Source of the DNA: Cellulophaga lytica DSM 7489
GTDB lineage: Bacteria > Bacteroidota > Bacteroidia > Flavobacteriales > Flavobacteriaceae
Reading direction: 5' to 3'
Assembly: GCF_000190595.1 (NCBI RefSeq)
Contig: NC_015167.1
Location: 2,593,501-2,657,500 of the forward strand
Length of the DNA stretch: 64,000 nucleotides
Shown: one piece after another, positions 1-64,000 of the stretch
How positions within the stretch are numbered: the first letter of the stretch is position 1
Layout: every line of letters begins with the position of its first letter
The notes under the pieces: generated by a model
The model's input: the letters and a program-made list of their open reading frames with translations, nothing else
Databases searched by the model: none
What the model was told of the DNA's origin: nothing
Position numbers and translations under genes: made by a program

Positions 1-149
1 TTGCAGAAGCTGTATCTATTTTATACGGTGGTAGTGTAAAACCTGCAAATGCTAGAGAAATTTTTTCTAAAGCAGATGTAGATGGTGGCTTAATTGGTGG
101 AGCAGCACTAAAAGCAGACGATTTTATTGCTATTATAGACGCAATATAA
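1..149 (+). CDS. tpiA: Triosephosphate isomerase, C-terminal part only
   Basis: The reading frame is open from the window edge (first full codon at position 3) to a TAA at 147-149. The visible 48 residues contain the end of the TIM barrel: the ILYGGSV motif, which forms the phosphate-binding strand and loop 7, then GGLIGGAAL (phosphate-binding helix of barrel strand 8) and a final short helix. Triosephosphate isomerase interconverts dihydroxyacetone phosphate and glyceraldehyde 3-phosphate in cytosolic glycolysis and gluconeogenesis. The N-terminal three quarters, including the catalytic Lys, His and Glu, lie outside the window. The next gene, prmA, starts 43 nt downstream on the same strand. 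Confidence 0.95.
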
Positions 150-159
150 AGTACCTTTG
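127..159 (+). promoter_or_regulatory. Candidate promoter for prmA-clpS
   Basis: TACCTTTG at 152-159 fits the Bacteroidota -7 element TAnnTTTG exactly, and a TTG at 127-129 lies 22 nt upstream, near the upper end of spacing accepted for flavobacteria. The -33 part lies inside the 3' end of tpiA. The -7 box ends 33 nt before the prmA ATG. This is a motif match only; there is no transcription start evidence. Confidence 0.45.
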
Positions 160-192
160 CACTTCTAAAAAAAGTTTACAAATACGTACATA

Positions 193-1029
193 ATGGCAGA
201 TTTAGTCTATATAGAATACAATTTTACAGTTGCACCATTGCAACCAGCATCAGACATATTAATTGCGCAATTGGGCGAAGTTGGGTTTGATAGTTTTGTA
301 GAAAATGAAGAAGGAGTACAAGCATATATTTTAAAGGATCTTTGGACAGAGGAGAAGGTGAAAAATGTGCAAATATTATCTAATGAAAATTTTGATATTA
401 GCTTTAACTTTAAAGAAATAGAACAACAAAACTGGAATGCAGAGTGGGAAAAAAACTTTGAAAAAATTGTAGTAGATGACGTTTGTACTGTACGTGCACC
501 TTTTCATGAAAAACCAAATACCAAGTTTGATATTGTTATAGAACCAAAAATGAGTTTTGGTACGGGACATCATGAAACTACACATATGATGTTGCAACAT
601 ATTTTAGAACATGATTTTACAGGAAAATCTGTTTTAGATATGGGCAGCGGAACAGGTGTTTTGGCAATTTTAGCAGCAATGAAAAATGCAGGTTCTGTAG
701 ATGCTATTGACATAGATAACTGGTGTTATTTAAATGCTTTAGAAAATAAAGAGCGTAATAATTGTAGCCAAATAAATGTTTTTGAGGGAGATGTTAGCTT
801 GCTTAAAGACCAGAAGTACAATATTATTATAGCTAATATTAATAGAAATATATTATTAGCAGATATACCTGCGTATGCAAAGTGTTTAACTAAAGATGGT
901 ATTTTATTTTTAAGCGGATTTTATAAAGAAGATATCCCGGTAATTACAGAAAAATGTAATGAAGTAGGTTTAAAGTTTGAAAAAAATCTGGAAAAAAATA
1001 ATTGGGTTGCCGTAAAATATGTATTTTAG
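193..1029 (+). CDS. prmA: Ribosomal protein L11 methyltransferase
   Basis: 278 residues, the usual size for the family. PrmA transfers methyl groups from S-adenosylmethionine to lysines and the N-terminus of ribosomal protein L11 in the cytosol. The N-terminal part is the substrate-recognition domain (about 1-100). The methyltransferase domain follows with FGTGHHETT just before it, the SAM-binding motif I VLDMGSGTGVLAI near residues 147-159, an acidic end of strand 2 (DAIDID), and the ANIN motif that replaces NPPY in this family. The ATG at 193 follows a consensus -7 box. clpS begins 22 nt after its stop, so the two are probably co-transcribed. Nothing is odd in length or motifs. Confidence 0.95.
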   Translation: MADLVYIEYNFTVAPLQPASDILIAQLGEVGFDSFVENEEGVQAYILKDLWTEEKVKNVQILSNENFDISFNFKEIEQQNWNAEWEKNFEKIVVDDVCTVRAPFHEKPNTKFDIVIEPKMSFGTGHHETTHMMLQHILEHDFTGKSVLDMGSGTGVLAILAAMKNAGSVDAIDIDNWCYLNALENKERNNCSQINVFEGDVSLLKDQKYNIIIANINRNILLADIPAYAKCLTKDGILFLSGFYKEDIPVITEKCNEVGLKFEKNLEKNNWVAVKYVF

Positions 1030-1051
1030 TTAGTATAAATGTTAGAAGATT

Positions 1052-1327
1052 ATGAGTAATCAGGAAAAATATTTAGAAGAACTTTTAGTTGAAGAAGAGG
1101 TAGCAAACAATAATGAAATAGTGTTGTTTAATGATGATGTAAATACTTTTGATCATGTGATAGACACACTGGTAGATGCTTGCGACCATACACCAATACA
1201 GGCAGAACAATGTGCTTTTTTGGTGCATTACAAAGGTAAATGTACCGTTAAAACCGGTTCATATAAAGATTTAGAACCAAGATGTAGCAAACTATTACAA
1301 GCAGGTTTAAGTGCAGAAATAGTTTAG
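1052..1327 (+). CDS. clpS: ATP-dependent Clp protease adaptor ClpS
   Basis: 91 residues, normal for ClpS, the adaptor that docks on ClpA/ClpC-type unfoldases and delivers N-degron substrates. The conserved core starts with LFNDDVNTFDHVI (about residues 25-37), whose acidic and Asn residues line the pocket for the destabilising N-terminal residue. It continues through a helix and the segment CAFLVHYKGKCTVKTG. It has a short flexible N-terminal extension, as usual. It is cotranscribed with prmA. The last four bases overlap the end of the convergent gene at 1324-3387, so its terminator must lie inside that gene. Confidence 0.95.
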   Translation: MSNQEKYLEELLVEEEVANNNEIVLFNDDVNTFDHVIDTLVDACDHTPIQAEQCAFLVHYKGKCTVKTGSYKDLEPRCSKLLQAGLSAEIV

Positions 1328-3387
1328 TTTACAAGAATTTCATCAACAAAAACCCAGCTTTTGCCTCCAGGATTTGGATGCCAAGCTGGGTTTTTTGTTA
1401 TATTGACTACTTCAACTTTTACATATTTAGCCACTGTTTTATCAAAAGTTATATCGTAAAAAGAAATGGCATCATCTACATATTTTTGGGGAACAGGGAG
1501 TTTTACTGTTTTTATAAGAGTGTAATCTTTATTGTTAGTACTTGTCCATACTTTGTAACCAATAGGATTAAATATCCAGCTAGTAGGTTTAGTTAAAGAA
1601 CCAACAGAAACTGTACTTATCTCTTTAGGTTCATTAAAAGCAATGGTTGCATTTAAGTTTTCTCCTTGGTATGCTAACCATAAACCATCCTGAAAGTTTA
1701 TAGAACCTCTTTTTAAATCTTTTAAAGAATTTGCCCCATCTCCTTTGTAATTTTCATGAGGTTTTTTATCTAACCAAATAGAATCTAATTTTAAGCCACT
1801 TTTTTTTATGTTAGCAGTTACAACGCTACTTTGTTTCCAATCTTTTTTATGGGCATAAAACTTTATGGTTTTGGAGTCTGTAAGTTTAATAGGAGCAGTA
1901 TACTTAGTAGATGTAGTGTCTGGCTCAGTACCGTCTAAAGTGTAAAATATGTTTGCAGTTTTAAAAACGTGCGTAAGTTCTACATCAATTTCAGTATTAA
2001 AAAAATCTGTAGCATTTACTATAAACGGATTGTTAAGTACTGCGTCATTAAAAATAGTATCAGATAAATGTTTTGTAACAAGCTGTGGTTTGTCTTTTTG
2101 CAAATTAGCTAGTTCACTGTTTTGTATTGCAGTTTGGTATAAGTATACTTTTTTTAGCTTTTGTAATTTTTTTAAATGTTTAAAAATATCACTAGTAACA
2201 GCTGTGCCATATAAATTTAAGGACTCTAAAAACTCTAATTTTTCAACCTCCTCTAAAGCTTTAGATGTTATTTTTGTTTTCTGTAGCTGTAATTTTACAA
2301 TATTTTTAAAGTTGGGCAGTAGCATTGCCATATCATCATTAAAATCTGTAAAACCTAAATTAAGCTCCACAATATTATCTGCATAATCTTCTAATTTTTT
2401 AATATCTTTACTAGTAATTCCTTTTCTGTTAGCAAGGGTTACAATTAATAAAGGACTTTTTTCTGATAGCGGAAGAATGCTAAATCCGTTTGCATTCATT
2501 TTAGCTACCCATTCTAAGGGCACCGGATCTAAACTTGCAGTAAGTATACCAATAGATGTAGTGTCTTTTTCTAAAGTTTTTAAAATAGCTTTTGTTTGTG
2601 CAGTGGTGTTAGTTTCATTTACAGTACAATCAAAACAATTGTTGTTTTTCATCCACCATTCTAATAAGTTTATTTCTTCTGCTGTTAGCTGTACTTTTCC
2701 TTTTGGAGGCATATGCAGTTTATCTTCTATTGGCATATGTATTCTTCCTAATAGTGAGGCTTGTTCTCCGTTTATAGAATCTAAAACACTACCATTTTCA
2801 CCTCCAGCCAATATAAAGGTTTTACTGGTAAGTATAAGTTCTCCTTTTGCTTTGTTTGCATTGTGGCAGCTAACGCATTTGGTATCTAAAATAGGCTGTA
2901 CAACATCTTTATATACCTTAGCTTTATTAATATCTGTAATAGCTACTTCTTTGCTAGATTTATCTTGAAAAAGAAAATCATCTCCGTGAGTCATATTTCC
3001 TCCTAAATGACCTGTAATACCAAGTAAAGCAAGTGTAATTATAAATATAGGAAAGAAAATTTTTGAGCTCCATTTTTGATGTAAAGTGCGTAAAATAAAT
3101 AACAGCACACTACAAACAGTAAGCGCAACAGCCATCCATTTATGTCTAGATAATGCTTGCTCATCATAGCCGCCATTATCACCTAAAAGCCATCCTGTTC
3201 CTAAAGAAAATAGAGCAGTAATAGCAGCTAAGCCCAATGCCAGTTTAGCAATGTCTGTTTCCTTAGATTTTTTAATTTTTAAATAAATTTCTAATATAAA
3301 AGCAAAACTTAGTATGCCTATTGGAAGGTGTACAAATAAAGGGTGTAAATTTCCTATGTGGATGTATAGTGTGTGTATCTGCTGCAT
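1324..3387 (-). CDS. Membrane protein: DUF2231-like segment, c-heme domain, LRR-like segment and chitobiase-C/discoidin-like modules
   Basis: 687 residues with an unusual multi-domain order. Residues about 20-37, 48-69, 83-100 and 110-126 are four hydrophobic helices resembling DUF2231. CVSCH at 171-175 is a c-type heme site inside a planctomycete-type cytochrome module with a downstream MPPKG methionine segment. About 300-430 contains leucine-rich repeats of the form IVxLxLxxTxI. About 460-530 resembles the chitobiase/hexosaminidase C-terminal (FN3-like) domain, and about 540-687 is a discoidin-like beta-sandwich ending WVFVDEILVN. The ATG overlaps the stop of the upstream lipoprotein gene (TAATG), so translation is coupled. 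The heme implies extracytoplasmic exposure and redox activity; the substrate is unknown. The same C-terminal modules occur in the neighbouring lipoprotein and in the GH20 enzyme at 13509-15833. Confidence 0.75.
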   Translation of the reverse strand: MQQIHTLYIHIGNLHPLFVHLPIGILSFAFILEIYLKIKKSKETDIAKLALGLAAITALFSLGTGWLLGDNGGYDEQALSRHKWMAVALTVCSVLLFILRTLHQKWSSKIFFPIFIITLALLGITGHLGGNMTHGDDFLFQDKSSKEVAITDINKAKVYKDVVQPILDTKCVSCHNANKAKGELILTSKTFILAGGENGSVLDSINGEQASLLGRIHMPIEDKLHMPPKGKVQLTAEEINLLEWWMKNNNCFDCTVNETNTTAQTKAILKTLEKDTTSIGILTASLDPVPLEWVAKMNANGFSILPLSEKSPLLIVTLANRKGITSKDIKKLEDYADNIVELNLGFTDFNDDMAMLLPNFKNIVKLQLQKTKITSKALEEVEKLEFLESLNLYGTAVTSDIFKHLKKLQKLKKVYLYQTAIQNSELANLQKDKPQLVTKHLSDTIFNDAVLNNPFIVNATDFFNTEIDVELTHVFKTANIFYTLDGTEPDTTSTKYTAPIKLTDSKTIKFYAHKKDWKQSSVVTANIKKSGLKLDSIWLDKKPHENYKGDGANSLKDLKRGSINFQDGLWLAYQGENLNATIAFNEPKEISTVSVGSLTKPTSWIFNPIGYKVWTSTNNKDYTLIKTVKLPVPQKYVDDAISFYDITFDKTVAKYVKVEVVNITKNPAWHPNPGGKSWVFVDEILVN
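1348..1396 (+). terminator. Rho-independent terminator for clpS inside the convergent gene
   Basis: A perfect 13-bp inverted repeat, AAAAACCCAGCTT at 1348-1360 and its complement at 1383-1395, encloses a 22-nt loop and ends in six T on the plus strand. Because the arms start with five A, the complementary strand also has a T run. The hairpin is within the last codons of the minus-strand gene 1324-3387, so it can end transcripts from both directions, while encoding the Trp/Phe-rich C-terminus of that protein. Confidence 0.75.
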
Positions 3388-4193
3388 TATTCTACTATAA
3401 TTTCGTCAATAAAAAACCAAGGGATATTATTGGCACCAGAATGCCAATTTGGTATGCCATTTAAGCTTTTAACTACAATGGTAAGTGCATTGTATGTTTT
3501 AGGAGTAATGGGTACTTCTGTAAAGTTTACATTTGCGCCACTAAAACTTTGTTTGCTAGCTTCTTTATTTACTAGCTCTCCTATAATTGTATTGTTGTTT
3601 TTAATACTAATATGTTCTGGAGCAAAAATCCAGTCTCCTTGGGCAGTTAATGTATGTAATGTTATTTTAGAGAGCAATAAAGGTTTGTCTAAAATTATAT
3701 TAAAACTAATCTCTTTTGCATTAAAACCTAACCAAGCATTATTTTTTTTGAATTGAGGGTAACCACTTTTTAAATCTGTAAGACTAGCAGCACCATTGGC
3801 AGAATAGGTACTACTAGGCTCAGGAAAAATACGTATTGCTGCACTTGAGATATTATGTTTTATTTTTTTTACCTGTAGCTTAACAGTCTCACTCTCTTTA
3901 TAATCTGTATGAAAAGCTTTAACAGTTATTGTAGATGATTTTTCTATTCTTAAAGGAGATTTCAGTGTTTTAGACTGCTGAGTAATGCTACTATTATCTT
4001 CTGTATATTTTAGTGTTGTGTTTGCTAAAACACTAGAAAAATGAATAGTAGCATTGTTTTTAAAAAATATAGAATCTACGGTAAAGTTTGGGGAAACTAG
4101 CTGTATTTCTTTAGTTTGTGCATAGTTGGGTTTCTTGTTTTTAGCACAAGAAAATCCAACTATAAAAATTAATATGTATATTATTTTTTTCAT
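3387..4193 (-). CDS. Lipoprotein with chitobiase-C-like and discoidin-like modules
   Basis: 268 residues. The N-terminus is a lipoprotein signal with lipobox GFSC (Cys 16). After a linker, about 35-110 is an FN3-like chitobiase C-terminal type module, and about 115-268 is a discoidin-like domain ending PWFFIDEIIVE. That ending is almost the same as the ends of the adjacent 687-residue protein and of the GH20 at 13509-15833. There is no catalytic motif, so a binding or scaffolding role at the cell surface or in the periplasm is the simplest reading. It lies 8 nt after the NHL gene and overlaps the 687-residue gene by one base, and is therefore part of the 9132-1324 operon. Confidence 0.7.
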   Translation of the reverse strand: MKKIIYILIFIVGFSCAKNKKPNYAQTKEIQLVSPNFTVDSIFFKNNATIHFSSVLANTTLKYTEDNSSITQQSKTLKSPLRIEKSSTITVKAFHTDYKESETVKLQVKKIKHNISSAAIRIFPEPSSTYSANGAASLTDLKSGYPQFKKNNAWLGFNAKEISFNIILDKPLLLSKITLHTLTAQGDWIFAPEHISIKNNNTIIGELVNKEASKQSFSGANVNFTEVPITPKTYNALTIVVKSLNGIPNWHSGANNIPWFFIDEIIVE

Positions 4194-4201
4194 AGAATTA
4201 A

Positions 4202-5239
4202 TTAGACTCTAGTTAATTTTATTGGGTATGTTTTACCAGAGTTCCATTGTGCTACATAAAGGTTTTCATCATCATCTATACAAACGTCATGTGGATTTTT
4301 AAATACCTTTATGGCTTGTTGTATTGGCTGCAAAGTACCATCATTGTTATACTTTGGCTTAGTACCACCAGGAGCAGAAACTAATTTGTTTTCACTATTT
4401 AAGATAGATACAAAACCTGTATCCATTGCGCCATCTCCAGACCAAATAGTGGCTGTGTAAATATTGTTTTTATGTATTACAGGTCTGCAAACAAAAGCAC
4501 CAGGTAGGTGTATTGTATTTATGTAATCGCCCTGCATACTAAAACGTTTAAACTTATTTTCCATACGGTCAGTAATTAGTAATGTAGGTGCTGCATTGTT
4601 GCGCGTATCTATAGTAATACCGTGTGCATTACCAAATAAATGATCTTCTTTTCCTTTACCTCCAAAAATATTTAATAGCTCACCTTTTTCATTGTAATGT
4701 AAAATATGTTGTGCTCCGTAGCCATCTGTAATATAAACATCGCCATTAGCAGCAATAGCAGTTTCTGTAGGAATGTACTCTGTTATATCTTTATAACTAC
4801 CATAGCCTTTAGGAAACTTAAAAATTTGTACAACTTTACCTTTAATGGTTGTTTTTATTACTTCATGGCGGTTATTGTCTGCTATGTACAAAAAGTCTTC
4901 TCCGTTTTCTATATTTAATGTTAGTCCGTGTGCGCCAGGAAACTCGGTGCCCCAAACTTCAATTAAATTCCCAGATTTATCATAAACTATTACATTGTTT
5001 TTGGTGTGGTCTGTAAGTAAAATAATTCTTCCTTTAGAATCTTGTACCATTTCATGGCAGTTTTCTACAGGGTAGTAATTAGAGTTTAGTGCACCCCAAT
5101 TTAAGTCTATTTTATATTTAAAATTGCCATGACCAATTATGGCATCTTTATAGGGCTGCATAGCTTGTAAAGCAGGTGTACTTAAAAAAAGCCCTGCACT
5201 AGCTAAGCTAGAGTTTTGTATAAAAGTTCGTCGGTTCAT
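4202..5239 (-). CDS. NHL-repeat beta-propeller protein with twin-arginine-like signal
   Basis: 345 residues. The N-terminus MNRRTFIQNSSLASAG is a Tat-type signal followed by a hydrophobic stretch and an ALQA cleavage region, so the protein is probably exported folded. The mature part consists of NHL-type blades, for example HEMVQDSKGRIILLTD, HGLTLNIENG, ADNNRHEVIK and HGITIDTRNN, which resemble the six-bladed propeller of peptidylglycine amidating lyases and related secreted proteins. His residues at blade starts could bind metal, but I cannot show lyase activity. It lies between the DUF1501 gene and the small lipoprotein in one minus-strand operon. Confidence 0.75.
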   Translation of the reverse strand: MNRRTFIQNSSLASAGLFLSTPALQAMQPYKDAIIGHGNFKYKIDLNWGALNSNYYPVENCHEMVQDSKGRIILLTDHTKNNVIVYDKSGNLIEVWGTEFPGAHGLTLNIENGEDFLYIADNNRHEVIKTTIKGKVVQIFKFPKGYGSYKDITEYIPTETAIAANGDVYITDGYGAQHILHYNEKGELLNIFGGKGKEDHLFGNAHGITIDTRNNAAPTLLITDRMENKFKRFSMQGDYINTIHLPGAFVCRPVIHKNNIYTATIWSGDGAMDTGFVSILNSENKLVSAPGGTKPKYNNDGTLQPIQQAIKVFKNPHDVCIDDDENLYVAQWNSGKTYPIKLTRV

Positions 5240-5272
5240 AAGTTGGTTAAAGTAGATGGTTGGTACTATGGT

Positions 5273-6766
5273 TTAAGATAAAATATCTTTAATAACGTGG
5301 CCTTCTACATCTGTTAATCTAAATCTACGACCTTGATATTTATAGGTTAACTTTTTATGATCTATACCTAATAAATGCATCATTGTGGCCTGAAAATCGT
5401 GTACATGAACCGGGTTTTTAACAATGTTATATCCAAAATCATCTGTTTCACCATAACTAATGCCTGGTTTAATACCGCCACCGGCCATCCACATTGTAAA
5501 ACTTCTTGGGTGGTGATCTCTTCCGTAATTATCTGCTGTTAATATTCCTTGTGAGTAGTTGGTTCTTCCAAACTCGCCTCCCCAAACAATAAGCGTATCT
5601 TCTAATAAACCACGTTGTTTTAAATCTGCTACAAGCGCAGCAGAGGCTTGGTCTACATCTTTAGCTTGCTTTTCTATAGCGCCTGGTAAATTATCATGTT
5701 GGTCCCAACCCATATGGTACAACTGTATAAAACGTACATCTTTTTCGGCTAGTTTTCTTGCTAGCAAACAGTTTGCAGCATAAGTGCCAGGTATTTTTGC
5801 ATCTGAGCCATACATTTTATAAATATAATCTGGCTCATCATCAATATTCATAACATCAGGTACAGAGGTTTGCATTCTGTATGCCATTTCATATTGAGAA
5901 ATTCTACTTTGTATTTCAGGATCTCCAAACTCCTCATATTGCTTTTCATTTAAGGCTGCTAATTTATCTAAAATAGCACGTTTGGTGTCTTTAGTAGTTC
6001 CTTTAGGGTCATTTAAATATAATACAGGATCTTTGGCTGCCCTAAATTGAACACCTTGGTGTAACGAGTGTAAAAACCCGTTGCCCCACAGTCTGGTATA
6101 TAAAGGCTGACCTTGAGGTCTTCCGCTACCTCTAGATAATAATACTGTAAAAGCAGGTAGGTTATCATTTTCACTACCAATACCATAACTTAACCAAGAG
6201 CCAATACTAGGTCTACCGGGTTGTTGTGATCCTGTTTGAAAAAACGTTACTGCTGGGTCATGATTAATTGCTTCAGTATGCATAGATTTTATAAAACACA
6301 AATCATCTACCATTTTAGCGGTGTAAGGCAGTAAATCACTAATCCAAGTTCCATTTTTACCGTACTGTTTAAAATCAAATTGGGAGCCAACCAACGGAAA
6401 CTTATCTTGCCCAGATGTCATACCAGTTAAACGTTGCCCGTTTCTAATAGATTCTGGTAAATCTTCACCTCGGCGTACATTTAAAAGTGGTTTATAATCA
6501 AACAACTCTAATTGAGACGGACCACCACTTTGAAACAAATAAATGACTCTTTTTATTTTTGCAGGATGATGCAAACTACTTAAAGCGCCTTTAGAACCGC
6601 TTATTGAATTTGCTGGTGTTAATATTCCAGCTTCACTTTTATTAAAAAAGCTACAACCCATTAATGATGCTAAAGCGGTGCCACCGACTCCTAAAGCTGC
6701 TTTGCCTAAAAAGTTTCTACGGTTTAGGATTAACGATCTTTCTTCTAGTATTTTTTTCTCGCTCAT
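5273..6766 (-). CDS. DUF1501 family (sulfatase-like) exported protein
   Basis: 497 residues. A Tat motif NRRNFLGKAA (Arg 16-17) precedes a hydrophobic region ending in LMGCS, so it may be exported by Tat and possibly lipidated. The body matches DUF1501, a family with an alkaline-phosphatase/sulfatase-like fold that is common in Planctomycetes and Bacteroidota beside DUF1549/DUF1553 proteins. Recognisable segments are YLFQSGGPSQLELFD, the AINHDPAVTFF region, HMGWDQHDNL and WGGEFGRTNYSQG, followed by GRDHHPRSFTMW. Substrate is unknown for the family. It starts 2 nt after the stop of the 787-residue cytochrome gene, as is typical for these pairs, supporting a joint function. Confidence 0.85.
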   Translation of the reverse strand: MSEKKILEERSLILNRRNFLGKAALGVGGTALASLMGCSFFNKSEAGILTPANSISGSKGALSSLHHPAKIKRVIYLFQSGGPSQLELFDYKPLLNVRRGEDLPESIRNGQRLTGMTSGQDKFPLVGSQFDFKQYGKNGTWISDLLPYTAKMVDDLCFIKSMHTEAINHDPAVTFFQTGSQQPGRPSIGSWLSYGIGSENDNLPAFTVLLSRGSGRPQGQPLYTRLWGNGFLHSLHQGVQFRAAKDPVLYLNDPKGTTKDTKRAILDKLAALNEKQYEEFGDPEIQSRISQYEMAYRMQTSVPDVMNIDDEPDYIYKMYGSDAKIPGTYAANCLLARKLAEKDVRFIQLYHMGWDQHDNLPGAIEKQAKDVDQASAALVADLKQRGLLEDTLIVWGGEFGRTNYSQGILTADNYGRDHHPRSFTMWMAGGGIKPGISYGETDDFGYNIVKNPVHVHDFQATMMHLLGIDHKKLTYKYQGRRFRLTDVEGHVIKDILS

Positions 6767-6768
6767 AA

Positions 6769-9132
6769 CTATCCTTTGGTTATAGTTTCATCTAAATTTA
6801 AAATGGTATGCGCTGTTAAAGACAAAGCAGCTAAATTATCTGCAGTAATAGAAGCATCAACTTTATAAGAGCCAATAGCTAAATACTCATCTGTATTAAT
6901 TTCGTTACTTTTTACTCTGTTTAACATATCATTATAATGGTTGGTAAGTTCTGTAACCTCTGTTTCATCTGGTAGTCTAGATGTAGAAGATTGAAAAATG
7001 TATGAAATTTGTTTTTCGATACTTGTCTCTTTTTTAATTGCATTAGCAGCTAACACACGTGCAGCCTCAATAAGTTGTGGGTCATTTAATAACACCAATG
7101 CTTGCAACGGAGTGTTGGTTTCTTGCCTTTTTACGGAACATAAATCTCTAGAGGCAGCATCAAAAGTTATCATACTTGGTGGAGGTACTGTACGTTTCCA
7201 AAATGTATACAAACTTTTACGGTACAAATCTTTTCCTTCGCTTAAAACGTAAGAAGATGTACTACCGCCGCCGCCACCTGTGGTTTCTTCCCAAATACCT
7301 TCTGGCTGGTATGGTTTAACGCTTGGGCCACCAATTTCTTTATTTAGTAGTCCGCTTACAAAAAGGGCTTGGTCTCTTATCATTTCTGCTGACAAACGTA
7401 TTCTTGGTCCACGTGCTAACCATTTGTTTTCTGGATCTTTCTCTAAAGCTTCTTTACTAATTACAGTACTTTGCTGGTAGGTTTTAGAAAGCGCCATAAG
7501 TTTTAGCATTTTTTTAGTGTCCCAACCGCTATCTCTAAATTGTAAGGCCAAATAATCTAACAATTCTGGGTGTGTGGGTAATGCTCCTTGGTTACCAAAA
7601 TCATAAGAACTAGCCACAATGCCAGTGCCAAACATACGTTGCCAAAAACGGTTAACAGCAACTCTGGCAGTTAAAGGATTATCTTTATGAAATAGCCATT
7701 TTGCTAATCCAAGTCTATTTCTTTCAAACCCTTCTGGGTAAGCTAAAATAGTCTCTGGAGTATCTGGATATACTTTTTCTCCGTGCTGATCATACAAGCC
7801 TCTGTTAAGAATATATGCCTGTCTAGGAGTTTTCATCTCTTGCATAACCATTACAGGAACTTCTTTTATGTCTGATTTTTGTAATTGTACAAAATCTAAA
7901 ACTTCATTTTTTTCTTTCTCTGTAATTGTAATGTATGGTTTAGGAATTACTCCAGAACCACCGTTTACCAATCCGTCTTCATCTATATTATTAAAAAAGC
8001 TAAAGAATGAGAAATGTGCTTTTTGACTAATAGGATCATATTTATGGTCATGACAACGGGCACACTCTAATGTTAACCCTAAAAAAGCAGTACCAAAAGT
8101 TGTAATACGGTCTTCTACATATTCTACTCTGTATTCTTCTGGGATTACTCCGCCCTCATAAGTAATTTTATGGTTACGATTAAAACCTGTTGCTAAAACT
8201 TGCTCTAGAGATGCATCCGGAATTAAATCTCCTGCTAGTTGGTCTGTAACAAATTTATTGTATGGCATATTTTTGTTAAAAGCATTAATAACCCAATCTC
8301 TCCAAGGCCACATAATACGCTCAAAATCATCTTGGTAGCCATGTGTATCTGCATAACGGGCAATATCCATCCATTCTGCTGCCATATTTTCTGCATAATC
8401 TTGTGATGCTAGCAGCTTATCTACCACTTTTTCATACGCATTTGCAGAAGTATCTTGTAAAAAATTATTAATGTCTTTTGTAGATGGTGGCAAGCCAGTT
8501 AAGTCAAAATAAACCCTACGTAATAATTTTTCTTTTGGGGCTTGCTCAGAAGGTTGTAAGTTGTTTTCTTCTAATTTTTGGTAAATAAAGTTATCTATTT
8601 CATTATTTCCCCAAGTATCTTTAGTTTTAGGTACATTTTTATTTTTAGGAGGTGTAAAAGCCCAATGATCTTTATATTCTGCACCTTGTTCTACCCATTT
8701 TTTTAAAATAGTTTTTTCATACTCGGTAAGTATCAAATTAGATTCTGGAGGTGGCATTATACTCCCTGGGTCTTTAGAGTAAATACGGTCTAGCATTCCA
8801 CTTTTTTCTGTGTCTCCTGGCACAATAGCATAATGGTCTAAGTTTTCTCCCAAAGCTTTATAAGCCTCCTCTGGTGAAACCATAGAAAAATTACCTTCTA
8901 CAGCATTTTTATCTGGCCCGTGGCAAATAAAACATCTATCAGATATAATAGGTTTTACGTGAAATGTAAAGTCTATTACATCAGGTATTGCTGCAGTGCC
9001 ATTTTCTGCTATAGCAACCTCAGAATATTTGTTTTCTGTTTTGCAACTAGTGGCACCAATAGTAATAAATGCGGCAAGAGCTATTTTTGCTACATTATTT
9101 TTTTGATATAAAAACCAATTAGATAATATCAT
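6769..9132 (-). CDS. Planctomycete-type cytochrome c lipoprotein (PSCyt1, DUF1549, DUF1553)
   Basis: 787 residues. The signal ends in the lipobox ATSC (Cys 30). CFICH at 67-71 is a c-heme site in the PSCyt1 module, with the distal segment IMPPP at about 125-129. DUF1549 (PSCyt2) spans about 175-375 with LTGLPP and a second heme motif CARCH at 357-361. DUF1553 (PSD1) spans about 480-740 with NRFWQRMFG, PELLDYLA and QTNTPLQALVLLND. These proteins are always found with DUF1501 partners, as here. Their reaction is not established; two hemes and an exported location suggest oxidation of an extracellular substrate. It is the first gene of the minus-strand operon; the 143-nt leader shows no consensus -7 box. 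Confidence 0.88.
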   Translation of the reverse strand: MILSNWFLYQKNNVAKIALAAFITIGATSCKTENKYSEVAIAENGTAAIPDVIDFTFHVKPIISDRCFICHGPDKNAVEGNFSMVSPEEAYKALGENLDHYAIVPGDTEKSGMLDRIYSKDPGSIMPPPESNLILTEYEKTILKKWVEQGAEYKDHWAFTPPKNKNVPKTKDTWGNNEIDNFIYQKLEENNLQPSEQAPKEKLLRRVYFDLTGLPPSTKDINNFLQDTSANAYEKVVDKLLASQDYAENMAAEWMDIARYADTHGYQDDFERIMWPWRDWVINAFNKNMPYNKFVTDQLAGDLIPDASLEQVLATGFNRNHKITYEGGVIPEEYRVEYVEDRITTFGTAFLGLTLECARCHDHKYDPISQKAHFSFFSFFNNIDEDGLVNGGSGVIPKPYITITEKEKNEVLDFVQLQKSDIKEVPVMVMQEMKTPRQAYILNRGLYDQHGEKVYPDTPETILAYPEGFERNRLGLAKWLFHKDNPLTARVAVNRFWQRMFGTGIVASSYDFGNQGALPTHPELLDYLALQFRDSGWDTKKMLKLMALSKTYQQSTVISKEALEKDPENKWLARGPRIRLSAEMIRDQALFVSGLLNKEIGGPSVKPYQPEGIWEETTGGGGGSTSSYVLSEGKDLYRKSLYTFWKRTVPPPSMITFDAASRDLCSVKRQETNTPLQALVLLNDPQLIEAARVLAANAIKKETSIEKQISYIFQSSTSRLPDETEVTELTNHYNDMLNRVKSNEINTDEYLAIGSYKVDASITADNLAALSLTAHTILNLDETITKG

Positions 9133-9275
9133 AATTTTTAAGAATCAGCTAGTTTATTGTTCTTAAATATTGTTATTCTTTAAATTATTAGCAATAAAAA
9201 TCGACCAGTAACTTGTAACAATAGCTTAATAAATACAAAATGAAAACCTAACAGCTTTTTCTTAAAAATTGAAAT

Positions 9276-9995
9276 TTATGCGCGTCCTAAAAGTGTTTCT
9301 TTTACATCATTAATGTAACTACGTCCAATTGTGTAGCGTATGCCGCCAATTTCTAAACTATTACCTTCTATAGTGTCTACTTTAGAGATAGATATGGTAT
9401 AAGACCTATGTATTCTTATAAATTTATCACTAGGTAATTCGTCTGTAAAACTGCTTAAAGTTCTGTGTATAATGTATTTATCTGATTTTGTTTTTATGCG
9501 TATGTAATCCTTTAAACTTTCAATTACCATAATGTCATCTAACACTATTTTTTGCAACTTCTTTTTATCTACCTTAATAAAAATACTAGGGTTTTCTGCA
9601 ACTGTATTGGTAGTTGTGGTTTTTGTAGTGTTACCTTGTTTTAATTTTATAATACGCTGTACTGCTTGTAAAAACCTAGGAAACGGTATAGGTTTAACCA
9701 AATAATCTATAGCTTGTAGTTCATAACTAGTAAGTGCATACTCTTCATGTGCGGTTGTCATTACTACCATTGGCATAGATTGCAAACTTTTTAGAAAATC
9801 TAACCCATCTAATATGGGCATATTAATATCTAAAAAAATAATATCAATTTCGTTATTTTGAACAAAAGTAGTTGCAGCAACCGCATTAGAGAATGTTTCT
9901 ACTAACTCTAATTCTTGTATTTGTGAAACATAATTTTTTAAAACATTTATAGCCAACGGTTCATCATCAACAATTATGGTTCTTAATTTAATCAT
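9276..9995 (-). CDS. LytTR-family response regulator
   Basis: 239 residues. The receiver domain (about 4-120) has the acidic pair Asp 10-Asp 11 in VDDEP, the phospho-acceptor Asp 56 in FLDINMP, a Thr-Thr switch segment and Lys in YLVKPI. A LytTR DNA-binding domain follows (about 135-239) with the typical IMVIESLKDYIRI and FIRIHRSYTI segments. The start ATG overlaps the kinase stop (ATGA), so the two are translationally coupled. It probably controls the flanking operons: the c-heme cluster that follows on the same strand, the GH20/GH92 locus that diverges, or both. That assignment is from position only. Confidence 0.92.
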   Translation of the reverse strand: MIKLRTIIVDDEPLAINVLKNYVSQIQELELVETFSNAVAATTFVQNNEIDIIFLDINMPILDGLDFLKSLQSMPMVVMTTAHEEYALTSYELQAIDYLVKPIPFPRFLQAVQRIIKLKQGNTTKTTTTNTVAENPSIFIKVDKKKLQKIVLDDIMVIESLKDYIRIKTKSDKYIIHRTLSSFTDELPSDKFIRIHRSYTISISKVDTIEGNSLEIGGIRYTIGRSYINDVKETLLGRA

Positions 9996-11077
9996 ACTTT
10001 AAGTTTTAGAATTACATTAAACATATTATCTTTTTCATAAATAGAGAGGTGGTAATCTTCTTTTTTATACCCTAGCTCTAAGCGTTTTTTTAAATTGCTT
10101 AGTCCAATACCACCACTTCTAATAGGTATTAAACTGTCTGCACTTTGTTCGGGTATGGTATTAGATACCTTAAAATGAAGTAAATCTTCACTAACCTTTA
10201 CATCTATATCTATTACCATATCTCCTATGTTTTTACTGGCTCCGTGCTTAAAACAATTTTCTATTACAGGAATTAATAACATAGGAGAAATACGTTTGCC
10301 TTCTAAATCACCAGAAATACTAATGTTTATATTTAAAGACTCATCAAAACGTAAACGTTCTAGGTCTAAATAGTTTTGTATACAGTCTAGCTCACTTTTT
10401 AGGTCTTGTTTGTTTTTTTTGGTAGCGTACAACAAGTAGCGCATTAGTTCAGATAGTTTTAATATAACCTCAGGAGCTTTATCAGACTTTTCTAAAGTTA
10501 ATGAATATATATTGTTTAGTGTATTAAAAAAGAAATGCGGAGAAACCTGTGAACGTAAAAAACGCAATTCTGTACTAAGTTGTCTTTTTTCTAATTCGTG
10601 TAGTTTGCTGTGTTCTTTAAGCCAATCTATAGTAAGTTTTATGGCTGCTACAAAAGAGGAAACATATAGCTCACCAACCATCATTGTAGTGGCGTAATTA
10701 AGTGTTAGGCCTTTTAGTTCCTCTGGTCCTTCTGGCCATACATTTGGACCTATAAAATAATAGGTTAAAGAGTATTTAACCAATAACATTAAAAATAGTG
10801 TTGCAATAACTAAAAACGTGTAACTAATGTATTTTTTCTTAAAAACAAATTTGGGCATTAAGTAATACACATTAAAATAGGCAATAGCCATATGTATAGG
10901 AAAACCTATAAGATTCATACGCAATGAGAGCATAAAATCTTGGTGAATGTTACTATACCTTAAGCTGTTAAAAATAAAGTATATAACCCAAAAAATTATA
11001 TGGTGTTTGTAGTTTATTTCAAAGCTTTTAGAAGAATTCTTGTTTAAAAAAGAATCTACATCTGTGTTTATACTCAT
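9992..11077 (-). CDS. LytS/YehU-type sensor histidine kinase
   Basis: 361 residues. Four hydrophobic helices (about 24-40, 51-73, 84-108 and 125-150) anchor it in the inner membrane. No large extracytoplasmic sensor domain is present, so it may sense a membrane partner or a small ligand. The His_kinase domain has QVSPHFFFNTLNNI with phospho-acceptor His 181, followed by a HATPase domain with the N box PVIENCFKHG and the G box GGIGLSNLKKRLE. It is paired with the LytTR regulator through an ATGA overlap. The 249 nt upstream separate it from the divergent glycan locus. Confidence 0.92.
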   Translation of the reverse strand: MSINTDVDSFLNKNSSKSFEINYKHHIIFWVIYFIFNSLRYSNIHQDFMLSLRMNLIGFPIHMAIAYFNVYYLMPKFVFKKKYISYTFLVIATLFLMLLVKYSLTYYFIGPNVWPEGPEELKGLTLNYATTMMVGELYVSSFVAAIKLTIDWLKEHSKLHELEKRQLSTELRFLRSQVSPHFFFNTLNNIYSLTLEKSDKAPEVILKLSELMRYLLYATKKNKQDLKSELDCIQNYLDLERLRFDESLNINISISGDLEGKRISPMLLIPVIENCFKHGASKNIGDMVIDIDVKVSEDLLHFKVSNTIPEQSADSLIPIRSGGIGLSNLKKRLELGYKKEDYHLSIYEKDNMFNVILKLKV

Positions 11078-11326
11078 TGGTTAAGTTTGGCTGTTTTTTT
11101 GTCGGTACTATTAAAGCGTTTAGCATTTAGCTATCGTTATTGGTCTAAAATTATTTCTATTACAAATAAAAAAAGGAATATTTATAAAGTGTTGCTATGC
11201 AGTTTAAAAACTAGATATAGCATTTTACCAAACACGCAAAATAGAACGTCTGAAAATTATAAAAAATAATTTAATTAGCAACTAAATTATATTAACGTTA
11301 AAAAAAAGTTACTAATAATAAAGAAT

Positions 11327-12385
11327 ATGAATATAGAACCTTCTATAAAAATTAAGAGAATTATAGCTATTTTTCTTTTCCTAACGTATTTATGCTGCGC
11401 GTCTTTATTAGCGCAAAATACACCTAAAAAATATATAGCACACAAGGCATTAAATAGTTTAGAAATAGATGGTTTAGCTAATGAGGAGTCTTGGGAAAAT
11501 GCTAAATGGACAACCGAATTTATAGATATTGAAGGTGATAAAAAAGCAACGTATAAAACTAGAGTAAAAATGCTTTGGGATGATACTTATTTGTATTTCT
11601 TTGCTTTGTTAGATGAGCTTCATATATGGGGCGATATTACAAAAAGGGATGCAGTTATTTTTCATAATAATGACTTTGAAATTTTTATAGATCCGCCTGG
11701 TACCACCCATAATTATATGGAGTTAGAGATAAACGCACTAAATACAGTATGGGATTTGTTGTTAACAAAAACATATAGTCAAGGTGGTGCTGCCATTAAT
11801 AATTGGGATATAAACGGATTAAAAACTGCCGTGCATATTAACGGAACTTTAAACAACGCTAATGATACAGATAAAAGCTGGTCTACAGAAATTGCTATTC
11901 CTTGGAAATCACTTTTTGAACCCTCTAAAATAGCAGAAATACCAGTGAATAATTTTTGGCGTATAAATTTTTCTAGAGTACAATGGCAACATAGTTTAAT
12001 AGATGGTAAGTATGTTAAAAAGAAAGATGCTAATGGCAAAGCTTTACCAGAGTATAATTGGGTTTGGTCTCCACAAGGCGTAATTAATATGCATAAACCT
12101 AACACATGGGGATATGTTTATTTCTCTGATAAAACTAAGGAAAATATAAATTGGAGCATTCCAAAGGATGAGCATATAAAATGGTATTTGTATAAAGTGT
12201 TTTTAAATTATGTAGAAAATAATAATGAAAAAGAGATACAAGACAAATCTATATTAGGAGCTTTAGTGAGTCCAAAATTAGAGAAGCATAAAACCGGATT
12301 TAACATCTGGGTAAAAAGTCCTTTTACAAACAAAATATTAGTAATTAAAGAAGATGGTAAATTTAGTAGTAATGAAGCAGAATAA
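11327..12385 (+). CDS. Secreted carbohydrate-binding family 9-like protein
   Basis: 352 residues. A signal peptide ends near LLAQ (about residue 30). The core (about 40-250) is a CBM9-like beta-sandwich: LEIDGLANEESWENAKW, VKMLWDDTYLYFFALLDE, NNDFEIFIDPPGTTHNYMELE and the later WSTEIAIPWKSL are the usual landmarks of this family in Bacteroidota. There is no attached catalytic domain, unlike xylanase CBM9 fusions; the remaining 100 residues are of unknown role. It opens the plus-strand locus and overlaps the next gene by 14 nt, so translation is probably coupled. A sugar-binding or chaperoning role outside the inner membrane is inferred. Confidence 0.8.
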   Translation: MNIEPSIKIKRIIAIFLFLTYLCCASLLAQNTPKKYIAHKALNSLEIDGLANEESWENAKWTTEFIDIEGDKKATYKTRVKMLWDDTYLYFFALLDELHIWGDITKRDAVIFHNNDFEIFIDPPGTTHNYMELEINALNTVWDLLLTKTYSQGGAAINNWDINGLKTAVHINGTLNNANDTDKSWSTEIAIPWKSLFEPSKIAEIPVNNFWRINFSRVQWQHSLIDGKYVKKKDANGKALPEYNWVWSPQGVINMHKPNTWGYVYFSDKTKENINWSIPKDEHIKWYLYKVFLNYVENNNEKEIQDKSILGALVSPKLEKHKTGFNIWVKSPFTNKILVIKEDGKFSSNEAE

Positions 12386-13496
12386 GGTATTTTTAAGGGT
12401 AATAAGTGTTCTTTTACTTTGCTCTTTATTTTTTTCTTGTGAAGAGAAAAAACAAGATAAGAATGTAGTAGAAATGCAAGATGCTGTAACAGATAGTTTT
12501 ACATTTTGGACTTGGATTTCGGCCAGTAATGAAAAAGAAGATACTGCTTACCAAGAGGAATTTGCTAAATATAGCGCAAACGGAATTACAGATGTGCTAA
12601 TTAATACAGGTACAGATCCAGAGTTGTTAAAAAGAATAGTTCCTTTTGCAAAAAAAGAAGGGTTAAATGTACACGCTTGGATGTTTACTGTAAACAGGCC
12701 AGGAGATGCTACTGCAGAACAACACCCAGAGTGGTACGCGGTTAGTAGAAATGGTAAGTCTTGTTTTGATGAGCCACCATATGTAGGGTATTACAAATGG
12801 TTGTGCCCAACAAGAAAAGAGTCTAAAGCACATATATTAAGTTTGGTAGAAGGTTTGGCAAAGGTTGAAGATGTAGCAAGTGTACATTTAGATTATATTC
12901 GTTATTCAGATATTTTTTTACCAATTGGGTTACTACCAAAATACAATTTAGAACAAGAAGTAGAGTTACCTGAGTTTGATTTTTGTTACTGTGACGTATG
13001 CGTAGCAGAGTTTGAAAAGGAGCACCATAAAAACCCTAAGGAGTCTAAAAATCCAGCTATAGATATGGAGTGGAAACAATTTAGGTTAAATAAAGTAAAA
13101 GCTATTGTAGATGAAGCTTATACCATAGCGCATAATAACAATAAAATATTAACCGCAGCAGTATTTCCTTACCCAGAAATGGCAGACCATATGGTTCGCC
13201 AACGTTGGGATAAATGGAATGTAGATAAAGTACTACCAATGATTTATCATAACTTTTACAATGAAGAAATAGATTGGATTGGTTATGCAACAGGACAAGG
13301 TGTAAAAGACCTTAAAAATTCTAATACAGAGCTGCATACTGGTATTTATGTGCCAAATATGTCTGTTTCAGATTTAGAAAAAGCAATTCTATTAGCAAAA
13401 GATAATGGAGCAAAAGGAGTCTCTATCTTTGATGGTAATGCACTTACAGATGAGCAATATGCGGTAATAAAAAAACTAAGTAAGAAATTTAATTAA
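12372..13496 (+). CDS. GH10-like (GHL10-type) lipoprotein, putative glycoside hydrolase
   Basis: 374 residues from the ATG at 12372. An ATG at 12354 in the same frame adds MVNLVV, but only the later start gives a clean lipoprotein signal (MKQNKVFL to the lipobox LFFSC). The body looks like a TIM barrel of the GHL10/YddW group: FWTWISASNE, VLINTGTDPELLKRIVPFAKKEGLNV in order, HAWMFTVNRPG, the signature SVHLDYIRYSD, then TAAVFPYPEM and a late MIYHNFYNEE strand. Cys pairs at CYCDVC may form a disulfide or bind metal. Substrate is unknown. The gene overlaps the CBM9-like gene and precedes GH20 by 12 nt. Confidence 0.75.
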   Translation: MKQNKVFLRVISVLLLCSLFFSCEEKKQDKNVVEMQDAVTDSFTFWTWISASNEKEDTAYQEEFAKYSANGITDVLINTGTDPELLKRIVPFAKKEGLNVHAWMFTVNRPGDATAEQHPEWYAVSRNGKSCFDEPPYVGYYKWLCPTRKESKAHILSLVEGLAKVEDVASVHLDYIRYSDIFLPIGLLPKYNLEQEVELPEFDFCYCDVCVAEFEKEHHKNPKESKNPAIDMEWKQFRLNKVKAIVDEAYTIAHNNNKILTAAVFPYPEMADHMVRQRWDKWNVDKVLPMIYHNFYNEEIDWIGYATGQGVKDLKNSNTELHTGIYVPNMSVSDLEKAILLAKDNGAKGVSIFDGNALTDEQYAVIKKLSKKFN

Positions 13497-13508
13497 ACGT
13501 ATTTCATT

Positions 13509-15833
13509 TTGAAAAAACTTAACTACCACATAACCATTTTTCTACTGTTATTAATGTTTGGTTGTACAACTAAAAAAGAAAAAAAATTTACAGAAGAAGA
13601 AATTAATATTATTCCTAAGCCTGTATTTACAGAGTTACATAAAGGTAGTTTTAGTTTTAATGGAAATACAAAATTGGTTGCAAGCACAAAAAATGAACAA
13701 AAATTATTAGCGTCTTTTTCTCAAAAGTTTAAACAAGTCTCAGGTGTAAAATTAGCTGTGGTAGCTAGTGCTCCTTCTTCTAATTTTTTACAGTTTAAAA
13801 TTGTAGATTCATTACCTTATGAAGGCTATAATTTAGTAATTAATTCTAATCATATAACCGTATCTGCAAAAACGTATTCTGGTTTTGTATATGGATTAGA
13901 AACTATAAAACAGTTACTTCCTGCTAGTATAGAGAGTGCAAACTTTGTGCAAAAAGAGTGGGTAGTTCCAGCAATAGAAATTAAAGATAATCCTCGTTTT
14001 AAATGGCGCGGACTAATGTTAGATGTGTCTAGACATTTTTTTGAGGTAGATTATATTAAAAAAACGTTAGACCGTATGGCAATGCTAAAAATGAATACAT
14101 TTCATTGGCATTTGGTAGATGATCAAGGATGGAGAATAGAAATTAAAAAATATCCAAAACTAACGTCTGTTGGTGGTTATAGGGTAAACCAAGAGGATAA
14201 AGGATGGAACGCTAGACCAAATGCACCTTTAGGAACAAAAGCTACTTACGGAGGTTTTTATACGCAAGAGCAAATAAAAGAAGTAGTAGCCTATGCAAAA
14301 GAAAGAGGTATAACTGTAGTGCCAGAAATAGAAATGCCAGCACACGTTAGTAGTGCAATAGCTGCATACCCAGAGTTTTCTTGTTTAGGAGAGCAAATTA
14401 TGGTTCCGTCTGGTGGTGTTTGGCCAATTACAGATATTTACTGTGCTGGTAAGGAAGAAACATTTACTTTTTTAGAAGATGTATTAACAGAGGTTATGGA
14501 GTTGTTTCCGTCTAAATATATACACATTGGCGGAGATGAAGCTACAAAAACCAATTGGAAAACTTGTACACATTGTACCTCTAGATTACAAACAGAAGAC
14601 TTAGCAAATGTAGATGAATTGCAGAGCTATTTTATTAAAAGAATAGAACGTTTTATAAGTTCTAAAAATAGGGTTTTAATTGGTTGGGATGAAATTTTAG
14701 AGGGCGGTTTGGCTCCAGGAGCAACCGTTATGAGTTGGCGTGGTGTAAAGGGCGGTCTAGAGGCATCTGCAGAGGGGCATAATGTTGTAATGACACCTGG
14801 TACGCATTGTTATTTTGATCATTACCAAGGAAATCAAGATCAAGAACCTTTAGCATTTGGTGGTTATACTCCGCTTAGCAAAGTATATGAGTTTAACCCA
14901 GTGGTAGATAAAATGACTCCAGAGCAGGAAAAACACGTGTTAGGCGGACAAGCAAATTTGTGGGCAGAGTATATACCAACAGAACAACAGTCCGAGTATA
15001 TGATATTTCCTAGACTGGCTGCTATGTCTGAGGCTCTGTGGACACCAACGACACATAAAAACTGGGCTAATTTTTCAGGTAGAGTAAAAGAGCTGTTTAA
15101 GCGTTATGATGTTATGGGTGTTAACTATGCTAAAAGTGCTTATCAGGTAACTACAGATACTAAAGTTGATATAGAAAAAGGTGAATTATCAATCTTATTA
15201 AAAAATGAATTTCCAGATTCAGATATTAGATACTCCGTAGATGGTTCTTTGCTTTCACAGTCATCTTCACAATATCAAAATACAATTCAACTAAATAAAA
15301 CAGCTACGTTAAAGGCTGCAATGTTTAAAAATAATAAACAAGTAGGGCCAACCTTAACTAAAGAGTTTAATTACCATAATGCGGTTGGTAAATATGTGGT
15401 TTATAACACTAAGTATCATAAAAATTACCAAGGAGAGCAACAGCTTGGTTTGGTAAATGTATTAAGAGGATCTAAAAATTTTCACGACGGACAGTGGCAA
15501 GGTTGGTTGGGTAATAATATGGATGTGGTAATAGATTTTGATGTAGAAACAGCGTTTTCTGCAGTAACAGTTGGTACACTAGAAAATCAAAGTTCAGGAA
15601 TTTATTTTCCTTTAAAAATAGAAGTCTTTACATCAGAACATAGAAAAAAGTTTACCAAAGTTGCAGAGGTTACTAGACCATTTAAAGTAAGCAATGCATC
15701 AGAATTAAAAGATTTTAAAATCAATTTTAAACCAACTAAAGCTAGGTACATAAAGGTGGTGGTAACTAATTTAAAAAGTCCGCCTAATGGCGGTGGTGCT
15801 TGGTTGTTTGTAGATGAAATTATTGTAGAATAG
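13509..15833 (+). CDS. GH20 beta-N-acetylhexosaminidase, lipoprotein
   Basis: 774 residues starting with TTG; no ATG is available before the lipoprotein signal, whose lipobox is MFGC (Cys 19). An N-terminal hexosaminidase support domain (about 30-160) precedes the GH20 barrel (about 165-520). The barrel shows FHWHLVDDQGWRIEI (about 198-212), EIEMPAHVSS, and HIGGDEA with the catalytic Asp 343-Glu 344 pair that works by substrate-assisted catalysis. A chitobiase C-terminal module (about 560-620) and a discoidin-like domain ending LFVDEIIVE follow. It removes terminal beta-linked GlcNAc or GalNAc. It lies 4 nt before the first GH92, so the two enzymes are made together, fitting N-glycan breakdown. 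Confidence 0.95.
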   Translation: MKKLNYHITIFLLLLMFGCTTKKEKKFTEEEINIIPKPVFTELHKGSFSFNGNTKLVASTKNEQKLLASFSQKFKQVSGVKLAVVASAPSSNFLQFKIVDSLPYEGYNLVINSNHITVSAKTYSGFVYGLETIKQLLPASIESANFVQKEWVVPAIEIKDNPRFKWRGLMLDVSRHFFEVDYIKKTLDRMAMLKMNTFHWHLVDDQGWRIEIKKYPKLTSVGGYRVNQEDKGWNARPNAPLGTKATYGGFYTQEQIKEVVAYAKERGITVVPEIEMPAHVSSAIAAYPEFSCLGEQIMVPSGGVWPITDIYCAGKEETFTFLEDVLTEVMELFPSKYIHIGGDEATKTNWKTCTHCTSRLQTEDLANVDELQSYFIKRIERFISSKNRVLIGWDEILEGGLAPGATVMSWRGVKGGLEASAEGHNVVMTPGTHCYFDHYQGNQDQEPLAFGGYTPLSKVYEFNPVVDKMTPEQEKHVLGGQANLWAEYIPTEQQSEYMIFPRLAAMSEALWTPTTHKNWANFSGRVKELFKRYDVMGVNYAKSAYQVTTDTKVDIEKGELSILLKNEFPDSDIRYSVDGSLLSQSSSQYQNTIQLNKTATLKAAMFKNNKQVGPTLTKEFNYHNAVGKYVVYNTKYHKNYQGEQQLGLVNVLRGSKNFHDGQWQGWLGNNMDVVIDFDVETAFSAVTVGTLENQSSGIYFPLKIEVFTSEHRKKFTKVAEVTRPFKVSNASELKDFKINFKPTKARYIKVVVTNLKSPPNGGGAWLFVDEIIVE

Positions 15834-15837
15834 AATT

Positions 15838-18051
15838 ATGAGTATAAAATTTAAAATTTTAAGTATTGTTTTAGTTGTAGTAAGTTTTGCCTTTGGTCAA
15901 CAACCTGTAGACTACGTAAATCCATTTATAGGAACCTCTAATTTTGGAGCAACAAATCCTGGAGCAATTGCGCCAAGAGGTATGGCAAGTGTATCTCCTT
16001 TTAATGTAGCAGTACAAAAAGATGCTGGTTGGCTGTCTAACCCTTATGTTAAACAATACAATTTTTTAACAGGATTTACGCACGTAAACTTAAGTGGAGT
16101 TGGTTGTCCAGATTTGGGAGTTATTTTAACTATGCCAACTACAGGAGATTTAAAAACAAACCATATGCAATACGGAACCACTTACACAGATGAGGTTTCT
16201 AAAGCAGGCTATTACTCAGTTAACTTATCTAAATACAATATAAAAACAGAACTAACTGCAACAACAAGAGTAGGAGTGTCTAGGTATACATTTCCAGCAG
16301 GAGAATCTAACATACTTTTAAATTTAGGACTTGGCTTAACTAATGAGCAAGGCGCAACGGTAAAAGTGGTATCTAATACAGAAATTGAAGGAATGCGCAC
16401 AGTTGGCTCTTTCTGTTACAATAGTCCAGAACAGGCTTACCCAGTATATTTTGTTGCTAAATTTTCTAGTCCAGCAGATGAGTTTGGAGCTTGGAAAAAA
16501 CCATACAAATATAATGGAGTAGAAGCACAATGGATGGGGTACAATGGTAAAACTAGACTAATGAAAGGCTTTACAAGAGAAGTTGTAGGTGATAGTATTG
16601 GTGCTTATATGCGTTACAATTTTAAAAAGAAAACCACTGTTGAGGTAAAAATTGGTGTGTCTTACGTAAGTATAGAAAATGCTAGGGAAAATTTAGAAAA
16701 AGAAACAGCTAATAAAAATTTTGATGATGTATATGCCACCACAAAAGCGGCATGGAACAAGACTTTGTCTACTGTAGAGGTAAAAGGAGGTTCTGCAGAT
16801 GATAAAACAATATTTTATACAGCTTTATACCATACACAAATACATCCAAATACTTTAAATGATTATAATGGAGATTATCCTGAGATTGCAACAGGTAAAA
16901 TAGGAAATACCAAAGGCACTAGATACACCGTTTTTTCGCTTTGGGATACCTACAGAAATTACCATCCTTTAATGAGTACATTGTACCCAGAGCAACAATC
17001 TAATATGGTAAATAGTATGTTATCTATGTACAAAGAAAATGGTTGGTTGCCCAAATGGGAGTTAAATTCTACAGAAACTTTTACAATGGTAGGTGATCCT
17101 GCGCCAGTTGTAATAGCAGATACATATTTGCGCGGTATTAGAGATTTTAATGTAGAGGAGGCTTATGCAGCAATGGTAAAAGGAGCTACAGAATTAGACA
17201 ATAATCCGTTACGACCAGGTAATAAAGAGTATTGGAAAAATGGATATTTAAGTGTAAACGGAGGAGCTGAAGGTCCTGTTTCTACAACTGAAGAATATAA
17301 TATAGCAGATTTTGCCATTTCTCAACTAGCAAAAGAATTGGGTAAAAAGGCAGACTATAAAAAGTTTTATAATCAATCTTTATCCTATAAAAAATTATTT
17401 GATAGTAAGTTAAAACTACTAAGACCTAAAAATAGTGATGGTAGTTGGTACACACCTTTTGATCCGTATAAAGGTGCAAATTTTGAGAAAAATGTGGGTT
17501 ATATAGAAGGTAATGCTTGGCAATATGCCTTTATGGTTCCCCACGATATTAAAGGCTTAATGAAGCTAATGGGCGGTAAAAAACAATTTGTATCTCACCT
17601 AGATTATATTTTTGATAATAACCAGTTTGATATGGCTAATGAGCCAGATATTGCTTATCCTTTTTTATATAACTACAGCAAAGGAGATGAATGGAAAACT
17701 CAAAAACGTGTGCAGCAATTAATAAATACATATTTTACAAATACACCATCTGGCTTACCAGGTAATGATGATACAGGTACAATGTCTGCTTGGGTGGTAT
17801 ATGCAATGATGGGTATATATCCTGTTAGTCCGGCTACACCAGTTTATACCATAACTACACCCAGGTTTTCATCAGTCACAATTCATTTAAATACTACATA
17901 CTACAAAAACAAAACGTTAACAATTAAACGAACAGGAAATGTTAATGGAAAAATTAACAGTATCCGTTTAGATAATAAAGACCTTAAAGGGTATTTTGTG
18001 TCTCATAAAAACTTACTTAATGGCACTGTTTTAGAAGTAAGACTAGAGTAA
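15838..18051 (+). CDS. GH92 exo-alpha-mannosidase (first copy)
   Basis: 737 residues, typical for GH92. A signal peptide ends around FAFGQ (residue 20) and is followed by the family start VDYVNPFIGT. GH92 enzymes are calcium-dependent inverting exo-alpha-mannosidases with a beta-sandwich and an (alpha/alpha)6 barrel. The WDTYRNYHPL segment, the NEPDIAYPFLYNY stretch and GNDDTGTMSAW (642-652) are the hallmark active-site regions. The NEP motif lacks the HxxYLY pattern usual in alpha-1,2-specific enzymes (here AYPFLY), so linkage specificity is uncertain. It follows GH20 by 4 nt. It differs strongly in sequence from the second GH92 at 23054-25357, implying complementary linkages. Confidence 0.95.
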   Translation: MSIKFKILSIVLVVVSFAFGQQPVDYVNPFIGTSNFGATNPGAIAPRGMASVSPFNVAVQKDAGWLSNPYVKQYNFLTGFTHVNLSGVGCPDLGVILTMPTTGDLKTNHMQYGTTYTDEVSKAGYYSVNLSKYNIKTELTATTRVGVSRYTFPAGESNILLNLGLGLTNEQGATVKVVSNTEIEGMRTVGSFCYNSPEQAYPVYFVAKFSSPADEFGAWKKPYKYNGVEAQWMGYNGKTRLMKGFTREVVGDSIGAYMRYNFKKKTTVEVKIGVSYVSIENARENLEKETANKNFDDVYATTKAAWNKTLSTVEVKGGSADDKTIFYTALYHTQIHPNTLNDYNGDYPEIATGKIGNTKGTRYTVFSLWDTYRNYHPLMSTLYPEQQSNMVNSMLSMYKENGWLPKWELNSTETFTMVGDPAPVVIADTYLRGIRDFNVEEAYAAMVKGATELDNNPLRPGNKEYWKNGYLSVNGGAEGPVSTTEEYNIADFAISQLAKELGKKADYKKFYNQSLSYKKLFDSKLKLLRPKNSDGSWYTPFDPYKGANFEKNVGYIEGNAWQYAFMVPHDIKGLMKLMGGKKQFVSHLDYIFDNNQFDMANEPDIAYPFLYNYSKGDEWKTQKRVQQLINTYFTNTPSGLPGNDDTGTMSAWVVYAMMGIYPVSPATPVYTITTPRFSSVTIHLNTTYYKNKTLTIKRTGNVNGKINSIRLDNKDLKGYFVSHKNLLNGTVLEVRLE

Positions 18052-18157
18052 TAGCTATTGTTTAACAAGTTTTCTTATTTGTAAGTGTCTTATTCTGTAG
18101 TGTTTGTAGGTTTTTGCTGTAGTTATTTTTAAATGCGCATTTGTTTAAGATAAAACT

Positions 18158-18179
18158 GAGGAATTAATAATTAAGCCTC
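18158..18179 (+). terminator. Weak candidate terminator hairpin after the GH20-GH92 genes
   Basis: GAGG at 18158-18161 pairs with CCTC at 18176-18179, with TTAAT/ATTAA inside. The T run that follows is short and interrupted. It lies in the 271-nt space before susC. No exact TAnnTTTG element was found in this space, so whether susC has its own promoter here is open. Confidence 0.3.
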
Positions 18180-18322
18180 TGTATTTTTAACACCTCCTTA
18201 TATTGTCGCTTAGCTTTTCCACAAAGTTGTTAGTCGAATTAATTTCTGCTTTTAACATTAATACGTAAAATTTAAAGTTAAATTAACTAATAACTAACTT
18301 AACAATTAAAACTCATTTAAGT

Positions 18323-21300
18323 ATGCAAAAACAAACACATTACTTATTGTTGTTTGTGCTATTTCTCCTTACTAGTGGTATGGTAGCGCAAAACAAAACT
18401 GTGACTGGTACGGTTACAGATGAAGCAGGAGTACCTTTACTAGGGGTTAATGTTTTAGAAAAAGGAACATCTAATGGTACATCTACAGATTTTGATGGTA
18501 AATACACAATAACTGTAGCAAGTAACTCTTCAATATTAGAGTTTACTTCTATAGGTTATACTGCAAAAAGTGCTGCAGTAGCAGGGAAAACTACACTTAA
18601 CGTTTCTTTAGTTGAAGATGCAGAGCAATTAGGCGAAGTAGTTGTAACAGCTTTAGGTATTAAAAAAGAAGCAAAGGCATTAGGGTATTCTTTAACAGAA
18701 GTTGGAGGAGACGAGCTATCTAATGTAAAACAAGTTAGTGCAATTAACTCATTACAAGGTAAGGTTGCAGGTGTAAATATTACCCAAAACTCAACCGGTG
18801 CTGCTGGTTCTAGTAGAGTTATTATTCGTGGTAACAGTACATTAACAGGTAACAACCAACCTTTGTATGTTGTAGATGGTATTCCTATTGGTAATGAAAA
18901 TAGTGGATCTGCAGATTTGTATGGTGGTAGTGACGGAGGTGACGGTATCTCTAGTATAAATCCAGACGATATAGCATCTGTAAGTGTACTAAAAGGTGGT
19001 GCAGCTGCAGCTCTTTATGGTTCTAGAGCAGGTAATGGTGTAATTATTATTACAACAAAAAAAGGTACCCAGAAAAAAGGATTGGGTGTAGAAATTAGTA
19101 GCTCTGTTACTTTTGATGAGGTAGATACTTCTTTAACAGATTTTCAAACATCATATGGACAAGGTACAAGGGGTAGAGTACCTGCTAACCAGTCTGAAGC
19201 TTTTGATTTAGGATTGTCTTCTTGGGGTCCAAAATTAGATGGTTCTAGCGTTGTACAATGGGATGGGCAAGAAAGACCTTATTCTTATGTAGGCGATAAC
19301 AGAGATCACTTTTACAGAACAGGTACTACGTTTATAAACACAATAGCAATTACAAGTGGTTCTGAAAAAATGAGTTACAGGCTTTCTGTATCTGACTTAG
19401 ATAATGAAGATATTGTGCCTAACTCAGGTATTAACAGAAAATCATTTTCTTTAAATACAAGTGCTGTATTAGCAGACAAGTTAACAAGTCAGGTTAATGT
19501 AAAATATATTGTAGAAAATGTGAACAACAGACCAAGATTGTCTGATGCTCCTGGAAATGCAAACTATACTGTTGCATTATTATCTCCAAACGTAGATGTA
19601 CGTGATATGAATCCGGGTGCAAACCCAGATGGGTCAGAAAGAGGATACTCTGCAAACATTTACTCGCAAAACCCTTATTTTTCTGCATACAATTTTAGTA
19701 ATGAAGATTTAAAAAACAGAATTATAGCATCTACATCTTTACGTTATGATATTTTAGATTGGTTGTATGCATCTACACGTGTTGGTGTGGATCATTACAC
19801 AAGAAAATCTACATCTATAGAGCCTTGGGGAACAGCATACAAACTTTTAGGAGGTATGAACGAGACTGAAGGTAGATATACACAAATAGATGCTGATGTA
19901 ATGCTAGGTATAGAGAAAAGTATAACAGATAAGTTTGCTGTTGATGGGTTGGTTGGTGCAAATACAAACCACGTTAAGTCAGAAACTTTAATTTTAGGAG
20001 GAGACAATTTTGTTGTTCCTGGTTTTGAAGATATATCTAACCTTAGAGACCAAAGTAGAAGTAGAGAATTTCAAGAAAGAAAAATTTCTGGTATTTATGG
20101 ATCTTTAGGATTTTCATATGATAAATGGGCTTACTTAACTTTTACAGGAAGAAACGATTGGTTTTCTACATTATCTTACCCAGGCAAAACTACACCTAAT
20201 GACGAGTTTTACTTCTCTGTAAATACAAGTGTTATTTTATCAGATTTATTAGAACTACCTAACTTTATAGACTTTTTAAAAATTAGAGGAGGTTATTCTG
20301 GTGTAGCTGGTGGTGGAGACATTGCTTATCAATTAGCACCAACATACCAAATTTTTGGACAAGGTCATCAAGGGCAAACTTTAGGTAGAATTAACGGAAA
20401 CTCTGTTCCTAACCCAAATTTAGTTCCTTGGGAAAAAGACGAAACAGAAATTGGTTTAGATCTTAGACTTTTTGGAAACAGACTTTCTTTTGATATTGCT
20501 TATTACCAAAATGAAACTTCTAAGGATATTGTAAATATATCTACATCTGTATTTTCTGGTTATGAAAGTGCAACGGCTAACATTGGTAAGTTAGAAAATA
20601 AAGGTATAGAGTTTTTAATTTCTGGTACACCAATACAAACAGATAATTTTAGCTGGAACACAAGCTTTAACGGGTCTTATAATAAAAGTGAAGTTACTGC
20701 TACTAATGATGAGGGTACACCAATTAGCTTAGATGAGCCAAGAACACAAAACGCAAGAATTACACACGTTGTAGGTGAGCCTTATGGTTCTATAGTAGGT
20801 GTATCTTATAATAGAGATGATGCTGGTAACATTATTTATGATATAAACTCAGAAGGTGTGCCAATTGCACAAGAAGGAGAGCGTAAAATATTAGGAGAAG
20901 GTGTACCACCATTAACTTTAGGTTGGAGTAATACCTTTAGATATAAAGATTTTAGCTTAGGCTTTTTAATTGACGGTAAATTTGGCGGACAATTATTGTC
21001 TGGTACTAATGCTTTAGGTTACAGTACAGGTTTACACAAAGAAACTTTAAAAGGCAGAGAAAACGGATTAGTAGTTACTGGTATAGACGGTGACACTGGT
21101 CAAGAATTTACAACTACTGTTGCACCAGAAGATTTACAAACATACTATGGAAGAATTAGTCGTATTGCAGAGGAATTTGTAGAAGACTCTGATTACATAA
21201 AGTTTAGAGAGTTTAGTTTAGGGTATTCATTACCAGAAAAAATGCTAGAAAAAACATTTATAAGTAGTGTAAATGTATCAGTAATAGCAAGAAACTTATT

Positions 21301-21430
21301 CTACATTTCAAGAAGTATAGATAATGTAGATCCAGAAAGTACATACAACTCAGGTAACTCACAAGGTTTAGAATATTTTGGTGTACCATCAACTAGAAAC
21401 TATGGTTTTAGTCTAAATGTAAAATTTTAA
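18323..21430 (+). CDS. SusC/RagA-type TonB-dependent outer-membrane transporter (first pair)
   Basis: 1035 residues. A signal peptide (about 1-22, ending VAQ) is followed by a carboxypeptidase-regulatory-like domain (VTGTVTDEAGVPLLGVNV, DFDGKYTI), a short TonB box region (EVVVTALGIKKEAKALGYS), the plug domain (SLQGKVAGVNITQ, IIRGNSTLTG, PLYVVDGIPIGN) and a beta-barrel ending in SLNVKF with a terminal Phe. It forms the pore of a SusCD complex that imports large glycan fragments using TonB energy. The SusD partner starts 4 nt downstream. Its position between two GH92 genes points to mannose-rich oligosaccharides as cargo. Confidence 0.95.
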   Translation: MQKQTHYLLLFVLFLLTSGMVAQNKTVTGTVTDEAGVPLLGVNVLEKGTSNGTSTDFDGKYTITVASNSSILEFTSIGYTAKSAAVAGKTTLNVSLVEDAEQLGEVVVTALGIKKEAKALGYSLTEVGGDELSNVKQVSAINSLQGKVAGVNITQNSTGAAGSSRVIIRGNSTLTGNNQPLYVVDGIPIGNENSGSADLYGGSDGGDGISSINPDDIASVSVLKGGAAAALYGSRAGNGVIIITTKKGTQKKGLGVEISSSVTFDEVDTSLTDFQTSYGQGTRGRVPANQSEAFDLGLSSWGPKLDGSSVVQWDGQERPYSYVGDNRDHFYRTGTTFINTIAITSGSEKMSYRLSVSDLDNEDIVPNSGINRKSFSLNTSAVLADKLTSQVNVKYIVENVNNRPRLSDAPGNANYTVALLSPNVDVRDMNPGANPDGSERGYSANIYSQNPYFSAYNFSNEDLKNRIIASTSLRYDILDWLYASTRVGVDHYTRKSTSIEPWGTAYKLLGGMNETEGRYTQIDADVMLGIEKSITDKFAVDGLVGANTNHVKSETLILGGDNFVVPGFEDISNLRDQSRSREFQERKISGIYGSLGFSYDKWAYLTFTGRNDWFSTLSYPGKTTPNDEFYFSVNTSVILSDLLELPNFIDFLKIRGGYSGVAGGGDIAYQLAPTYQIFGQGHQGQTLGRINGNSVPNPNLVPWEKDETEIGLDLRLFGNRLSFDIAYYQNETSKDIVNISTSVFSGYESATANIGKLENKGIEFLISGTPIQTDNFSWNTSFNGSYNKSEVTATNDEGTPISLDEPRTQNARITHVVGEPYGSIVGVSYNRDDAGNIIYDINSEGVPIAQEGERKILGEGVPPLTLGWSNTFRYKDFSLGFLIDGKFGGQLLSGTNALGYSTGLHKETLKGRENGLVVTGIDGDTGQEFTTTVAPEDLQTYYGRISRIAEEFVEDSDYIKFREFSLGYSLPEKMLEKTFISSVNVSVIARNLFYISRSIDNVDPESTYNSGNSQGLEYFGVPSTRNYGFSLNVKF

Positions 21431-21434
21431 GAAC

Positions 21435-22919
21435 ATGAGAAAAATATTATTTATATTATCATTTGTATTAGTTCTTGGAGCCTGTGATAAAGGTTTTGAA
21501 GAGCTAAACGTTAACCCAACAGCACCAAATCAGGTGCCGGCTACCACTAAGCTTAGTGCTGCTCAACTATACACATCAGGTGAACGTTATGAGAACTGGA
21601 GAGCAAATTTAATATACTCTTCTACAATGATGCAGCATTTATCTACAACAGCAGGCTATTGGTCTGGAGATAAATATACATGGAACAAAGGCTATGCATC
21701 TTCTATGATAGATCGTATTTACGGTAATGCTATAAAAACCGTAGAGGATATGCTTGTTCAATTAGATGAAGAAGAACAGCCAGAAGAAATGAAAGCTATT
21801 ACTAGAATAATGAGAGTTTTTATTTACCACAGATTAACAGATTTGTATGGTGATGTTCCTTACTCTGAAGCTGGTAAAGCGGTACTAACAGGAAACCTAA
21901 CTCCTAAATATGACAAGCAGAGTGATATTTATGCAGATATGCTAAAAGAGTTAGAAGAGTCTGTTGCAGTATTAGGTACCGGAGTTTCTGGTTTTGGAGA
22001 TGCAGATTTAATGTTTCAAGGAGATCAATCTCAATGGAAAAAATTTGGAAATTCTATGATGCTAAGGTTAGGTCTACGCTTAATAAAAGTAGATCCTGCT
22101 GCGGCTGAGGCTTGGGCAACTAAAGCAATAGCTGGTGGCGTAATGGAATCTAATGATGATATTGCATACATACAACATACTGCTGGCCCAGAGGGAATAA
22201 ATAAAAACGGTAACGGAGAAGTTTTTACAGCAGATAGCAACCCTAGAATGAGTAAAACGTTTATAGACTTTTTACAGGGAGATCCTAGACTGCCAATTTT
22301 AGCAGCTCGTAAAAGTGATGGTAGTACTAATGTTGCAGATTTAAAAGGTTTGCCAAACGGATTAGATAGCCAGTTATTAGAGGAGTCTACAGGAGAAAAA
22401 GATACAGATTTATATGCAGAACCTAACAGAAGTATTATTACTGGTGAAGGTGCGCCAATGTTTTTTCAGACTTATGCTGAGGTAGAGTTTATGCTTGCAG
22501 AAGCAGCAGAGCGTTGGGGGTTAGCAGGTGGTAATGCAGAAGCACACTACAATGCAGGAGTAAGAGCAGCAATGAAAATGTTAGCAATTTATGGTGATGC
22601 CGCTATTATAGATGATGCAGATATAGATGCTTATTTAACAGCAAACCCGTTTGATGCAGCAAATGCATTAGAGCAAATTAACACCCAATATTGGGCTGCA
22701 ACTTTTTTAAATGAGTATGAAGCTTTTGCTAATTGGAGGAGAACAGGTTTCCCTAACCTAACACCAACAAATTATCCTGGTAATGAAACAGGAGGTACAA
22801 TACCAAGAAGGTTAACGTACTCTACAAGCGAGCAAAGTAATAACCCAGACAACTATGCTGCGGCAATTGCATCTCAAGGTCCAGATGTACTTACCACAAG
22901 AGTATGGTGGGATAAATAG
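21435..22919 (+). CDS. SusD/RagB-type surface glycan-binding lipoprotein (SusD-like_2)
   Basis: 494 residues with lipobox LGAC (Cys 16), an outer-surface lipoprotein forming the lid of the SusC pore. The mature start CDKGFEELNVNPTAPN and the early segments QHLSTTAGYW and MRVFIYHRLTDLYGDVPYSEAG fit the SusD-like_2 subgroup rich in TPR helices. The C-terminal WAATFLNEYEAFANWRRTGFP segment, split here over two groups of residues (WAATFLN and EAFANWRRTGFP), is characteristic. It follows its SusC by 4 nt and is ended by a good terminator at 22951-22978, so the next GH92 needs its own promoter or read-through. Confidence 0.93.
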   Translation: MRKILFILSFVLVLGACDKGFEELNVNPTAPNQVPATTKLSAAQLYTSGERYENWRANLIYSSTMMQHLSTTAGYWSGDKYTWNKGYASSMIDRIYGNAIKTVEDMLVQLDEEEQPEEMKAITRIMRVFIYHRLTDLYGDVPYSEAGKAVLTGNLTPKYDKQSDIYADMLKELEESVAVLGTGVSGFGDADLMFQGDQSQWKKFGNSMMLRLGLRLIKVDPAAAEAWATKAIAGGVMESNDDIAYIQHTAGPEGINKNGNGEVFTADSNPRMSKTFIDFLQGDPRLPILAARKSDGSTNVADLKGLPNGLDSQLLEESTGEKDTDLYAEPNRSIITGEGAPMFFQTYAEVEFMLAEAAERWGLAGGNAEAHYNAGVRAAMKMLAIYGDAAIIDDADIDAYLTANPFDAANALEQINTQYWAATFLNEYEAFANWRRTGFPNLTPTNYPGNETGGTIPRRLTYSTSEQSNNPDNYAAAIASQGPDVLTTRVWWDK

Positions 22920-22950
22920 TTTTTTAGTGTAATTATTTAGTTTTTTAAGG

Positions 22951-22978
22951 GGAGGAAAATTATTCCTCCTCTTTTTTT
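22951..22978 (+). terminator. Rho-independent terminator after SusD
   Basis: A 7-bp GC-rich stem (GGAGGAA at 22951-22957 with TTCCTCC at 22963-22969) with a 5-nt loop is followed by CTC and seven T. It lies 31 nt after the susD stop. Confidence 0.8.
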
Positions 22979-23053
22979 AGTTAAAATACGGCACAAATAA
23001 CCTTAAATTAGTAAAATATTATCCATAAAAAATAGTGTAAACAATCTCAAAAA

Positions 23054-25357
23054 ATGAAATTAATAAAAATACTTTTTCCCCTAATTGTACTTGTAACAAC
23101 TGCTGTAGTAGCACAATCTAACACGGGAGTTTCTTATGTAGATTATGTAAACCCATTGGTAGGTTCAGACTCAGAGTTTGCATTGTCTAACGGTAATACT
23201 TACCCTGCAATAGCTACACCGTGGGGAATGAACTTTTGGACGCCCCAAACTGGTAAAATGGGAGACGGCTGGGGATATACCTACGATGCTTTAAAACTTA
23301 GAGGTTTTAAACAAACCCACCAACCAAGTCCGTGGATTAATGATTATGCAGCATTTTCATTATTTCCAGAAACAGGAAAATTAAAAATTAATGAGGACGA
23401 GAGAGCTTCTTGGTATTCACACAAAGCAGAAATTAGTAAACCACATTACTACAGTGCTTACTTGGCAGACTATGATGTAACTACAGAAATTACACCAACA
23501 GAAAGAGGCGCCCAATTTAGGTTTACGTTTCCTGAGTCTAAAAAATCTCATATTCTTGTAGATGGTTTTTTTAAAGGTTCTATGGTAAAAATAATACCAG
23601 AAGAGCGCAAAATTATTGGGTATTGTAGAAATAATAGTGGTGGCGTACCGGGTAATTTTCACAATTATTTTGTTTTAGTTTTTGATAAAGATTTTGATGA
23701 GATTTTAACTTGGAAAAAAGAAAAGGAAGAAAAAGAACAAACATCTTATAATAAGGTAGCAGAGGGTTACCACGTTGGTGCAGCTATCAGTTTTTCAACA
23801 AAAGATGGGGAACAAGTTACAGCAAAAGTAGCATCGTCTTTTATTAGTTTAGAGCAAGCAGAAATCAACCTAAAAAGAGAAATAGGAGATGATACTTTTA
23901 ATCAGACTAAAGAAAAAGCTGCTGCAGCTTGGAATAAAGAGTTAGGCCGTATGGAGGTTGCAGGTGGTACTGTAGAAGAATACAGAACATTTTACACCGC
24001 TTTGTACAGAGTTTTATTGTTTCCAAGAAAGTTTTATGAGCTAAATGCAGCTAATGAAATAGTACATTACAGTCCATATAACGGAGAAGTTTTACCTGGT
24101 TATATGTTTACAGATAATGGCTTTTGGGATACATTTAGAGCTGTTTTTCCATTTTTCACAATAATGTATCCAGAGTATTTAAGCAATGTAATGCAAGGCC
24201 TTGTAAATACGTATAATGAAAGTGGTTGGTTACCAGAGTGGGCCAGCCCTGGACATAGAGATTGTATGATAGGGTCTAACTCTGCTATAAACATTGCTGA
24301 TGCTTATTTAAGAGGTATTAGAGGGTATGATATTGAAACCTTGTATGAAGCCGTTGTTAAAAATTCAACCCGTAAAGGACCTGTTAATTCTGTTGGTCGT
24401 TTTGGAGCTGAATTTTATAATAATTTAGGATATGTGCCTTATGATGTTGGCGTAAATGAAAATGCAGCACGTACTTTAGAGTATGCTTTTGCAGATTGGA
24501 GTATTGCAGAATTGGGAGAAGCATTAGGAAAGCCTAAAAAACAGGTTAAGTTATTTAGAGAACGATCTTTAAATTATAAAAATGTATTTGATCCTAAAAT
24601 AGGTTTTATGCGTGGTAAAAATAAAGATGGTTCATGGGCAACTACATATACACCAGACAAATGGGGAGATGCTTTTACAGAAGGTGCTGCTTGGCACTGG
24701 ACGTGGTGTGTTTTTCATGATCCGTTAGGTTTAGCAGAAGACTTTGGAGGTGTAGCTAAAATGCGCTCTAGGTTAGACGATGTTTTTACTGCAGCACCCA
24801 CTTTTAATGACTCTTACTACGGACAACAAATACACGAAATTACAGAAATGCTGGTTGCAGATATGGGGCAATATGCACACGGAAACCAACCTATACAGCA
24901 CGCAATTTATTTGTACAATTGGTTAGAACAACCTTGGAAAACACAAATGCACGTGCGTAATGTAATGGATAAGTTATATTCTTCTGCACCAGATGGTTTA
25001 TGTGGTGATGAAGATAACGGGCAAACATCTGCCTGGTATGTGTTTTCTGCTGCTGGTTTTTATCCTGTAACTCCAGGAACTGGAGAATATGCTTTGGGTA
25101 GTCCGTTGTTTAAAAGTGTAAAAATGCATTTAAGAAACGGTAAAACATTTACAGTTAATGCCCCAAATAATAGTAAAGAAAATATTTATATTGATGAGGT
25201 ACAGAAAAACGGAAATAGCTATACTAAAAACTACATTACGTATGATGATATTATGAGTGGTGCAACTTATAATTTTAGTATGAAAAACACACCAAACAAG
25301 AGTAGAGGAACGGCTAAGGAAGCTAAACCATACTCAATGTCTGTAACAAAAAAATAG
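23054..25357 (+). CDS. GH92 exo-alpha-mannosidase (second copy)
   Basis: 767 residues. The signal peptide ends near VVAQ (about residue 20) and the family start is VDYVNPLVGSDSEF. GH92 landmarks are WGYTYDALKLRGFKQTHQPSPWINDY in two parts (the THQPSPWI motif), WDTFRAVFPFF, EGAAWHWTW, HGNQPIQHAIYLYNW and GDEDNGQTSAW (from 651). The NQP in place of NEP with HAIYLY retained is close to the alpha-1,2-mannosidase pattern, though substrate linkage cannot be fixed from sequence alone. A Lys-rich tail follows the fold. The gene comes after a terminator, with no exact -7 consensus in the 75 nt between, and ends in convergent orientation with the coiled-coil protein gene. Confidence 0.94.
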   Translation: MKLIKILFPLIVLVTTAVVAQSNTGVSYVDYVNPLVGSDSEFALSNGNTYPAIATPWGMNFWTPQTGKMGDGWGYTYDALKLRGFKQTHQPSPWINDYAAFSLFPETGKLKINEDERASWYSHKAEISKPHYYSAYLADYDVTTEITPTERGAQFRFTFPESKKSHILVDGFFKGSMVKIIPEERKIIGYCRNNSGGVPGNFHNYFVLVFDKDFDEILTWKKEKEEKEQTSYNKVAEGYHVGAAISFSTKDGEQVTAKVASSFISLEQAEINLKREIGDDTFNQTKEKAAAAWNKELGRMEVAGGTVEEYRTFYTALYRVLLFPRKFYELNAANEIVHYSPYNGEVLPGYMFTDNGFWDTFRAVFPFFTIMYPEYLSNVMQGLVNTYNESGWLPEWASPGHRDCMIGSNSAINIADAYLRGIRGYDIETLYEAVVKNSTRKGPVNSVGRFGAEFYNNLGYVPYDVGVNENAARTLEYAFADWSIAELGEALGKPKKQVKLFRERSLNYKNVFDPKIGFMRGKNKDGSWATTYTPDKWGDAFTEGAAWHWTWCVFHDPLGLAEDFGGVAKMRSRLDDVFTAAPTFNDSYYGQQIHEITEMLVADMGQYAHGNQPIQHAIYLYNWLEQPWKTQMHVRNVMDKLYSSAPDGLCGDEDNGQTSAWYVFSAAGFYPVTPGTGEYALGSPLFKSVKMHLRNGKTFTVNAPNNSKENIYIDEVQKNGNSYTKNYITYDDIMSGATYNFSMKNTPNKSRGTAKEAKPYSMSVTKK

Positions 25358-25371
25358 TTTATAAAATTAAG

Positions 25372-25408
25372 AACTGGGTTGTGCTTTACTTAAGGCATAA
25401 CCCAAGTT
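25372..25408. terminator. Possible bidirectional hairpin between convergent genes
   Basis: GGGTTGTGC at 25376-25384 and GCATAACCC at 25395-25403 pair with one wobble and are extended by AACT/AAGTT. No long T run follows on either strand, so termination is uncertain. The minus-strand gene stop (25390-25392) lies in the loop. Confidence 0.35.
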
Positions 25409-26664
25409 CCTATATGTGATTTGTTGTTTAATGTATACCCTAATTTATAAGCATTAGAAGCTGTTATTTCTATAATTTTACCAGGCGCAGGTATAATGTT
25501 ATTTTGTAAAAGCAGTCTGTTGTAAATTGCTACATCTTTAGTAGAAACAGCTTTTCCGTTTTTTATAATACTGGTACCGTTAATTTCTAAAAGCAATTTG
25601 TCTTTTAAAGAGTTTATATACCCTTTTTCTTTTAAATTTTTTAAAAAGCTAGTAAGTTTTGCATTGTTATTAATAATAACAATATTATTGTCTGTTTTGT
25701 AGAACGAGAATGTATTATCTGGCGTAATGTTATATCTTTTTAAAATACTCTTGTACTGGTTAATTTGCGTGTTGGTAAGTTTTGTGCCGTTTATGTATAC
25801 ACCAGTTGGGTCTGTATTAAAAACAATATTATTTTTAGATTGTACCATATTATTTTTTAAAAGAGCTGTAATAAGCTCATTTTGCGCACTTGGCCAAGTA
25901 TAATTAATTGTGTTTTTTAGGGTATTACTTAAGTAAGTTTTGTTACTACGCAATAACATTTTTAAAGGAGTATTAATAGCTCCTTTATGACTTGCTTCTA
26001 CGCTGATTATTGCAGCTTTTTCTGCTAAACGTTTGGCTTCTTCAGCAATACGTATAGCATCTTCTTTGTAGCTTTCCAAATTAGCCTGCTCTATGCGCTT
26101 TGCTTCTCTTTGTATTCTGGCAGCTTCACGTTTCATTCTTTCTGCATCTCTAAGTAATCTATCTGCTTCACGCTGTAATTCTTCTGCTTCTCTTTTTGTT
26201 TCATCATTACCAGAAATAACTGTTTTAAGTGTTTTACCCAAGGCTTCAAACTTTGTAATAAGAGCATCAGAAGCAATACTTTTATCTAAAGACATTGTTA
26301 GCTTTTTAGAGTTTAAATTAACGTTGTAAACTTCGTTACCATTAGCATTAGATACCCAAGAATAAGTACTACCAGATTTGGTCATTTTTTTAGATTCTAA
26401 TTCATTTTTTAAGACAGATACTATTTCTACATATCTTTCTTCAGGGAATTTTGCTTTAAACTTATAGCTATCATTAGTATTGCTAATAGCTATAGAAATG
26501 TTTCCGCCTTGGTTATCACTACTGGTTTTAGAATAAGACATAGAACTAGAAGAAGATGTATGTGTTGTTGGTGGTTTTGGCGGTGTTGGTATTGTTTGTG
26601 CTAGTACTGTGCTTCCTAGCAAAAATAAAATAATGTGTACTGTTAATATTGTTATTTTTTTCAT
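25390..26664 (-). CDS. Exported coiled-coil protein of unknown function
   Basis: 424 residues; I do not recognise a family. A signal peptide (MKKITILTVHIILFLLG, ending VLAQ) is followed by a Pro/Ser/Thr-rich linker, a beta-rich segment (about 50-145), then a heptad coiled coil of Glu/Arg/Lys/Ala at about 155-225 in which REAEELQREADRLLRDAER-like repeats recur. The C-terminal 190 residues contain two similar segments (NIVFNTDPTGVYINGTKL and LLLEINGTSIIKNGKA) that look like a duplicated unit with a short INGT motif. It lies 50 nt after the OmpR-type regulator on the same strand, so it is probably the third gene of that operon and an envelope component responding to or modulating the kinase. Confidence 0.55.
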   Translation of the reverse strand: MKKITILTVHIILFLLGSTVLAQTIPTPPKPPTTHTSSSSSMSYSKTSSDNQGGNISIAISNTNDSYKFKAKFPEERYVEIVSVLKNELESKKMTKSGSTYSWVSNANGNEVYNVNLNSKKLTMSLDKSIASDALITKFEALGKTLKTVISGNDETKREAEELQREADRLLRDAERMKREAARIQREAKRIEQANLESYKEDAIRIAEEAKRLAEKAAIISVEASHKGAINTPLKMLLRSNKTYLSNTLKNTINYTWPSAQNELITALLKNNMVQSKNNIVFNTDPTGVYINGTKLTNTQINQYKSILKRYNITPDNTFSFYKTDNNIVIINNNAKLTSFLKNLKEKGYINSLKDKLLLEINGTSIIKNGKAVSTKDVAIYNRLLLQNNIIPAPGKIIEITASNAYKLGYTLNNKSHIGTWVMP

Positions 26665-26714
26665 AGATTTTTGTTTTTAATTTCTGTTTTTCACAGAAGT
26701 TTTTGTTGTTACTT

Positions 26715-27425
26715 TTACTCCTTAATTTTAAAGGTTAAGCCAACACCACGCGCACTCTCTATAGAAATGTTGTTGTCTTCTTTAAAATATTTACGGAGCC
26801 TACTAATAAAAACATCCATACTACGACCAGAGAAAAAATCGTCTGTACCCCAAACGGCATTAAGTAAATGATCTCTTTTTACCATTTGGTTTTTGTTCTC
26901 AAAAAAATAGGCTATTAATTGAGCTTCTTTTTCTGTTAGCCGTTGTGTGGTGTTGTTAAATATTAGTTGGTAATTAACAGGGTTAAAAACATAGGCGCCT
27001 ATGTTGTAACTGCTGTTGTTTTTTGATTGATGAATGATTTTTTGTGTTCTTTTTAATATATTTTTTAATCGTAATACTAAAATATCTGCTTCAAAAGGTT
27101 TTACTATATAATCATCTGCTCCAAGTTTTAAACCTTTTATTTTATCTTCTTTCATTTTTTTTGCAGTTAAAAAAACAAAAGGGGTTTCTGGGCTATTGTT
27201 TATTATTTTTTCTGCTAGAGTAAAGCCATCCATTTTTGGCATCATCACATCAAAAACGCAAATACCAAAAGGAGTGTTGTTGTTAGCTTCTAACATAAAA
27301 ATATCTAAAGCTTCTTTTCCATCTTTTGCCCAGGTAACTGCAAAATTGTGAATTTCTAAGTATTGTTTTAAAATACTTCCAAAATCAAAATCGTCCTCGG
27401 CTAATAAAACAGTGGTTTTTTGCAT
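26715..27425 (-). CDS. OmpR/PhoB-family response regulator
   Basis: 236 residues. The receiver (about 5-120) has Glu 10-Asp 11-Asp 12, phospho-acceptor Asp 59 in VFDVMMPKMDGF, TAKK and the Lys in YIVKPFEAD. The C-terminal winged helix (about 140-236) shows RLTEKEAQLIAYF, RDHLLNAVWG and the recognition-helix region SMDVFISRLRKYF. Its ATG overlaps the kinase stop by one base (TAATG), so translation is coupled. The direct TTAAC repeats with 11-bp spacing at 28880-28895 and 28976-29003 are the expected kind of target for an OmpR-type dimer. The pair resembles RprX/RprY of Bacteroides, but orthology is not shown. Confidence 0.93.
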   Translation of the reverse strand: MQKTTVLLAEDDFDFGSILKQYLEIHNFAVTWAKDGKEALDIFMLEANNNTPFGICVFDVMMPKMDGFTLAEKIINNSPETPFVFLTAKKMKEDKIKGLKLGADDYIVKPFEADILVLRLKNILKRTQKIIHQSKNNSSYNIGAYVFNPVNYQLIFNNTTQRLTEKEAQLIAYFFENKNQMVKRDHLLNAVWGTDDFFSGRSMDVFISRLRKYFKEDNNISIESARGVGLTFKIKE

Positions 27426-28816
27426 TAGTTTATTGGTGTTTTAATAGTAAACGTTGTTCCTTTATGTAATTGGCTATGTATAGCAATAGAACCATTATGT
27501 GCTTTTATAATTTGGTTAGTATAATACAAGCCTAAACCTAAACCTTTTACGTTGTGTAAATTGCCCTCTGTAACTCTGTAAAATTTATCAAAAATTAGGG
27601 GTAGGTTTTTTTCTGGTATGCCAATACCATTATCAGTTATGTTAATACAATATTCTCCGTTTATATGCTTTGTTTCTATGGTGATTTTTATAGATGCTGA
27701 ACCATATTTTACTGCATTTTCTAATATGTTTAGTAACGCTGTGGTAAAATGAAATTTATCAATACGTAATAAAACCTCTGCGCTACAAACGTTGTTTACA
27801 ATAGTAACGTCTTGTTGTTGTACAGATAATTTAAAATCATCAATTAAGTTTTTAAAATACTCATTATCAATAACCTGCTCTTTGTTTAGTATAATTTCTC
27901 TAGAGCTAAGGCTGTTAGTCATTACTTGATCTATTAGTTTTTGTAAACGTTCATTTTGCCTATCTACAATATTAAGTGTGCTGTTAAAAATTACTTCATT
28001 ATTTTTAATTTCTTCTTTTTTAAGACTTTTAGATGCTATACTTAATGTAGCTAAAGGTGTTTTTAACTCATGCGTAATATTATTTATAAAATCGGTTTTA
28101 ATAGCTGTTATTTTTTTCTGTGTTATTAAGTTTTTAATGGCGTAGTATAAAAGCCCAATAACAATTAAAAATATTAGTACAGAGGCAAAAAATAAAAAGG
28201 CCATTCTTTTATATACAATACTTTTCCAGTCTTTTATAACTATTTTATTTTCTGTTTTTACTTCTAAATCAAAGGTGTTTATTTTTATTTCATCTTTAAT
28301 TTTTTCAACAAATTCTTGCTCAGAAAACCACTTAGCGTTGTTAATGGTTTTTGCGTTTTTATCTTCAAAATCTTCGCCAAATAATCTTAATTCTTTTTTG
28401 CCAGCAGAAAATATGGTGTCATTTTTAACTTTATCTAAAAGAACAACGCTAGTTAAATTCATTTTAAAATCTACATCATACCCTAAATTTACTTTTTTAA
28501 GTTCTGCTTTAAATATTTTTTTAAACTCGGTATTTAGGCTATCACTTTTTTCTTTAGACCTACTAACAATTTGGTGTTTAGATAAACGATTGTTTTTATA
28601 ATCTGCTATGTAATTTTTTAAATTATCTCCCCATATATTGTACAATGAATCTAGTTTAGTATTGTCATCTATTACAGAGATAACATCTGTAGTTTCATTA
28701 ATAAAAGCTTTCTTTTTTAGTTGGTAAGTATTGTTTATTAAGTACGCCTGTATAGACGATAACGCTATTAAAACTAGTATAGCGGTACTTATTAATATGG
28801 TTGTTTTGTTTTTCAT
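27425..28816 (-). CDS. Two-transmembrane sensor histidine kinase
   Basis: 463 residues. Helix 1 (about 7-27) and helix 2 (about 206-228) flank an extracytoplasmic region of roughly 180 residues with no recognised sensor fold. The HisKA domain has FINNITHELKTPLATLS with phospho-acceptor His 249. The HATPase domain shows the N box LLNILENAVKYG, DNGIGIPEKN, the F box and the G box GLGLGLYYTNQI. It is the first gene of a kinase-regulator-coiled-coil operon on the minus strand. TATTTTTG at 28842-28835 is an exact -7 element, and a TTAAC repeat lies about 38 bp further upstream, which suggests autoregulation. Confidence 0.93.
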   Translation of the reverse strand: MKNKTTILISTAILVLIALSSIQAYLINNTYQLKKKAFINETTDVISVIDDNTKLDSLYNIWGDNLKNYIADYKNNRLSKHQIVSRSKEKSDSLNTEFKKIFKAELKKVNLGYDVDFKMNLTSVVLLDKVKNDTIFSAGKKELRLFGEDFEDKNAKTINNAKWFSEQEFVEKIKDEIKINTFDLEVKTENKIVIKDWKSIVYKRMAFLFFASVLIFLIVIGLLYYAIKNLITQKKITAIKTDFINNITHELKTPLATLSIASKSLKKEEIKNNEVIFNSTLNIVDRQNERLQKLIDQVMTNSLSSREIILNKEQVIDNEYFKNLIDDFKLSVQQQDVTIVNNVCSAEVLLRIDKFHFTTALLNILENAVKYGSASIKITIETKHINGEYCINITDNGIGIPEKNLPLIFDKFYRVTEGNLHNVKGLGLGLYYTNQIIKAHNGSIAIHSQLHKGTTFTIKTPIN

Positions 28817-28834
28817 TGGTTATTTTCTGCTAGT

Positions 28835-28842
28835 CAAAAATA
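28835..28842 (-). promoter_or_regulatory. Candidate -7 element for the kinase-regulator operon
   Basis: Read on the minus strand this is TATTTTTG, an exact TAnnTTTG match, 19 nt before the kinase ATG. No TTG is found at 17-23 nt upstream, so activation by a bound regulator at the TTAAC repeats would make sense. Confidence 0.4.
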
Positions 28843-28879
28843 CCAATAAACCTACATTATGTACCGTAAACAGAAGTCG

Positions 28880-28895
28880 TTAACCCTTCGTTAAC
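28880..28895. promoter_or_regulatory. TTAAC direct repeat, pair near the kinase operon
   Basis: TTAAC occurs at 28880-28884 and 28891-28895, exactly 11 bp apart, each inside GTTAAC. Eleven-base spacing is usual for OmpR/PhoB-family binding sites. A further partial copy (TTAAT) follows at 28897. Confidence 0.5.
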
Positions 28896-28975
28896 GTTAA
28901 TATTCGCCCTGTTTATAGCATTTAAAGGTCTTTTGCTCTTTTGTTAATAGAACAATTTTTTTAGTTGCCTTGCCA

Positions 28976-29002
28976 TTAACTGCCCTTTAACCTTGGCTTA
29001 AC
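28976..29002. promoter_or_regulatory. TTAAC direct repeat, triplet near the DUF5916 gene
   Basis: TTAAC occurs at 28976-28980, 28987-28991 and 28998-29002, three copies in exact 11-bp register. The last copy is 57 nt before the DUF5916 ATG, and about 22 nt before CACATTTG (29025-29032), a one-mismatch -7 element. The position suits activation by the OmpR-type regulator encoded divergently. Confidence 0.55.
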
Positions 29003-29058
29003 CAATAGTATGGTATAACAATCTCACATTTGTGTTGTCAATTAAAAAACAACCAATT

Positions 29059-31482
29059 ATGAAAATTAGTAAAAAAACCAATATCTGTAGGTTGGTAGTC
29101 TTGTGTGTATTTGGGTTTGTACTACATAACGTAACAGCCCAAAAAAGTATAAAAATACATAAAGCAACAGAAATTATTAAGATAGATGGAGAAGCTACAG
29201 AAGCAATATGGCAGCAACATTTAGTGGCAGGTAATTTTATACAAACCTTGCCAGAGGCCGGAAAATCATCTAAACAAAAAACAGATATAGCTATTTTATT
29301 TGATGATAGTTACTTGTATGTTTTAGGTGTTTTATATGTTGATGATAAAAATGAAATTAGCAGCCAATTAACAGCCAGAGATGATGTGGGTAATGCAGAT
29401 GTTTTTGGCATACAAATAGATCCTTTTGGAGAGGCTAGAGAAGGTTACGATTTTTCTGTTACAGCTGCAGGTGTACAGTCCGACCAAAAAATAACACCAA
29501 CCGATACTTACGCAAATTACAATGTTGTTTGGCAGAGTAAAGTAAAATTGTATGCTACTAAATGGATTGTAGAAATGAAAATACCGTTTAATAGTATACG
29601 TTTTCCTAAAGAGGATTTAAGCAATTTTAAGATCAATTTTCAACGTATAACAAATGCTTTAAATGAAGATGCCTATTGGAACCCAATACGGTTAGATGTA
29701 GACGGATATTTAAATCAGCTAGGAAAATTAAATGGATTAAACAGTATAACGCCACCGCTTAATTTGTCTTTTAATCCGTTTGTATCTGTAGTAACAGAAA
29801 AGAGTCCTACTGGTACTAAAAATACAACTTTTAATGGCGGTTTAGATGTAAAGTATGTGCACAAAAATGCATATACATTAGATGTTTCTCTTATTCCAGA
29901 TTTTAGTCAGGCACCATCAGACGATCAAATTTTTAATCTATCTCCTTTTGAAGTAAAGTTTAATGAAAATAGACAGTTTTTTGTAGAAGGTACAGAGATT
30001 TTTGACAAAGGTGGTTATTTGTATACACGTAGAATAGGAGGTGCGCCAATATCTAAAGATAACATTCATTTATCTGAAAATGAGGAGGTTAAAGAAAACC
30101 CAGTTACATCTAACATTATTAACTTACTTAAGTTTACAGGTAAATCTAAAAACGGATTGTCTATTGGTGTTTTAAACGGAATTACTGCAGAGAGTGAAGC
30201 CGAAATTAAGAATATAAATACCAATACTACAAGAAAAGTTGTAACTAACCCACTAACCAATTATAATGCAATTGTTTTAGATAAAGCATTAAAAAACAAC
30301 TCATCTTTAACTTTTATAAATAACTCTGTATTGCGCAGTGGCGCTATTTATGATGCTAACTTAACAGCACTTTTGTATCGTTATTACAATAAAAACAGAA
30401 CCTACTCTATGTACTTTAAAAAGGCACTTTCTCAAAAATATTTTTCTAATACGGAAGACGAGTTTGGACACGAGTACTATGGTTATGCGGGTAAAGTTAG
30501 TGGCAAATGGCGAGGAGGAGCATCTATTAAATTACTAGATGATAAATTTGACTCTAATGATTTTGGATATTTGTCTAGAAACAATGAGCTGCGCTTTAAA
30601 GGGGATTTAAGTTATACCAATAATAAGCCTAAAAAAATATTTTCTAGATATCAAGTTTTTTTAGATCACCAGCAGAGGTACTATTACAGTTTAATGAAGC
30701 AAGAGCAAACGTATTATAAATTGGGCACCTATGGTGTGTTAAAAAAAAATAATCATACTTTTTTTGCTGAATTTAGATATTTAGCTAAAGGCAAAAACTT
30801 TTTTGAAGCACGTACAAAAGATAGATATTTTAATGTGCCAGCACAAGCAGAAACCTTTTTAGAATACCAAACAAATAGTAACAAAAACATTTCATTATCT
30901 GCATATATGGTTTTGGTTAAATATTACAATTCTGATGTGTTTACAAATGAGTTTATTACGGGCTATGGTCTGCGGGCAAGAGTTGGTCAGCACTTTTCTC
31001 TTTATTTTAGTCAGGCTTTAGAAGACAAACCAAACGGAGTAGGATTTATAAAAAATGAGGAAAATGATATTGTTTTTGGTAGTAGAAAAGTAAAAGAATT
31101 AAACAACGCAATTACTTTAAATTATGCTGTAAACTCTACCTTAAATGTAAATATGCGTTTGCGTCATTATTGGATTACAGTAGATTATAATAACCAATTT
31201 ACACTAAAAAATAATGGTGATTTTATGACTAATAATTTTAGTATAAATCCAGATGATTATGATGATAATTTTAATCAGTTTAATATAGATGTTTTAGCCA
31301 AATGGCAGTTTGCACCAGCTAGTGAAGTTAGTTTAGCTTGCAAACTTGGGTCTAACTACTATAATGCAGCAGTAAACTCTAATTATGGTACAAATTTAAA
31401 ACGTGTTTTAGAAGAAAATAATAGCACTACAGTATCATTAAAAATGACATATTTTTTAGATGCCAATATACTTAAAAAGTGA
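29059..31482 (+). CDS. CBM9-like plus DUF5916 outer-membrane-type protein
   Basis: 807 residues from the ATG at 29059; a GTG at 29032 would add nine residues but the later start begins a good signal peptide (MKISKKTN to NVTAQ). The N-terminal 200 residues are a CBM9-like sandwich (IIKIDGEATEAIW, FDDSYLYVLGVLY, DVFGIQIDPFGE, EMKIPFNSIRF). DUF5916 follows with FEVKFNENRQFFVEGTEIF and RRIGG, then a long series of amphipathic strands that look like a beta-barrel. Family function is unknown. It diverges from the OmpR-type two-component operon with TTAAC repeats in between, so it is a likely target. It ends 2 nt before the TetR gene on the other strand. Confidence 0.85.
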   Translation: MKISKKTNICRLVVLCVFGFVLHNVTAQKSIKIHKATEIIKIDGEATEAIWQQHLVAGNFIQTLPEAGKSSKQKTDIAILFDDSYLYVLGVLYVDDKNEISSQLTARDDVGNADVFGIQIDPFGEAREGYDFSVTAAGVQSDQKITPTDTYANYNVVWQSKVKLYATKWIVEMKIPFNSIRFPKEDLSNFKINFQRITNALNEDAYWNPIRLDVDGYLNQLGKLNGLNSITPPLNLSFNPFVSVVTEKSPTGTKNTTFNGGLDVKYVHKNAYTLDVSLIPDFSQAPSDDQIFNLSPFEVKFNENRQFFVEGTEIFDKGGYLYTRRIGGAPISKDNIHLSENEEVKENPVTSNIINLLKFTGKSKNGLSIGVLNGITAESEAEIKNINTNTTRKVVTNPLTNYNAIVLDKALKNNSSLTFINNSVLRSGAIYDANLTALLYRYYNKNRTYSMYFKKALSQKYFSNTEDEFGHEYYGYAGKVSGKWRGGASIKLLDDKFDSNDFGYLSRNNELRFKGDLSYTNNKPKKIFSRYQVFLDHQQRYYYSLMKQEQTYYKLGTYGVLKKNNHTFFAEFRYLAKGKNFFEARTKDRYFNVPAQAETFLEYQTNSNKNISLSAYMVLVKYYNSDVFTNEFITGYGLRARVGQHFSLYFSQALEDKPNGVGFIKNEENDIVFGSRKVKELNNAITLNYAVNSTLNVNMRLRHYWITVDYNNQFTLKNNGDFMTNNFSINPDDYDDNFNQFNIDVLAKWQFAPASEVSLACKLGSNYYNAAVNSNYGTNLKRVLEENNSTTVSLKMTYFLDANILKK

Positions 31483-31484
31483 CG

Positions 31485-32078
31485 TTAGTTATAATAACTG
31501 TTAGCGTACTCTTTTACAGTTATACCTTTTAAATTGTAAACAATTAAATGTTTTAAAATTGTATCAGAATCATAAATATTAAAAAGATTGTCTGAAGAAA
31601 AAGCAATAGTCCCTACATTTAAAAAATATAACTCTGTAACCAGTTTAAGGTTTACATTAGGTAAAATTTGTCCTTTTTCTTTAGCATTTTTTAAAAGGTT
31701 ATAAATGATTGTAAAAGCAAGCTCATGCCTAAAATTGTAAAAAGTAGTATGGGCTTTAGGATAGTATTTTTTTAAACCAAAAATAAACGAGGGTTTAAAG
31801 TATCTTAGATACTCAAACCCTCGTTTGTATATTAGTATAATAGTAAGTATATCGTCATTTAAATTGTTTTTAACAATTTCATTAATATCCAATTTATAAT
31901 CGTTTATTAAAGACGTAACACTTTTGTTCACTAAAGTTTCTTTGTTTTTAAAATGTACATAAATCGTTTTTTTAGAAATTCCTAGCGTTTTTGCTAACTC
32001 ATCTAAAGTAATACGTTTGCTGCCAAATTTTGTAAAATTGGCTTTAGCACATTCTAAAAGCTCTTTTTTAGTGATCAT
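31485..32078 (-). CDS. TetR-family transcriptional regulator
   Basis: 197 residues. The N-terminal HTH (about 1-50) reads ANFTKFGSKRITLDELAKTLG and ISKKTIYVHFKNKE, the classic TetR pattern. The C-terminal ligand domain is not assigned to a subgroup. It is the last gene of the minus-strand efflux operon, 11 nt after the outer-membrane factor, so it may be a local repressor of the pump or regulate something else. An unusually strong hairpin (31785-31826) lies in its coding sequence. Confidence 0.88.
   Translation of the reverse strand: MITKKELLECAKANFTKFGSKRITLDELAKTLGISKKTIYVHFKNKETLVNKSVTSLINDYKLDINEIVKNNLNDDILTIILIYKRGFEYLRYFKPSFIFGLKKYYPKAHTTFYNFRHELAFTIIYNLLKNAKEKGQILPNVNLKLVTELYFLNVGTIAFSSDNLFNIYDSDTILKHLIVYNLKGITVKEYANSYYN
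31785..31826. repeat. Strong inverted repeat inside the TetR gene
   Basis: Perfect 12-bp arms (AAACGAGGGTTT at 31785-31796 and its complement at 31815-31826) enclose a second perfect 5-bp stem (GTATC 31800-31804, GATAC 31808-31812) with a 3-nt loop. The structure is translated normally in the TetR frame. It lies about 300 nt beyond the end of the convergent DUF5916 gene, so it could stop read-through from that side, although it lacks a T run. Confidence 0.6.
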
Positions 32079-32089
32079 TACTACTTATA

Positions 32090-33508
32090 TTATTTCCAGC
32101 CGCCACCAAGAGCTTCATATAAATTTACAATACTTGTTAGTTGCTGTAATTTGCTATCAATAATATTAAGTTCTGCATTTAAAGCACTTTCTCTGGCAGT
32201 TAATAAATCTAGGTAATTTGCGTACCCATTTTTAAGTAACTCTTCAGAGTTTTGCTCTGCTCTACGTAAGGCTTCAACTTGTTTTAATCTGTACTCATAT
32301 TTTTCAGTTTCTGCATTGTACGTATACAAAGCATTAGATACCTCAGAACCAGCAGTTAAAAGTGTCTTTTTAAATTGTAATAAAGACTGTTCTTGTTGTG
32401 CTAGCGCAACTTCTTTTTGTGTTTTTAGCTTACGCTGATTAAAAATAGGCTGCGTTAAACCACCAACTATATTTGCAAAAAGGGAGTTAGCGTCTAATAA
32501 TTTATCTAACTCTAAACTTTGGTATCCCCCAGAAGCTGTTAATGTTAATGAAGGATAAAAACTACTTCTAGCAACATTTGTAAGCTCAAAAGAATTAATT
32601 AAACCATATTCTGCCGCCATAACATCTGGTCTGTTGCTAAGTAATGTAGCTGGTACACCAAGCGCTAAGTCGGTTTCTATTTTTTGTATGTCTAAACTAC
32701 TTCTCTTAAAGCTTTGTGGTGCCTTACCTAATAATATACTTAACGTATTTTCTGTTCTAAAAATAGCAGCTTCAAGATCTACTTTTAAAGCTTTTGCACT
32801 ATTGTATTGTGCTATGTTTTGGTCTACTGCAACTTGAGTTACATTACCAGCATCTTTTAAGGCTTTAATTGTTTCTACACTACTTTCTCTAGTCTTAATT
32901 GTTTCTTTAGTAATAGCTAATTGGGCATCTAAAGCCAATAAGTTATAATATGTATTTGCAATACTAGAAATAAGCTGTGTTTTTACAGCTTGGTGCCCAG
33001 CAACACTTTGCATATATGCAGCTTGTGTGGCTCTTTTATTGCTTCTTATTTTACCCCAAATATCAGCTTCCCAAGATAGGTTAGCAGTAATATCATACTG
33101 GTCTGTAGAAGTATTACTTAAAAAAGAACCAAACTGACTGTTTTTAGATAACTCTTGGTGTGTGTAATTAGGACCAATGCTTAATGTTGGAAAATACCCA
33201 GCCTTACCTTGTTTAGCATAAGCCTCTGCAGCTGCCAATTGTTGAATTGCAATTCTAATATCTAAATTGTTTTGCAAACCTTCTTGTATGTACTGCTCCA
33301 AATAATTGTCAGTAAACAAGTTTTTCCAAGACACATTTGCCATAGATATACTATCTGTAGGCAAATTGTCTGTTCTGTATAAGGCCTCGGTTTGTGGTAA
33401 CTCTGGCCTATCATAATCCTTAGCAACAAAACAACTTTGTAGTGTAAAAGCAACAACTACTATAAGCGCTGTTTTGCTAATAAATTTATATTTTATTGTA
33501 GATTTCAT
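32090..33508 (-). CDS. RND efflux outer-membrane factor (NodT/OprM type lipoprotein)
   Basis: 472 residues. The lipobox LQSC (Cys 26) marks an outer-membrane lipoprotein. Two OEP repeats with long helices follow, including NVSWKNLFTDNYLEQYIQ, the NLSWEADIWGKIRSNKRA segment, LLSNRPDVMAAEY and the C-terminal RRAEQNSEELLKNGYANYLD region. It is the TolC-like exit duct of a tripartite pump, working with the RND transporter that ends 5 nt upstream and the adaptor. All three parts are encoded in order adaptor, pump, duct. Confidence 0.94.
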   Translation of the reverse strand: MKSTIKYKFISKTALIVVVAFTLQSCFVAKDYDRPELPQTEALYRTDNLPTDSISMANVSWKNLFTDNYLEQYIQEGLQNNLDIRIAIQQLAAAEAYAKQGKAGYFPTLSIGPNYTHQELSKNSQFGSFLSNTSTDQYDITANLSWEADIWGKIRSNKRATQAAYMQSVAGHQAVKTQLISSIANTYYNLLALDAQLAITKETIKTRESSVETIKALKDAGNVTQVAVDQNIAQYNSAKALKVDLEAAIFRTENTLSILLGKAPQSFKRSSLDIQKIETDLALGVPATLLSNRPDVMAAEYGLINSFELTNVARSSFYPSLTLTASGGYQSLELDKLLDANSLFANIVGGLTQPIFNQRKLKTQKEVALAQQEQSLLQFKKTLLTAGSEVSNALYTYNAETEKYEYRLKQVEALRRAEQNSEELLKNGYANYLDLLTARESALNAELNIIDSKLQQLTSIVNLYEALGGGWK

Positions 33509-33513
33509 AGTTT

Positions 33514-36500
33514 TTATTCTTCTGTAGTTTGAATTGCTGGTTTACCTGAAACTTTTTCTTGTAACCATTGAAATAAAATAAACAGTATTGGAATAACAAA
33601 TACCCCTAATATGGTACCAATTAACATACCACCAGCGGCACCAGTACCAATAGAGTTGTTACCTTCTGCACCAACACCTTTTGCTAATGCTAATGGCATT
33701 AAACCTAAAATAAAGGCAAAAGAAGTCATTAAAATTGGTCTTAAACGAGATTTAGCACCATCTATAGCAGCATCTACAATAGATTCTCCTGCTCTTCTAC
33801 GTTGCAGTGCAAACTCTACAATTAATATGGCATTTTTAGCAAGTAAACCAATAAGCATAATTAATGCAATTTGGAAGTAAATGTTATTCTCTAAGCCTAA
33901 AAACTTAGTACTTATATAAGCTCCAAATACACCAAATGGTAATGATAATACTACTGCAAATGGTAGTAAGTAACTCTCATACTGTGCACTTAATAAAAAG
34001 TAAACAAATAAAATACTTAGTATAAATATAAATGTGGTTTGACTACCAGCATTTACTTCTTCACGTGTTAAACCAGAATAAGCAACTGTATAATTACTAG
34101 GTAATTTAGCAACTTCCTCTTCTATAATTCTAATAGCATCACCTGTACTAAAACCTTCGTTTGTAGCACCTGTTATTTTTGTAGAATTAAATAAGTTAAA
34201 ACGAGTTACAGATTGTGGACCATACACACGCTCTAAGTTTACAAACTGTGTAATAGGCGTCATTTCACCAGCATCTGTTCTAACATACATACTGTTTAAA
34301 TCATCTACACTAGCTCTGTCATCTGGTAAGGCCTGTATGTATACTCTAAATTGTTTACCAAATCTAGAAAAATCTGATGCGTACACACCACCAATATAAC
34401 CCTGTAAAGTAGAGAAGATACTGCTAACAGATACTCCTTTTTCTTTAGCTAGTGGTACATTAATATCCATCTCATACTGTGGGTAACTTGTATTAAATGA
34501 AGATTGTGCATACTTAATTTCGGGGTGAGACATTAAAGCCATTGCAAACTCTTTGTTTGTTTTGTCTAATTCTGTAAACTCACCTCCAAATTTATCTAAT
34601 AAGTTAACTTCAAAACCAGCAGAGTTACCAAAACCACGTATACTTGGTGGTGAGAAGAAAATAATATTTGCTTCTGGCATTGTAGATGCAATACCAAATA
34701 ACTTACCTGTTATGGCCTGTACAGATGTAGAAGGATCTTCACGCTCTGTCCAATCTTTTAATTTAATAATACCAAAACCGTAGTTGGTACCAGCACCACT
34801 AATTAAACTTCGACCTTTAATAAAGTTAACACCAGCAATACCTTCTATACCGTTTATTTTAGAGTATAAATCTCTAGAAACAGCATCGGTTCTATCTAAA
34901 GAAGAACCCGCAGGTAATTCTATGTTTGCAAAAATAATACCTCTATCTTCATCTGGTACAAAACCAGTTGGTGTTGTTTGTGATGCCCAGTAGATACCCA
35001 CACCTGCAATTATTAATAACAATACAGAAACAAATTTTCTTTTGTATAAAAATTGAAGCGATTTACCATACCTGTCTATAGTAGCATTAAAGCCACGGTT
35101 AAATAAAGTATAAAAACGTTGTAATGGACTTTTGCCTTTTAATTCTTCATCATGTTTATGCTCTTTTAATAATAAAGCACATAAAGCCGGACTTAATGTT
35201 AATGCGTTTACTGCAGAAATTAAAATGGCAATAATTAAAGTAACTCCAAATTGCTCATAAAAAACACCAGTAGGCCCCGTAATAAATGTTACCGGAATAA
35301 ATACAGCTGCCATTACTAATGTAATAGATATAATGGCTCCAGAAATCTCGTTCATTGCAATAAGTGTAGCCTTTTTAGGATTTTTAACTCCTTCATCCAT
35401 TTTAGCATGGACGGCTTCTACCACAACAATAGCATCATCTACCACAATACCAATAGCTAATACTAATGCAAATAATGTTAGTAGATTTATAGAATACCCA
35501 AATACACTTAAGAAAAAGAAGGTACCAATAATAGATACAGGTACTGCAATTGCTGGTATTAAAGTAGATCTAAAATCTTGTAAAAAGATAAATACAACTA
35601 AGAAAACTAATAAAAAGGCTTCAACAAGTGTACTAATTACTTTTTCTATTGATGCGTTTAAGAATAAACTTGTATCATAAGGAACAAATATATTTAAACC
35701 TTCTGGCAAGTCTTTTTCTACAGATGCTAAAGTGGTTTTTATGTTTTCTATAATTTCTTGTGCATTAGAACCTTTTGTTTGAAAAATACCCATAAAAACT
35801 GCAGGGTTTCCTAAACTCATTGCGTTAGAAGAGTAAGATTGTGCATCTAACTCTATTGTAGCAACATCATTTAAACGTAAAAATTCTCCGTTACCTAATG
35901 CTTTTATAATAATATCTCCGTATTGCTTTTGTTCTTTAAAACGCCCGCTATAGGTTAAAGTATATGAAAATGCTTCTCCATTATTTTCACCTAAAGAACC
36001 AGCAGCTGCTTCTAAGTTTTGTTCTGCTAAAGCAGCAGAAATATCTGAGGGTATTAAATTATATGCTGCTAATTTTTCTGGTTTTAACCAAATACGCATA
36101 GCATAATCTTGCTGAGAAAATACAGATACATCACCAACACCGCTAATACGTTGCATTGCTGGTATAACGTTTATTTTTAAGTAGTTCTGAATAAATGTTG
36201 CATCATAATCTTCATTTTCAGAATACATAGATATAAACATTAAAGCACTAGTCTCTTGCTTTTGCGTAGTTACCCCAGTTTGTATTACCTCTTGTGGTAA
36301 TAAAGGGTTGGCTCTTGCTACACGGTTTTGTACGTTTACAGCTGCAATATCTGCATCTATTTCTTGATCAAAATAAACTGTAATTTCGGCAGTACCGTTG
36401 TTAGATGCTGTAGAGGTAATATAACTCATACCTTCTACACCATTAATTTGCTCCTCTATAGGTATAATTACACTCTCTAATACCGTTTCTGCATTGGCTC

Positions 36501-36651
36501 CTGTATATGATGCCGACACCTTAATTGTTGGTGGCGCAATATCTGGATATTCTTCTATTGGTAAACTTGTTATACTTATAACACCAAGTACAACAATGAT
36601 AATAGATATTACTGTTGAAAGAACGGGTCTTTCAATAAATGTTTTTAACAT
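33514..36651 (-). CDS. RND multidrug efflux transporter (HAE1 family)
   Basis: 1045 residues, standard for HAE1 pumps such as AcrB. It starts MLKTFIERPVLSTVISI (helix 1) and shows the two large periplasmic loops, the helix 4 proton-relay motif GIVVDDAIVVVEAVHAKM with its two Asp, and the C-terminal helices with GLLAKNAILIVEFA. It exports hydrophobic compounds by proton antiport from the inner membrane through the outer-membrane factor. It is 22 nt downstream of the adaptor gene. No truncation or missing relay residue is seen. Confidence 0.96.
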   Translation of the reverse strand: MLKTFIERPVLSTVISIIIVVLGVISITSLPIEEYPDIAPPTIKVSASYTGANAETVLESVIIPIEEQINGVEGMSYITSTASNNGTAEITVYFDQEIDADIAAVNVQNRVARANPLLPQEVIQTGVTTQKQETSALMFISMYSENEDYDATFIQNYLKINVIPAMQRISGVGDVSVFSQQDYAMRIWLKPEKLAAYNLIPSDISAALAEQNLEAAAGSLGENNGEAFSYTLTYSGRFKEQKQYGDIIIKALGNGEFLRLNDVATIELDAQSYSSNAMSLGNPAVFMGIFQTKGSNAQEIIENIKTTLASVEKDLPEGLNIFVPYDTSLFLNASIEKVISTLVEAFLLVFLVVFIFLQDFRSTLIPAIAVPVSIIGTFFFLSVFGYSINLLTLFALVLAIGIVVDDAIVVVEAVHAKMDEGVKNPKKATLIAMNEISGAIISITLVMAAVFIPVTFITGPTGVFYEQFGVTLIIAILISAVNALTLSPALCALLLKEHKHDEELKGKSPLQRFYTLFNRGFNATIDRYGKSLQFLYKRKFVSVLLLIIAGVGIYWASQTTPTGFVPDEDRGIIFANIELPAGSSLDRTDAVSRDLYSKINGIEGIAGVNFIKGRSLISGAGTNYGFGIIKLKDWTEREDPSTSVQAITGKLFGIASTMPEANIIFFSPPSIRGFGNSAGFEVNLLDKFGGEFTELDKTNKEFAMALMSHPEIKYAQSSFNTSYPQYEMDINVPLAKEKGVSVSSIFSTLQGYIGGVYASDFSRFGKQFRVYIQALPDDRASVDDLNSMYVRTDAGEMTPITQFVNLERVYGPQSVTRFNLFNSTKITGATNEGFSTGDAIRIIEEEVAKLPSNYTVAYSGLTREEVNAGSQTTFIFILSILFVYFLLSAQYESYLLPFAVVLSLPFGVFGAYISTKFLGLENNIYFQIALIMLIGLLAKNAILIVEFALQRRRAGESIVDAAIDGAKSRLRPILMTSFAFILGLMPLALAKGVGAEGNNSIGTGAAGGMLIGTILGVFVIPILFILFQWLQEKVSGKPAIQTTEE

Positions 36652-36673
36652 AACTAAATAAGTTTAGATTTTT

Positions 36674-37804
36674 TTAGTTTTTAAATAATGTAGCTATAGG
36701 TTTTATGGCATCATCAAAAGAAGTTTCTTGAGGAGTTATTACCACACCATTTTTTAATTTACCTACACCAGTTGTAACAATTTTGTCTTTAGGATCTAAA
36801 CCAGATTCTACAACATATAAATTATCTACAGTAGATTTTATTTTAATAATAGATGTAGATACTTTATTATCTTCTCCTACTTTAAATATCATTACATTAC
36901 CTTGTTGCTCATATGTTGCTTGTTGTGGTACAACAATAGCATTTTCAAACGTATTAGGTATTTGTATTTTACCACTGTTGCCATTTGTTATTAAACGGTT
37001 AGGGTTGTTAAATATAGCTCTTAAACTTACGGTACCAGTACTTGGGTTTATTTGTCCTGTACTAGTTTGTATTTTACCTTTTTCAGAGTATGTACTACCA
37101 TTTGCTAAAATTAGACTTACCTCTGGGTAATTTGCTAATTTTTCATTTAAAGTTTTACCTTCTGCCTTTTCTAAAAAGTCTAAATATTGTGTTTCATTTA
37201 AGCTAAAAAATGCATACACTTTGCTAATATCACTAACTGTAGTAAGTGGAGTAGGGTCACTTGGAGAAATTAAAGCACCTTCTCTAAAATTAATAGCACC
37301 AACGTAACCATCTACAGGGCTTTTAATTGTAGCGTAACCAATATTAGCACTTACACTGCTGTAATTAGCTTTAGCCTGTGCTAAATTAGCTTTTGCAGTT
37401 TCTAACTGAACTTCACTAATAATATTTTTTTCTACTAGTGGTATTAATTTGTTAACCTCTACCTGTGCTACATTAATACGTGCTTTTGCTGCACTAGCAT
37501 CCTGACTTAAAGATTGTGTTTCTAATCTAAATAAAACCTGACCTTTACGTACTTTTTGTCCTTCATCTACTAAAACTTTTTGAATGTAACCAGATGTTTT
37601 TGCCCTAACATCACTATTTACAATACCCTCTATTGTTGTAGGGTATTCTGCATAACTTGTTACTGTTTTAGGTTGTAATTGTGCAACCGGGAAAGGTGCT
37701 GGTGGTGCCTGTGGTGCTTGTTGTTCTTGCTTGCTTCCACAGCTCACAATGACAAGGAATGCTGCCATTGGAATTATAATTCTACTAATAGTTCTCTTTT
37801 TCAT
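36674..37804 (-). CDS. RND efflux periplasmic adaptor (MFP/HlyD type lipoprotein)
   Basis: 376 residues. The signal ends in the lipobox VIVSC (Cys 22), followed by a Gln/Pro-rich linker. The lipoyl half motifs VNSDVRAKTSGYIQKVLVDEGQ (in part) and IKSPVDGYVGAINFREGALI (in part) flank a helical hairpin of about 100 residues rich in Ala/Gln/Lys, then beta-barrel and membrane-proximal domains. It links the inner-membrane pump with the outer-membrane duct. It is 13 nt after the GbsR/MarR-like regulator. Confidence 0.95.
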   Translation of the reverse strand: MKKRTISRIIIPMAAFLVIVSCGSKQEQQAPQAPPAPFPVAQLQPKTVTSYAEYPTTIEGIVNSDVRAKTSGYIQKVLVDEGQKVRKGQVLFRLETQSLSQDASAAKARINVAQVEVNKLIPLVEKNIISEVQLETAKANLAQAKANYSSVSANIGYATIKSPVDGYVGAINFREGALISPSDPTPLTTVSDISKVYAFFSLNETQYLDFLEKAEGKTLNEKLANYPEVSLILANGSTYSEKGKIQTSTGQINPSTGTVSLRAIFNNPNRLITNGNSGKIQIPNTFENAIVVPQQATYEQQGNVMIFKVGEDNKVSTSIIKIKSTVDNLYVVESGLDPKDKIVTTGVGKLKNGVVITPQETSFDDAIKPIATLFKN

Positions 37805-37817
37805 CTTTATTCTGTCT

Positions 37818-38309
37818 TTATAGGTTAATGTTGTCCACGTTTAGTTTTGAGATGGACGTAATTGCTTGGTTTAAAAATTGTATGTAATTGTTATGAAATG
37901 TTAAATCAAATTTTTCTTCTTCTGTAGTGGTTTCTAAATCATTAATCTCTTTTTTATAATCTCTAACTTCTTGATGTAGTTCTTTTTCTACTTCCCATTT
38001 CTGTATCATATTAGAAATATGACTTTTTATTTTATTGGAAGTAATTACATAGTATTTTTTACGATCACCAGTTTTAGTAAAATATTCTATCTCTTTTATG
38101 TCTGTTAAATAGTTTAACTGCGTTGATATGGTACTTTTACTAGCACATAATAGTGATACTAAATCTTCAAAAGTTGTCCCTATTTTTCCTGTTAGGATAA
38201 TATAAGCAAGCACTCTAGAAGCTATAGGAGAATATCCGTTGTTAGATTCTATGTGTACTCCTAGTTTTTCTACTAGTGTACTTTTTTTGCTGCACATATT
38301 CTTCTTCAT
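37818..38309 (-). CDS. GbsR/MarR-like transcriptional regulator of the efflux operon
   Basis: 163 residues from ATG 38309; a TTG two codons earlier is possible but less likely. The N-terminal winged HTH shows YSPIASRVLAYIIL, FEDLVSLLCASKSTISTQLNYL and a wing GDRKKYYVI, typical of GbsR-type MarR relatives. A coiled C-terminal helix (about 105-150) should mediate dimerisation. As first gene of the operon, with a perfect palindrome over its own -33 region (38391-38411), autorepression with co-control of the pump is the likely mode. The ligand is unknown. Confidence 0.85.
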   Translation of the reverse strand: MKKNMCSKKSTLVEKLGVHIESNNGYSPIASRVLAYIILTGKIGTTFEDLVSLLCASKSTISTQLNYLTDIKEIEYFTKTGDRKKYYVITSNKIKSHISNMIQKWEVEKELHQEVRDYKKEINDLETTTEEEKFDLTFHNNYIQFLNQAITSISKLNVDNINL

Positions 38310-38373
38310 TTGCAATACCTTTTTTTTAATTAGTATTTGTTTTTATTTTCTTTTTATGTTTAAAAAGAAGCGA

Positions 38374-38381
38374 CAAAGATA
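38374..38381 (-). promoter_or_regulatory. Candidate -7 element for the efflux operon
   Basis: On the minus strand the sequence is TATCTTTG, an exact TAnnTTTG match, 64 nt before the regulator ATG. There is no TTG at the standard -33 distance; that place is taken by the palindrome 38391-38411. Confidence 0.5.
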
Positions 38382-38390
38382 TAATTGGTT

Positions 38391-38411
38391 CGGTTAGTTC
38401 AGAACTAATCG
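38391..38411. promoter_or_regulatory. Operator-like palindrome over the efflux promoter
   Basis: TTAGTTC-A-GAACTAA (38394-38408) is a perfect 15-bp inverted repeat; extended to 38391-38411 it keeps 9 of 10 pairs. It begins 9 bp upstream of the -7 element, so a bound dimer would cover the -33 region. MarR/GbsR regulators use palindromes of this size. Confidence 0.6.
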
Positions 38412-38565
38412 AAGTTAATTAATTGTTAAAGGAAATGCTTTATTTATATAGTTAAAAATCAGCTGTTTAAATTGTATTTTTAACAAATTTCAACAACTAT
38501 TTTTGTTAATTTTATGAAGATAAAAACACTTGTTTTTTTATATATTAACCCTTGTATATGCAAAA

Positions 38566-38602
38566 AAATCGCATAAAGAGGAAAGTGCTCTACATGCGAT
38601 TT
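38566..38602 (-). terminator. Second hairpin downstream of susD
   Basis: AAATCGCAT at 38566-38574 pairs perfectly with ATGCGATTT at 38594-38602; AGAG/CTCT can pair inside. Read on the minus strand the stem is followed by a run of seven T (the last two counted in the arm), which suits a back-up terminator after 38618-38653. Confidence 0.6.
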
Positions 38603-38617
38603 AAAACTAGATAAAAA

Positions 38618-38653
38618 AATACGACGATATAAGATAACTTATACCGCCGTATT
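38618..38653 (-). terminator. Main terminator of the second susCD operon
   Basis: Two 16-nt arms (38618-38633 and 38638-38653) match at 14 of 16 positions, the others being wobble pairs, around an ATAA loop. On the minus strand the stem is followed by a T-rich run (ATTTTTTATC). It begins 22 nt after the susD stop. Confidence 0.8.
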
Positions 38654-38675
38654 AAATGAACTAAAAATCTAACTA

Positions 38676-40220
38676 CTAATAACCAGGATTCTGATCTGCT
38701 TGTGTCAATTCAGAATTCTTCTCTATTTCTGTTTCTGGAATAGGGAATAAATCATTTTTAGATGTATAACCTGTTCCTGCTAATTCTGTTGCAGCTTTAC
38801 CCCAACGAACTAAATCCCAAAAACGTTGTCCTTCATGAGCTAATTCTAAAAACTTTTCGTTAACAATAGCTTCAAACAAATCGTCTCCAGCTAAAGATGC
38901 ATCTACATCTGGTAAACCAGCTCTGTTTCTAACCTTGTTAAGTTCTGTTCTTGCCTCAGCGTCTTTATTATCTTTATTATAAGCTTCAGCAGCTAATAAT
39001 AACATTTCTGCATAACGGTATAACCTATAGTTAGTACCATAGTTTAATTCTTTAACACCATCAGCACTTGTATCTTCTTCTTTTGTAGCATATTTTATTC
39101 TAATACCACCTTCATAGTCCCAAATACTTCCGCCAGTTGCAGCGCTTTCATCTACACTACCGCCAGCAGCAATTAGTTCTTCTTCTGTCATTACAGTAGC
39201 TAGTTTACGGTCTGTATCACCAGCAGCATCAAAAGCATTTAAAAGTTTAGCAGTTGGTAAGTTAAAGCCCCAACCATTAATTAAACCAACAGGAGATACA
39301 TCAAAAATACCATCACCACGTGGCCCCATTAACTGTATGTGTATGTTGTTTTCATTTCTTCCGCCCCAAGCAAAGTTACCCCAGTCTCTTCCGGTTGTAG
39401 AAATAAAACCAATTTCAAATAAGGATTCTTTTCCAAACTCGTGGTTAATACTCCAAGCATCTTCTGGGTTATCTTCTAAGTCATGCGCTGGATTAGAAAT
39501 TACAGCTTCAAAAAACGGAATAGCTTCTCCGTATAATCCTTCAAAAACCAATACTTTACCCATTAATGCCTGTGCAGCACCTTTAGAAACTCTAAAGTCT
39601 TCTGTTAAAGCAGTTTTGTCTGGTAAACCAGCAATAGCGTCTGTTAAGTCTGCTTTTACTTGTGTGTAAATATCTGCTCTAGGAGATTTAGCAATTCCAA
39701 ACTCATCTGCTGTAGATGGTATTGTTAATCTTAAAGGAACATCACCAAACATTGTAGTAAGCTCAAAATAAGACCAAGCTCTTAAAAATTTAGCTTCAGC
39801 TAATGCTAACTCTTTATTACTTAAGTCACTTTCTTTAATGTTTTCTATAACTAAGTTTGATAAAGAAATTGTTCTGTAAAACAAGTTCCAAACACTTTCT
39901 ATAGATTGGTTAGATGTAGATACGTTTGCATAATCATCTATATCTTGTAATTGTGGTTGATCTCCACTGTTACCACCGGCAGCATTCATATCATCACCAG
40001 GTAATTGTTTTACTAAAAATGCACTGTGCCAGTCTACAGAGTAGGTGTGTTGCATTAAATCATAAATACCAATTATGGCTGCATCTACGTTTTCCTCTTC
40101 AAGAAAAAATGTTTCCAAATCTTCTCCGTCTTCTCGCGGATTTGTTGTAAAATCCTCACTACATGCAGTAACTCCTCCAATAAAAAGGATAGTTACCATT
40201 GCGATTATAATTTTTTTCAT
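38676..40220 (-). CDS. SusD/RagB-type surface lipoprotein (second pair)
   Basis: 514 residues with lipobox GVTAC (Cys 20). RagB/SusD landmarks are the N-terminal ESVWNLFYRTISLSN segment, LAEAKFLRAWSYFELTTMFGDVP (in parts FLRAWSYFEL and MFGDVPL), the TPR-like helices and the C-terminal NEKFLELAHEGQRFWDLVRWGKA region. The final ITPQDQNPGY-like tail here reads QADQNPGY, as in most family members. It binds glycan at the cell surface and caps the SusC encoded 17 nt upstream. No enzyme gene is adjacent, so the substrate cannot be named. Confidence 0.95.
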   Translation of the reverse strand: MKKIIIAMVTILFIGGVTACSEDFTTNPREDGEDLETFFLEEENVDAAIIGIYDLMQHTYSVDWHSAFLVKQLPGDDMNAAGGNSGDQPQLQDIDDYANVSTSNQSIESVWNLFYRTISLSNLVIENIKESDLSNKELALAEAKFLRAWSYFELTTMFGDVPLRLTIPSTADEFGIAKSPRADIYTQVKADLTDAIAGLPDKTALTEDFRVSKGAAQALMGKVLVFEGLYGEAIPFFEAVISNPAHDLEDNPEDAWSINHEFGKESLFEIGFISTTGRDWGNFAWGGRNENNIHIQLMGPRGDGIFDVSPVGLINGWGFNLPTAKLLNAFDAAGDTDRKLATVMTEEELIAAGGSVDESAATGGSIWDYEGGIRIKYATKEEDTSADGVKELNYGTNYRLYRYAEMLLLAAEAYNKDNKDAEARTELNKVRNRAGLPDVDASLAGDDLFEAIVNEKFLELAHEGQRFWDLVRWGKAATELAGTGYTSKNDLFPIPETEIEKNSELTQADQNPGY

Positions 40221-40237
40221 AATACTATATCTATTTA

Positions 40238-43200
40238 TTAAAAGTCTAATGATAAGCCAAATACTGTTTTAGCAGCTGTTGGATAAAAACCTCTGTCTAC
40301 ACCAATAGAATTAAAGCTAAAGTTTCCAATTTCTGGATCTAAGCCTTTGTAGTCTGTAAAGGTAAAGTAGTCATCTAAAGATACATAAACTCTTAAATTG
40401 TTTATTTTTAGTCTCTCTGCAATTTTCTTTGGTAATGTATAACCAACTTGTATTTGCTTAATTCTCATATAAGAACCATCTTCTACCATTAAATCTGTAT
40501 CATAAGAATCTATTACATTGGCAGCACCAGGAAATGTAGCTACATCACCAGGTTGAGTCCATCTTTCATTATAAAAATGAACAGGCTTGTTAGTAATAGG
40601 TCTAGATGGTTGGTGGTAAGTAGCAAAAATATCGTTACCAATTGTACCCTGAAACTGTAAGTTAAAATCAAACGCCTTATAACCTAAAGCAATGTTACCA
40701 CCAAATAATACATCTGGGTGAGGAGAACCTACTTTTACTTTATCTGCGTTGTTTACAATAGTATCTCCGTTAGTATCTACCTTAATTACTTCACCGGTAG
40801 CTGGGTCTATACCATCTGTTTTATAACCATAGAAATACCAAGATGGCTGACCTTCTGTAAAACGAGTAACACCATCTGGATTTTGTTGTGCACCAGCACC
40901 AATAATAGAAGCACCTTCTGGAACAAATAATATTTCTGTTACTTCATTTTTTAAGGTAGATAAGTTAGCGTTAAAATCATATCTAAATCCGCCGCTAGTT
41001 GTATCTCCGTAACCAAGTTCAAATTCCCAACCTTTATTTTCTATAGTACCAGCATTAAACTCGTTAGATTGAAAACCAGCAGAACCAGGTGTAATTAAAC
41101 CTCCATTATTAACAATGGCATCTTTTGTGGTTTTTTTGTAGTAATCTACAGAGAAATTTAATCTGTTTTCAAAAGCTCTAAAATCTGCACCAAAATCTAA
41201 TTGCTCAGAAGTTTCCCAAACTAAGTTAGGATTAGAGTATCCAGAGATTTGTGCACCTGTTTGTCCTTCATAATTAATATCTACACCATTAATAGCTCTA
41301 ATAACATACGTTTTATCTGCATTACCTATTAAGTTGCTTCTACTACCATTTTGTCCCCAACTAGCTCTTAATTTTGCGTAGTTTAGTTTAGAGTCTTCTT
41401 TCCAGAAATCTTCTTTAGATAATACCCAACCGGCAGAAAAAGCAGGGAATGTACCAGCCTTGTTTGCATCTGGGAATTTATCTGATTTATCTCTTCTTAT
41501 AGAAGTTTCAAATAAGTATTTGCCAGCAAAATCATAAGATAACCTACCATACATAGACACCATATTATCTGGAGCAGGTAAAATATCTTTAACTTCTACG
41601 GTATAACCAGGTAAGTCTAAATCAAAACCAGTAAACTGGTCTATATCTACAGAGCCGTTTCTAGATAAAACAGTTTCAAACCTTGTTTGTTCTGCAGAGT
41701 AACCAGCTAAAAGAGTAAAGTTATGATCGTTTAAAGATTTTGTATACGATGCAAAGTTTTCCCATAACCACTTTTTAGTTTCATACTTAGTTTGTGATGT
41801 GGTATACTTTGTATTAGCTGCCTCAGAAGAAACATAGTAAGGAATTACATTATTTCTAACCTCTGTTTTTCCGTTTTCATACCCAAATCTAGATGTAAAT
41901 GAAAAGCCTTCAAACAAGTTAAATTTTAAATATGCAGACCCTAAAAATTGATCTGTATCTGTTATGGTTTTATTAATATCATTAGCAAAAGCTACAGGGT
42001 TTATAACCTCACCTGTAGAGTAGCTTGGGTAACCATAAACTCTACCATTGCTAGAAGTTAATAAAGGAACGCCATTATCTGCAGACCTATCTATAACAGA
42101 TTGTGGTACTTGACCATCTGCATAGTAAACCGGAGTTAATGGATCTATAATTAACATATTTTGTATAACACCTCTGGTATCATTATTTTCTTGAATACCG
42201 TTTTTGTCTGTAATAGAGTAAGTAGCATTTATACCAGCTTCTAACCACTCTGTAATATCTGCCTTAATATTGGCTCTAAAAGTAGAACGCTCAAAAGAAG
42301 AATTACCTTTACCAACAATACCATCTTGGTTTAAGTTAGATGCAGACATATAGTATGATAATTTTTCTGTAGCTCCAGAAAGGTTAATATCATTTCTAAA
42401 CATTAAAGCGTTGTTAAATGTTTCGTCTATCCAATCTGTATCATAACCATTTAAAGCAACATTAGCTTGCCCGGCTTCGTTCATATACTGTACAAACTGC
42501 TCGGCGTTCATTAACTCCATATCTGTTTTTACAGATTGTATAGCTAGTTGCGAGTTAAATCCAACTTTTAAGCCACCTTGTTTACCTCTTTTAGTAGTAA
42601 TAATTACAACACCGTTTGCACCTTCTGTACCATAAATAGCGGCAGAAGCAGCATCTTTTAAAATTTCTAGATTAGCAATATCACCTGGAGCAATATCTAC
42701 AATAGAAGAAGTTTTCATACCATCTACAATATACAAAGGATCTGAGTTACCACTTGATCCAGCACCTCTAATTCTAATTTTAGCTCCAGAACCTGGTGCA
42801 CCAGAAGAAGAAGAAACCGTAACACCAGAAGTTCTACCTTGTAAAACTTGCTCTACCCTTTGGCCAGATGTACTTTTTATATCTTCACTATCTATACTAG
42901 AAATGGCACCTGTTACCAAGCTCTTTTTCTTAGAACCGTAACCAACAATTACAACCTCGTCTAAGGCTTGTGCATCTTCTTGCATAGTTACATTTATGGT
43001 AGTTTTACTGCCAACAGTTATAGTTTGTGGCACCATACCAATGTAAGTAAAGTCTAATTTGTCTGTAGATTTAACGTTGTCAATGGTATAATTTCCATCA
43101 AAATCTGTACTGGTCCCATTAGTGGTTCCAGATACAATAACGGTAACACCACCTAATGGTATACCGGCTTGGTCTGTAACAAGACCGCTAACAGTCTTTG

Positions 43201-43270
43201 TTTGCGCAAATGCTGTTTGTGTAATAATAATTACAAGTGTAGCAATCACGTGTTTTAACCTTATTATCAT
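40238..43270 (-). CDS. SusC/RagA-type TonB-dependent transporter (second pair)
   Basis: 1010 residues. After a signal peptide ending AFAQ (about residue 22) come the carboxypeptidase-regulatory-like domain (VSGLVTDQAGIPLGG), the EVVIVGYGSKKK TonB box region, the plug (VLQGRTSGVTVSS, IRIRGAGSSGNSDPLYIVDG in two parts) and the barrel ending FGLSLDF. It is paired with the SusD that follows. The 155 nt upstream hold no exact -7 box; the nearest on this strand is at 43537-43530, before the small membrane peptide gene, so susC may be transcribed with that gene. Confidence 0.95.
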   Translation of the reverse strand: MIIRLKHVIATLVIIITQTAFAQTKTVSGLVTDQAGIPLGGVTVIVSGTTNGTSTDFDGNYTIDNVKSTDKLDFTYIGMVPQTITVGSKTTINVTMQEDAQALDEVVIVGYGSKKKSLVTGAISSIDSEDIKSTSGQRVEQVLQGRTSGVTVSSSSGAPGSGAKIRIRGAGSSGNSDPLYIVDGMKTSSIVDIAPGDIANLEILKDAASAAIYGTEGANGVVIITTKRGKQGGLKVGFNSQLAIQSVKTDMELMNAEQFVQYMNEAGQANVALNGYDTDWIDETFNNALMFRNDINLSGATEKLSYYMSASNLNQDGIVGKGNSSFERSTFRANIKADITEWLEAGINATYSITDKNGIQENNDTRGVIQNMLIIDPLTPVYYADGQVPQSVIDRSADNGVPLLTSSNGRVYGYPSYSTGEVINPVAFANDINKTITDTDQFLGSAYLKFNLFEGFSFTSRFGYENGKTEVRNNVIPYYVSSEAANTKYTTSQTKYETKKWLWENFASYTKSLNDHNFTLLAGYSAEQTRFETVLSRNGSVDIDQFTGFDLDLPGYTVEVKDILPAPDNMVSMYGRLSYDFAGKYLFETSIRRDKSDKFPDANKAGTFPAFSAGWVLSKEDFWKEDSKLNYAKLRASWGQNGSRSNLIGNADKTYVIRAINGVDINYEGQTGAQISGYSNPNLVWETSEQLDFGADFRAFENRLNFSVDYYKKTTKDAIVNNGGLITPGSAGFQSNEFNAGTIENKGWEFELGYGDTTSGGFRYDFNANLSTLKNEVTEILFVPEGASIIGAGAQQNPDGVTRFTEGQPSWYFYGYKTDGIDPATGEVIKVDTNGDTIVNNADKVKVGSPHPDVLFGGNIALGYKAFDFNLQFQGTIGNDIFATYHQPSRPITNKPVHFYNERWTQPGDVATFPGAANVIDSYDTDLMVEDGSYMRIKQIQVGYTLPKKIAERLKINNLRVYVSLDDYFTFTDYKGLDPEIGNFSFNSIGVDRGFYPTAAKTVFGLSLDF

Positions 43271-43425
43271 ATTAAAAAGTTTAAGTTAGTAAAATAGTTT
43301 TTTTGTTAGTTTATTAAGTAAGTTTTGCTTTATTAGTTTGTCATAAATTTTCCTTTCTTTTTTATGTGTTGTTAGTAATTATTTGTGAGTGTTTTTATTT
43401 GATTAATCTTGTTAAAATATAGAAA

Positions 43426-43524
43426 CTAGAATATATACATTATAATAAATATGAGCAGTGCAATTATTGCAGCTATTAAGCCTATTTCTACAAGGCGTCT
43501 CATTTTTGAGTAGTTAATTTTCAT
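43426..43524 (-). CDS. Small single-pass membrane protein, 32 residues
   Basis: The ORF starts at ATG 43524 and stops at TAG 43426. Its N-terminus MKINYSKMRRLVE is basic, and about residues 14-32 are almost entirely hydrophobic (IGLIAAIIALLIFIIMYIF), so one membrane helix with the N-terminus inside is predicted. I recognise no family. It lies on the same strand as, and between, the HTCS gene and susC. An exact -7 element (TATATTTG, 43537-43530) ends 5 nt before the ATG, so its transcript would be nearly leaderless. It could be a small regulatory or assembly factor for the SusCD system, or an upstream ORF in the susC leader. Coding status rests on composition and position only. Confidence 0.5.
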   Translation of the reverse strand: MKINYSKMRRLVEIGLIAAIIALLIFIIMYIF

Positions 43525-43618
43525 ATTACCAAATATACCTACAGATGTAAATTAGTTGTTAAGACATTTAAAGCGTTCACTAAAAAATATGTAGCAAACA
43601 CTAGTAAATGCAGTATTT

Positions 43619-43647
43619 TGCAACATTTGTAGCATTATATGCAACAT
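43619..43647. promoter_or_regulatory. TGCAACAT direct repeat, 21-bp spacing, candidate HTCS site
   Basis: TGCAACAT is at 43619-43626 and again at 43640-43647, exactly 21 bp or two helical turns apart. AraC-family proteins commonly bind direct repeats with this spacing. It lies about 82 bp upstream of the TATATTTG element on the minus strand, in the space between the HTCS and its presumed susC target. Confidence 0.5.
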
Positions 43648-43929
43648 ACGTTTTATTACTGTCTAGTTTGTTGTAGTGATGTAGTACTTTAAAATGTTAA
43701 AGTTTAATGTGGCAGGTGTTTTAAATTACCAATTTTTGCTTTATATGTTATAGAAACTAAGTAGAAAACCTTCATTATTTAACATTTTAACAGGTATTTT
43801 AACGAGCGTAATGCTTGTTTTTTTAGGAAGCTTTTAAGATAAACAATGGTTGTTTTTAGCTACAAAGCAAATAACTTTAGAACCTGCTTTAAGCTTTTTA
43901 AAGACTGATTTATACTGTTAAAAATACTA

Positions 43930-46900
43930 TTATGTATTAGTAGGTTTAACATCTGTTGGTAGCATATCAAAATAGTTTTTGAAGCATTTAGTAAAGTATG
44001 AAGGAGAAGAAAATCCTACCTTGTATGATACTTCGCTAATGTTTGTGTTGCCCATTTCTATAATTTGTTTAGCCTTTTGTAAGCGTATGTTACGTAAAAA
44101 CTCACTAGCTGTTTGGTTGGTTAACGCTTTTATTTTACGGTAAAACTGACTTCTACTTAAGTTTAACTCAGAGGCTAAAGACTCTACATTTAGTTCTGGG
44201 TCATCAATATTATCATTAATGTAAACCAATACTTTTTGTATAAATTCTTTGTCTAATGATGTAGTGTTTATGTTTTTAGGGACATCATTAATTAAACTAA
44301 AATATTTGTTAAAAATAAGCTGCCTACTTGTTATTAATTGTGATACCCTTAGTTTTAAAAGACGCATATCAAAAGGTTTAACCATATAGGCATCTGCACC
44401 AGTTTCTATACCTTCTATACGGTCGTCTATTCTTGCTTTTGCAGTAAGCATTAGTAATGGAATATGACTTGTTTTAAGATCGTTTTTAATACTTTGGCAA
44501 AACTTATAACCATTCATTTCTGGCATAATAACGTCTGTAATAATAACATCTGGAAAAGATTCTTTAGCAATTTTTAATCCCTCTGTACCATTAACAGCCG
44601 TAAGCACTTTATACAGGTGTTTAAATTCGTTTTTTATGTAGTTTCTTAACTCGGTATTATCTTCTACTACTAAAAGCGTGTGTAGGTTAGGAGCATTGTC
44701 TATATCTTCTTCAGTATCTTTGGTTTTATCACTATTTGTAATTTTGTTATTGGTAATAGTTGTACTAGCAATATCTGGTACAATTTCATCCTCGGTAAAA
44801 TGAGCTTTACCTGCAGGTAATATTACTTTAAACTTTGTGCCTTTACCTACGGTACTATTAACCTCTACCTTGCCTTTATGTAGTTGTACAAAACTTTTTA
44901 CAACCTCTAAGCCAATACCAGTACCATCATAATACGTTTTATTAAGATTGTCTACTTGATAAAAACGCTCAAAAATGCGTTTTACTTGTTCCTTTTTTAA
45001 TCCAGGACCAGTGTCTGATACTGTTATTTTTATTGCCTTTACAGGTGATATTGGGTTTACTAATGGTAGTATTGTTAGCTTGTTTTTTGGCTCTAATTTT
45101 ATTTTAATTGCACCACCATTTGGCGTAACCTTCATAGCATTAGAAAGAATATTAAAAATAATTTTTTCTAACTTATTTTCATCTGCCCAAATAGGTAAAT
45201 CTTCTAAAGCAGAACTTACCCATAGGTTAATGTTTTTAGAGTTAGCCTCTTCTGTAAAATGACTAACTATTTCTTTTGTAAAAGCAACTAAGTTTAATTG
45301 TCTAACCTTAATGTTTACTCTGTTTAGTTCTAGCTTTCTAAAATCTAACAACTCATTTATTAAGCGGTAAAGACGGTCTGTGTTTTTGTGTATAATTTTA
45401 AGTTTATCCTTTGTTCTAGAAGGCAGGTTAAGACTAGTATCATTTAAAATATCTTTTAAAGGATTTAATATTAGCGTTAACGGAGTTCTAAACTCGTGTG
45501 ATATGTTGGTGAAAAATTGAAATTTTTTCTCGTCTAAATCTTTTTCTTGTAAACGTTTATCTCTTTCGTTATTAATAATTTGTTTTTCTTTAATTCTGCT
45601 TTGGGTCATTTTATTAAGTATGTAAACACCTAATAAAAACAATAAAATATAAGCAATAACTGCCCAAACACTTTTCCACCAAGGAGGTAAAATTGTAATT
45701 TTTAATTCCAGTGGGTCTTCATTCCATACCCCATCATTATTAGAGGCTTTTAATTTAAAAGTATAGTTGCCAGGATCTAAATTAGTATAGGTTGCATTTC
45801 TTGTGGCACCTACATAATTCCAGTTTTTTTCATATCCTTCTAAATAATAAGCATATTCGTTTTTTTCTGGTCTTGTGTAATTAATACCAGAATACTCTAT
45901 AGTAAATACAGATTGTTTGTTGGTAAGGCTAATACTATCTGTTTCTGAAATAACTTTTTTTAAAGGTGAGTTTGCCTGTGTAGGAGTAACCTTTTTATTA
46001 AATAGCTTAAAATCTGTAAGGTAAATAGAAGTAAGATTTTTGTTTGTTTGTATTTTTTTTGGGTCAAAATAATCTACTCCTTTGTAGTTGCCAAAATACA
46101 ATTGTCCCTTACTGTCTTTATATGTGGCATTAATATTAAAGTCGTTAGACAGTAAACCATCATTACTTGTGTAATTAAGAATTTTATTTTGATTTACCAT
46201 TATTTTAGATATTCCAGAATTACCAGTAACCCATATATTACCTTCTTTACACTCTATAATACCACAAACATTTTCTTCTGTTAAGCCATTAAACTTATTG
46301 TACCAACTAAAAGTGTCTAATTTTGGGTTGTGTTTGCACAAGCCAGCTCCTTTTGTACCTATCCAAATGTTACCTAGGCTATCTTCATGCAGGGTTAAAA
46401 TATGATTTGCACTTGCTTGGTTTTTATATTCTTTAGACATACGTTTGGTCATAGAAGTAACTATAAAGTTGCCGTTAGTCATTTTTTTAATACGAAATAA
46501 CCCTAGTGTTGTACCAAGCCAAATGTTATCTTCTTTATCTACCAATACTTTCCAAATATCACTATTGGTAATGCCATTTTTCACAAAAATTTCGGTATTG
46601 TGCTGTGTAATTTTTTCAGTTTTTGGGTTGTATGAGTGTAACCCGCCATAAAAGGAGCCAATCCAAATAGTTCCTTCAGAATCTTCATCAATACTTAAAA
46701 CGGTATTAGATTCTAATTTGCCTCCTGTATTAGTAATATTAAAATTTATAAACTTGTTAGTTCCTTTTTTAAGCATATAAATGCCGTTATCCCAACTAAC
46801 AGCCCAAATGTTTTCTTTGCTATCTATAAAAAGGCCTTCAATATAATCACTAGTTAAACCACTATAAGTGCTATTTTCTTTTTTATTTATGTGTGTAAAA

Positions 46901-48063
46901 TGTTTAGTTGTTGGGTTGTAAATATCTATACCACCGCCATCCATACTAATCCAAAGTTTACCGCTGCTGTCTTGTACAATAGATGTTACAGAGCCTATTT
47001 GTAATGAGTTTGGTGTATTATTAAGGCTTTCTATATTATTAAACTTGTCATACAACTTGTCATAAACCGCAACTCCAGAGTTGTAGTAGCCCATCCAAAT
47101 ACGATCATTTGTGTCTAAAAATAATGACCAAATAGAGTTGTATAAAATACTTTTTTCATCAGTTTTACTAGATAAATAGTTTTTAATAACGCTACCGTTG
47201 GTGTTAATATGAAAAAGTCCGTTATTCTCAGTACCCAACATTATAGTATTGTCAGGCAACTGAATCATAGAAAAAATCTTAGTGTCAGAAATAGGGTAAT
47301 TGCGGGTGTTTAATAGATGATCTATTTTATACAAACCATCATCTATAGTACCTACCCAAATATTATTGTTTTTATCAACCAATAAAGATTGTATACCCTC
47401 TTTTATGGCTGATGAATTATCTTCTGTATTTAATAGAGATTGCTTAAGTTTATTGGTGTTAGAGTCGTACTCTTGTAACCCTATACTTGTACCAGCATAT
47501 ATTTTATTGTTTTTATCAATCTTTAAGGCATAAACATCTACGGGTAAATATTTATATTGGTTTTCAATTTTTTCTGCTTTTAGTGTTTTTAAGTTTAGTT
47601 TAAACAACCCTAAATCTACTGTGCCAATAAATAAGTTTCCGTTATTATCTCCTTCTATACTACGTATAGGAATATTTATTTTATTTTCTTTTTCTTCTGC
47701 AGTTAGGTATATTTTTTTAAACTGATCTTTATCTCTGTCATATAGGTTTAGGCCTTCTTCAGTACCAAACCAAAGTCGGTTTGTTTTATCTAAGTATGAT
47801 GAGTAAACAAGACTACTACTTAATGAGGTAGTGTCATTTAAAACGTGCTTATAATACGTGTAATCTATACCATCATAACGGTAAAGACCAACGCCATTGG
47901 TGCCCATCCAAATAAAGCCATAATGATCTTGTACTATGGTAGATACACCAACTTTAGAAATACCTTCTTTTATACTAACAAAGTTGTATTCTTTAGGAGA
48001 ATCTTGTGAATAAGTAGATGTACAGAAAATGAATAAAAAGACAAGGGAGATTATTTTCCTCAT
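43930..48063 (-). CDS. Hybrid two-component system sensor/regulator (HTCS) for the susCD pair
   Basis: 1377 residues from ATG 48063; an upstream GTG at 48075 would add four residues before the signal MRKIISLVFLFIF. A periplasmic sensor of about 14 Reg_prop propeller repeats (patterns such as DHYGFIWMGTNG and NNIWVGTIDDGLY, about 30-690) is followed by a Y_Y_Y domain (LDPGNYTFKLKASNNDG, about 760), one helix near 800-820, the HisKA domain with FFTNISHEFRTPLTL (about 850), HATPase, a receiver with Asp in VIITDVIMPEMNG (about 1180) and an AraC-type HTH at the C-terminus (about 1270-1377). HTCS proteins bind oligosaccharides in the periplasm and switch on their own glycan locus, here most likely the susCD genes 660 nt downstream. 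Confidence 0.96.
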   Translation of the reverse strand: MRKIISLVFLFIFCTSTYSQDSPKEYNFVSIKEGISKVGVSTIVQDHYGFIWMGTNGVGLYRYDGIDYTYYKHVLNDTTSLSSSLVYSSYLDKTNRLWFGTEEGLNLYDRDKDQFKKIYLTAEEKENKINIPIRSIEGDNNGNLFIGTVDLGLFKLNLKTLKAEKIENQYKYLPVDVYALKIDKNNKIYAGTSIGLQEYDSNTNKLKQSLLNTEDNSSAIKEGIQSLLVDKNNNIWVGTIDDGLYKIDHLLNTRNYPISDTKIFSMIQLPDNTIMLGTENNGLFHINTNGSVIKNYLSSKTDEKSILYNSIWSLFLDTNDRIWMGYYNSGVAVYDKLYDKFNNIESLNNTPNSLQIGSVTSIVQDSSGKLWISMDGGGIDIYNPTTKHFTHINKKENSTYSGLTSDYIEGLFIDSKENIWAVSWDNGIYMLKKGTNKFINFNITNTGGKLESNTVLSIDEDSEGTIWIGSFYGGLHSYNPKTEKITQHNTEIFVKNGITNSDIWKVLVDKEDNIWLGTTLGLFRIKKMTNGNFIVTSMTKRMSKEYKNQASANHILTLHEDSLGNIWIGTKGAGLCKHNPKLDTFSWYNKFNGLTEENVCGIIECKEGNIWVTGNSGISKIMVNQNKILNYTSNDGLLSNDFNINATYKDSKGQLYFGNYKGVDYFDPKKIQTNKNLTSIYLTDFKLFNKKVTPTQANSPLKKVISETDSISLTNKQSVFTIEYSGINYTRPEKNEYAYYLEGYEKNWNYVGATRNATYTNLDPGNYTFKLKASNNDGVWNEDPLELKITILPPWWKSVWAVIAYILLFLLGVYILNKMTQSRIKEKQIINNERDKRLQEKDLDEKKFQFFTNISHEFRTPLTLILNPLKDILNDTSLNLPSRTKDKLKIIHKNTDRLYRLINELLDFRKLELNRVNIKVRQLNLVAFTKEIVSHFTEEANSKNINLWVSSALEDLPIWADENKLEKIIFNILSNAMKVTPNGGAIKIKLEPKNKLTILPLVNPISPVKAIKITVSDTGPGLKKEQVKRIFERFYQVDNLNKTYYDGTGIGLEVVKSFVQLHKGKVEVNSTVGKGTKFKVILPAGKAHFTEDEIVPDIASTTITNNKITNSDKTKDTEEDIDNAPNLHTLLVVEDNTELRNYIKNEFKHLYKVLTAVNGTEGLKIAKESFPDVIITDVIMPEMNGYKFCQSIKNDLKTSHIPLLMLTAKARIDDRIEGIETGADAYMVKPFDMRLLKLRVSQLITSRQLIFNKYFSLINDVPKNINTTSLDKEFIQKVLVYINDNIDDPELNVESLASELNLSRSQFYRKIKALTNQTASEFLRNIRLQKAKQIIEMGNTNISEVSYKVGFSSPSYFTKCFKNYFDMLPTDVKPTNT

Positions 48064-48199
48064 AAATGATTGCACAGTTTTAGCTAGTACAATTTATAAA
48101 TTAAAATTTAGTTACTAAAGAATTTAGACTAATTGGTTAAGTTATTGTTAAAATGTGCTATTTATTACATCAATATTTGCTTTTGTTTATAATTAAAAA

Positions 48200-48227
48200 T
48201 TGATTGCGAAGAATAATTATATATTTG
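48200..48227 (+). promoter_or_regulatory. Promoter of the AraC-type gene
   Basis: TTG at 48200-48202, a 17-nt spacer and TATATTTG at 48220-48227 fit the Bacteroidota consensus in both boxes and spacing. The ATG is 20 nt further on. Confidence 0.6.
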
Positions 48228-48246
48228 AATTTTACAATAAATTATA

Positions 48247-49153
48247 ATGAAGGTAACTACTATTGAAGATTTTTATAAAGAGATAAATGCCAAACTTCCT
48301 GAGGAGATTGGTAAGTATATTGGACACTTTAATATTTTTAATATACCAGATATGTTAGCTAATTTAAAAAAAGATAATGTAATGCCTTACAATAGGCGAA
48401 TGTATTATAAAATTAGCCTTATCAACGGAAAAAATAAAGCAGAATATGCAGATAAAATTATAAATATAGATAAGTATGCTTTGCTATTTGGTTCACCAAA
48501 AATACCTTATAGATACGAGCCTTTAGATGCTAAACAGAAAGGAAAATTTTGTGTTTTTACAGATGAATTTTTAATAAAATCTAAAAGAGGTGTAGTGTTA
48601 GATGATTTACCAATTTTTAACTCTGGAGGCTATCCTGTATTTAAATTAACTAAAAAAAGAGTATCAAGAATTAGCTGTGTTATTTAAAAAAATGCAAGCA
48701 GAAATAGATTCGTCCTATGCTTACAAATATGATTTAATTAGGAATTATATTTTAGAAATTATTCATTTTGGACAAAAGCTACAACCTAATACTGCTTTGT
48801 ACACAGCACAGACAGCATCAAAAAGAATTACATCTTTATTTTTAGAGTTGTTAGAGAGACAATTTCCTATAGAAAGTACGCAGCAACAATTAAAACTTAG
48901 ATCTGCTAAAGATTATGCAAATAGGTTGGCGGTGCATGTAAACCATTTAAATACAACACTAAAAGAGGTTACAGGTAATACTACAACTTATTTTATTGCT
49001 AATAGAATAACACAAGAAGCTAAATACTTGCTTAAGCAAACCAATTGGTCTGTGTCAGAAATTGCATACTCTTTAGGTTTTGATGAAGTAGCCCATTTTT
49101 CAAACTTTTTTAAAAAACAAACCTCCTTTTCACCTAATAAATTTAGAAACTAA
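48247..49153 (+). pseudogene. AraC-family transcriptional regulator, frameshifted in a run of seven A
   Basis: Two overlapping ORFs make one protein. The first (48247-48687) encodes an N-terminal sensing domain and then runs off into RVSRISCVI. The second supplies the continuation up to NKFRN at 49153. Removing one base from the A7 run at 48652-48658 gives KLTKKEYQELAVLFKKM and a single ORF of 301 residues. The C-terminal AraC HTH (about 210-300) includes the ITQEAKYLLKQTNWSVSEIA stretch and SLGFDEVAHFSNFFKKQT. The gene may be inactivated, rescued by slippage, or mis-sequenced; the promoter is intact and the downstream frame is not decayed, so the change is recent or an artefact. It probably controls the SDR gene 98 nt downstream, as such pairs are common. 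Confidence 0.75.
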
Positions 49154-49251
49154 TTAACTTCTTTGAAATTTACAACTATCTCTTTGTTTTTAGTAAGTTA
49201 ATAATTTTAGTATTTAAAGACCTTTGTACTTTAATTAAAAAATAAAATATT

Positions 49252-50013
49252 ATGGTACAAAATAAAATTGTTTTGGTAACAGGTGGCAGCCGTGGTCTAG
49301 GTAAAAATATGGCTATAAGTTTGGCTAAAAAAGGGTTAGATGTTATTTTAACTTATAAGAGCAGTAAAACTAGTGCACTAGCTGTTGTTAAAGAAATAGA
49401 GGTATTAGGAAATAAAGCAGCTGCGTTACAATTAAATGTGGATGACAGCAAAAAATTTGATTCTTTTTTTATGAGTTTAAATGCTACATTAAAAGATGTT
49501 TTTAATGCAGATAAATTAGACTTTTTAGTTAATAATGCTGGTATTGGTATTAATGAGTCTTTAAAAAATACAACAGAAGACCAATTTAATGAAATGGTTA
49601 ATATTCATTTTAAAGCACCTTTTTTTCTTACTCAAAAAATATTACCTTATTTAAATAATGAAGGCGGAATAGTAAATGTTTCAACCGGCTTAACTAGGTT
49701 TACTTTACCTGGTTATGCAGCTTATGCAGCATCAAAAGGAGCGGTGGAAATATTGTCATTATATTTAGCAAAAGAGTTAGGAGAAAATAAAATAAGAGTG
49801 AATACAGTAGCTCCAGGTGCTATTGAAACCGATTTTGGTGGCGGAGCCGTAAGAGACAATAAGGATTTAAATGATTTTATTGGTTCGCAAACGGCTTTAG
49901 GAAGAGTAGGAATTGCTAGTGATATAGGTAGTGTTGTTGCGTTTTTGTGTACAGATGATGCAAAATGGATTAATGCTCAACGTATAGAAGTGTCTGGTGG
50001 ACAAATGATATAA
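49252..50013 (+). CDS. Short-chain dehydrogenase/reductase (SDR) family oxidoreductase
   Basis: 253 residues, a classical SDR. The Rossmann nucleotide motif is TGGSRGLGKNMA (about 10-21, TGxxxGxG), the structural NNAGIG follows at about 98-103, the catalytic Ser lies in NVSTGLTRF and the Tyr-x3-Lys pair in YAAYAASKGAVE. The C-terminal VNTVAPGAIETDF and SGGQMI are usual for the FabG-like group. NADP(H) preference is suggested by the Arg in the glycine loop, but the substrate is unknown. It lies after the AraC-type gene and before a strong bidirectional terminator. Confidence 0.93.
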   Translation: MVQNKIVLVTGGSRGLGKNMAISLAKKGLDVILTYKSSKTSALAVVKEIEVLGNKAAALQLNVDDSKKFDSFFMSLNATLKDVFNADKLDFLVNNAGIGINESLKNTTEDQFNEMVNIHFKAPFFLTQKILPYLNNEGGIVNVSTGLTRFTLPGYAAYAASKGAVEILSLYLAKELGENKIRVNTVAPGAIETDFGGGAVRDNKDLNDFIGSQTALGRVGIASDIGSVVAFLCTDDAKWINAQRIEVSGGQMI

Positions 50014-50030
50014 ATTTCATTTAAATATAT

Positions 50031-50071
50031 TTTTTAACAAGAGTGTGAAGTATATGCACTCTTGTTAAAAA
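50031..50071. terminator. Bidirectional terminator between SDR and lacI genes
   Basis: Perfect 15-bp arms, TTTTTAACAAGAGTG at 50031-50045 and its complement at 50057-50071, enclose an 11-nt loop. Each arm ends in five T or A, giving a T run on both strands. It lies between convergent stops at 50013 and 50094. Confidence 0.85.
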
Positions 50072-50093
50072 TAATTTTTTGAAGAGCTATTTT

Positions 50094-51080
50094 TTACACA
50101 AATTCTGCTGTAATTGTTCTAGTATAAAATTCTTTATTATTTGTTGTTTTAATACGCTCTAGCACCAATTTAGCAGCTTCTTTACCCATTTTTTCTGCAT
50201 TCTGATTTATAATTTTTAAGGCAGTATTCCATCCGGTTTTAGAATTGTTACAAAAGCCAGTATATGCAATTTTATTGGTTTGTAACCTATTACCAATAGT
50301 CATTGCTTGTTCTAAAGCCAAATCATTAGCACCATAAATTCCGTCTGCTTTATTTTTTTGTAAAGCAAGTTTTATTTTACTGGATAATTCTTCAATTGTA
50401 GCAGCAGTAATAATGCTATTTTTTGTAGGTATATTGTGTTTTTTTAGTGCGTCTATAAAACCATTAGCCCTTAATTTACCATGTTCTAATTGGTGTATTA
50501 AAGAAACCATTATTGGTTTTTTACACTTTTTATTTATAATTAGGTGCTCTGTAGCTTTAAATGAAGCTTTGTAATCATCAATAATAACGCTATCACATTT
50601 TTTTAAATTACTAATTCTGTCAAATAAAACAAGCGGTGTGCCCTCTGCAATAAGGGTATTTATATGTTGGTATTTATTAGTTATTGCTGTTTCTTTAGAA
50701 ACACATATAATTACACCATCTACATAACCACTACCTAAAAAACGTAAGTAATGAGATTCTTTTTCTGCAGACTCGTTACTAATGCTAGTAAAAAGCTTAT
50801 AGCCATTTTCATCTAAATGCTTTTCTATACCAACCAAAACTTTTGCATAAAATGGGTTTAGTACACTTGGTATAATTAAACCAATATTTTTGGTATATCC
50901 TCTTCTTAAACTTGCAGCAAAGCTATTAGGTCTGTAGTTACATTTACGTGCAAATTCTTGTACCTTTTGTTTGGTACTAATGCTTATTTCTGGACTATCA
51001 GATAAAGACTTAGATATGGTAGAAATAGATAAGTCTAAGGCTTTAGATATTTGTGATAATGTTGGTCTTGTGTGTATCAT
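50094..51080 (-). CDS. LacI-family regulator, galactose locus
   Basis: 328 residues. The HTH (about 6-55) reads PTLSQISKALDLSISTISKSL and ends with the hinge-helix region YRPNSFAASLRRG. The remaining part is a periplasmic-binding-protein-like effector domain (NIGLIIPSVLNPFYAKV, GVIICVSKE, DGIYGANDLA). Its ATG overlaps the galE stop (TAATG), so it is translated with galE. Control of the galactose genes is likely from context; the effector is not known. A second regulator of the GntR type is encoded in the divergent operon. Confidence 0.92.
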   Translation of the reverse strand: MIHTRPTLSQISKALDLSISTISKSLSDSPEISISTKQKVQEFARKCNYRPNSFAASLRRGYTKNIGLIIPSVLNPFYAKVLVGIEKHLDENGYKLFTSISNESAEKESHYLRFLGSGYVDGVIICVSKETAITNKYQHINTLIAEGTPLVLFDRISNLKKCDSVIIDDYKASFKATEHLIINKKCKKPIMVSLIHQLEHGKLRANGFIDALKKHNIPTKNSIITAATIEELSSKIKLALQKNKADGIYGANDLALEQAMTIGNRLQTNKIAYTGFCNNSKTGWNTALKIINQNAEKMGKEAAKLVLERIKTTNNKEFYTRTITAEFV

Positions 51081-52114
51081 TATGCTTGTTCTTTTCTAAC
51101 GTTTTGTTCCCATTTCCATGAAGAACTAATCATTTCACTAAGTTCTCTAGTAGGTGTCCACTCTAATTTTTTGGCAGCTAATTTTGTTTCTGCATATAAT
51201 TTAGGTACATCACCATCTCTTCTGCTTGTAAACTCATAATTTAGTTTAGAGTTTGTTACTGTTTCAAAGGTTTTAATAATATCTAACACAGAGTATCCAA
51301 CACCAGTACCTAAATTAAAACACTCAAACTGTTTTTCCTGTTTATTTTTTACAAGCCTCTTAACTGCTAATACATGGGCTATTGCCAAATCAACTACATG
51401 TATATAGTCTCTAATAGGCGTGCCATCTTTTGTAGGGTAGTCATTACCGTAAACCATTAATTTTTCTCTAATACCAGCAGCTGTTTGCGTAACATAGGGC
51501 ATAAGGTTATTTGGTATACCTGTTGGTAATTCGCCAATTAAGCCAGACTCATGAGCGCCTATAGGGTTAAAATAGCGTAAGGATATTGCATTAAAATTTA
51601 CGCTTGCTTTAGTAAGGTCTTCTAAAATTTCCTCGGCTACTTTTTTTGTGTTTCCGTATGGAGAAAACGGACGTTTTGTTTTATTTTTTTCTGTAATTGG
51701 CAGTGTTTTAGGTAAACCATAAACAGTAGCAGATGAAGAAAATATAAAATTATTTATATTGTTTTTAGTTTGTGCATGTAATGTGTTTATAAGCGAATAA
51801 AAGTTGTTTTTATAATACATTAGAGGTTCTGTTACAGATTCTCCTACTGCTTTATGTGCTGCAAAATGTATAACTGCAAATGCATTTTTATGCGCGGCAA
51901 ATACTTTATTTGTTTGTAGTTCTTCTTTTAAATCTATATGTATAAAAGTTGGTGTTTTGCCAGTAATTTGTGATATTCTATCAATTGTTTTTTCGGTAGA
52001 ATTAGATAAATCATCTAAAATTACAACTTCAAAATTACTTTTTAGCAGCTCAATAACTGTGTGAGAGCCTATATATCCACAGCCTCCAGTAACTATTATC
52101 TTTTCTTTCATCAT
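51080..52114 (-). CDS. galE: UDP-glucose 4-epimerase
   Basis: 344 residues; two adjacent ATG codons (52114, 52111) may start it. The NAD-binding TGGCGYIGSH motif lies at about 9-18. DDLSNS follows, and the catalytic Ser/Tyr-x3-Lys set is in FSSSATVYG and YGNTKKVAEE. The galE signature SLRYFNPIGAHESGLIGE (in part) and RDYIHVVDLA are present, so assignment is firm. It interconverts UDP-galactose and UDP-glucose in the cytosol as the last Leloir step. It is divergent from gntR-galK-galT, sharing a 113-nt control region. Confidence 0.96.
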   Translation of the reverse strand: MMKEKIIVTGGCGYIGSHTVIELLKSNFEVVILDDLSNSTEKTIDRISQITGKTPTFIHIDLKEELQTNKVFAAHKNAFAVIHFAAHKAVGESVTEPLMYYKNNFYSLINTLHAQTKNNINNFIFSSSATVYGLPKTLPITEKNKTKRPFSPYGNTKKVAEEILEDLTKASVNFNAISLRYFNPIGAHESGLIGELPTGIPNNLMPYVTQTAAGIREKLMVYGNDYPTKDGTPIRDYIHVVDLAIAHVLAVKRLVKNKQEKQFECFNLGTGVGYSVLDIIKTFETVTNSKLNYEFTSRRDGDVPKLYAETKLAAKKLEWTPTRELSEMISSSWKWEQNVRKEQA

Positions 52115-52177
52115 TTATAAGTTTAGTTGTGTCTAATTTGAAGTAGCTATATTAAGAATTTTTTTTGAAAAAACCAT

Positions 52178-52193
52178 ACTAGTACCTACCAGT
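52178..52193. promoter_or_regulatory. Inverted repeat in the gal control region
   Basis: ACTAGTA and TACCAGT (52178-52184 and 52187-52193) are inverted with one mismatch around a CC spacer, ending directly before the -33 TTG of gntR. It is a candidate operator for the GntR- or LacI-type regulator encoded on either side. Confidence 0.4.
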
Positions 52194-52223
52194 TTGTTTT
52201 GTTGTGTTTTTATTTTATATTTG
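52194..52223 (+). promoter_or_regulatory. Promoter of gntR-galK-galT
   Basis: TTG at 52194-52196, a 19-nt spacer and TATATTTG at 52216-52223 match the consensus. The gntR ATG starts only 5 nt after the -7 box, so the transcript would be leaderless or nearly so; this also supports ATG 52228 over the earlier in-frame codon at 52204, which lies inside the promoter. Confidence 0.6.
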
Positions 52224-52227
52224 CCTT

Positions 52228-53226
52228 ATGAGTATAGTTTCGGTAAAGGGTAATTCTGGCACTCCAAAGTACAAGCAAATAGTAGCATCTATAGAAGAGG
52301 CTGTGTTAAGTGGTGCTTTAAAAAAAGGAGATAAATTGCCATCTATAAATAGTATAAGAGATAAGCATAAGCTCTCTAGAGATACGGTTTTAATGGCTTT
52401 TAATGAGTTAAAAACACGTGGTATAGTGCAATCTATTGCAGGTAAAGGGTATTACTTAAACACAGAAGATGTTAATGTAGTACAAAAGGTTTTTTTATTA
52501 TTTGATGAGCTTAATTCTTTTAAAGAAGATTTATACAATTCTTTTTTAGATACATTAGGAGATAATGTACAGGTAGATATCTTTTTTCATCACTTTAATT
52601 CAGATATTTTTAGCAAGCTTATATATGACAATATAGGAGCGTACTCTTACTACGTTATTATGCCTGCAAATCTCCAAAATATTGGTCATGTTGTAGAAAA
52701 ACTACCTAAGGATAATGTTTATATTCTAGATCAAACTAATGCCGAGTTAAAAGCTTATCCGTCTATCTATCAAAATTTTAAAAAAAATGTTTTAAATGGT
52801 TTGTTAGAGAGTGCCTCGTTAATTTCTAAATATCAAAAAATGATATTGCTGTTTTCAAAAGAGAAACAGCCGCAAGGTATATTAGATGGCTTTAATGCAT
52901 TTTGTGCCACAAAAACTATAGCTCATGAACAAATTAGCACACTGCAAAATCGTGTGCCTGTTAAGGGAGAGTTGTACTTTATTTTAGATGATAGAGCACT
53001 TATTTTACTATTAAAAAAAATACAAGAACAGCAACTTGTTTTAGGTATGGATATAGGAATTATTTGTTACAATGATAGTTTGCTTAAAGAGGTTGTAGAA
53101 GGTGGTATTACTACAATATCTACCAATTTTTACACTATGGGAGAGCGTTTGGCACAAATGATTTTATCTAATGAAAATATACAAATAGAAAACCCAAATA
53201 GTTTAATTGTTAGAAACTCACTATAA
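52228..53226 (+). CDS. GntR-type regulator with periplasmic-binding-like effector domain
   Basis: 332 residues from ATG 52228. The GntR winged HTH (about 8-75) shows YKQIVASIEEAVLSGALKKG, KLPSINSIRDKHKLSRDTVLMA (in parts) and GIVQSIAGKGYYL. The rest resembles a type 1 periplasmic-binding-protein fold (VFLLFDELNSFKEDLY, MILLFSKEKQ, DIGIICYNDSLLKEV, GGITTISTNFYTMGERLA), the architecture of AraR-like sugar regulators. It is the first gene of the operon with galK, whose ATG is one base after its stop. It probably senses galactose or a derivative and represses the divergent promoters. Confidence 0.88.
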   Translation: MSIVSVKGNSGTPKYKQIVASIEEAVLSGALKKGDKLPSINSIRDKHKLSRDTVLMAFNELKTRGIVQSIAGKGYYLNTEDVNVVQKVFLLFDELNSFKEDLYNSFLDTLGDNVQVDIFFHHFNSDIFSKLIYDNIGAYSYYVIMPANLQNIGHVVEKLPKDNVYILDQTNAELKAYPSIYQNFKKNVLNGLLESASLISKYQKMILLFSKEKQPQGILDGFNAFCATKTIAHEQISTLQNRVPVKGELYFILDDRALILLLKKIQEQQLVLGMDIGIICYNDSLLKEVVEGGITTISTNFYTMGERLAQMILSNENIQIENPNSLIVRNSL

Positions 53227-53227
53227 C

Positions 53228-54376
53228 ATGAATAAAAAGTTACTAAAAGAGGTGAAAAATAGTTTTAAACATACATTTAAAACTAAACCACTTATGGTTT
53301 TTTCTCCAGGAAGAATAAATCTAATTGGTGAGCATACAGATTATAATGACGGATTTGTTTTTCCGGCAGCAATTAATAAAGGTATTGCCTTAGCCATACA
53401 AAAAACAAAAAAAAATGTATCTACAGTTTATGCTTTAAATAAAGAAGAAACCTATGAGTTTAGCTTACAAAGTGTTGCTCCTTTACAAAATGGTGGGTGG
53501 CGTAATTACATTTTGGGTGTAGTATCTGAAATACAAAAAAGAGAAATAGAGTTAAGCAATTTTAATATTGTTTTTGCAGGTAATATACCCGGTGGTGCAG
53601 GTTTATCTTCTTCTGCAGCATTAGAAAATAGTGTTGTTTATGGCTTAAATAAACTATTTAAACTTGGAATTTCTAAAGAAGAAATGATTTTAATTTCGCA
53701 AAAGGCAGAACACAATTATGCAGGTGTTAAATGCGGAATTATGGACCAGTATGCAAGTATGTTTGGTGTTAAAAATAGTGCTCTTTTGCTAGATTGTAGA
53801 ACAGTAAAGTCTAAATTATATAAACTAAATTTTAATGACTATAAGCTACTTTTAATTAATACAAACGTAAAGCATGACTTGTCTGAGAGTGCTTATAATG
53901 ATAGAAGAGAGGTTTGTGAAAAAGTTTCTAAAAAGTTAAATGTTAAAGCTTTAAGAGACGCTACAATACAAGATTTAAATACGATAAAAGCAGATATTAC
54001 AGAAGAAGATTACCAAAAAGCGTTATACATTATAGAAGAAAACCAGCGTGTAACTTCTTTTTCAAAAGCTATTAAGGCAGATGATATACAAGAGTTAGGT
54101 GCTTTATTATACCAATCTCATAATGGTTTAAGCACACAGTTTAAAGTTAGTTGTAAGGAGTTAGATTTTTTGGTTGATAAAACTAAAAACAATTCTAATA
54201 TATTAGGGGCAAGAATGATGGGTGGCGGCTTTGGAGGCTGTACTATTAACCTAATTTTAAAGTCAGAGATAAAATCATTTAAAAAAGAAATTGCTAAAGC
54301 GTTTAAAAAAGAATTTGGTACTAACTGCTCTATTTATAACGTAAAGCTATCTAACGGCACACAAAAAATAAAATAA
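53228..54376 (+). CDS. galK: Galactokinase
   Basis: 382 residues from ATG 53228; an upstream in-frame start at 53207 would lie in gntR and is unlikely. The GHMP-kinase layout is clear: the galactose signature GRINLIGEHTDYNDGFVFP (about 28-46), the ATP loop GGAGLSSSAALE (about 125-136), the catalytic Asp region GIMDQYAS, and the C-terminal GARMMGGGFGGC. It phosphorylates galactose at C1 with ATP in the cytosol. The start is one base beyond the gntR stop, and galT follows 23 nt later. Confidence 0.96.
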   Translation: MNKKLLKEVKNSFKHTFKTKPLMVFSPGRINLIGEHTDYNDGFVFPAAINKGIALAIQKTKKNVSTVYALNKEETYEFSLQSVAPLQNGGWRNYILGVVSEIQKREIELSNFNIVFAGNIPGGAGLSSSAALENSVVYGLNKLFKLGISKEEMILISQKAEHNYAGVKCGIMDQYASMFGVKNSALLLDCRTVKSKLYKLNFNDYKLLLINTNVKHDLSESAYNDRREVCEKVSKKLNVKALRDATIQDLNTIKADITEEDYQKALYIIEENQRVTSFSKAIKADDIQELGALLYQSHNGLSTQFKVSCKELDFLVDKTKNNSNILGARMMGGGFGGCTINLILKSEIKSFKKEIAKAFKKEFGTNCSIYNVKLSNGTQKIK

Positions 54377-54399
54377 AACAACCAGAATTCTACAATATA

Positions 54400-55419
54400 A
54401 TGAATACAGATTTACAAGATTTTTCGCATAAACGTTTTAATATATTAACAGGAGAATGGGTATTGGTTTCTCCACACAGAGCAAAAAGACCTTGGCAAGG
54501 ACAAAACGAGGCTGTGTCTAATGAGGTAAGGCCTGCTTACGACCCTAGTTGTTATTTATGTGCAGGAAATACTAGAATTAACGGAGAAGTAAATCCAGAT
54601 TATAAAGATGTTTTTGTGTTTACTAATGATTTTGCAGCACTACAAACAGATTCTAAAACCTTTTCTGTAAATAATGGTTTGTTTAAAGCAGAAAGTGAGC
54701 AAGGTATTTGTAAAGTAATTTGTTTTAGTCCAGACCACTCTAAGAGTTTGGCAGATATGGCTGTAGAAGACATTAATAAAGTAGTAACAACTTGGCAAAA
54801 AGAGTATGTAGAGCTTGGTAGTAATGACACTATTAATTATGTTCAAATTTTTGAAAATAAAGGAGCTGTTATGGGGTGTAGTAATCCACACCCACACGGA
54901 CAAATATGGTCACAGTCTACCTTGCCTAACGAAATTTTAAAAAAAGAAAAAGAGCAAAAAGAGTACTACGCTAAAAATAAAAGAAGTCTTTTAGGAGATT
55001 ATTTACAACAAGAAATAGAGGCTAATGAGCGTATAATTTATACGAATGAAGATTTTATTGTATTAACCCCATTTTGGGCTGTTTGGCCTTTTGAGGTAAT
55101 GATAGTTCCCAAAAAACAATACAACAATATTAGTCAAATATCTAATACAGAATCTTTAGCTTTTGCAGATGCAATTTCTGTTATTACAAAGGCCTATGAT
55201 AAGTTATTTAATACCTCTTTCCCTTATTCTAGTGGTATACACCAAGCACCAACAAACGGTAAAGATAATAGCCATTGGCATTGGCATATGAGTTTTTACC
55301 CACCATTATTACGCAGTGCAACAGTTAAAAAATTTATGGTTGGGTATGAAATGTTTGGGTCGCCACAAAGAGATATTACAGCAGAGCAAGCAGCATCTAG
55401 GTTAAGATACTTAATTTAA
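54400..55419 (+). CDS. galT: Galactose-1-phosphate uridylyltransferase
   Basis: 339 residues. The HIT-like active site HPHGQ is at 164-168 with nucleophile His 166, and zinc ligands Cys 51 and Cys 54 in CYLC are present. The N-terminal RFNILTGEWVLVSPHRAKRPW and the C-terminal NGKDNSHWHWHMSFYPP (second zinc/iron site) segments are typical. It exchanges UMP between UDP-glucose and galactose 1-phosphate. It completes galK-galT-galE. Its last four bases overlap the end of the convergent acetyltransferase gene. Confidence 0.97.
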   Translation: MNTDLQDFSHKRFNILTGEWVLVSPHRAKRPWQGQNEAVSNEVRPAYDPSCYLCAGNTRINGEVNPDYKDVFVFTNDFAALQTDSKTFSVNNGLFKAESEQGICKVICFSPDHSKSLADMAVEDINKVVTTWQKEYVELGSNDTINYVQIFENKGAVMGCSNPHPHGQIWSQSTLPNEILKKEKEQKEYYAKNKRSLLGDYLQQEIEANERIIYTNEDFIVLTPFWAVWPFEVMIVPKKQYNNISQISNTESLAFADAISVITKAYDKLFNTSFPYSSGIHQAPTNGKDNSHWHWHMSFYPPLLRSATVKKFMVGYEMFGSPQRDITAEQAASRLRYLI

Positions 55420-56054
55420 GAATTCATAAGTTCTTGAAATTTTTCGGCAAAAAGAGATACGTGGTACCCGTCTGCTAATCCATGGTGTAAGTGTATAGAA
55501 ATAGACATTTGTTGCTTGTTATTTATACTTACTACTTTACCAAAGGATATTTTTGGGCAACTGTCTGGTAAGTTATAGTTTCTGGCGTGTGACATACTAG
55601 TGAAATTTAACCAAGGAAGGGCAGAAAAGTGTATTACTGCATTAAAGTCGTCACTATCTTTTGGAGTAGGAAATAGTGTAGTTCCCTTTTTAACTTTTTC
55701 TATTTCTTCTTTAGCATTTTTAATAAATTCAGTTTCGTTTTTATGATATATAATGTTAGAAAAACCAAAGGTATTGTTATCTCTGCCTATTGTGGGGGAT
55801 GCATTTATGCTGTCATATAAATAAACGTTATCATCAATAATTCTGTACCTAAAGTTTTCAACCATATTAGCAGCCTTTGTTGCTCTGTACAAATAATATA
55901 AAAAAAATGAAGTTTCTTTTTTTTTAGCTTTTTTTAATGCTATTGTGCAATCTATAGTTAATGTAATACCAAAAAAAGGTTCAGTAAAAGCAGAAAAAAA
56001 ATTATAGTGTTCTGTGCGTTCCCAATTGCTTAAATTTACTTTTGTTCTTTTCAT
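55416..56054 (-). CDS. Chloramphenicol acetyltransferase-like protein (CatA fold)
   Basis: 212 residues, the size of type A CATs. The catalytic motif HHGLADGYHVSLF (about 191-203) supplies the His general base and the Asp that positions an Arg. Upstream, NWERTEHYNFFSAFTEP at the N-terminus, SFFLYYLYRA and the FRYRI segment are also typical. CatA enzymes are trimers that acetylate the 3-hydroxyl of chloramphenicol with acetyl-CoA. Many chromosomal relatives in Bacteroidota have other or unknown acceptors, so resistance must not be assumed. It lies alone between galT and the kdg regulator; no mobile element is adjacent. Confidence 0.85.
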   Translation of the reverse strand: MKRTKVNLSNWERTEHYNFFSAFTEPFFGITLTIDCTIALKKAKKKETSFFLYYLYRATKAANMVENFRYRIIDDNVYLYDSINASPTIGRDNNTFGFSNIIYHKNETEFIKNAKEEIEKVKKGTTLFPTPKDSDDFNAVIHFSALPWLNFTSMSHARNYNLPDSCPKISFGKVVSINNKQQMSISIHLHHGLADGYHVSLFAEKFQELMNS

Positions 56055-56108
56055 ATTATAACTAAAATCTCTTAATTTTAAGTAAAAATAAAAAAACTAA
56101 TGAGTTTC

Positions 56109-57122
56109 TTAAGAAGATTCTCTAACAATAAGTTTAGCCTCTAATATCTTTTTGTTTAATTGCTGTGTAGCTGTTTTTTTGTCTGCATATTCTAAAAAGG
56201 TTTGTGCAGCAATTTTACCAATTTCTGCACTATGTTGGTCTACACTTGTTATGGTAGGTGTAACCATTGTGGTAAAGGGTTCGTTACCAAAACCAACAAG
56301 CGCAATAGTATTAGGCACCGCTATATTTTCTTCTTTTAAAACTTGCAAAGCACCAAGAGCAGCATAATCACTAGCAGCATATACAGCATCTGGTGGGTTC
56401 TGTAGGGCAAGTAATTTTTTCATTTGTATTCTACCATCTTCAATAGTAAGGTTACTTTCGCTTACATAATCATCAATAAAAGTAAAATTGTGTTTGTGTA
56501 GAGCATCAACATAACCTCTAATTCTGTTGTTAAAAATACGTGTGTGTTTAAATCCGCCTATATGAGCAATTTTTTTACAACCTTTTTGAGCCAAATGGTC
56601 AACAATCATATGGCTACTATCATAATCGTTAATACCAATGTAATCAACATTTAAATCGTTTTCACCTCTATCAAACAAAATAAGAGGTATGCCTTTGGTT
56701 TTTATTTTTTCAAAAAAGTCTAAATCCACCGTTTCATTTGCCATAGAAGCAATAATACCATCTACTTGCGTAAAAAGTAGTGTGTCTATATTGTTACATT
56801 CTTTAGTGTAAGACTCGTTAGACTGTGTTACAATAACATTATACCCTTTGCTGTTTAATACCTCTTCTATATTTTGTAAAACCGATGAAAAATAAGAACT
56901 ATTGGTACTTGGCACCATTACGCCAACCAAATTACTTTTACCACTACGTAGGGCACTAGCAAGGTTATTTGGCTGATAATCCAACTCTTTTGCTATTTTT
57001 TTTACAGCCTCTTTGGTTTTTTTACTAATTCTAGAGTCGTTACGCAAAGCCTTACTAACAGCAGCGGTAGATATGTTTAGCTTAACAGCAATATCTTTTA
57101 GAGTGGTTTTTTTGTTTGACAA
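56109..57122 (-). CDS. LacI-family regulator of the kdgK-eda genes
   Basis: 337 residues starting with TTG at 57122; no in-frame ATG exists before the HTH. The HTH TLKDIAVKLNISTAAVSKAL is followed by the hinge YQPNNLASALRSG and a sugar-binding-type effector domain (LVGVMVPSTNSSYFSSV, DGIIASMANE, HIGGFKHTR, DAVYAASDYAALG). Exact GCTTAATCGATTAACCA sites lie at its own start region and before kdgK, so it most likely represses both directions. The expected effector is KDG or a related uronate breakdown product, by analogy with KdgR-type regulators; that is inference. Confidence 0.92.
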   Translation of the reverse strand: MSNKKTTLKDIAVKLNISTAAVSKALRNDSRISKKTKEAVKKIAKELDYQPNNLASALRSGKSNLVGVMVPSTNSSYFSSVLQNIEEVLNSKGYNVIVTQSNESYTKECNNIDTLLFTQVDGIIASMANETVDLDFFEKIKTKGIPLILFDRGENDLNVDYIGINDYDSSHMIVDHLAQKGCKKIAHIGGFKHTRIFNNRIRGYVDALHKHNFTFIDDYVSESNLTIEDGRIQMKKLLALQNPPDAVYAASDYAALGALQVLKEENIAVPNTIALVGFGNEPFTTMVTPTITSVDQHSAEIGKIAAQTFLEYADKKTATQQLNKKILEAKLIVRESS

Positions 57123-57138
57123 TTTTTAATATATTTGC

Positions 57139-57150
57139 TTAATCGATTAA
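57139..57150. promoter_or_regulatory. LacI-type operator 1
   Basis: TTAATCGATTAA is a perfect 12-bp palindrome with the central CG typical of LacI operators. It lies 2 bp downstream of the regulator's -7 element, over the probable transcription start, and 17 bp (GCTTAATCGATTAACCA) are shared with operator 2. Confidence 0.75.
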
Positions 57151-57151
57151 C

Positions 57152-57181
57152 CAAAAGTATTGAAAATACACATATAATCAA
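57152..57181 (-). promoter_or_regulatory. Promoter of the kdg LacI-type regulator
   Basis: On the minus strand TTG (57181-57179), 19 nt, then TACTTTTG (57159-57152) match both Bacteroidota boxes. The operator at 57139-57150 directly follows. Confidence 0.6.
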
Positions 57182-57230
57182 AGCTACTATAGTGTAACAA
57201 GGTGGTTTTGATTTTATTTTAGCTCAATGC

Positions 57231-57242
57231 TTAATCGATTAA
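57231..57242. promoter_or_regulatory. LacI-type operator 2, before kdgK
   Basis: A second perfect TTAATCGATTAA, embedded in the same 17-bp sequence as operator 1 and in the same orientation, lies 32 nt before the kdgK ATG. The two centres are 92 bp apart, which would permit looping. No exact -7 box for kdgK was found. Confidence 0.75.
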
Positions 57243-57274
57243 CCATATGTAAATTTTAATTAAAAAATATAAAA

Positions 57275-58297
57275 ATGAGTAAAGTTGTCACCTTTGGAGA
57301 AATTATGTTGCGTTTGTCTACACAAAGACATTTGCGCTTTTCGCAAGCAAATAACTTTACGGCTACGTATGGTGGTGGCGAGTTTAATGTTGCAGTATCT
57401 ATTGCAAATTATGGTTTAGAGGCCGAGTTTGTTACACGTTTACCAGATAATGATTTGGGTCATACAGCCCTAATGGAAATAAAAAAACGTAATGTACAAG
57501 CTAAAAATATTGCTTTTGGAGGTGATAGGTTAGGTGTATATTTTTTAGAAACCGGTGCAGGTACTAGAGGTAGTAAGGTGGTGTATGACAGAGCTAATAG
57601 TGCAATGGCAACCATTACACCAGGTACTATAAATTGGGAAGAAGTTTTTAAAGACGCCACCGTTTTTCATTGGAGTGGTGTAACACCAGCAGTATCACAA
57701 ACAGCAGCAGATGTATGTTTAGAGGCCGTAAAAGTAGCCAGTAAGATGGGTGTTTTTATAACATCGGATCTAAATTACAGAGCAAAATTGTGGCAATATG
57801 GCAAAGAACCTAAAGATATTATGCCAGAGTTATTATCTTATAGCAATGTAATTTTGGGCGACTTAGATACCGCATTTTTTATGTCGGGCTTGGCAGAAGA
57901 AAAACCAGATTACCAAAATAAAGCGTCCTTACCAAGCTTGTATAATAAATTGTTTACATTGTATCCTAATTTAGAAAAAGTAGCTACAACATTACGCTAC
58001 TCTATAAGCGCATCTCACCAACAGATTGGAGGTATTTTGTATGATAATGGCGAGCTGTACAGCGCAGCAATAAAAGATGTTACGCCAGTTGTAGATAGGG
58101 TAGGTAGCGGAGATGCTTTTATGGGAGGTTTAATTTATGGCTTACTAAATAAAGAATATAACGCACAACAAGCAGTAGATTTTGCAGTAGCAGCCTGTTG
58201 TTTAAAGCATACCATAGCCGGAGACATTAATTTGGTAACGGCAGATGAGGTAGAAAAACTAATGAGTGGCGATGCCTCTGGTAAAGTAGCACGCTAA
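57275..58297 (+). CDS. kdgK: 2-dehydro-3-deoxygluconokinase (PfkB family)
   Basis: 340 residues. PfkB landmarks are the N-terminal VTFGEIMLRLS, GGGEFNVAVSIANYGLEAEFVT (in parts), and the C-terminal DRVGSGDAFMGGLIYGL with the catalytic Asp in GSGDAF. It phosphorylates 2-keto-3-deoxygluconate (KDG) to KDPG in the cytosol. The pairing with an aldolase 33 nt downstream and with a LacI-type regulator identifies the substrate better than the family alone. In marine flavobacteria this module usually serves alginate or pectin breakdown; no lyase is present in this window. Confidence 0.93.
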   Translation: MSKVVTFGEIMLRLSTQRHLRFSQANNFTATYGGGEFNVAVSIANYGLEAEFVTRLPDNDLGHTALMEIKKRNVQAKNIAFGGDRLGVYFLETGAGTRGSKVVYDRANSAMATITPGTINWEEVFKDATVFHWSGVTPAVSQTAADVCLEAVKVASKMGVFITSDLNYRAKLWQYGKEPKDIMPELLSYSNVILGDLDTAFFMSGLAEEKPDYQNKASLPSLYNKLFTLYPNLEKVATTLRYSISASHQQIGGILYDNGELYSAAIKDVTPVVDRVGSGDAFMGGLIYGLLNKEYNAQQAVDFAVAACCLKHTIAGDINLVTADEVEKLMSGDASGKVAR

Positions 58298-58330
58298 CAC
58301 TTAAAAATAATAAAAACACAGCATACAATT

Positions 58331-59002
58331 ATGGCACAATATAGCAGAATAGAAGTTTTTAATACAATGAATGAAACCGGTTTGGTACCCTTGTTTTACC
58401 ATTCTGATGTAGATTTAGCAAAAAACATTTTAAAAGCTTGTTACAATGGAGGCGCACGCTTAATGGAATTTACCGCACGTGGAGATTTTGCTTTTGAAGT
58501 CTTTTCTGAGCTAAATAAATATGCCATAAAAGAATTACCGGGTATGGTATTAGGTGTTGGTTCTGTTACAGATGCTGCAGCAGCCTCTTTGTATATGCAA
58601 ATGGGAGCCAATTTTATTGTAACACCATCTTTTAGAGAAGACATTGCCATAGCCTGTAACAGACGCAAAGTAATGTGGTCTCCTGGATGTGGTTCTTTAA
58701 AAGAAATAAACACAGCAGAAGAGTTGGGTTGTGAGGTAGTAAAGCTATTTCCTGGCGCAACCTACGGAGCAGGTTTTGTAAAAGCCATAAAAGGCCCACA
58801 ACCGTGGACAAACGTAATGCCAACAGGCGGTGTAACTACAGAAGAAGACAATTTAACAGCTTGGTTTAATGCAGGTGTTACTTGTGTTGGTATAGGCTCT
58901 AAATTAATTAGTAAAGATGTTATAGCTAATAAAGATTATAAAGGCTTAGAGGCTACCGTAAAACAAACTATAGCAGTAATTAAAAAGCTAAAGAAAAAAT
59001 AA
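58331..59002 (+). CDS. eda: KDPG/KHG aldolase
   Basis: 223 residues, a class I aldolase of the Entner-Doudoroff type. Glu 46 in LMEFTARG and the Schiff-base Lys 138 in VVKLFPG align with the catalytic Glu 45 and Lys 133 of the E. coli enzyme. LGVGSVTDAAAA, NFIVTPSF, WSPGCGS and the phosphate-binding NVMPTGGVT segment are also present. It splits KDPG to pyruvate and glyceraldehyde 3-phosphate. It is cotranscribed with kdgK and followed by a strong terminator. Confidence 0.95.
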   Translation: MAQYSRIEVFNTMNETGLVPLFYHSDVDLAKNILKACYNGGARLMEFTARGDFAFEVFSELNKYAIKELPGMVLGVGSVTDAAAASLYMQMGANFIVTPSFREDIAIACNRRKVMWSPGCGSLKEINTAEELGCEVVKLFPGATYGAGFVKAIKGPQPWTNVMPTGGVTTEEDNLTAWFNAGVTCVGIGSKLISKDVIANKDYKGLEATVKQTIAVIKKLKKK

Positions 59003-59039
59003 ATTATCCCATTTTAGGGTTATACTAAACACAAACCAC

Positions 59040-59073
59040 AAAACCATACTTGTAGTAAAGTATGGTTTTTTTT
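59040..59073 (+). terminator. Rho-independent terminator after eda
   Basis: Perfect 12-bp arms, AAAACCATACTT at 59040-59051 and its complement at 59058-59069, with a 6-nt loop and eight T from 59066 to 59073. Confidence 0.88.
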
Positions 59074-59218
59074 ATGCCTAAAAGTTAAAAGTATTTTACA
59101 TTTTAAGTTACTATAGCTACCATTTATAATTAATTCTGATACAATTACACATATCTGTATTTGTACTAAAAAAAATGTTTTTATATTGTAAGAAAATTAA
59201 GCGCTAAAATTAGAAATG

Positions 59219-59267
59219 TGCGTTTATTACACCAATATGGGTGAATAAACGCAATTAATTGCGTTTA
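59219..59267. repeat. Overlapping palindromes built from TGCGTTTA, leader of the cassette array
   Basis: TGCGTTTA occurs three times in alternating orientation. Copies 1 and 2 form a hairpin (TGCGTTTATT 59219-59228 with AATAAACGCA 59244-59253, plus CACC/GGTG inside). Copies 2 and 3 form a perfect 22-bp palindrome at 59246-59267 with centre AATT. The two hairpins exclude each other. It ends one base before the CTAAC-TA-GTTAG palindrome at the cassette boundary. Confidence 0.7.
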
Positions 59268-59284
59268 CTAACTAGTTAGCATTA
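59268..59284 (+). other. Left boundary of cassette array (candidate attI-like or leading site)
   Basis: CTAACTAGTTAG (59268-59279) is a perfect palindrome containing an R-type box GTTAGC at 59275-59280. GTTAGCATTA (59275-59284) is the exact reverse complement of TAATGCTAAC at 59760-59769, the trailing end of cassette 1. By integron logic the cassette starts after G 59275. Confidence 0.55.
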
Positions 59285-59306
59285 ATAACTCAAAGAATGT
59301 GATTTA

Positions 59307-59762
59307 ATGAATCAAAAGGAAAAAATATTTAAACAATGGAAAGAAAATACATCGAGTAGAATTGAAAATTGGAAAAAGGGACTTATTGATAAAGAAGAGG
59401 AATTAGTGTTAGACTTTTCAGAGAGTTCTCTTTCTAGTTTAGAAAATCACATAATTAGTAAGTACAGCCTAGTTGATTTAAAAAATAAAGAAAAAAACAA
59501 TGAACTTGATGGGATTGTTTCATATATGGGAGAAACTCTAATCCGCTTAATTCCAGAATCAAAATGGATTATCTATACTGAAGATAAAACGAATGTTTAT
59601 TATAACTTACCTTGTGTTTATACAAAGTATAGTGGTTCTATTTCTGTCCATTTCCTGTTGAGAGAAATATTAAACGCAAAAACATTCGATATAATAGAAA
59701 CTCGTTTAAAGGCAGTTCTAAAATGTGATGAGGAAATTAGAAAACACTTAAAAGAAAACTAA
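59307..59762 (+). CDS. Unknown protein, cargo of cassette 1
   Basis: 151 residues; I do not recognise a family. The sequence is hydrophilic with no signal peptide or membrane segment, so it is probably cytosolic. Its N-terminal half is charged and helical (MNQKEKIFKQWKEN, DKEEELVLDFSESS), and the middle carries IVSYMGETLIRLIPESKWIIY, a pattern reminiscent of small immunity-like or SMI1-like proteins but too weak to assign. It occupies nearly the whole cassette: the ATG is 31 nt from the left boundary and the TAA itself forms the first bases of the attC-like site. That tight packing is typical for integron cassettes, which often carry unknown small proteins. Confidence 0.6.
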   Translation: MNQKEKIFKQWKENTSSRIENWKKGLIDKEEELVLDFSESSLSSLENHIISKYSLVDLKNKEKNNELDGIVSYMGETLIRLIPESKWIIYTEDKTNVYYNLPCVYTKYSGSISVHFLLREILNAKTFDIIETRLKAVLKCDEEIRKHLKEN

Positions 59763-59963
59763 TGCTAACACTGTATATAGCAAATACGGCGCTCGGTGGT
59801 TTAAGGAAGTTCAGTGCTATTTACCAACACCGCCAAATCGTTGATTTGGCTTTTAAGAATGAATAAATTAAAAACAAAATACAACGTTTTGGCTCAGTGC
59901 AACTTGAAAGTTTATCGCTTTCTACTGCCCTACTTGCCATATACTAAACGTTAGCAACAAGCC
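59760..59963 (+). repeat. attC-like site 1 (between cassettes 1 and 2)
   Basis: The site begins with R'' GCTAAC (59764-59769) directly at the stop codon of cassette gene 1 and ends with R' GTTAGC (59950-59955). The outer 25-30 nt of both ends are imperfectly complementary: GTATATAGCAAATACGGC at 59773-59790 corresponds to GTATATGGCAAGTAGGGC on the opposite strand of the right end, 15 of 18. An internal 8-bp hairpin, GCCAAATC (59832-59839) with GATTTGGC (59843-59850), lies in the centre. At 192 bp from R'' to R' it is longer than most attC sites. The right part, GTTAGCAAC and following AAGCC, matches the far end of cassette 2. Confidence 0.65.
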
Positions 59964-59983
59964 ATAGCAAACCCTAAATAAGA

Positions 59984-62683
59984 ATGAGTAAAATCAATTC
60001 CCACATATTTGATATTGATAAAACAATTTGTAAGAACATTGAGAAATTTGATATTAATGAAAGAGGGTTATTATCTCAAAATATTTTATCTCAACTTAGG
60101 AATTATGTTGAACATATTGCCCTAAAAGTTTTTGAGGATGCACAACAAACAGAATTAAATAATAGCTACGAAAATATCCAGAACGCTATTGAATATATAA
60201 AAGCTAGAGGAGACTTAAAATTTTTATCAAGATTTCATAAACTCTTACAAATTACAGCTTCGCATTATACTCTAAACGAAGAAAGTTCAGAAAGATTAAT
60301 ACTAAAATACTTCGAATACCTTATTAAAATAAAGTCTTTTCTTTACAATACATATAATTTAGATGTTCTTCACAACCTAAAAGATTTTCCAATCCAAACA
60401 GATTCTAACTTAAAAGAATATTATGACAAAATTTCTTCATTAATTAAGCAACCAGAAGGGAATCGAAAAAAAACTAATTACAAAGACAGATATTATATTC
60501 AAAAAATAAAACCTTTTTTTGTAAAAAATGAAATATTCTATGAAGTAACTTTTCGCAGAGCTAATGATTATACTAGCAAATTTGACAGAATAATTGCTTT
60601 TACGAAGCTTGAAATTCTTGGAAATTATGCAGTAAAATTATCAATAAGCACAGATTTTATAGAGATTTTAGATAAAAAAATGCCTATTCAAATCATTGAT
60701 AGTTGGGAGGTTTCAATACGACCTTGTGAAATAGATAATTTCGCAAAAATTTTTGGCGTGAACTCTAAAATTAGTAGTGGTAAGGAACCTTATGAACTAA
60801 TGAAATATTTAACATCCACCGGATTAAATTTAGTAGAGGTTATTAGTTTAAATGATTGGTATTATGAATACGTAAAAAAGACGGTTACTGAAAAAGCTAA
60901 AGCTTCTCGAATATTCCAACTACTGGACAAATGCAGAGAAATGAGTAGAACTAAAAGTGACGGTCATAACCTACTTAGGTATTTACTACTCAAGCTTAAT
61001 AATAAAATAATTAAAAAACAATACACTAATTCTCCTTGTGATTTATTATCAAATCTAAATTTAGAGTTTGGGTGTATTCCTTTTGACCAAATGCCTTTTA
61101 ATTCGGCATTAATTAATCACAATCCTAAATTGAGTGACCTTTTTGCATCTATCAATACTGAAGACAGAAAACACGAAATATTAGCAAGACATATAAAAAA
61201 CAATACAGAACAAAAAGGACAATTATTTACTGCTATCAATGAAATTGAAAACTTTGATAATGTTGAAGAACTTATAAGTCAATGGAATGACAATCTATAT
61301 TGGAAACACAAAAATAGAGGAATAGAAAGTTTTAAAAAAAATGTATTTATCAAAGGCTATGAAGCAGATACTTTTAACATTATAAACAAACTAAAAGAAA
61401 TATCATCTACGGGAATTAAAAATTATAAAAACTCAATAGAATCTTGGCTTAATTCAACTGCTTATAAAATTGATTGTGAAGAAAAAAAGACTGCTCTTAA
61501 AAACTTATTCGAAAGCTCAAAAGTAGCTTTAATTTATGGGGCAGCTGGAACTGGAAAATCAACTATGATTAATCATATTTCAAACTTTTTTGACAAAGAA
61601 AGTAAGTTATATTTGGCAAATACAAATCCTGCAGTTGACAATTTAAAACGTAATATAAAGGTTGCCAATTGTAATTTTAAAACTATAACCAAATTTACTT
61701 GGAGTAAAGAAACTGAATACGATATTTTAATTATAGATGAGTGCAGTACAGTAAGTAATTCGGATATGCTTAAAATACTTAACAAAGCAAAATTCAGGCT
61801 GCTTATTCTTGTTGGAGACGTATTTCAAATAGAATCAATACTTTTTGGTAATTGGTTCAGTCTAATAAAATCTTTTATTCCAGAATCTTCAGTATTTGAA
61901 TTGGAAAAACCTTATAGAAGTAATAATCCAGATTTATTAAGACTTTGGGAAAGAGTAAGAAACATTGAAGACAATATTCTAGAAAGTTTAACGAAAAACG
62001 AATATTCTAAAACACTTGATAATTCAATTTTTCAAAATGCCGAAGAAGACGAAATAATACTTTGTTTGAATTACGATGGGCTTTACGGCATAAACAATAT
62101 AAATTCATTTTTACAAAGCAGTAATTCTAATCAGACATTTATTTGGGGTACTCAAACTTACAAAGTTGAAGACCCAATAATTTTTAACGAATCAGGTCGC
62201 TTTTCACCATTAATTTATAATAACCTAAAAGGTAAAATCTCAGGAATTGAATTACTTGGCGAACAAATACAATTTGACATTGAAGTTAATCTAGTACTTA
62301 ATGAATTTGATACTGAGTGGTATGATTTTGAACTCTTAGATAATTCTGAAAATGGAAATTCTGTAATTCGATTTACTGTCGATAAGTACAAAAGTACTGA
62401 TAATGATGATGACGATTCTAGCAATATTATTCCTTTTCAAGTAGCTTATGCAGTTTCTATCCATAAAGCACAAGGATTAGAATATAATTCTGTAAAAATT
62501 GTGATAACAGATGAAGTTGAAGAGATGATTTCCCATAATATCTTTTATACAGCAATTACAAGAGCAAAAGAAAATCTAAAAATTTATTGGACACCTGAAT
62601 CTGAAAAGAAAATTATAGAAAGTTTTAAAACTAAGTTTAACAAAAAGGACTATGCTTTACTTAAAACAAAGAATAGTCTTTAA
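59984..62683 (+). CDS. SF1 helicase with N-terminal HEPN-like region, cargo of cassette 2
   Basis: 899 residues. The C-terminal half is an SF1 motor of the RecD/UvrD kind: Walker A GAAGTGKS (519-526), Walker B IIDECS (583-588), motif III LVGDVFQIES (609-618), the arginine motif KPYRSNNPDL (642-651), SIHKAQGLEY (825-834) and YTAITRAK (855-862). The N-terminal 450 residues are mostly helical and not assigned. RNYVEH at 39-44 is Rx4H with Asn after Arg, the signature of HEPN RNases, and sits in a predicted helix. There is no signal peptide. It may be an RNA- or DNA-directed defence protein in which the motor gates a nuclease; that is inference. It fills cassette 2 and is far larger than usual integron cargo. 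Confidence 0.75.
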   Translation: MSKINSHIFDIDKTICKNIEKFDINERGLLSQNILSQLRNYVEHIALKVFEDAQQTELNNSYENIQNAIEYIKARGDLKFLSRFHKLLQITASHYTLNEESSERLILKYFEYLIKIKSFLYNTYNLDVLHNLKDFPIQTDSNLKEYYDKISSLIKQPEGNRKKTNYKDRYYIQKIKPFFVKNEIFYEVTFRRANDYTSKFDRIIAFTKLEILGNYAVKLSISTDFIEILDKKMPIQIIDSWEVSIRPCEIDNFAKIFGVNSKISSGKEPYELMKYLTSTGLNLVEVISLNDWYYEYVKKTVTEKAKASRIFQLLDKCREMSRTKSDGHNLLRYLLLKLNNKIIKKQYTNSPCDLLSNLNLEFGCIPFDQMPFNSALINHNPKLSDLFASINTEDRKHEILARHIKNNTEQKGQLFTAINEIENFDNVEELISQWNDNLYWKHKNRGIESFKKNVFIKGYEADTFNIINKLKEISSTGIKNYKNSIESWLNSTAYKIDCEEKKTALKNLFESSKVALIYGAAGTGKSTMINHISNFFDKESKLYLANTNPAVDNLKRNIKVANCNFKTITKFTWSKETEYDILIIDECSTVSNSDMLKILNKAKFRLLILVGDVFQIESILFGNWFSLIKSFIPESSVFELEKPYRSNNPDLLRLWERVRNIEDNILESLTKNEYSKTLDNSIFQNAEEDEIILCLNYDGLYGINNINSFLQSSNSNQTFIWGTQTYKVEDPIIFNESGRFSPLIYNNLKGKISGIELLGEQIQFDIEVNLVLNEFDTEWYDFELLDNSENGNSVIRFTVDKYKSTDNDDDDSSNIIPFQVAYAVSIHKAQGLEYNSVKIVITDEVEEMISHNIFYTAITRAKENLKIYWTPESEKKIIESFKTKFNKKDYALLKTKNSL

Positions 62684-62693
62684 TTAATAAAAA

Positions 62694-62872
62694 GGCCAGT
62701 TGCTAACAATGTATAAAAAACATAGGGCGTTCGTGCTTAATCGAAGGTCTGTGATTATTTCTTGTTTTAGCCTACTTACGAATCCCGATGCGTCGGGACT
62801 AGCGGATTTTTTATTTGCTAAATTAATTCCTTAAACACGCCACTAATCATACAAAAAACGTTGTGCGTAAGC
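62694..62872 (+). repeat. attC-like site 2 (between cassettes 2 and 3)
   Basis: GGCCAGTTGCTAAC (62694-62707) is the reverse complement, 12 of 14, of the leading end of cassette 2 (59950-59963). The site ends with AAAAAACGTTGTGCG, where R' GTTGTGC is at 62860-62866. R'' (GCTAAC) and R' (GTTGTGC) of this site do not match each other, but each matches its own cassette, as expected after cassette-by-cassette insertion. TCCCGA-tgcg-TCGGGA at 62783-62798 forms an internal hairpin. Its flanks AATGTATAA and CATACAAAAAACG resemble those of site 1. Confidence 0.65.
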
Positions 62873-62900
62873 TAAAACAGCATCTACAAAATTGAAATAT

Positions 62901-63836
62901 ATGAACAAAACAAGAGTATTTATTTATTCAGTAATATTAATTTTAATAACTAGTTGTGCAACTAGCAAAGCAGTAAAATACTTTAAAGAAGGAAAAACAA
63001 AACAAGAAAACTTTAAAGTTACTTTACCTTTCGAAATTAAAAATGGTTGGATAATTATTCCTGTAGAAATAAATAATAAAAATTATAATTTTCTTTTTGA
63101 TACTGGGACGCCAACTCTTGTGTCAAAAGAACTTGCTAAAAGTTTAAATTTGAAAATTATTGACTCTGTAAATGTTTCTGATGTTTTTAATAAAAAACAA
63201 ACTAATCAATATACCAGAATAGAATCTATTGGAATTGGAAAAATAGATTTTGTTGAAACAGTAGCCTTAATAAATGATTTTAATTCAATACCAATGTGGT
63301 CTTCTCTCAATATTGACGGGTTTATTGGTTCAAGTTTACTGCAACACGCTATTTGGGATATTGATTTTGATAAGAAACAAATTATTATAACTGACAATGA
63401 ATCGAAATTAAGCTTACCTGAAAAAATAATTGAAAATAAATTATTTATTGGTTATGCAGGAATACCTTCTATTGCTTGTAAAATAAATGGTGAAAAAGTT
63501 TGGAATTTTGATGTCGATTTTGGCTATAATGGAGATTTAGTTATACCTTTTTCCGAATTTGAAAAGCAAAAAGAAAATGGACAAATATCAGATTTCACTG
63601 AATCTAAAACAACCGGTTCTATTGGGATTTATGGAAAACACGACAATGCAAGGATATCTTACACAGGAATTATTAATGAATTAGAATTCGGAAATACTAT
63701 TTTAAAAAAACAAAAAGTATATTCAGAGCAATATTTGGGTAGAAGATTTGGTTTAGACTTTTTTAAAAATTATCGAGTAATTCTAAATTGGAATAGTAAA
63801 AAAATAAAGTTAATAGAATATAATAACTCTAAATAA
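62901..63836 (+). CDS. Retropepsin-like aspartic protease family lipoprotein, cargo of cassette 3
   Basis: 311 residues from ATG 62901; a TTG at 62892 would add three residues. The lipobox LITSC (Cys 19) indicates a membrane-anchored exported protein. The first catalytic-type motif NYNFLFDTGTPTLVS contains DTG (about residues 65-80), followed by GFIGSSLLQHAIWDIDF, the usual flap and hydrophobic-Gly element. The second half, VWNFDVDFGYNGDLVIP, keeps an Asp and Gly but not a clear DTG, and the later GRRFGLDFFKNYRVILNW repeats the hydrophobic element. So the protein has a two-lobed layout with a degenerate second lobe; protease activity is uncertain. It starts 41 nt after the cassette boundary and ends 2 nt before the trailing repeat. 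Confidence 0.75.
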   Translation: MNKTRVFIYSVILILITSCATSKAVKYFKEGKTKQENFKVTLPFEIKNGWIIIPVEINNKNYNFLFDTGTPTLVSKELAKSLNLKIIDSVNVSDVFNKKQTNQYTRIESIGIGKIDFVETVALINDFNSIPMWSSLNIDGFIGSSLLQHAIWDIDFDKKQIIITDNESKLSLPEKIIENKLFIGYAGIPSIACKINGEKVWNFDVDFGYNGDLVIPFSEFEKQKENGQISDFTESKTTGSIGIYGKHDNARISYTGIINELEFGNTILKKQKVYSEQYLGRRFGLDFFKNYRVILNWNSKKIKLIEYNNSK

Positions 63837-63838
63837 AA

Positions 63839-63884
63839 GCCTACGCACAACAAAGTACTGTGGTAAAAAATAAGTAATAACTAA
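63839..63884 (+). repeat. attC-like site 3, left part only
   Basis: GCCTACGCACAAC (63839-63851) is the reverse complement, 12 of 13, of the leading end of cassette 3 (62860-62872). It is followed by AAAGTACTGTGG, comparable to the sequences after R'' in sites 1 and 2. No AACGTT right end is found before the transposase gene that starts (its 3' end) at 63885, so the site looks interrupted. Confidence 0.55.
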
Positions 63885-64000
63885 CTAATTTTCAGCTAAA
63901 GTGCTTCTGTAAGAATCATCATATACTAGTTCTGATTTTGCAATAGCAAAGGCTTGTTTTAATAATTTATTGCATATGGCTATTAGCGCTAACTTTTTAA
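63885..64000 (-). mobile_element. IS110/IS1111-family transposase gene, C-terminal end
   Basis: On the minus strand an open frame enters from the window edge (first full codon 63998-63996) and stops at TAG 63887-63885. The 37 residues visible, KKLALIAICNKLLKQAFAI then AKSELVYDDSYRSTLAEN, match the C-terminal tail of Transposase_20 of IS110-type elements, which have the NKLLKQ(V/A)FAI pattern in Bacteroidota. The catalytic Ser-containing region and the left half lie beyond the window. It directly abuts the interrupted third attC-like site, which fits the habit of some IS1111-group elements to insert in attC. Confidence 0.75.

Follow-up and report, generated by a model that had tools for sequence, protein, structure and literature searches.

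A probable integron-type array on one of about twelve attI-like platforms of Cellulophaga lytica, and its putative integrase without the IntI insert

Three genes at the end of a 64,000-nucleotide stretch of the Cellulophaga lytica chromosome most probably form a small array of the integron type. The attI-like platform on which it sits is one of about twelve in the genome and is probably served by a single integrase without the insert specific for integron integrases (IntI); we put the probability of this reading, obtained by sequence comparison, at about 0.87. The stretch, called the window in the following, is G000:C1:2593501-2657500 of a single-contig genome of 3.77 Mb. Integrons have tandem cassettes in one orientation, attC sites of the design R''-L''-L'-R' with a crossover between G and TT (G|TT) and a hairpin on the bottom strand, an attI site beside the integrase, and duplicated cassettes; in canonical integrons, integrase and array are usually divergent. 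We have high confidence that the window array, judged by these features, would work as an integron array. Most likely, a 297-aa tyrosine recombinase encoded 967 kb away inserts circular cassettes at G|TT, both in its own attI and in orphan attI copies, and cassettes would be excised by recombination between two attC sites on the folded bottom strand, as in canonical integrons. The sequences themselves show the arrays, the attI copies, the tags of the cassettes, the bias towards the bottom strand, the GTT boundaries with different cassettes between species, and an integrase gene heading arrays; catalysis of cassette recombination by this enzyme, and its action in trans at the platform of the window, are what we infer.

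The window array and the recurrence of its sites

The sequence-only reading proposed an array of three cassettes, each with an inverted repeat of its own. All three repeats were found as claimed, and three ORFs on the same strand occupy the spaces between them (3/3), which confirms genes in one orientation that fill their cassettes. The features are as follows:

59219..59253, forward strand: dyad TGCGTTTAT...CCAATATGG...AATAAACGCA, from a comparison of copies from five Cellulophaga genomes
59244..59277, forward strand: attI-like core AATAAACGCAATTAATTGCGTTTACTAACTA|GTT, 0 mismatches to the pattern, as in the integrase-proximal copy
59276..59950, forward strand: cassette 1, R' GTTAGCATTA at 59275 and R'' TAATGCTAAC at 59760, 10/10 positions
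59307..59762, forward strand: ORF of cassette 1, 151 aa
59760..59959, forward strand: attC-like site 1, long type, AAC of R'' at 59767-59769 and GTT at 59950-59952
59951..62860, forward strand: cassette 2, R' GTTAGCAACAAGCC at 59950 and R'' GGCCAGTTGCTAAC at 62694, 12/14 positions
59984..62683, forward strand: ORF of cassette 2, 899 aa, SF1-helicase-like (Pfam helicase domains)
62694..62872, forward strand: attC-like site 2, AAC of R'' at 62705-62707 and GTT at 62860-62862
62861..63851, forward strand: cassette 3 up to R'', R' GTTGTGCGTAAGC at 62860 and R'' GCCTACGCACAAC at 63839, 12/13 positions
62901..63836, forward strand: ORF of cassette 3, 311 aa, aspartyl-protease-like (Pfam PF13650, 1.4e-11)
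63839..64000, forward strand: attC-like site 3, interrupted by an insertion-sequence-like remnant directly after R''

The motif AATAAACGCAATNANTTGCGTTTANTNNNTA|GTT at 59244-59277 heads the array and precedes cassette 1; its crossover would be expected between G59275 and T59276. The dyad lies 5' of this core and overlaps its start, and the gene at 58331-59002, on the left of the platform, is one which we take to be KDPG-aldolase-like. Neither Pfam nor PADLOC gave a match for the 151-aa protein of cassette 1, and the cassette 2 protein matches the PADLOC phage-defence candidate PDC-S53 with 1340 bits over residues 1-897 of 899. The stretch that interrupts site 3, CAAAGTACTGTGGTAAAAAA, starts at the R'' end of this site and also at two other array positions, and it looks like an insertion-sequence remnant. 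As site 3 is split by it, the last L'/R' falls outside the window (about 64041-64080) and the array would end just beyond the window, at approximately window coordinate 64078.

Taken alone, the window repeats are within chance: the longest chain of exact 9-bp inverted GTTR pairs in the window is 3, and of 100 Markov resamples made from the window, 41 hold a chain of at least 3. The case therefore rests on genome-wide evidence. A first pattern search for sites, giving 10 pattern matches versus 26 in the reversed control, was dropped. A search of the genome with the DNA of site 2 returned 29 other matches at E<0.01 and 40 at E<=10, mostly clustered. Moreover, a covariance model (R1) was built from 34 diverse sites of the short type, partly from the C. 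lytica genome itself and with the gene-specific tags described below excluded, and it gave 62 site matches in the genome at E<=1 and 50 at E<=0.001, some of which are the model-building sites. Both searches bear out the recurrence of the site family on which the sequence-only reading depended. An attC covariance model had been proposed as a check, and R1, our own model of this kind, performed less evenly on the window: the match to site 2 was weak (25.7 bits, E 0.035), that to what remains of site 3 (C1:2657462-2657566) was weaker still (E 0.16), and site 1, which is of the long type, was left unreported by a model built on the short type. All four matches obtained in a comparison with Rfam were below the gathering score.

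The main array, between 1685155 and 1660818 of the minus strand, has 23 sites by pattern scan; since R1 adds two sites and tag partners reveal others, 23 is a lower bound. The gene of the 297-aa tyrosine recombinase (C1:1685204-1686097) is located just upstream of it. About 50 bp past the 3' end of this gene stands AATAAACGCAATAAACTGCGTTTACTAACTA|GTT, the same motif as at window 59244-59277, with its G|TT at 1685155, where the first main-array cassette starts. An attI next to the integrase is likewise present in four congeners, in one of which the integrase is interrupted. The longest ORF is on the array strand in 23/23 main-array stretches, a few of which hold more than one ORF, and tandem cassettes of the same orientation are thus fitted between the sites here as they are in the window. 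Ten proteins from the 23 main-array stretches were scanned, and five gave Pfam matches, three of them to families of unknown function. Several cassettes occur in duplicate within the main array.

Cassette tags and predicted folding of the sites

A central claim of the sequence-only reading was that the R' and R'' of one cassette match each other, those of neighbours do not, and that this results from a crossover between G and TT. For every cassette, the 7 bases after the front GTT, here called tag, were compared with the 7 bases that precede the back AAC, read as their reverse complement. Within the 26 cassettes of this genome (23 main-array, 3 window), 148 of 182 bases match and 16 cassettes match perfectly, compared with a mean of 77.7 and a maximum of 113 in 100,000 shuffles; the facing tags of neighbours at one site match at 72/168, the chance level. 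The pattern holds for 143 cassettes from 15 loci of other genomes, with 879 of 1001 tag bases matching (92 cassettes perfectly) versus 393/1001 between neighbours and a mean of 385 (maximum 454) in 20,000 shuffles. The sites of these other genomes were located by a profile blind to the tags; some of the 34 R1 sites came from these loci, first chosen by tag, and the model leaves the tags out. In six of the 23 main-array stretches the two tags agree at no more than five of their seven positions, and in five of the six a tag partner is present inside the stretch, which indicates that a site was missed there. This tag pattern is the signature expected of a crossover between G and TT, and it corresponds to the complementarity of R' and R'' that is inherited through G|TT in integrons.

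The sites also differ between their strands. Across the 34 sites, the 16-bp L stem contains 428 Watson-Crick pairs, 82 that are A.C on the top strand, 3 that are G.T on the top strand and 30 others. An A.C on the top strand is a G.T on the bottom strand, giving a wobble asymmetry of 82 versus 3. By predicted folding, the bottom strand is the more stable one in 126 of 138 distinct sites, compared with 91 of 200 random pieces of the window. When each main-array cassette had its own two ends joined, as in an excised circle, the mean bottom-strand energy changed from -21.35 to -26.25 and was lower in 21 of 23 cases; with shuffled ends joined, the mean was -21.43. Within the window, site 1 folds better on the bottom strand (-30.5 versus -24.9 on the top strand), and the exception is site 2, whose top strand folds slightly better in the array form (-17.1 versus -15.1). 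Judged from predicted folding together with the wobble asymmetry, the sites appear to be structure-dependent bottom-strand sites, and by sequence design they are attC-like: R''-L''-L'-R', a putative crossover at G|TT, and a hairpin favoured on the bottom strand.

The repeats could in principle be palindromic mobile elements of the REP or MITE type spread by a transposase, or terminators, since the sites are palindromic and an insertion-sequence-like remnant is found in three of them. A repeat model of this kind predicts neither gene-specific tags at both ends of a gene nor a strand bias of this size, nor does it predict attI motifs that head the arrays or the turnover in congeners ending at GTT that is described in the next section, and we regard it as extremely improbable.

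attI-like platforms and the exchange of cassettes

Allowing up to 3 mismatches, the attI motif has 8 copies in the genome and the reversed-pattern control has 0; a looser scan of fetched stretches adds copies at 1038819 and 1045983, and two variants are present at 2482406 and 2509886, giving about twelve attI-like platforms in total. Each of the twelve copies has a site match within about 2 kb downstream, that of the copy at 810412 being weak (E 0.013). Among the attI copies compared in five Cellulophaga genomes, GTT plus a tag follows every copy except the variant at 307531 of G209 C2, and a tag partner was seen for some of them, the fetched stretches being short.

At up to 2 mismatches the motif occurs in 5 of 18 Cellulophaga genomes, exactly those with a 72-100% identical integrase, and in each of the five, one copy adjoins the integrase 3' end; one of these integrase genes, that of G213, is interrupted by stops. 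The other 13 Cellulophaga genomes gave no motif at this threshold; in 12 of these, integrases of 41-52% identity are present, and G207 gave no hit.

That the genes between the sites would differ among related genomes was borne out at the window platform itself in three congeners. In G213, G209 and G203, the left flank is conserved as far as the attI GTT or 3-4 bases past it and is followed by other cassettes. On the right, homology sets in again within the last site or immediately behind it in G213 and G203 and runs into the next gene, and in G209 homology with the right flank of the window returns further on, the right flank thus being the same in two of the three. The gene of cassette 3 is common to G213, at the same platform and with 85.6% DNA identity. 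The end of the attI motif before GTT differs in G213 and G209 (TATATATA and TATATGTA, respectively), and G203 has another insertion upstream of the attI motif at the aldolase-side platform. In the remaining three of the six congeners examined (G200, G208 and G201), the attI motif is absent at the aldolase-side locus. No empty platform was found; the loci L134, L136 and L137 have no attI motif near the aldolase gene.

Exchange is further suggested by near-identical stretches. A 933-bp stretch that spans one cassette of the main array and part of its site has a 99.8% identical counterpart at the 2503-kb platform. At 1078 kb, an 848-bp stretch shares 96% identity with a cassette from another genus (G121), the identity beginning at CGTTGC and stopping at the R'' side. 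A gene shared with G014, also of another genus, has a different attC site body, which goes against a strict rule.

The sequence-only reading classified the array as CALIN-type (cluster of attC lacking an integron-integrase). This stands insofar as no integrase is nearby, and it falls short insofar as the array occupies an attI-like platform of its own and a likely cognate integrase is encoded 967 kb off. The same arrangement might instead be a fossil, i.e., a platform whose attI and array were separated by rearrangement from a copy of the integrase and that is no longer served in trans. The remnant that breaks site 3 and the interrupted integrase of G213 would fit a fossil; the other cassettes held by this very platform in three congeners and the 99.8% identical stretch that the main array has in common with the 2503-kb platform speak against it. 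Furthermore, the dyad is common to the orphan attI copies of the five Cellulophaga genomes and missing from the integrase-proximal copies, which argues that the orphans are not simply severed integrase loci. We consider a fossil unlikely and favour a platform that would be served in trans.

The integrase family, its distribution and its place among known systems

The genome has five PF00589 matches, and no canonical IntI was found in it with TIGR02249 (integron integrase) at E<=1e-50. The 297-aa protein reaches 206.8 bits with TIGR02249, in two stretches and below the curated cut-off of 265, and it is likewise below the cut-offs of XerA (NF040815, 207 versus 220 bits), XerD (170.9 versus 329.6) and XerC (166 versus 335.15). 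Between its residues 190 and 236, where the insert was measured, the segment is 47-48 residues long in 127 of 127 relatives (a few entries repeat a protein obtained from two sources) and 89 residues long in 30 of 30 canonical IntI; in two Xer-like proteins of the same genome it has 53 and 55. The IntI-specific insert of about 42 aa is thus missing and the enzyme is no IntI in the accepted sense, which tells against the IntI-type integrase that the sequence-only reading had suggested looking for: the likely cognate integrase is one without this insert. In a tree of 35 rows, limited by its small number of outgroups and by long branches, the insert-less proteins fall into a single clade (99/91), which is sister to canonical IntI including PDB 2a3v (98/90) and apart from two XerA and the two Xer-like proteins of this genome. 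By these comparisons the integrase belongs to a putative sister family of IntI that lacks the IntI-specific insert.

IntI is defined in the literature by the additional domain (PMC8138268), and this domain is called necessary in the title of Messier and Roy (2001), a reference listed in PMC2426708 and PMC9668308; further integron literature is found in PMC9024848. The insert is described as incompletely conserved in an integron-like subgroup in PMC8138268, which indicates that insert-less relatives of IntI are already known as sequences. Moreover, NCBI names a relative on a Chryseobacterium plasmid 'site-specific tyrosine recombinase/integron integrase', and the resemblance is therefore already known as a label. 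In the published titles and abstracts searched, subscription journals and preprints set aside, insert-less integron integrases of flavobacteria are undescribed.

Within the family, integrase relatives (E<=1e-50) were found in 121 of 199 genomes and R1 sites (E<=0.001) in 175 of 199. Sites are present in 119 of the 121 integrase-positive and in 56 of the 78 integrase-negative genomes, and given the latter, the link between integrase and sites is not one to one. Among 20 integrase loci fetched (5-19 kb), a tag search revealed at least two sites in 15 and none in 5. In a scan of named genomes using the best 80 of at least 557 integrase relatives, 37 loci carry R1 sites at E<=0.01, all on the same strand and 3' of the integrase, and 43 are without such a site at this threshold, many of them ending soon after the integrase. 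In the phylum, R1 sites (E<=1e-4) occur in 110 of 395 genomes. As a rejected candidate, tet(X3) was considered as a cassette of this system and dropped: no R1 site was found beside it, and the single tag-like pair near it looks like chance. TnpF, a neighbour of tet(X3), is a relative of the integrase.

These data bear on a further alternative, namely that the window array is a degenerate CALIN from a canonical IntI integron and that the insert-less recombinase is an unrelated Xer-like neighbour of the large array. The definition of IntI by an additional domain that is called necessary would favour this explanation, as would the fact that 105 of the 395 phylum genomes have a canonical IntI above the cut-off and that some of these also have R1 sites. 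However, this genome gave no canonical IntI match, and of the 108 genomes of the 395-genome draw with a TIGR02249 match at E<=1e-50, none is of the same family and one is of the same class. R1 sites lie 3' of the insert-less integrases in 37 of the best 80 loci; around 30 canonical IntI, with shorter flanks of about 1.3 kb on each side, the best R1 match had an E of 0.31. Finally, the attI motif accompanies this integrase in five of five Cellulophaga genomes and is absent from all 13 without it. We regard this alternative as highly unlikely. We rather think it likely that a second, insert-less integrase family, sister to IntI, drives arrays in much of the Flavobacteriaceae and beyond, and that in Cellulophaga a single enzyme of this family would serve a distributed integron, with about a dozen attI platforms scattered over one chromosome and exchanging cassettes.

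If an insert-less sister family does drive attC arrays in the majority of genera of a large family, searches that demand the insert overlook a major gene-exchange system, and the rule on the insert would need revising. Flavobacterial cassettes, including the phage-defence candidate, would be a new reservoir for study, and the many attI copies per integrase would offer a natural test of cassette delivery in trans.

Among known systems, the window array resembles a CALIN in being without a nearby integrase. According to one proposal (PMC8618304), CALINs originate by off-target insertion by an integrase located elsewhere; the window insertion differs in that it sits at an attI-like motif repeated in the genome and not at an arbitrary secondary site. 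The CALIN of the Polaribacter phage P12002L, unlike the window system, is without an integrase. As stated in PMC9892861, IntI1 recombined one of two tested attC sites of this CALIN, and the top strand of the recombined site gave no recombinants. By a loose pattern, P12002L has sites of the flavobacterial design, which may not include the tested attC; R1 found no site on this phage, and blastn of one site against phages gave no match. Similar to XerA, XerC and XerD, the integrase is without the IntI insert, and its NF040815 score is as high as that with the IntI model; unlike them, the insert-less clade is sister to IntI and located at cassette arrays. A further likeness is to sedentary chromosomal integrons such as those of Vibrio (IntI4, PDB 2a3v), with which the Cellulophaga system has in common the tandem cassettes in one orientation, the R''-L''-L'-R' design of attC, the G|TT crossover signature, the predicted bottom-strand hairpin bias, the attI beside the integrase, and duplicated cassettes. 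In contrast to them, the Cellulophaga integrase has 47-48 instead of 89 residues in the insert region and thus no insert of about 42 aa, its array is on the same strand as the integrase gene and 3' of that gene, the tags extend about 7 nt beyond GTT, and orphan attI copies are present elsewhere in the chromosome.

Sequences at the cassette ends

One cassette gene is common to two genera, being found at 18079-18531 of stretch L038 and at 8512-8965 of stretch L100, and the shared stretch stops at R'', the outer arm of the attC-like site, after which different attC bodies follow. Three arrays have a common insertion-sequence-like end, CAAAGTACTGTGGTAAAAAA, which in each of them begins where a cassette closes with R'':

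window 63850-64000: insertion-sequence-like end
C1 (chromosome of the same genome), 1079426, + strand: insertion-sequence-like end
C1, 1710904, - strand: insertion-sequence-like end

This stretch presumably resembles the end of an IS110-family transposase, a family of which some members target attC.

Plasmids and a phage

A relative of the insert-less integrase family is also carried by a plasmid:

pHH1107 (L330), region 6067-8088: TnpF next to tet(X3)

TnpF shares 49.8% identity over 241 query residues with the own integrase of C. lytica, and tet(X3) lies directly downstream of it on the same strand. No site was found around TnpF/tet(X3) by R1, the covariance model of flavobacterial attC-like sites. 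On the plasmid of Chryseobacterium sp. SNU WT5 (L331), an integrase of the insert-less family is followed by four R1 sites, and the tags GTTGGGAAAA are repeated in the array, within which an IS110-family transposase sits. With a loose pattern, several attC-like sites built on the flavobacterial design were detected at 31117-39710 of the lytic Polaribacter phage P12002L (L328), where they lie near DNA-modification genes.

Integrases and sites in other genomes

Genome G159 (L085, L086, L108) contains the close integrase in two copies with equal scores (82% identity to the own integrase), each of which adjoins an array. A third relative in that genome is less closely related, and R1 sites lie near it. 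Canonical IntI, the integron integrases with the roughly 42-aa insert, and R1 attC-like sites occur together in G254, G265, G315, G318, G380 and other comparison genomes.
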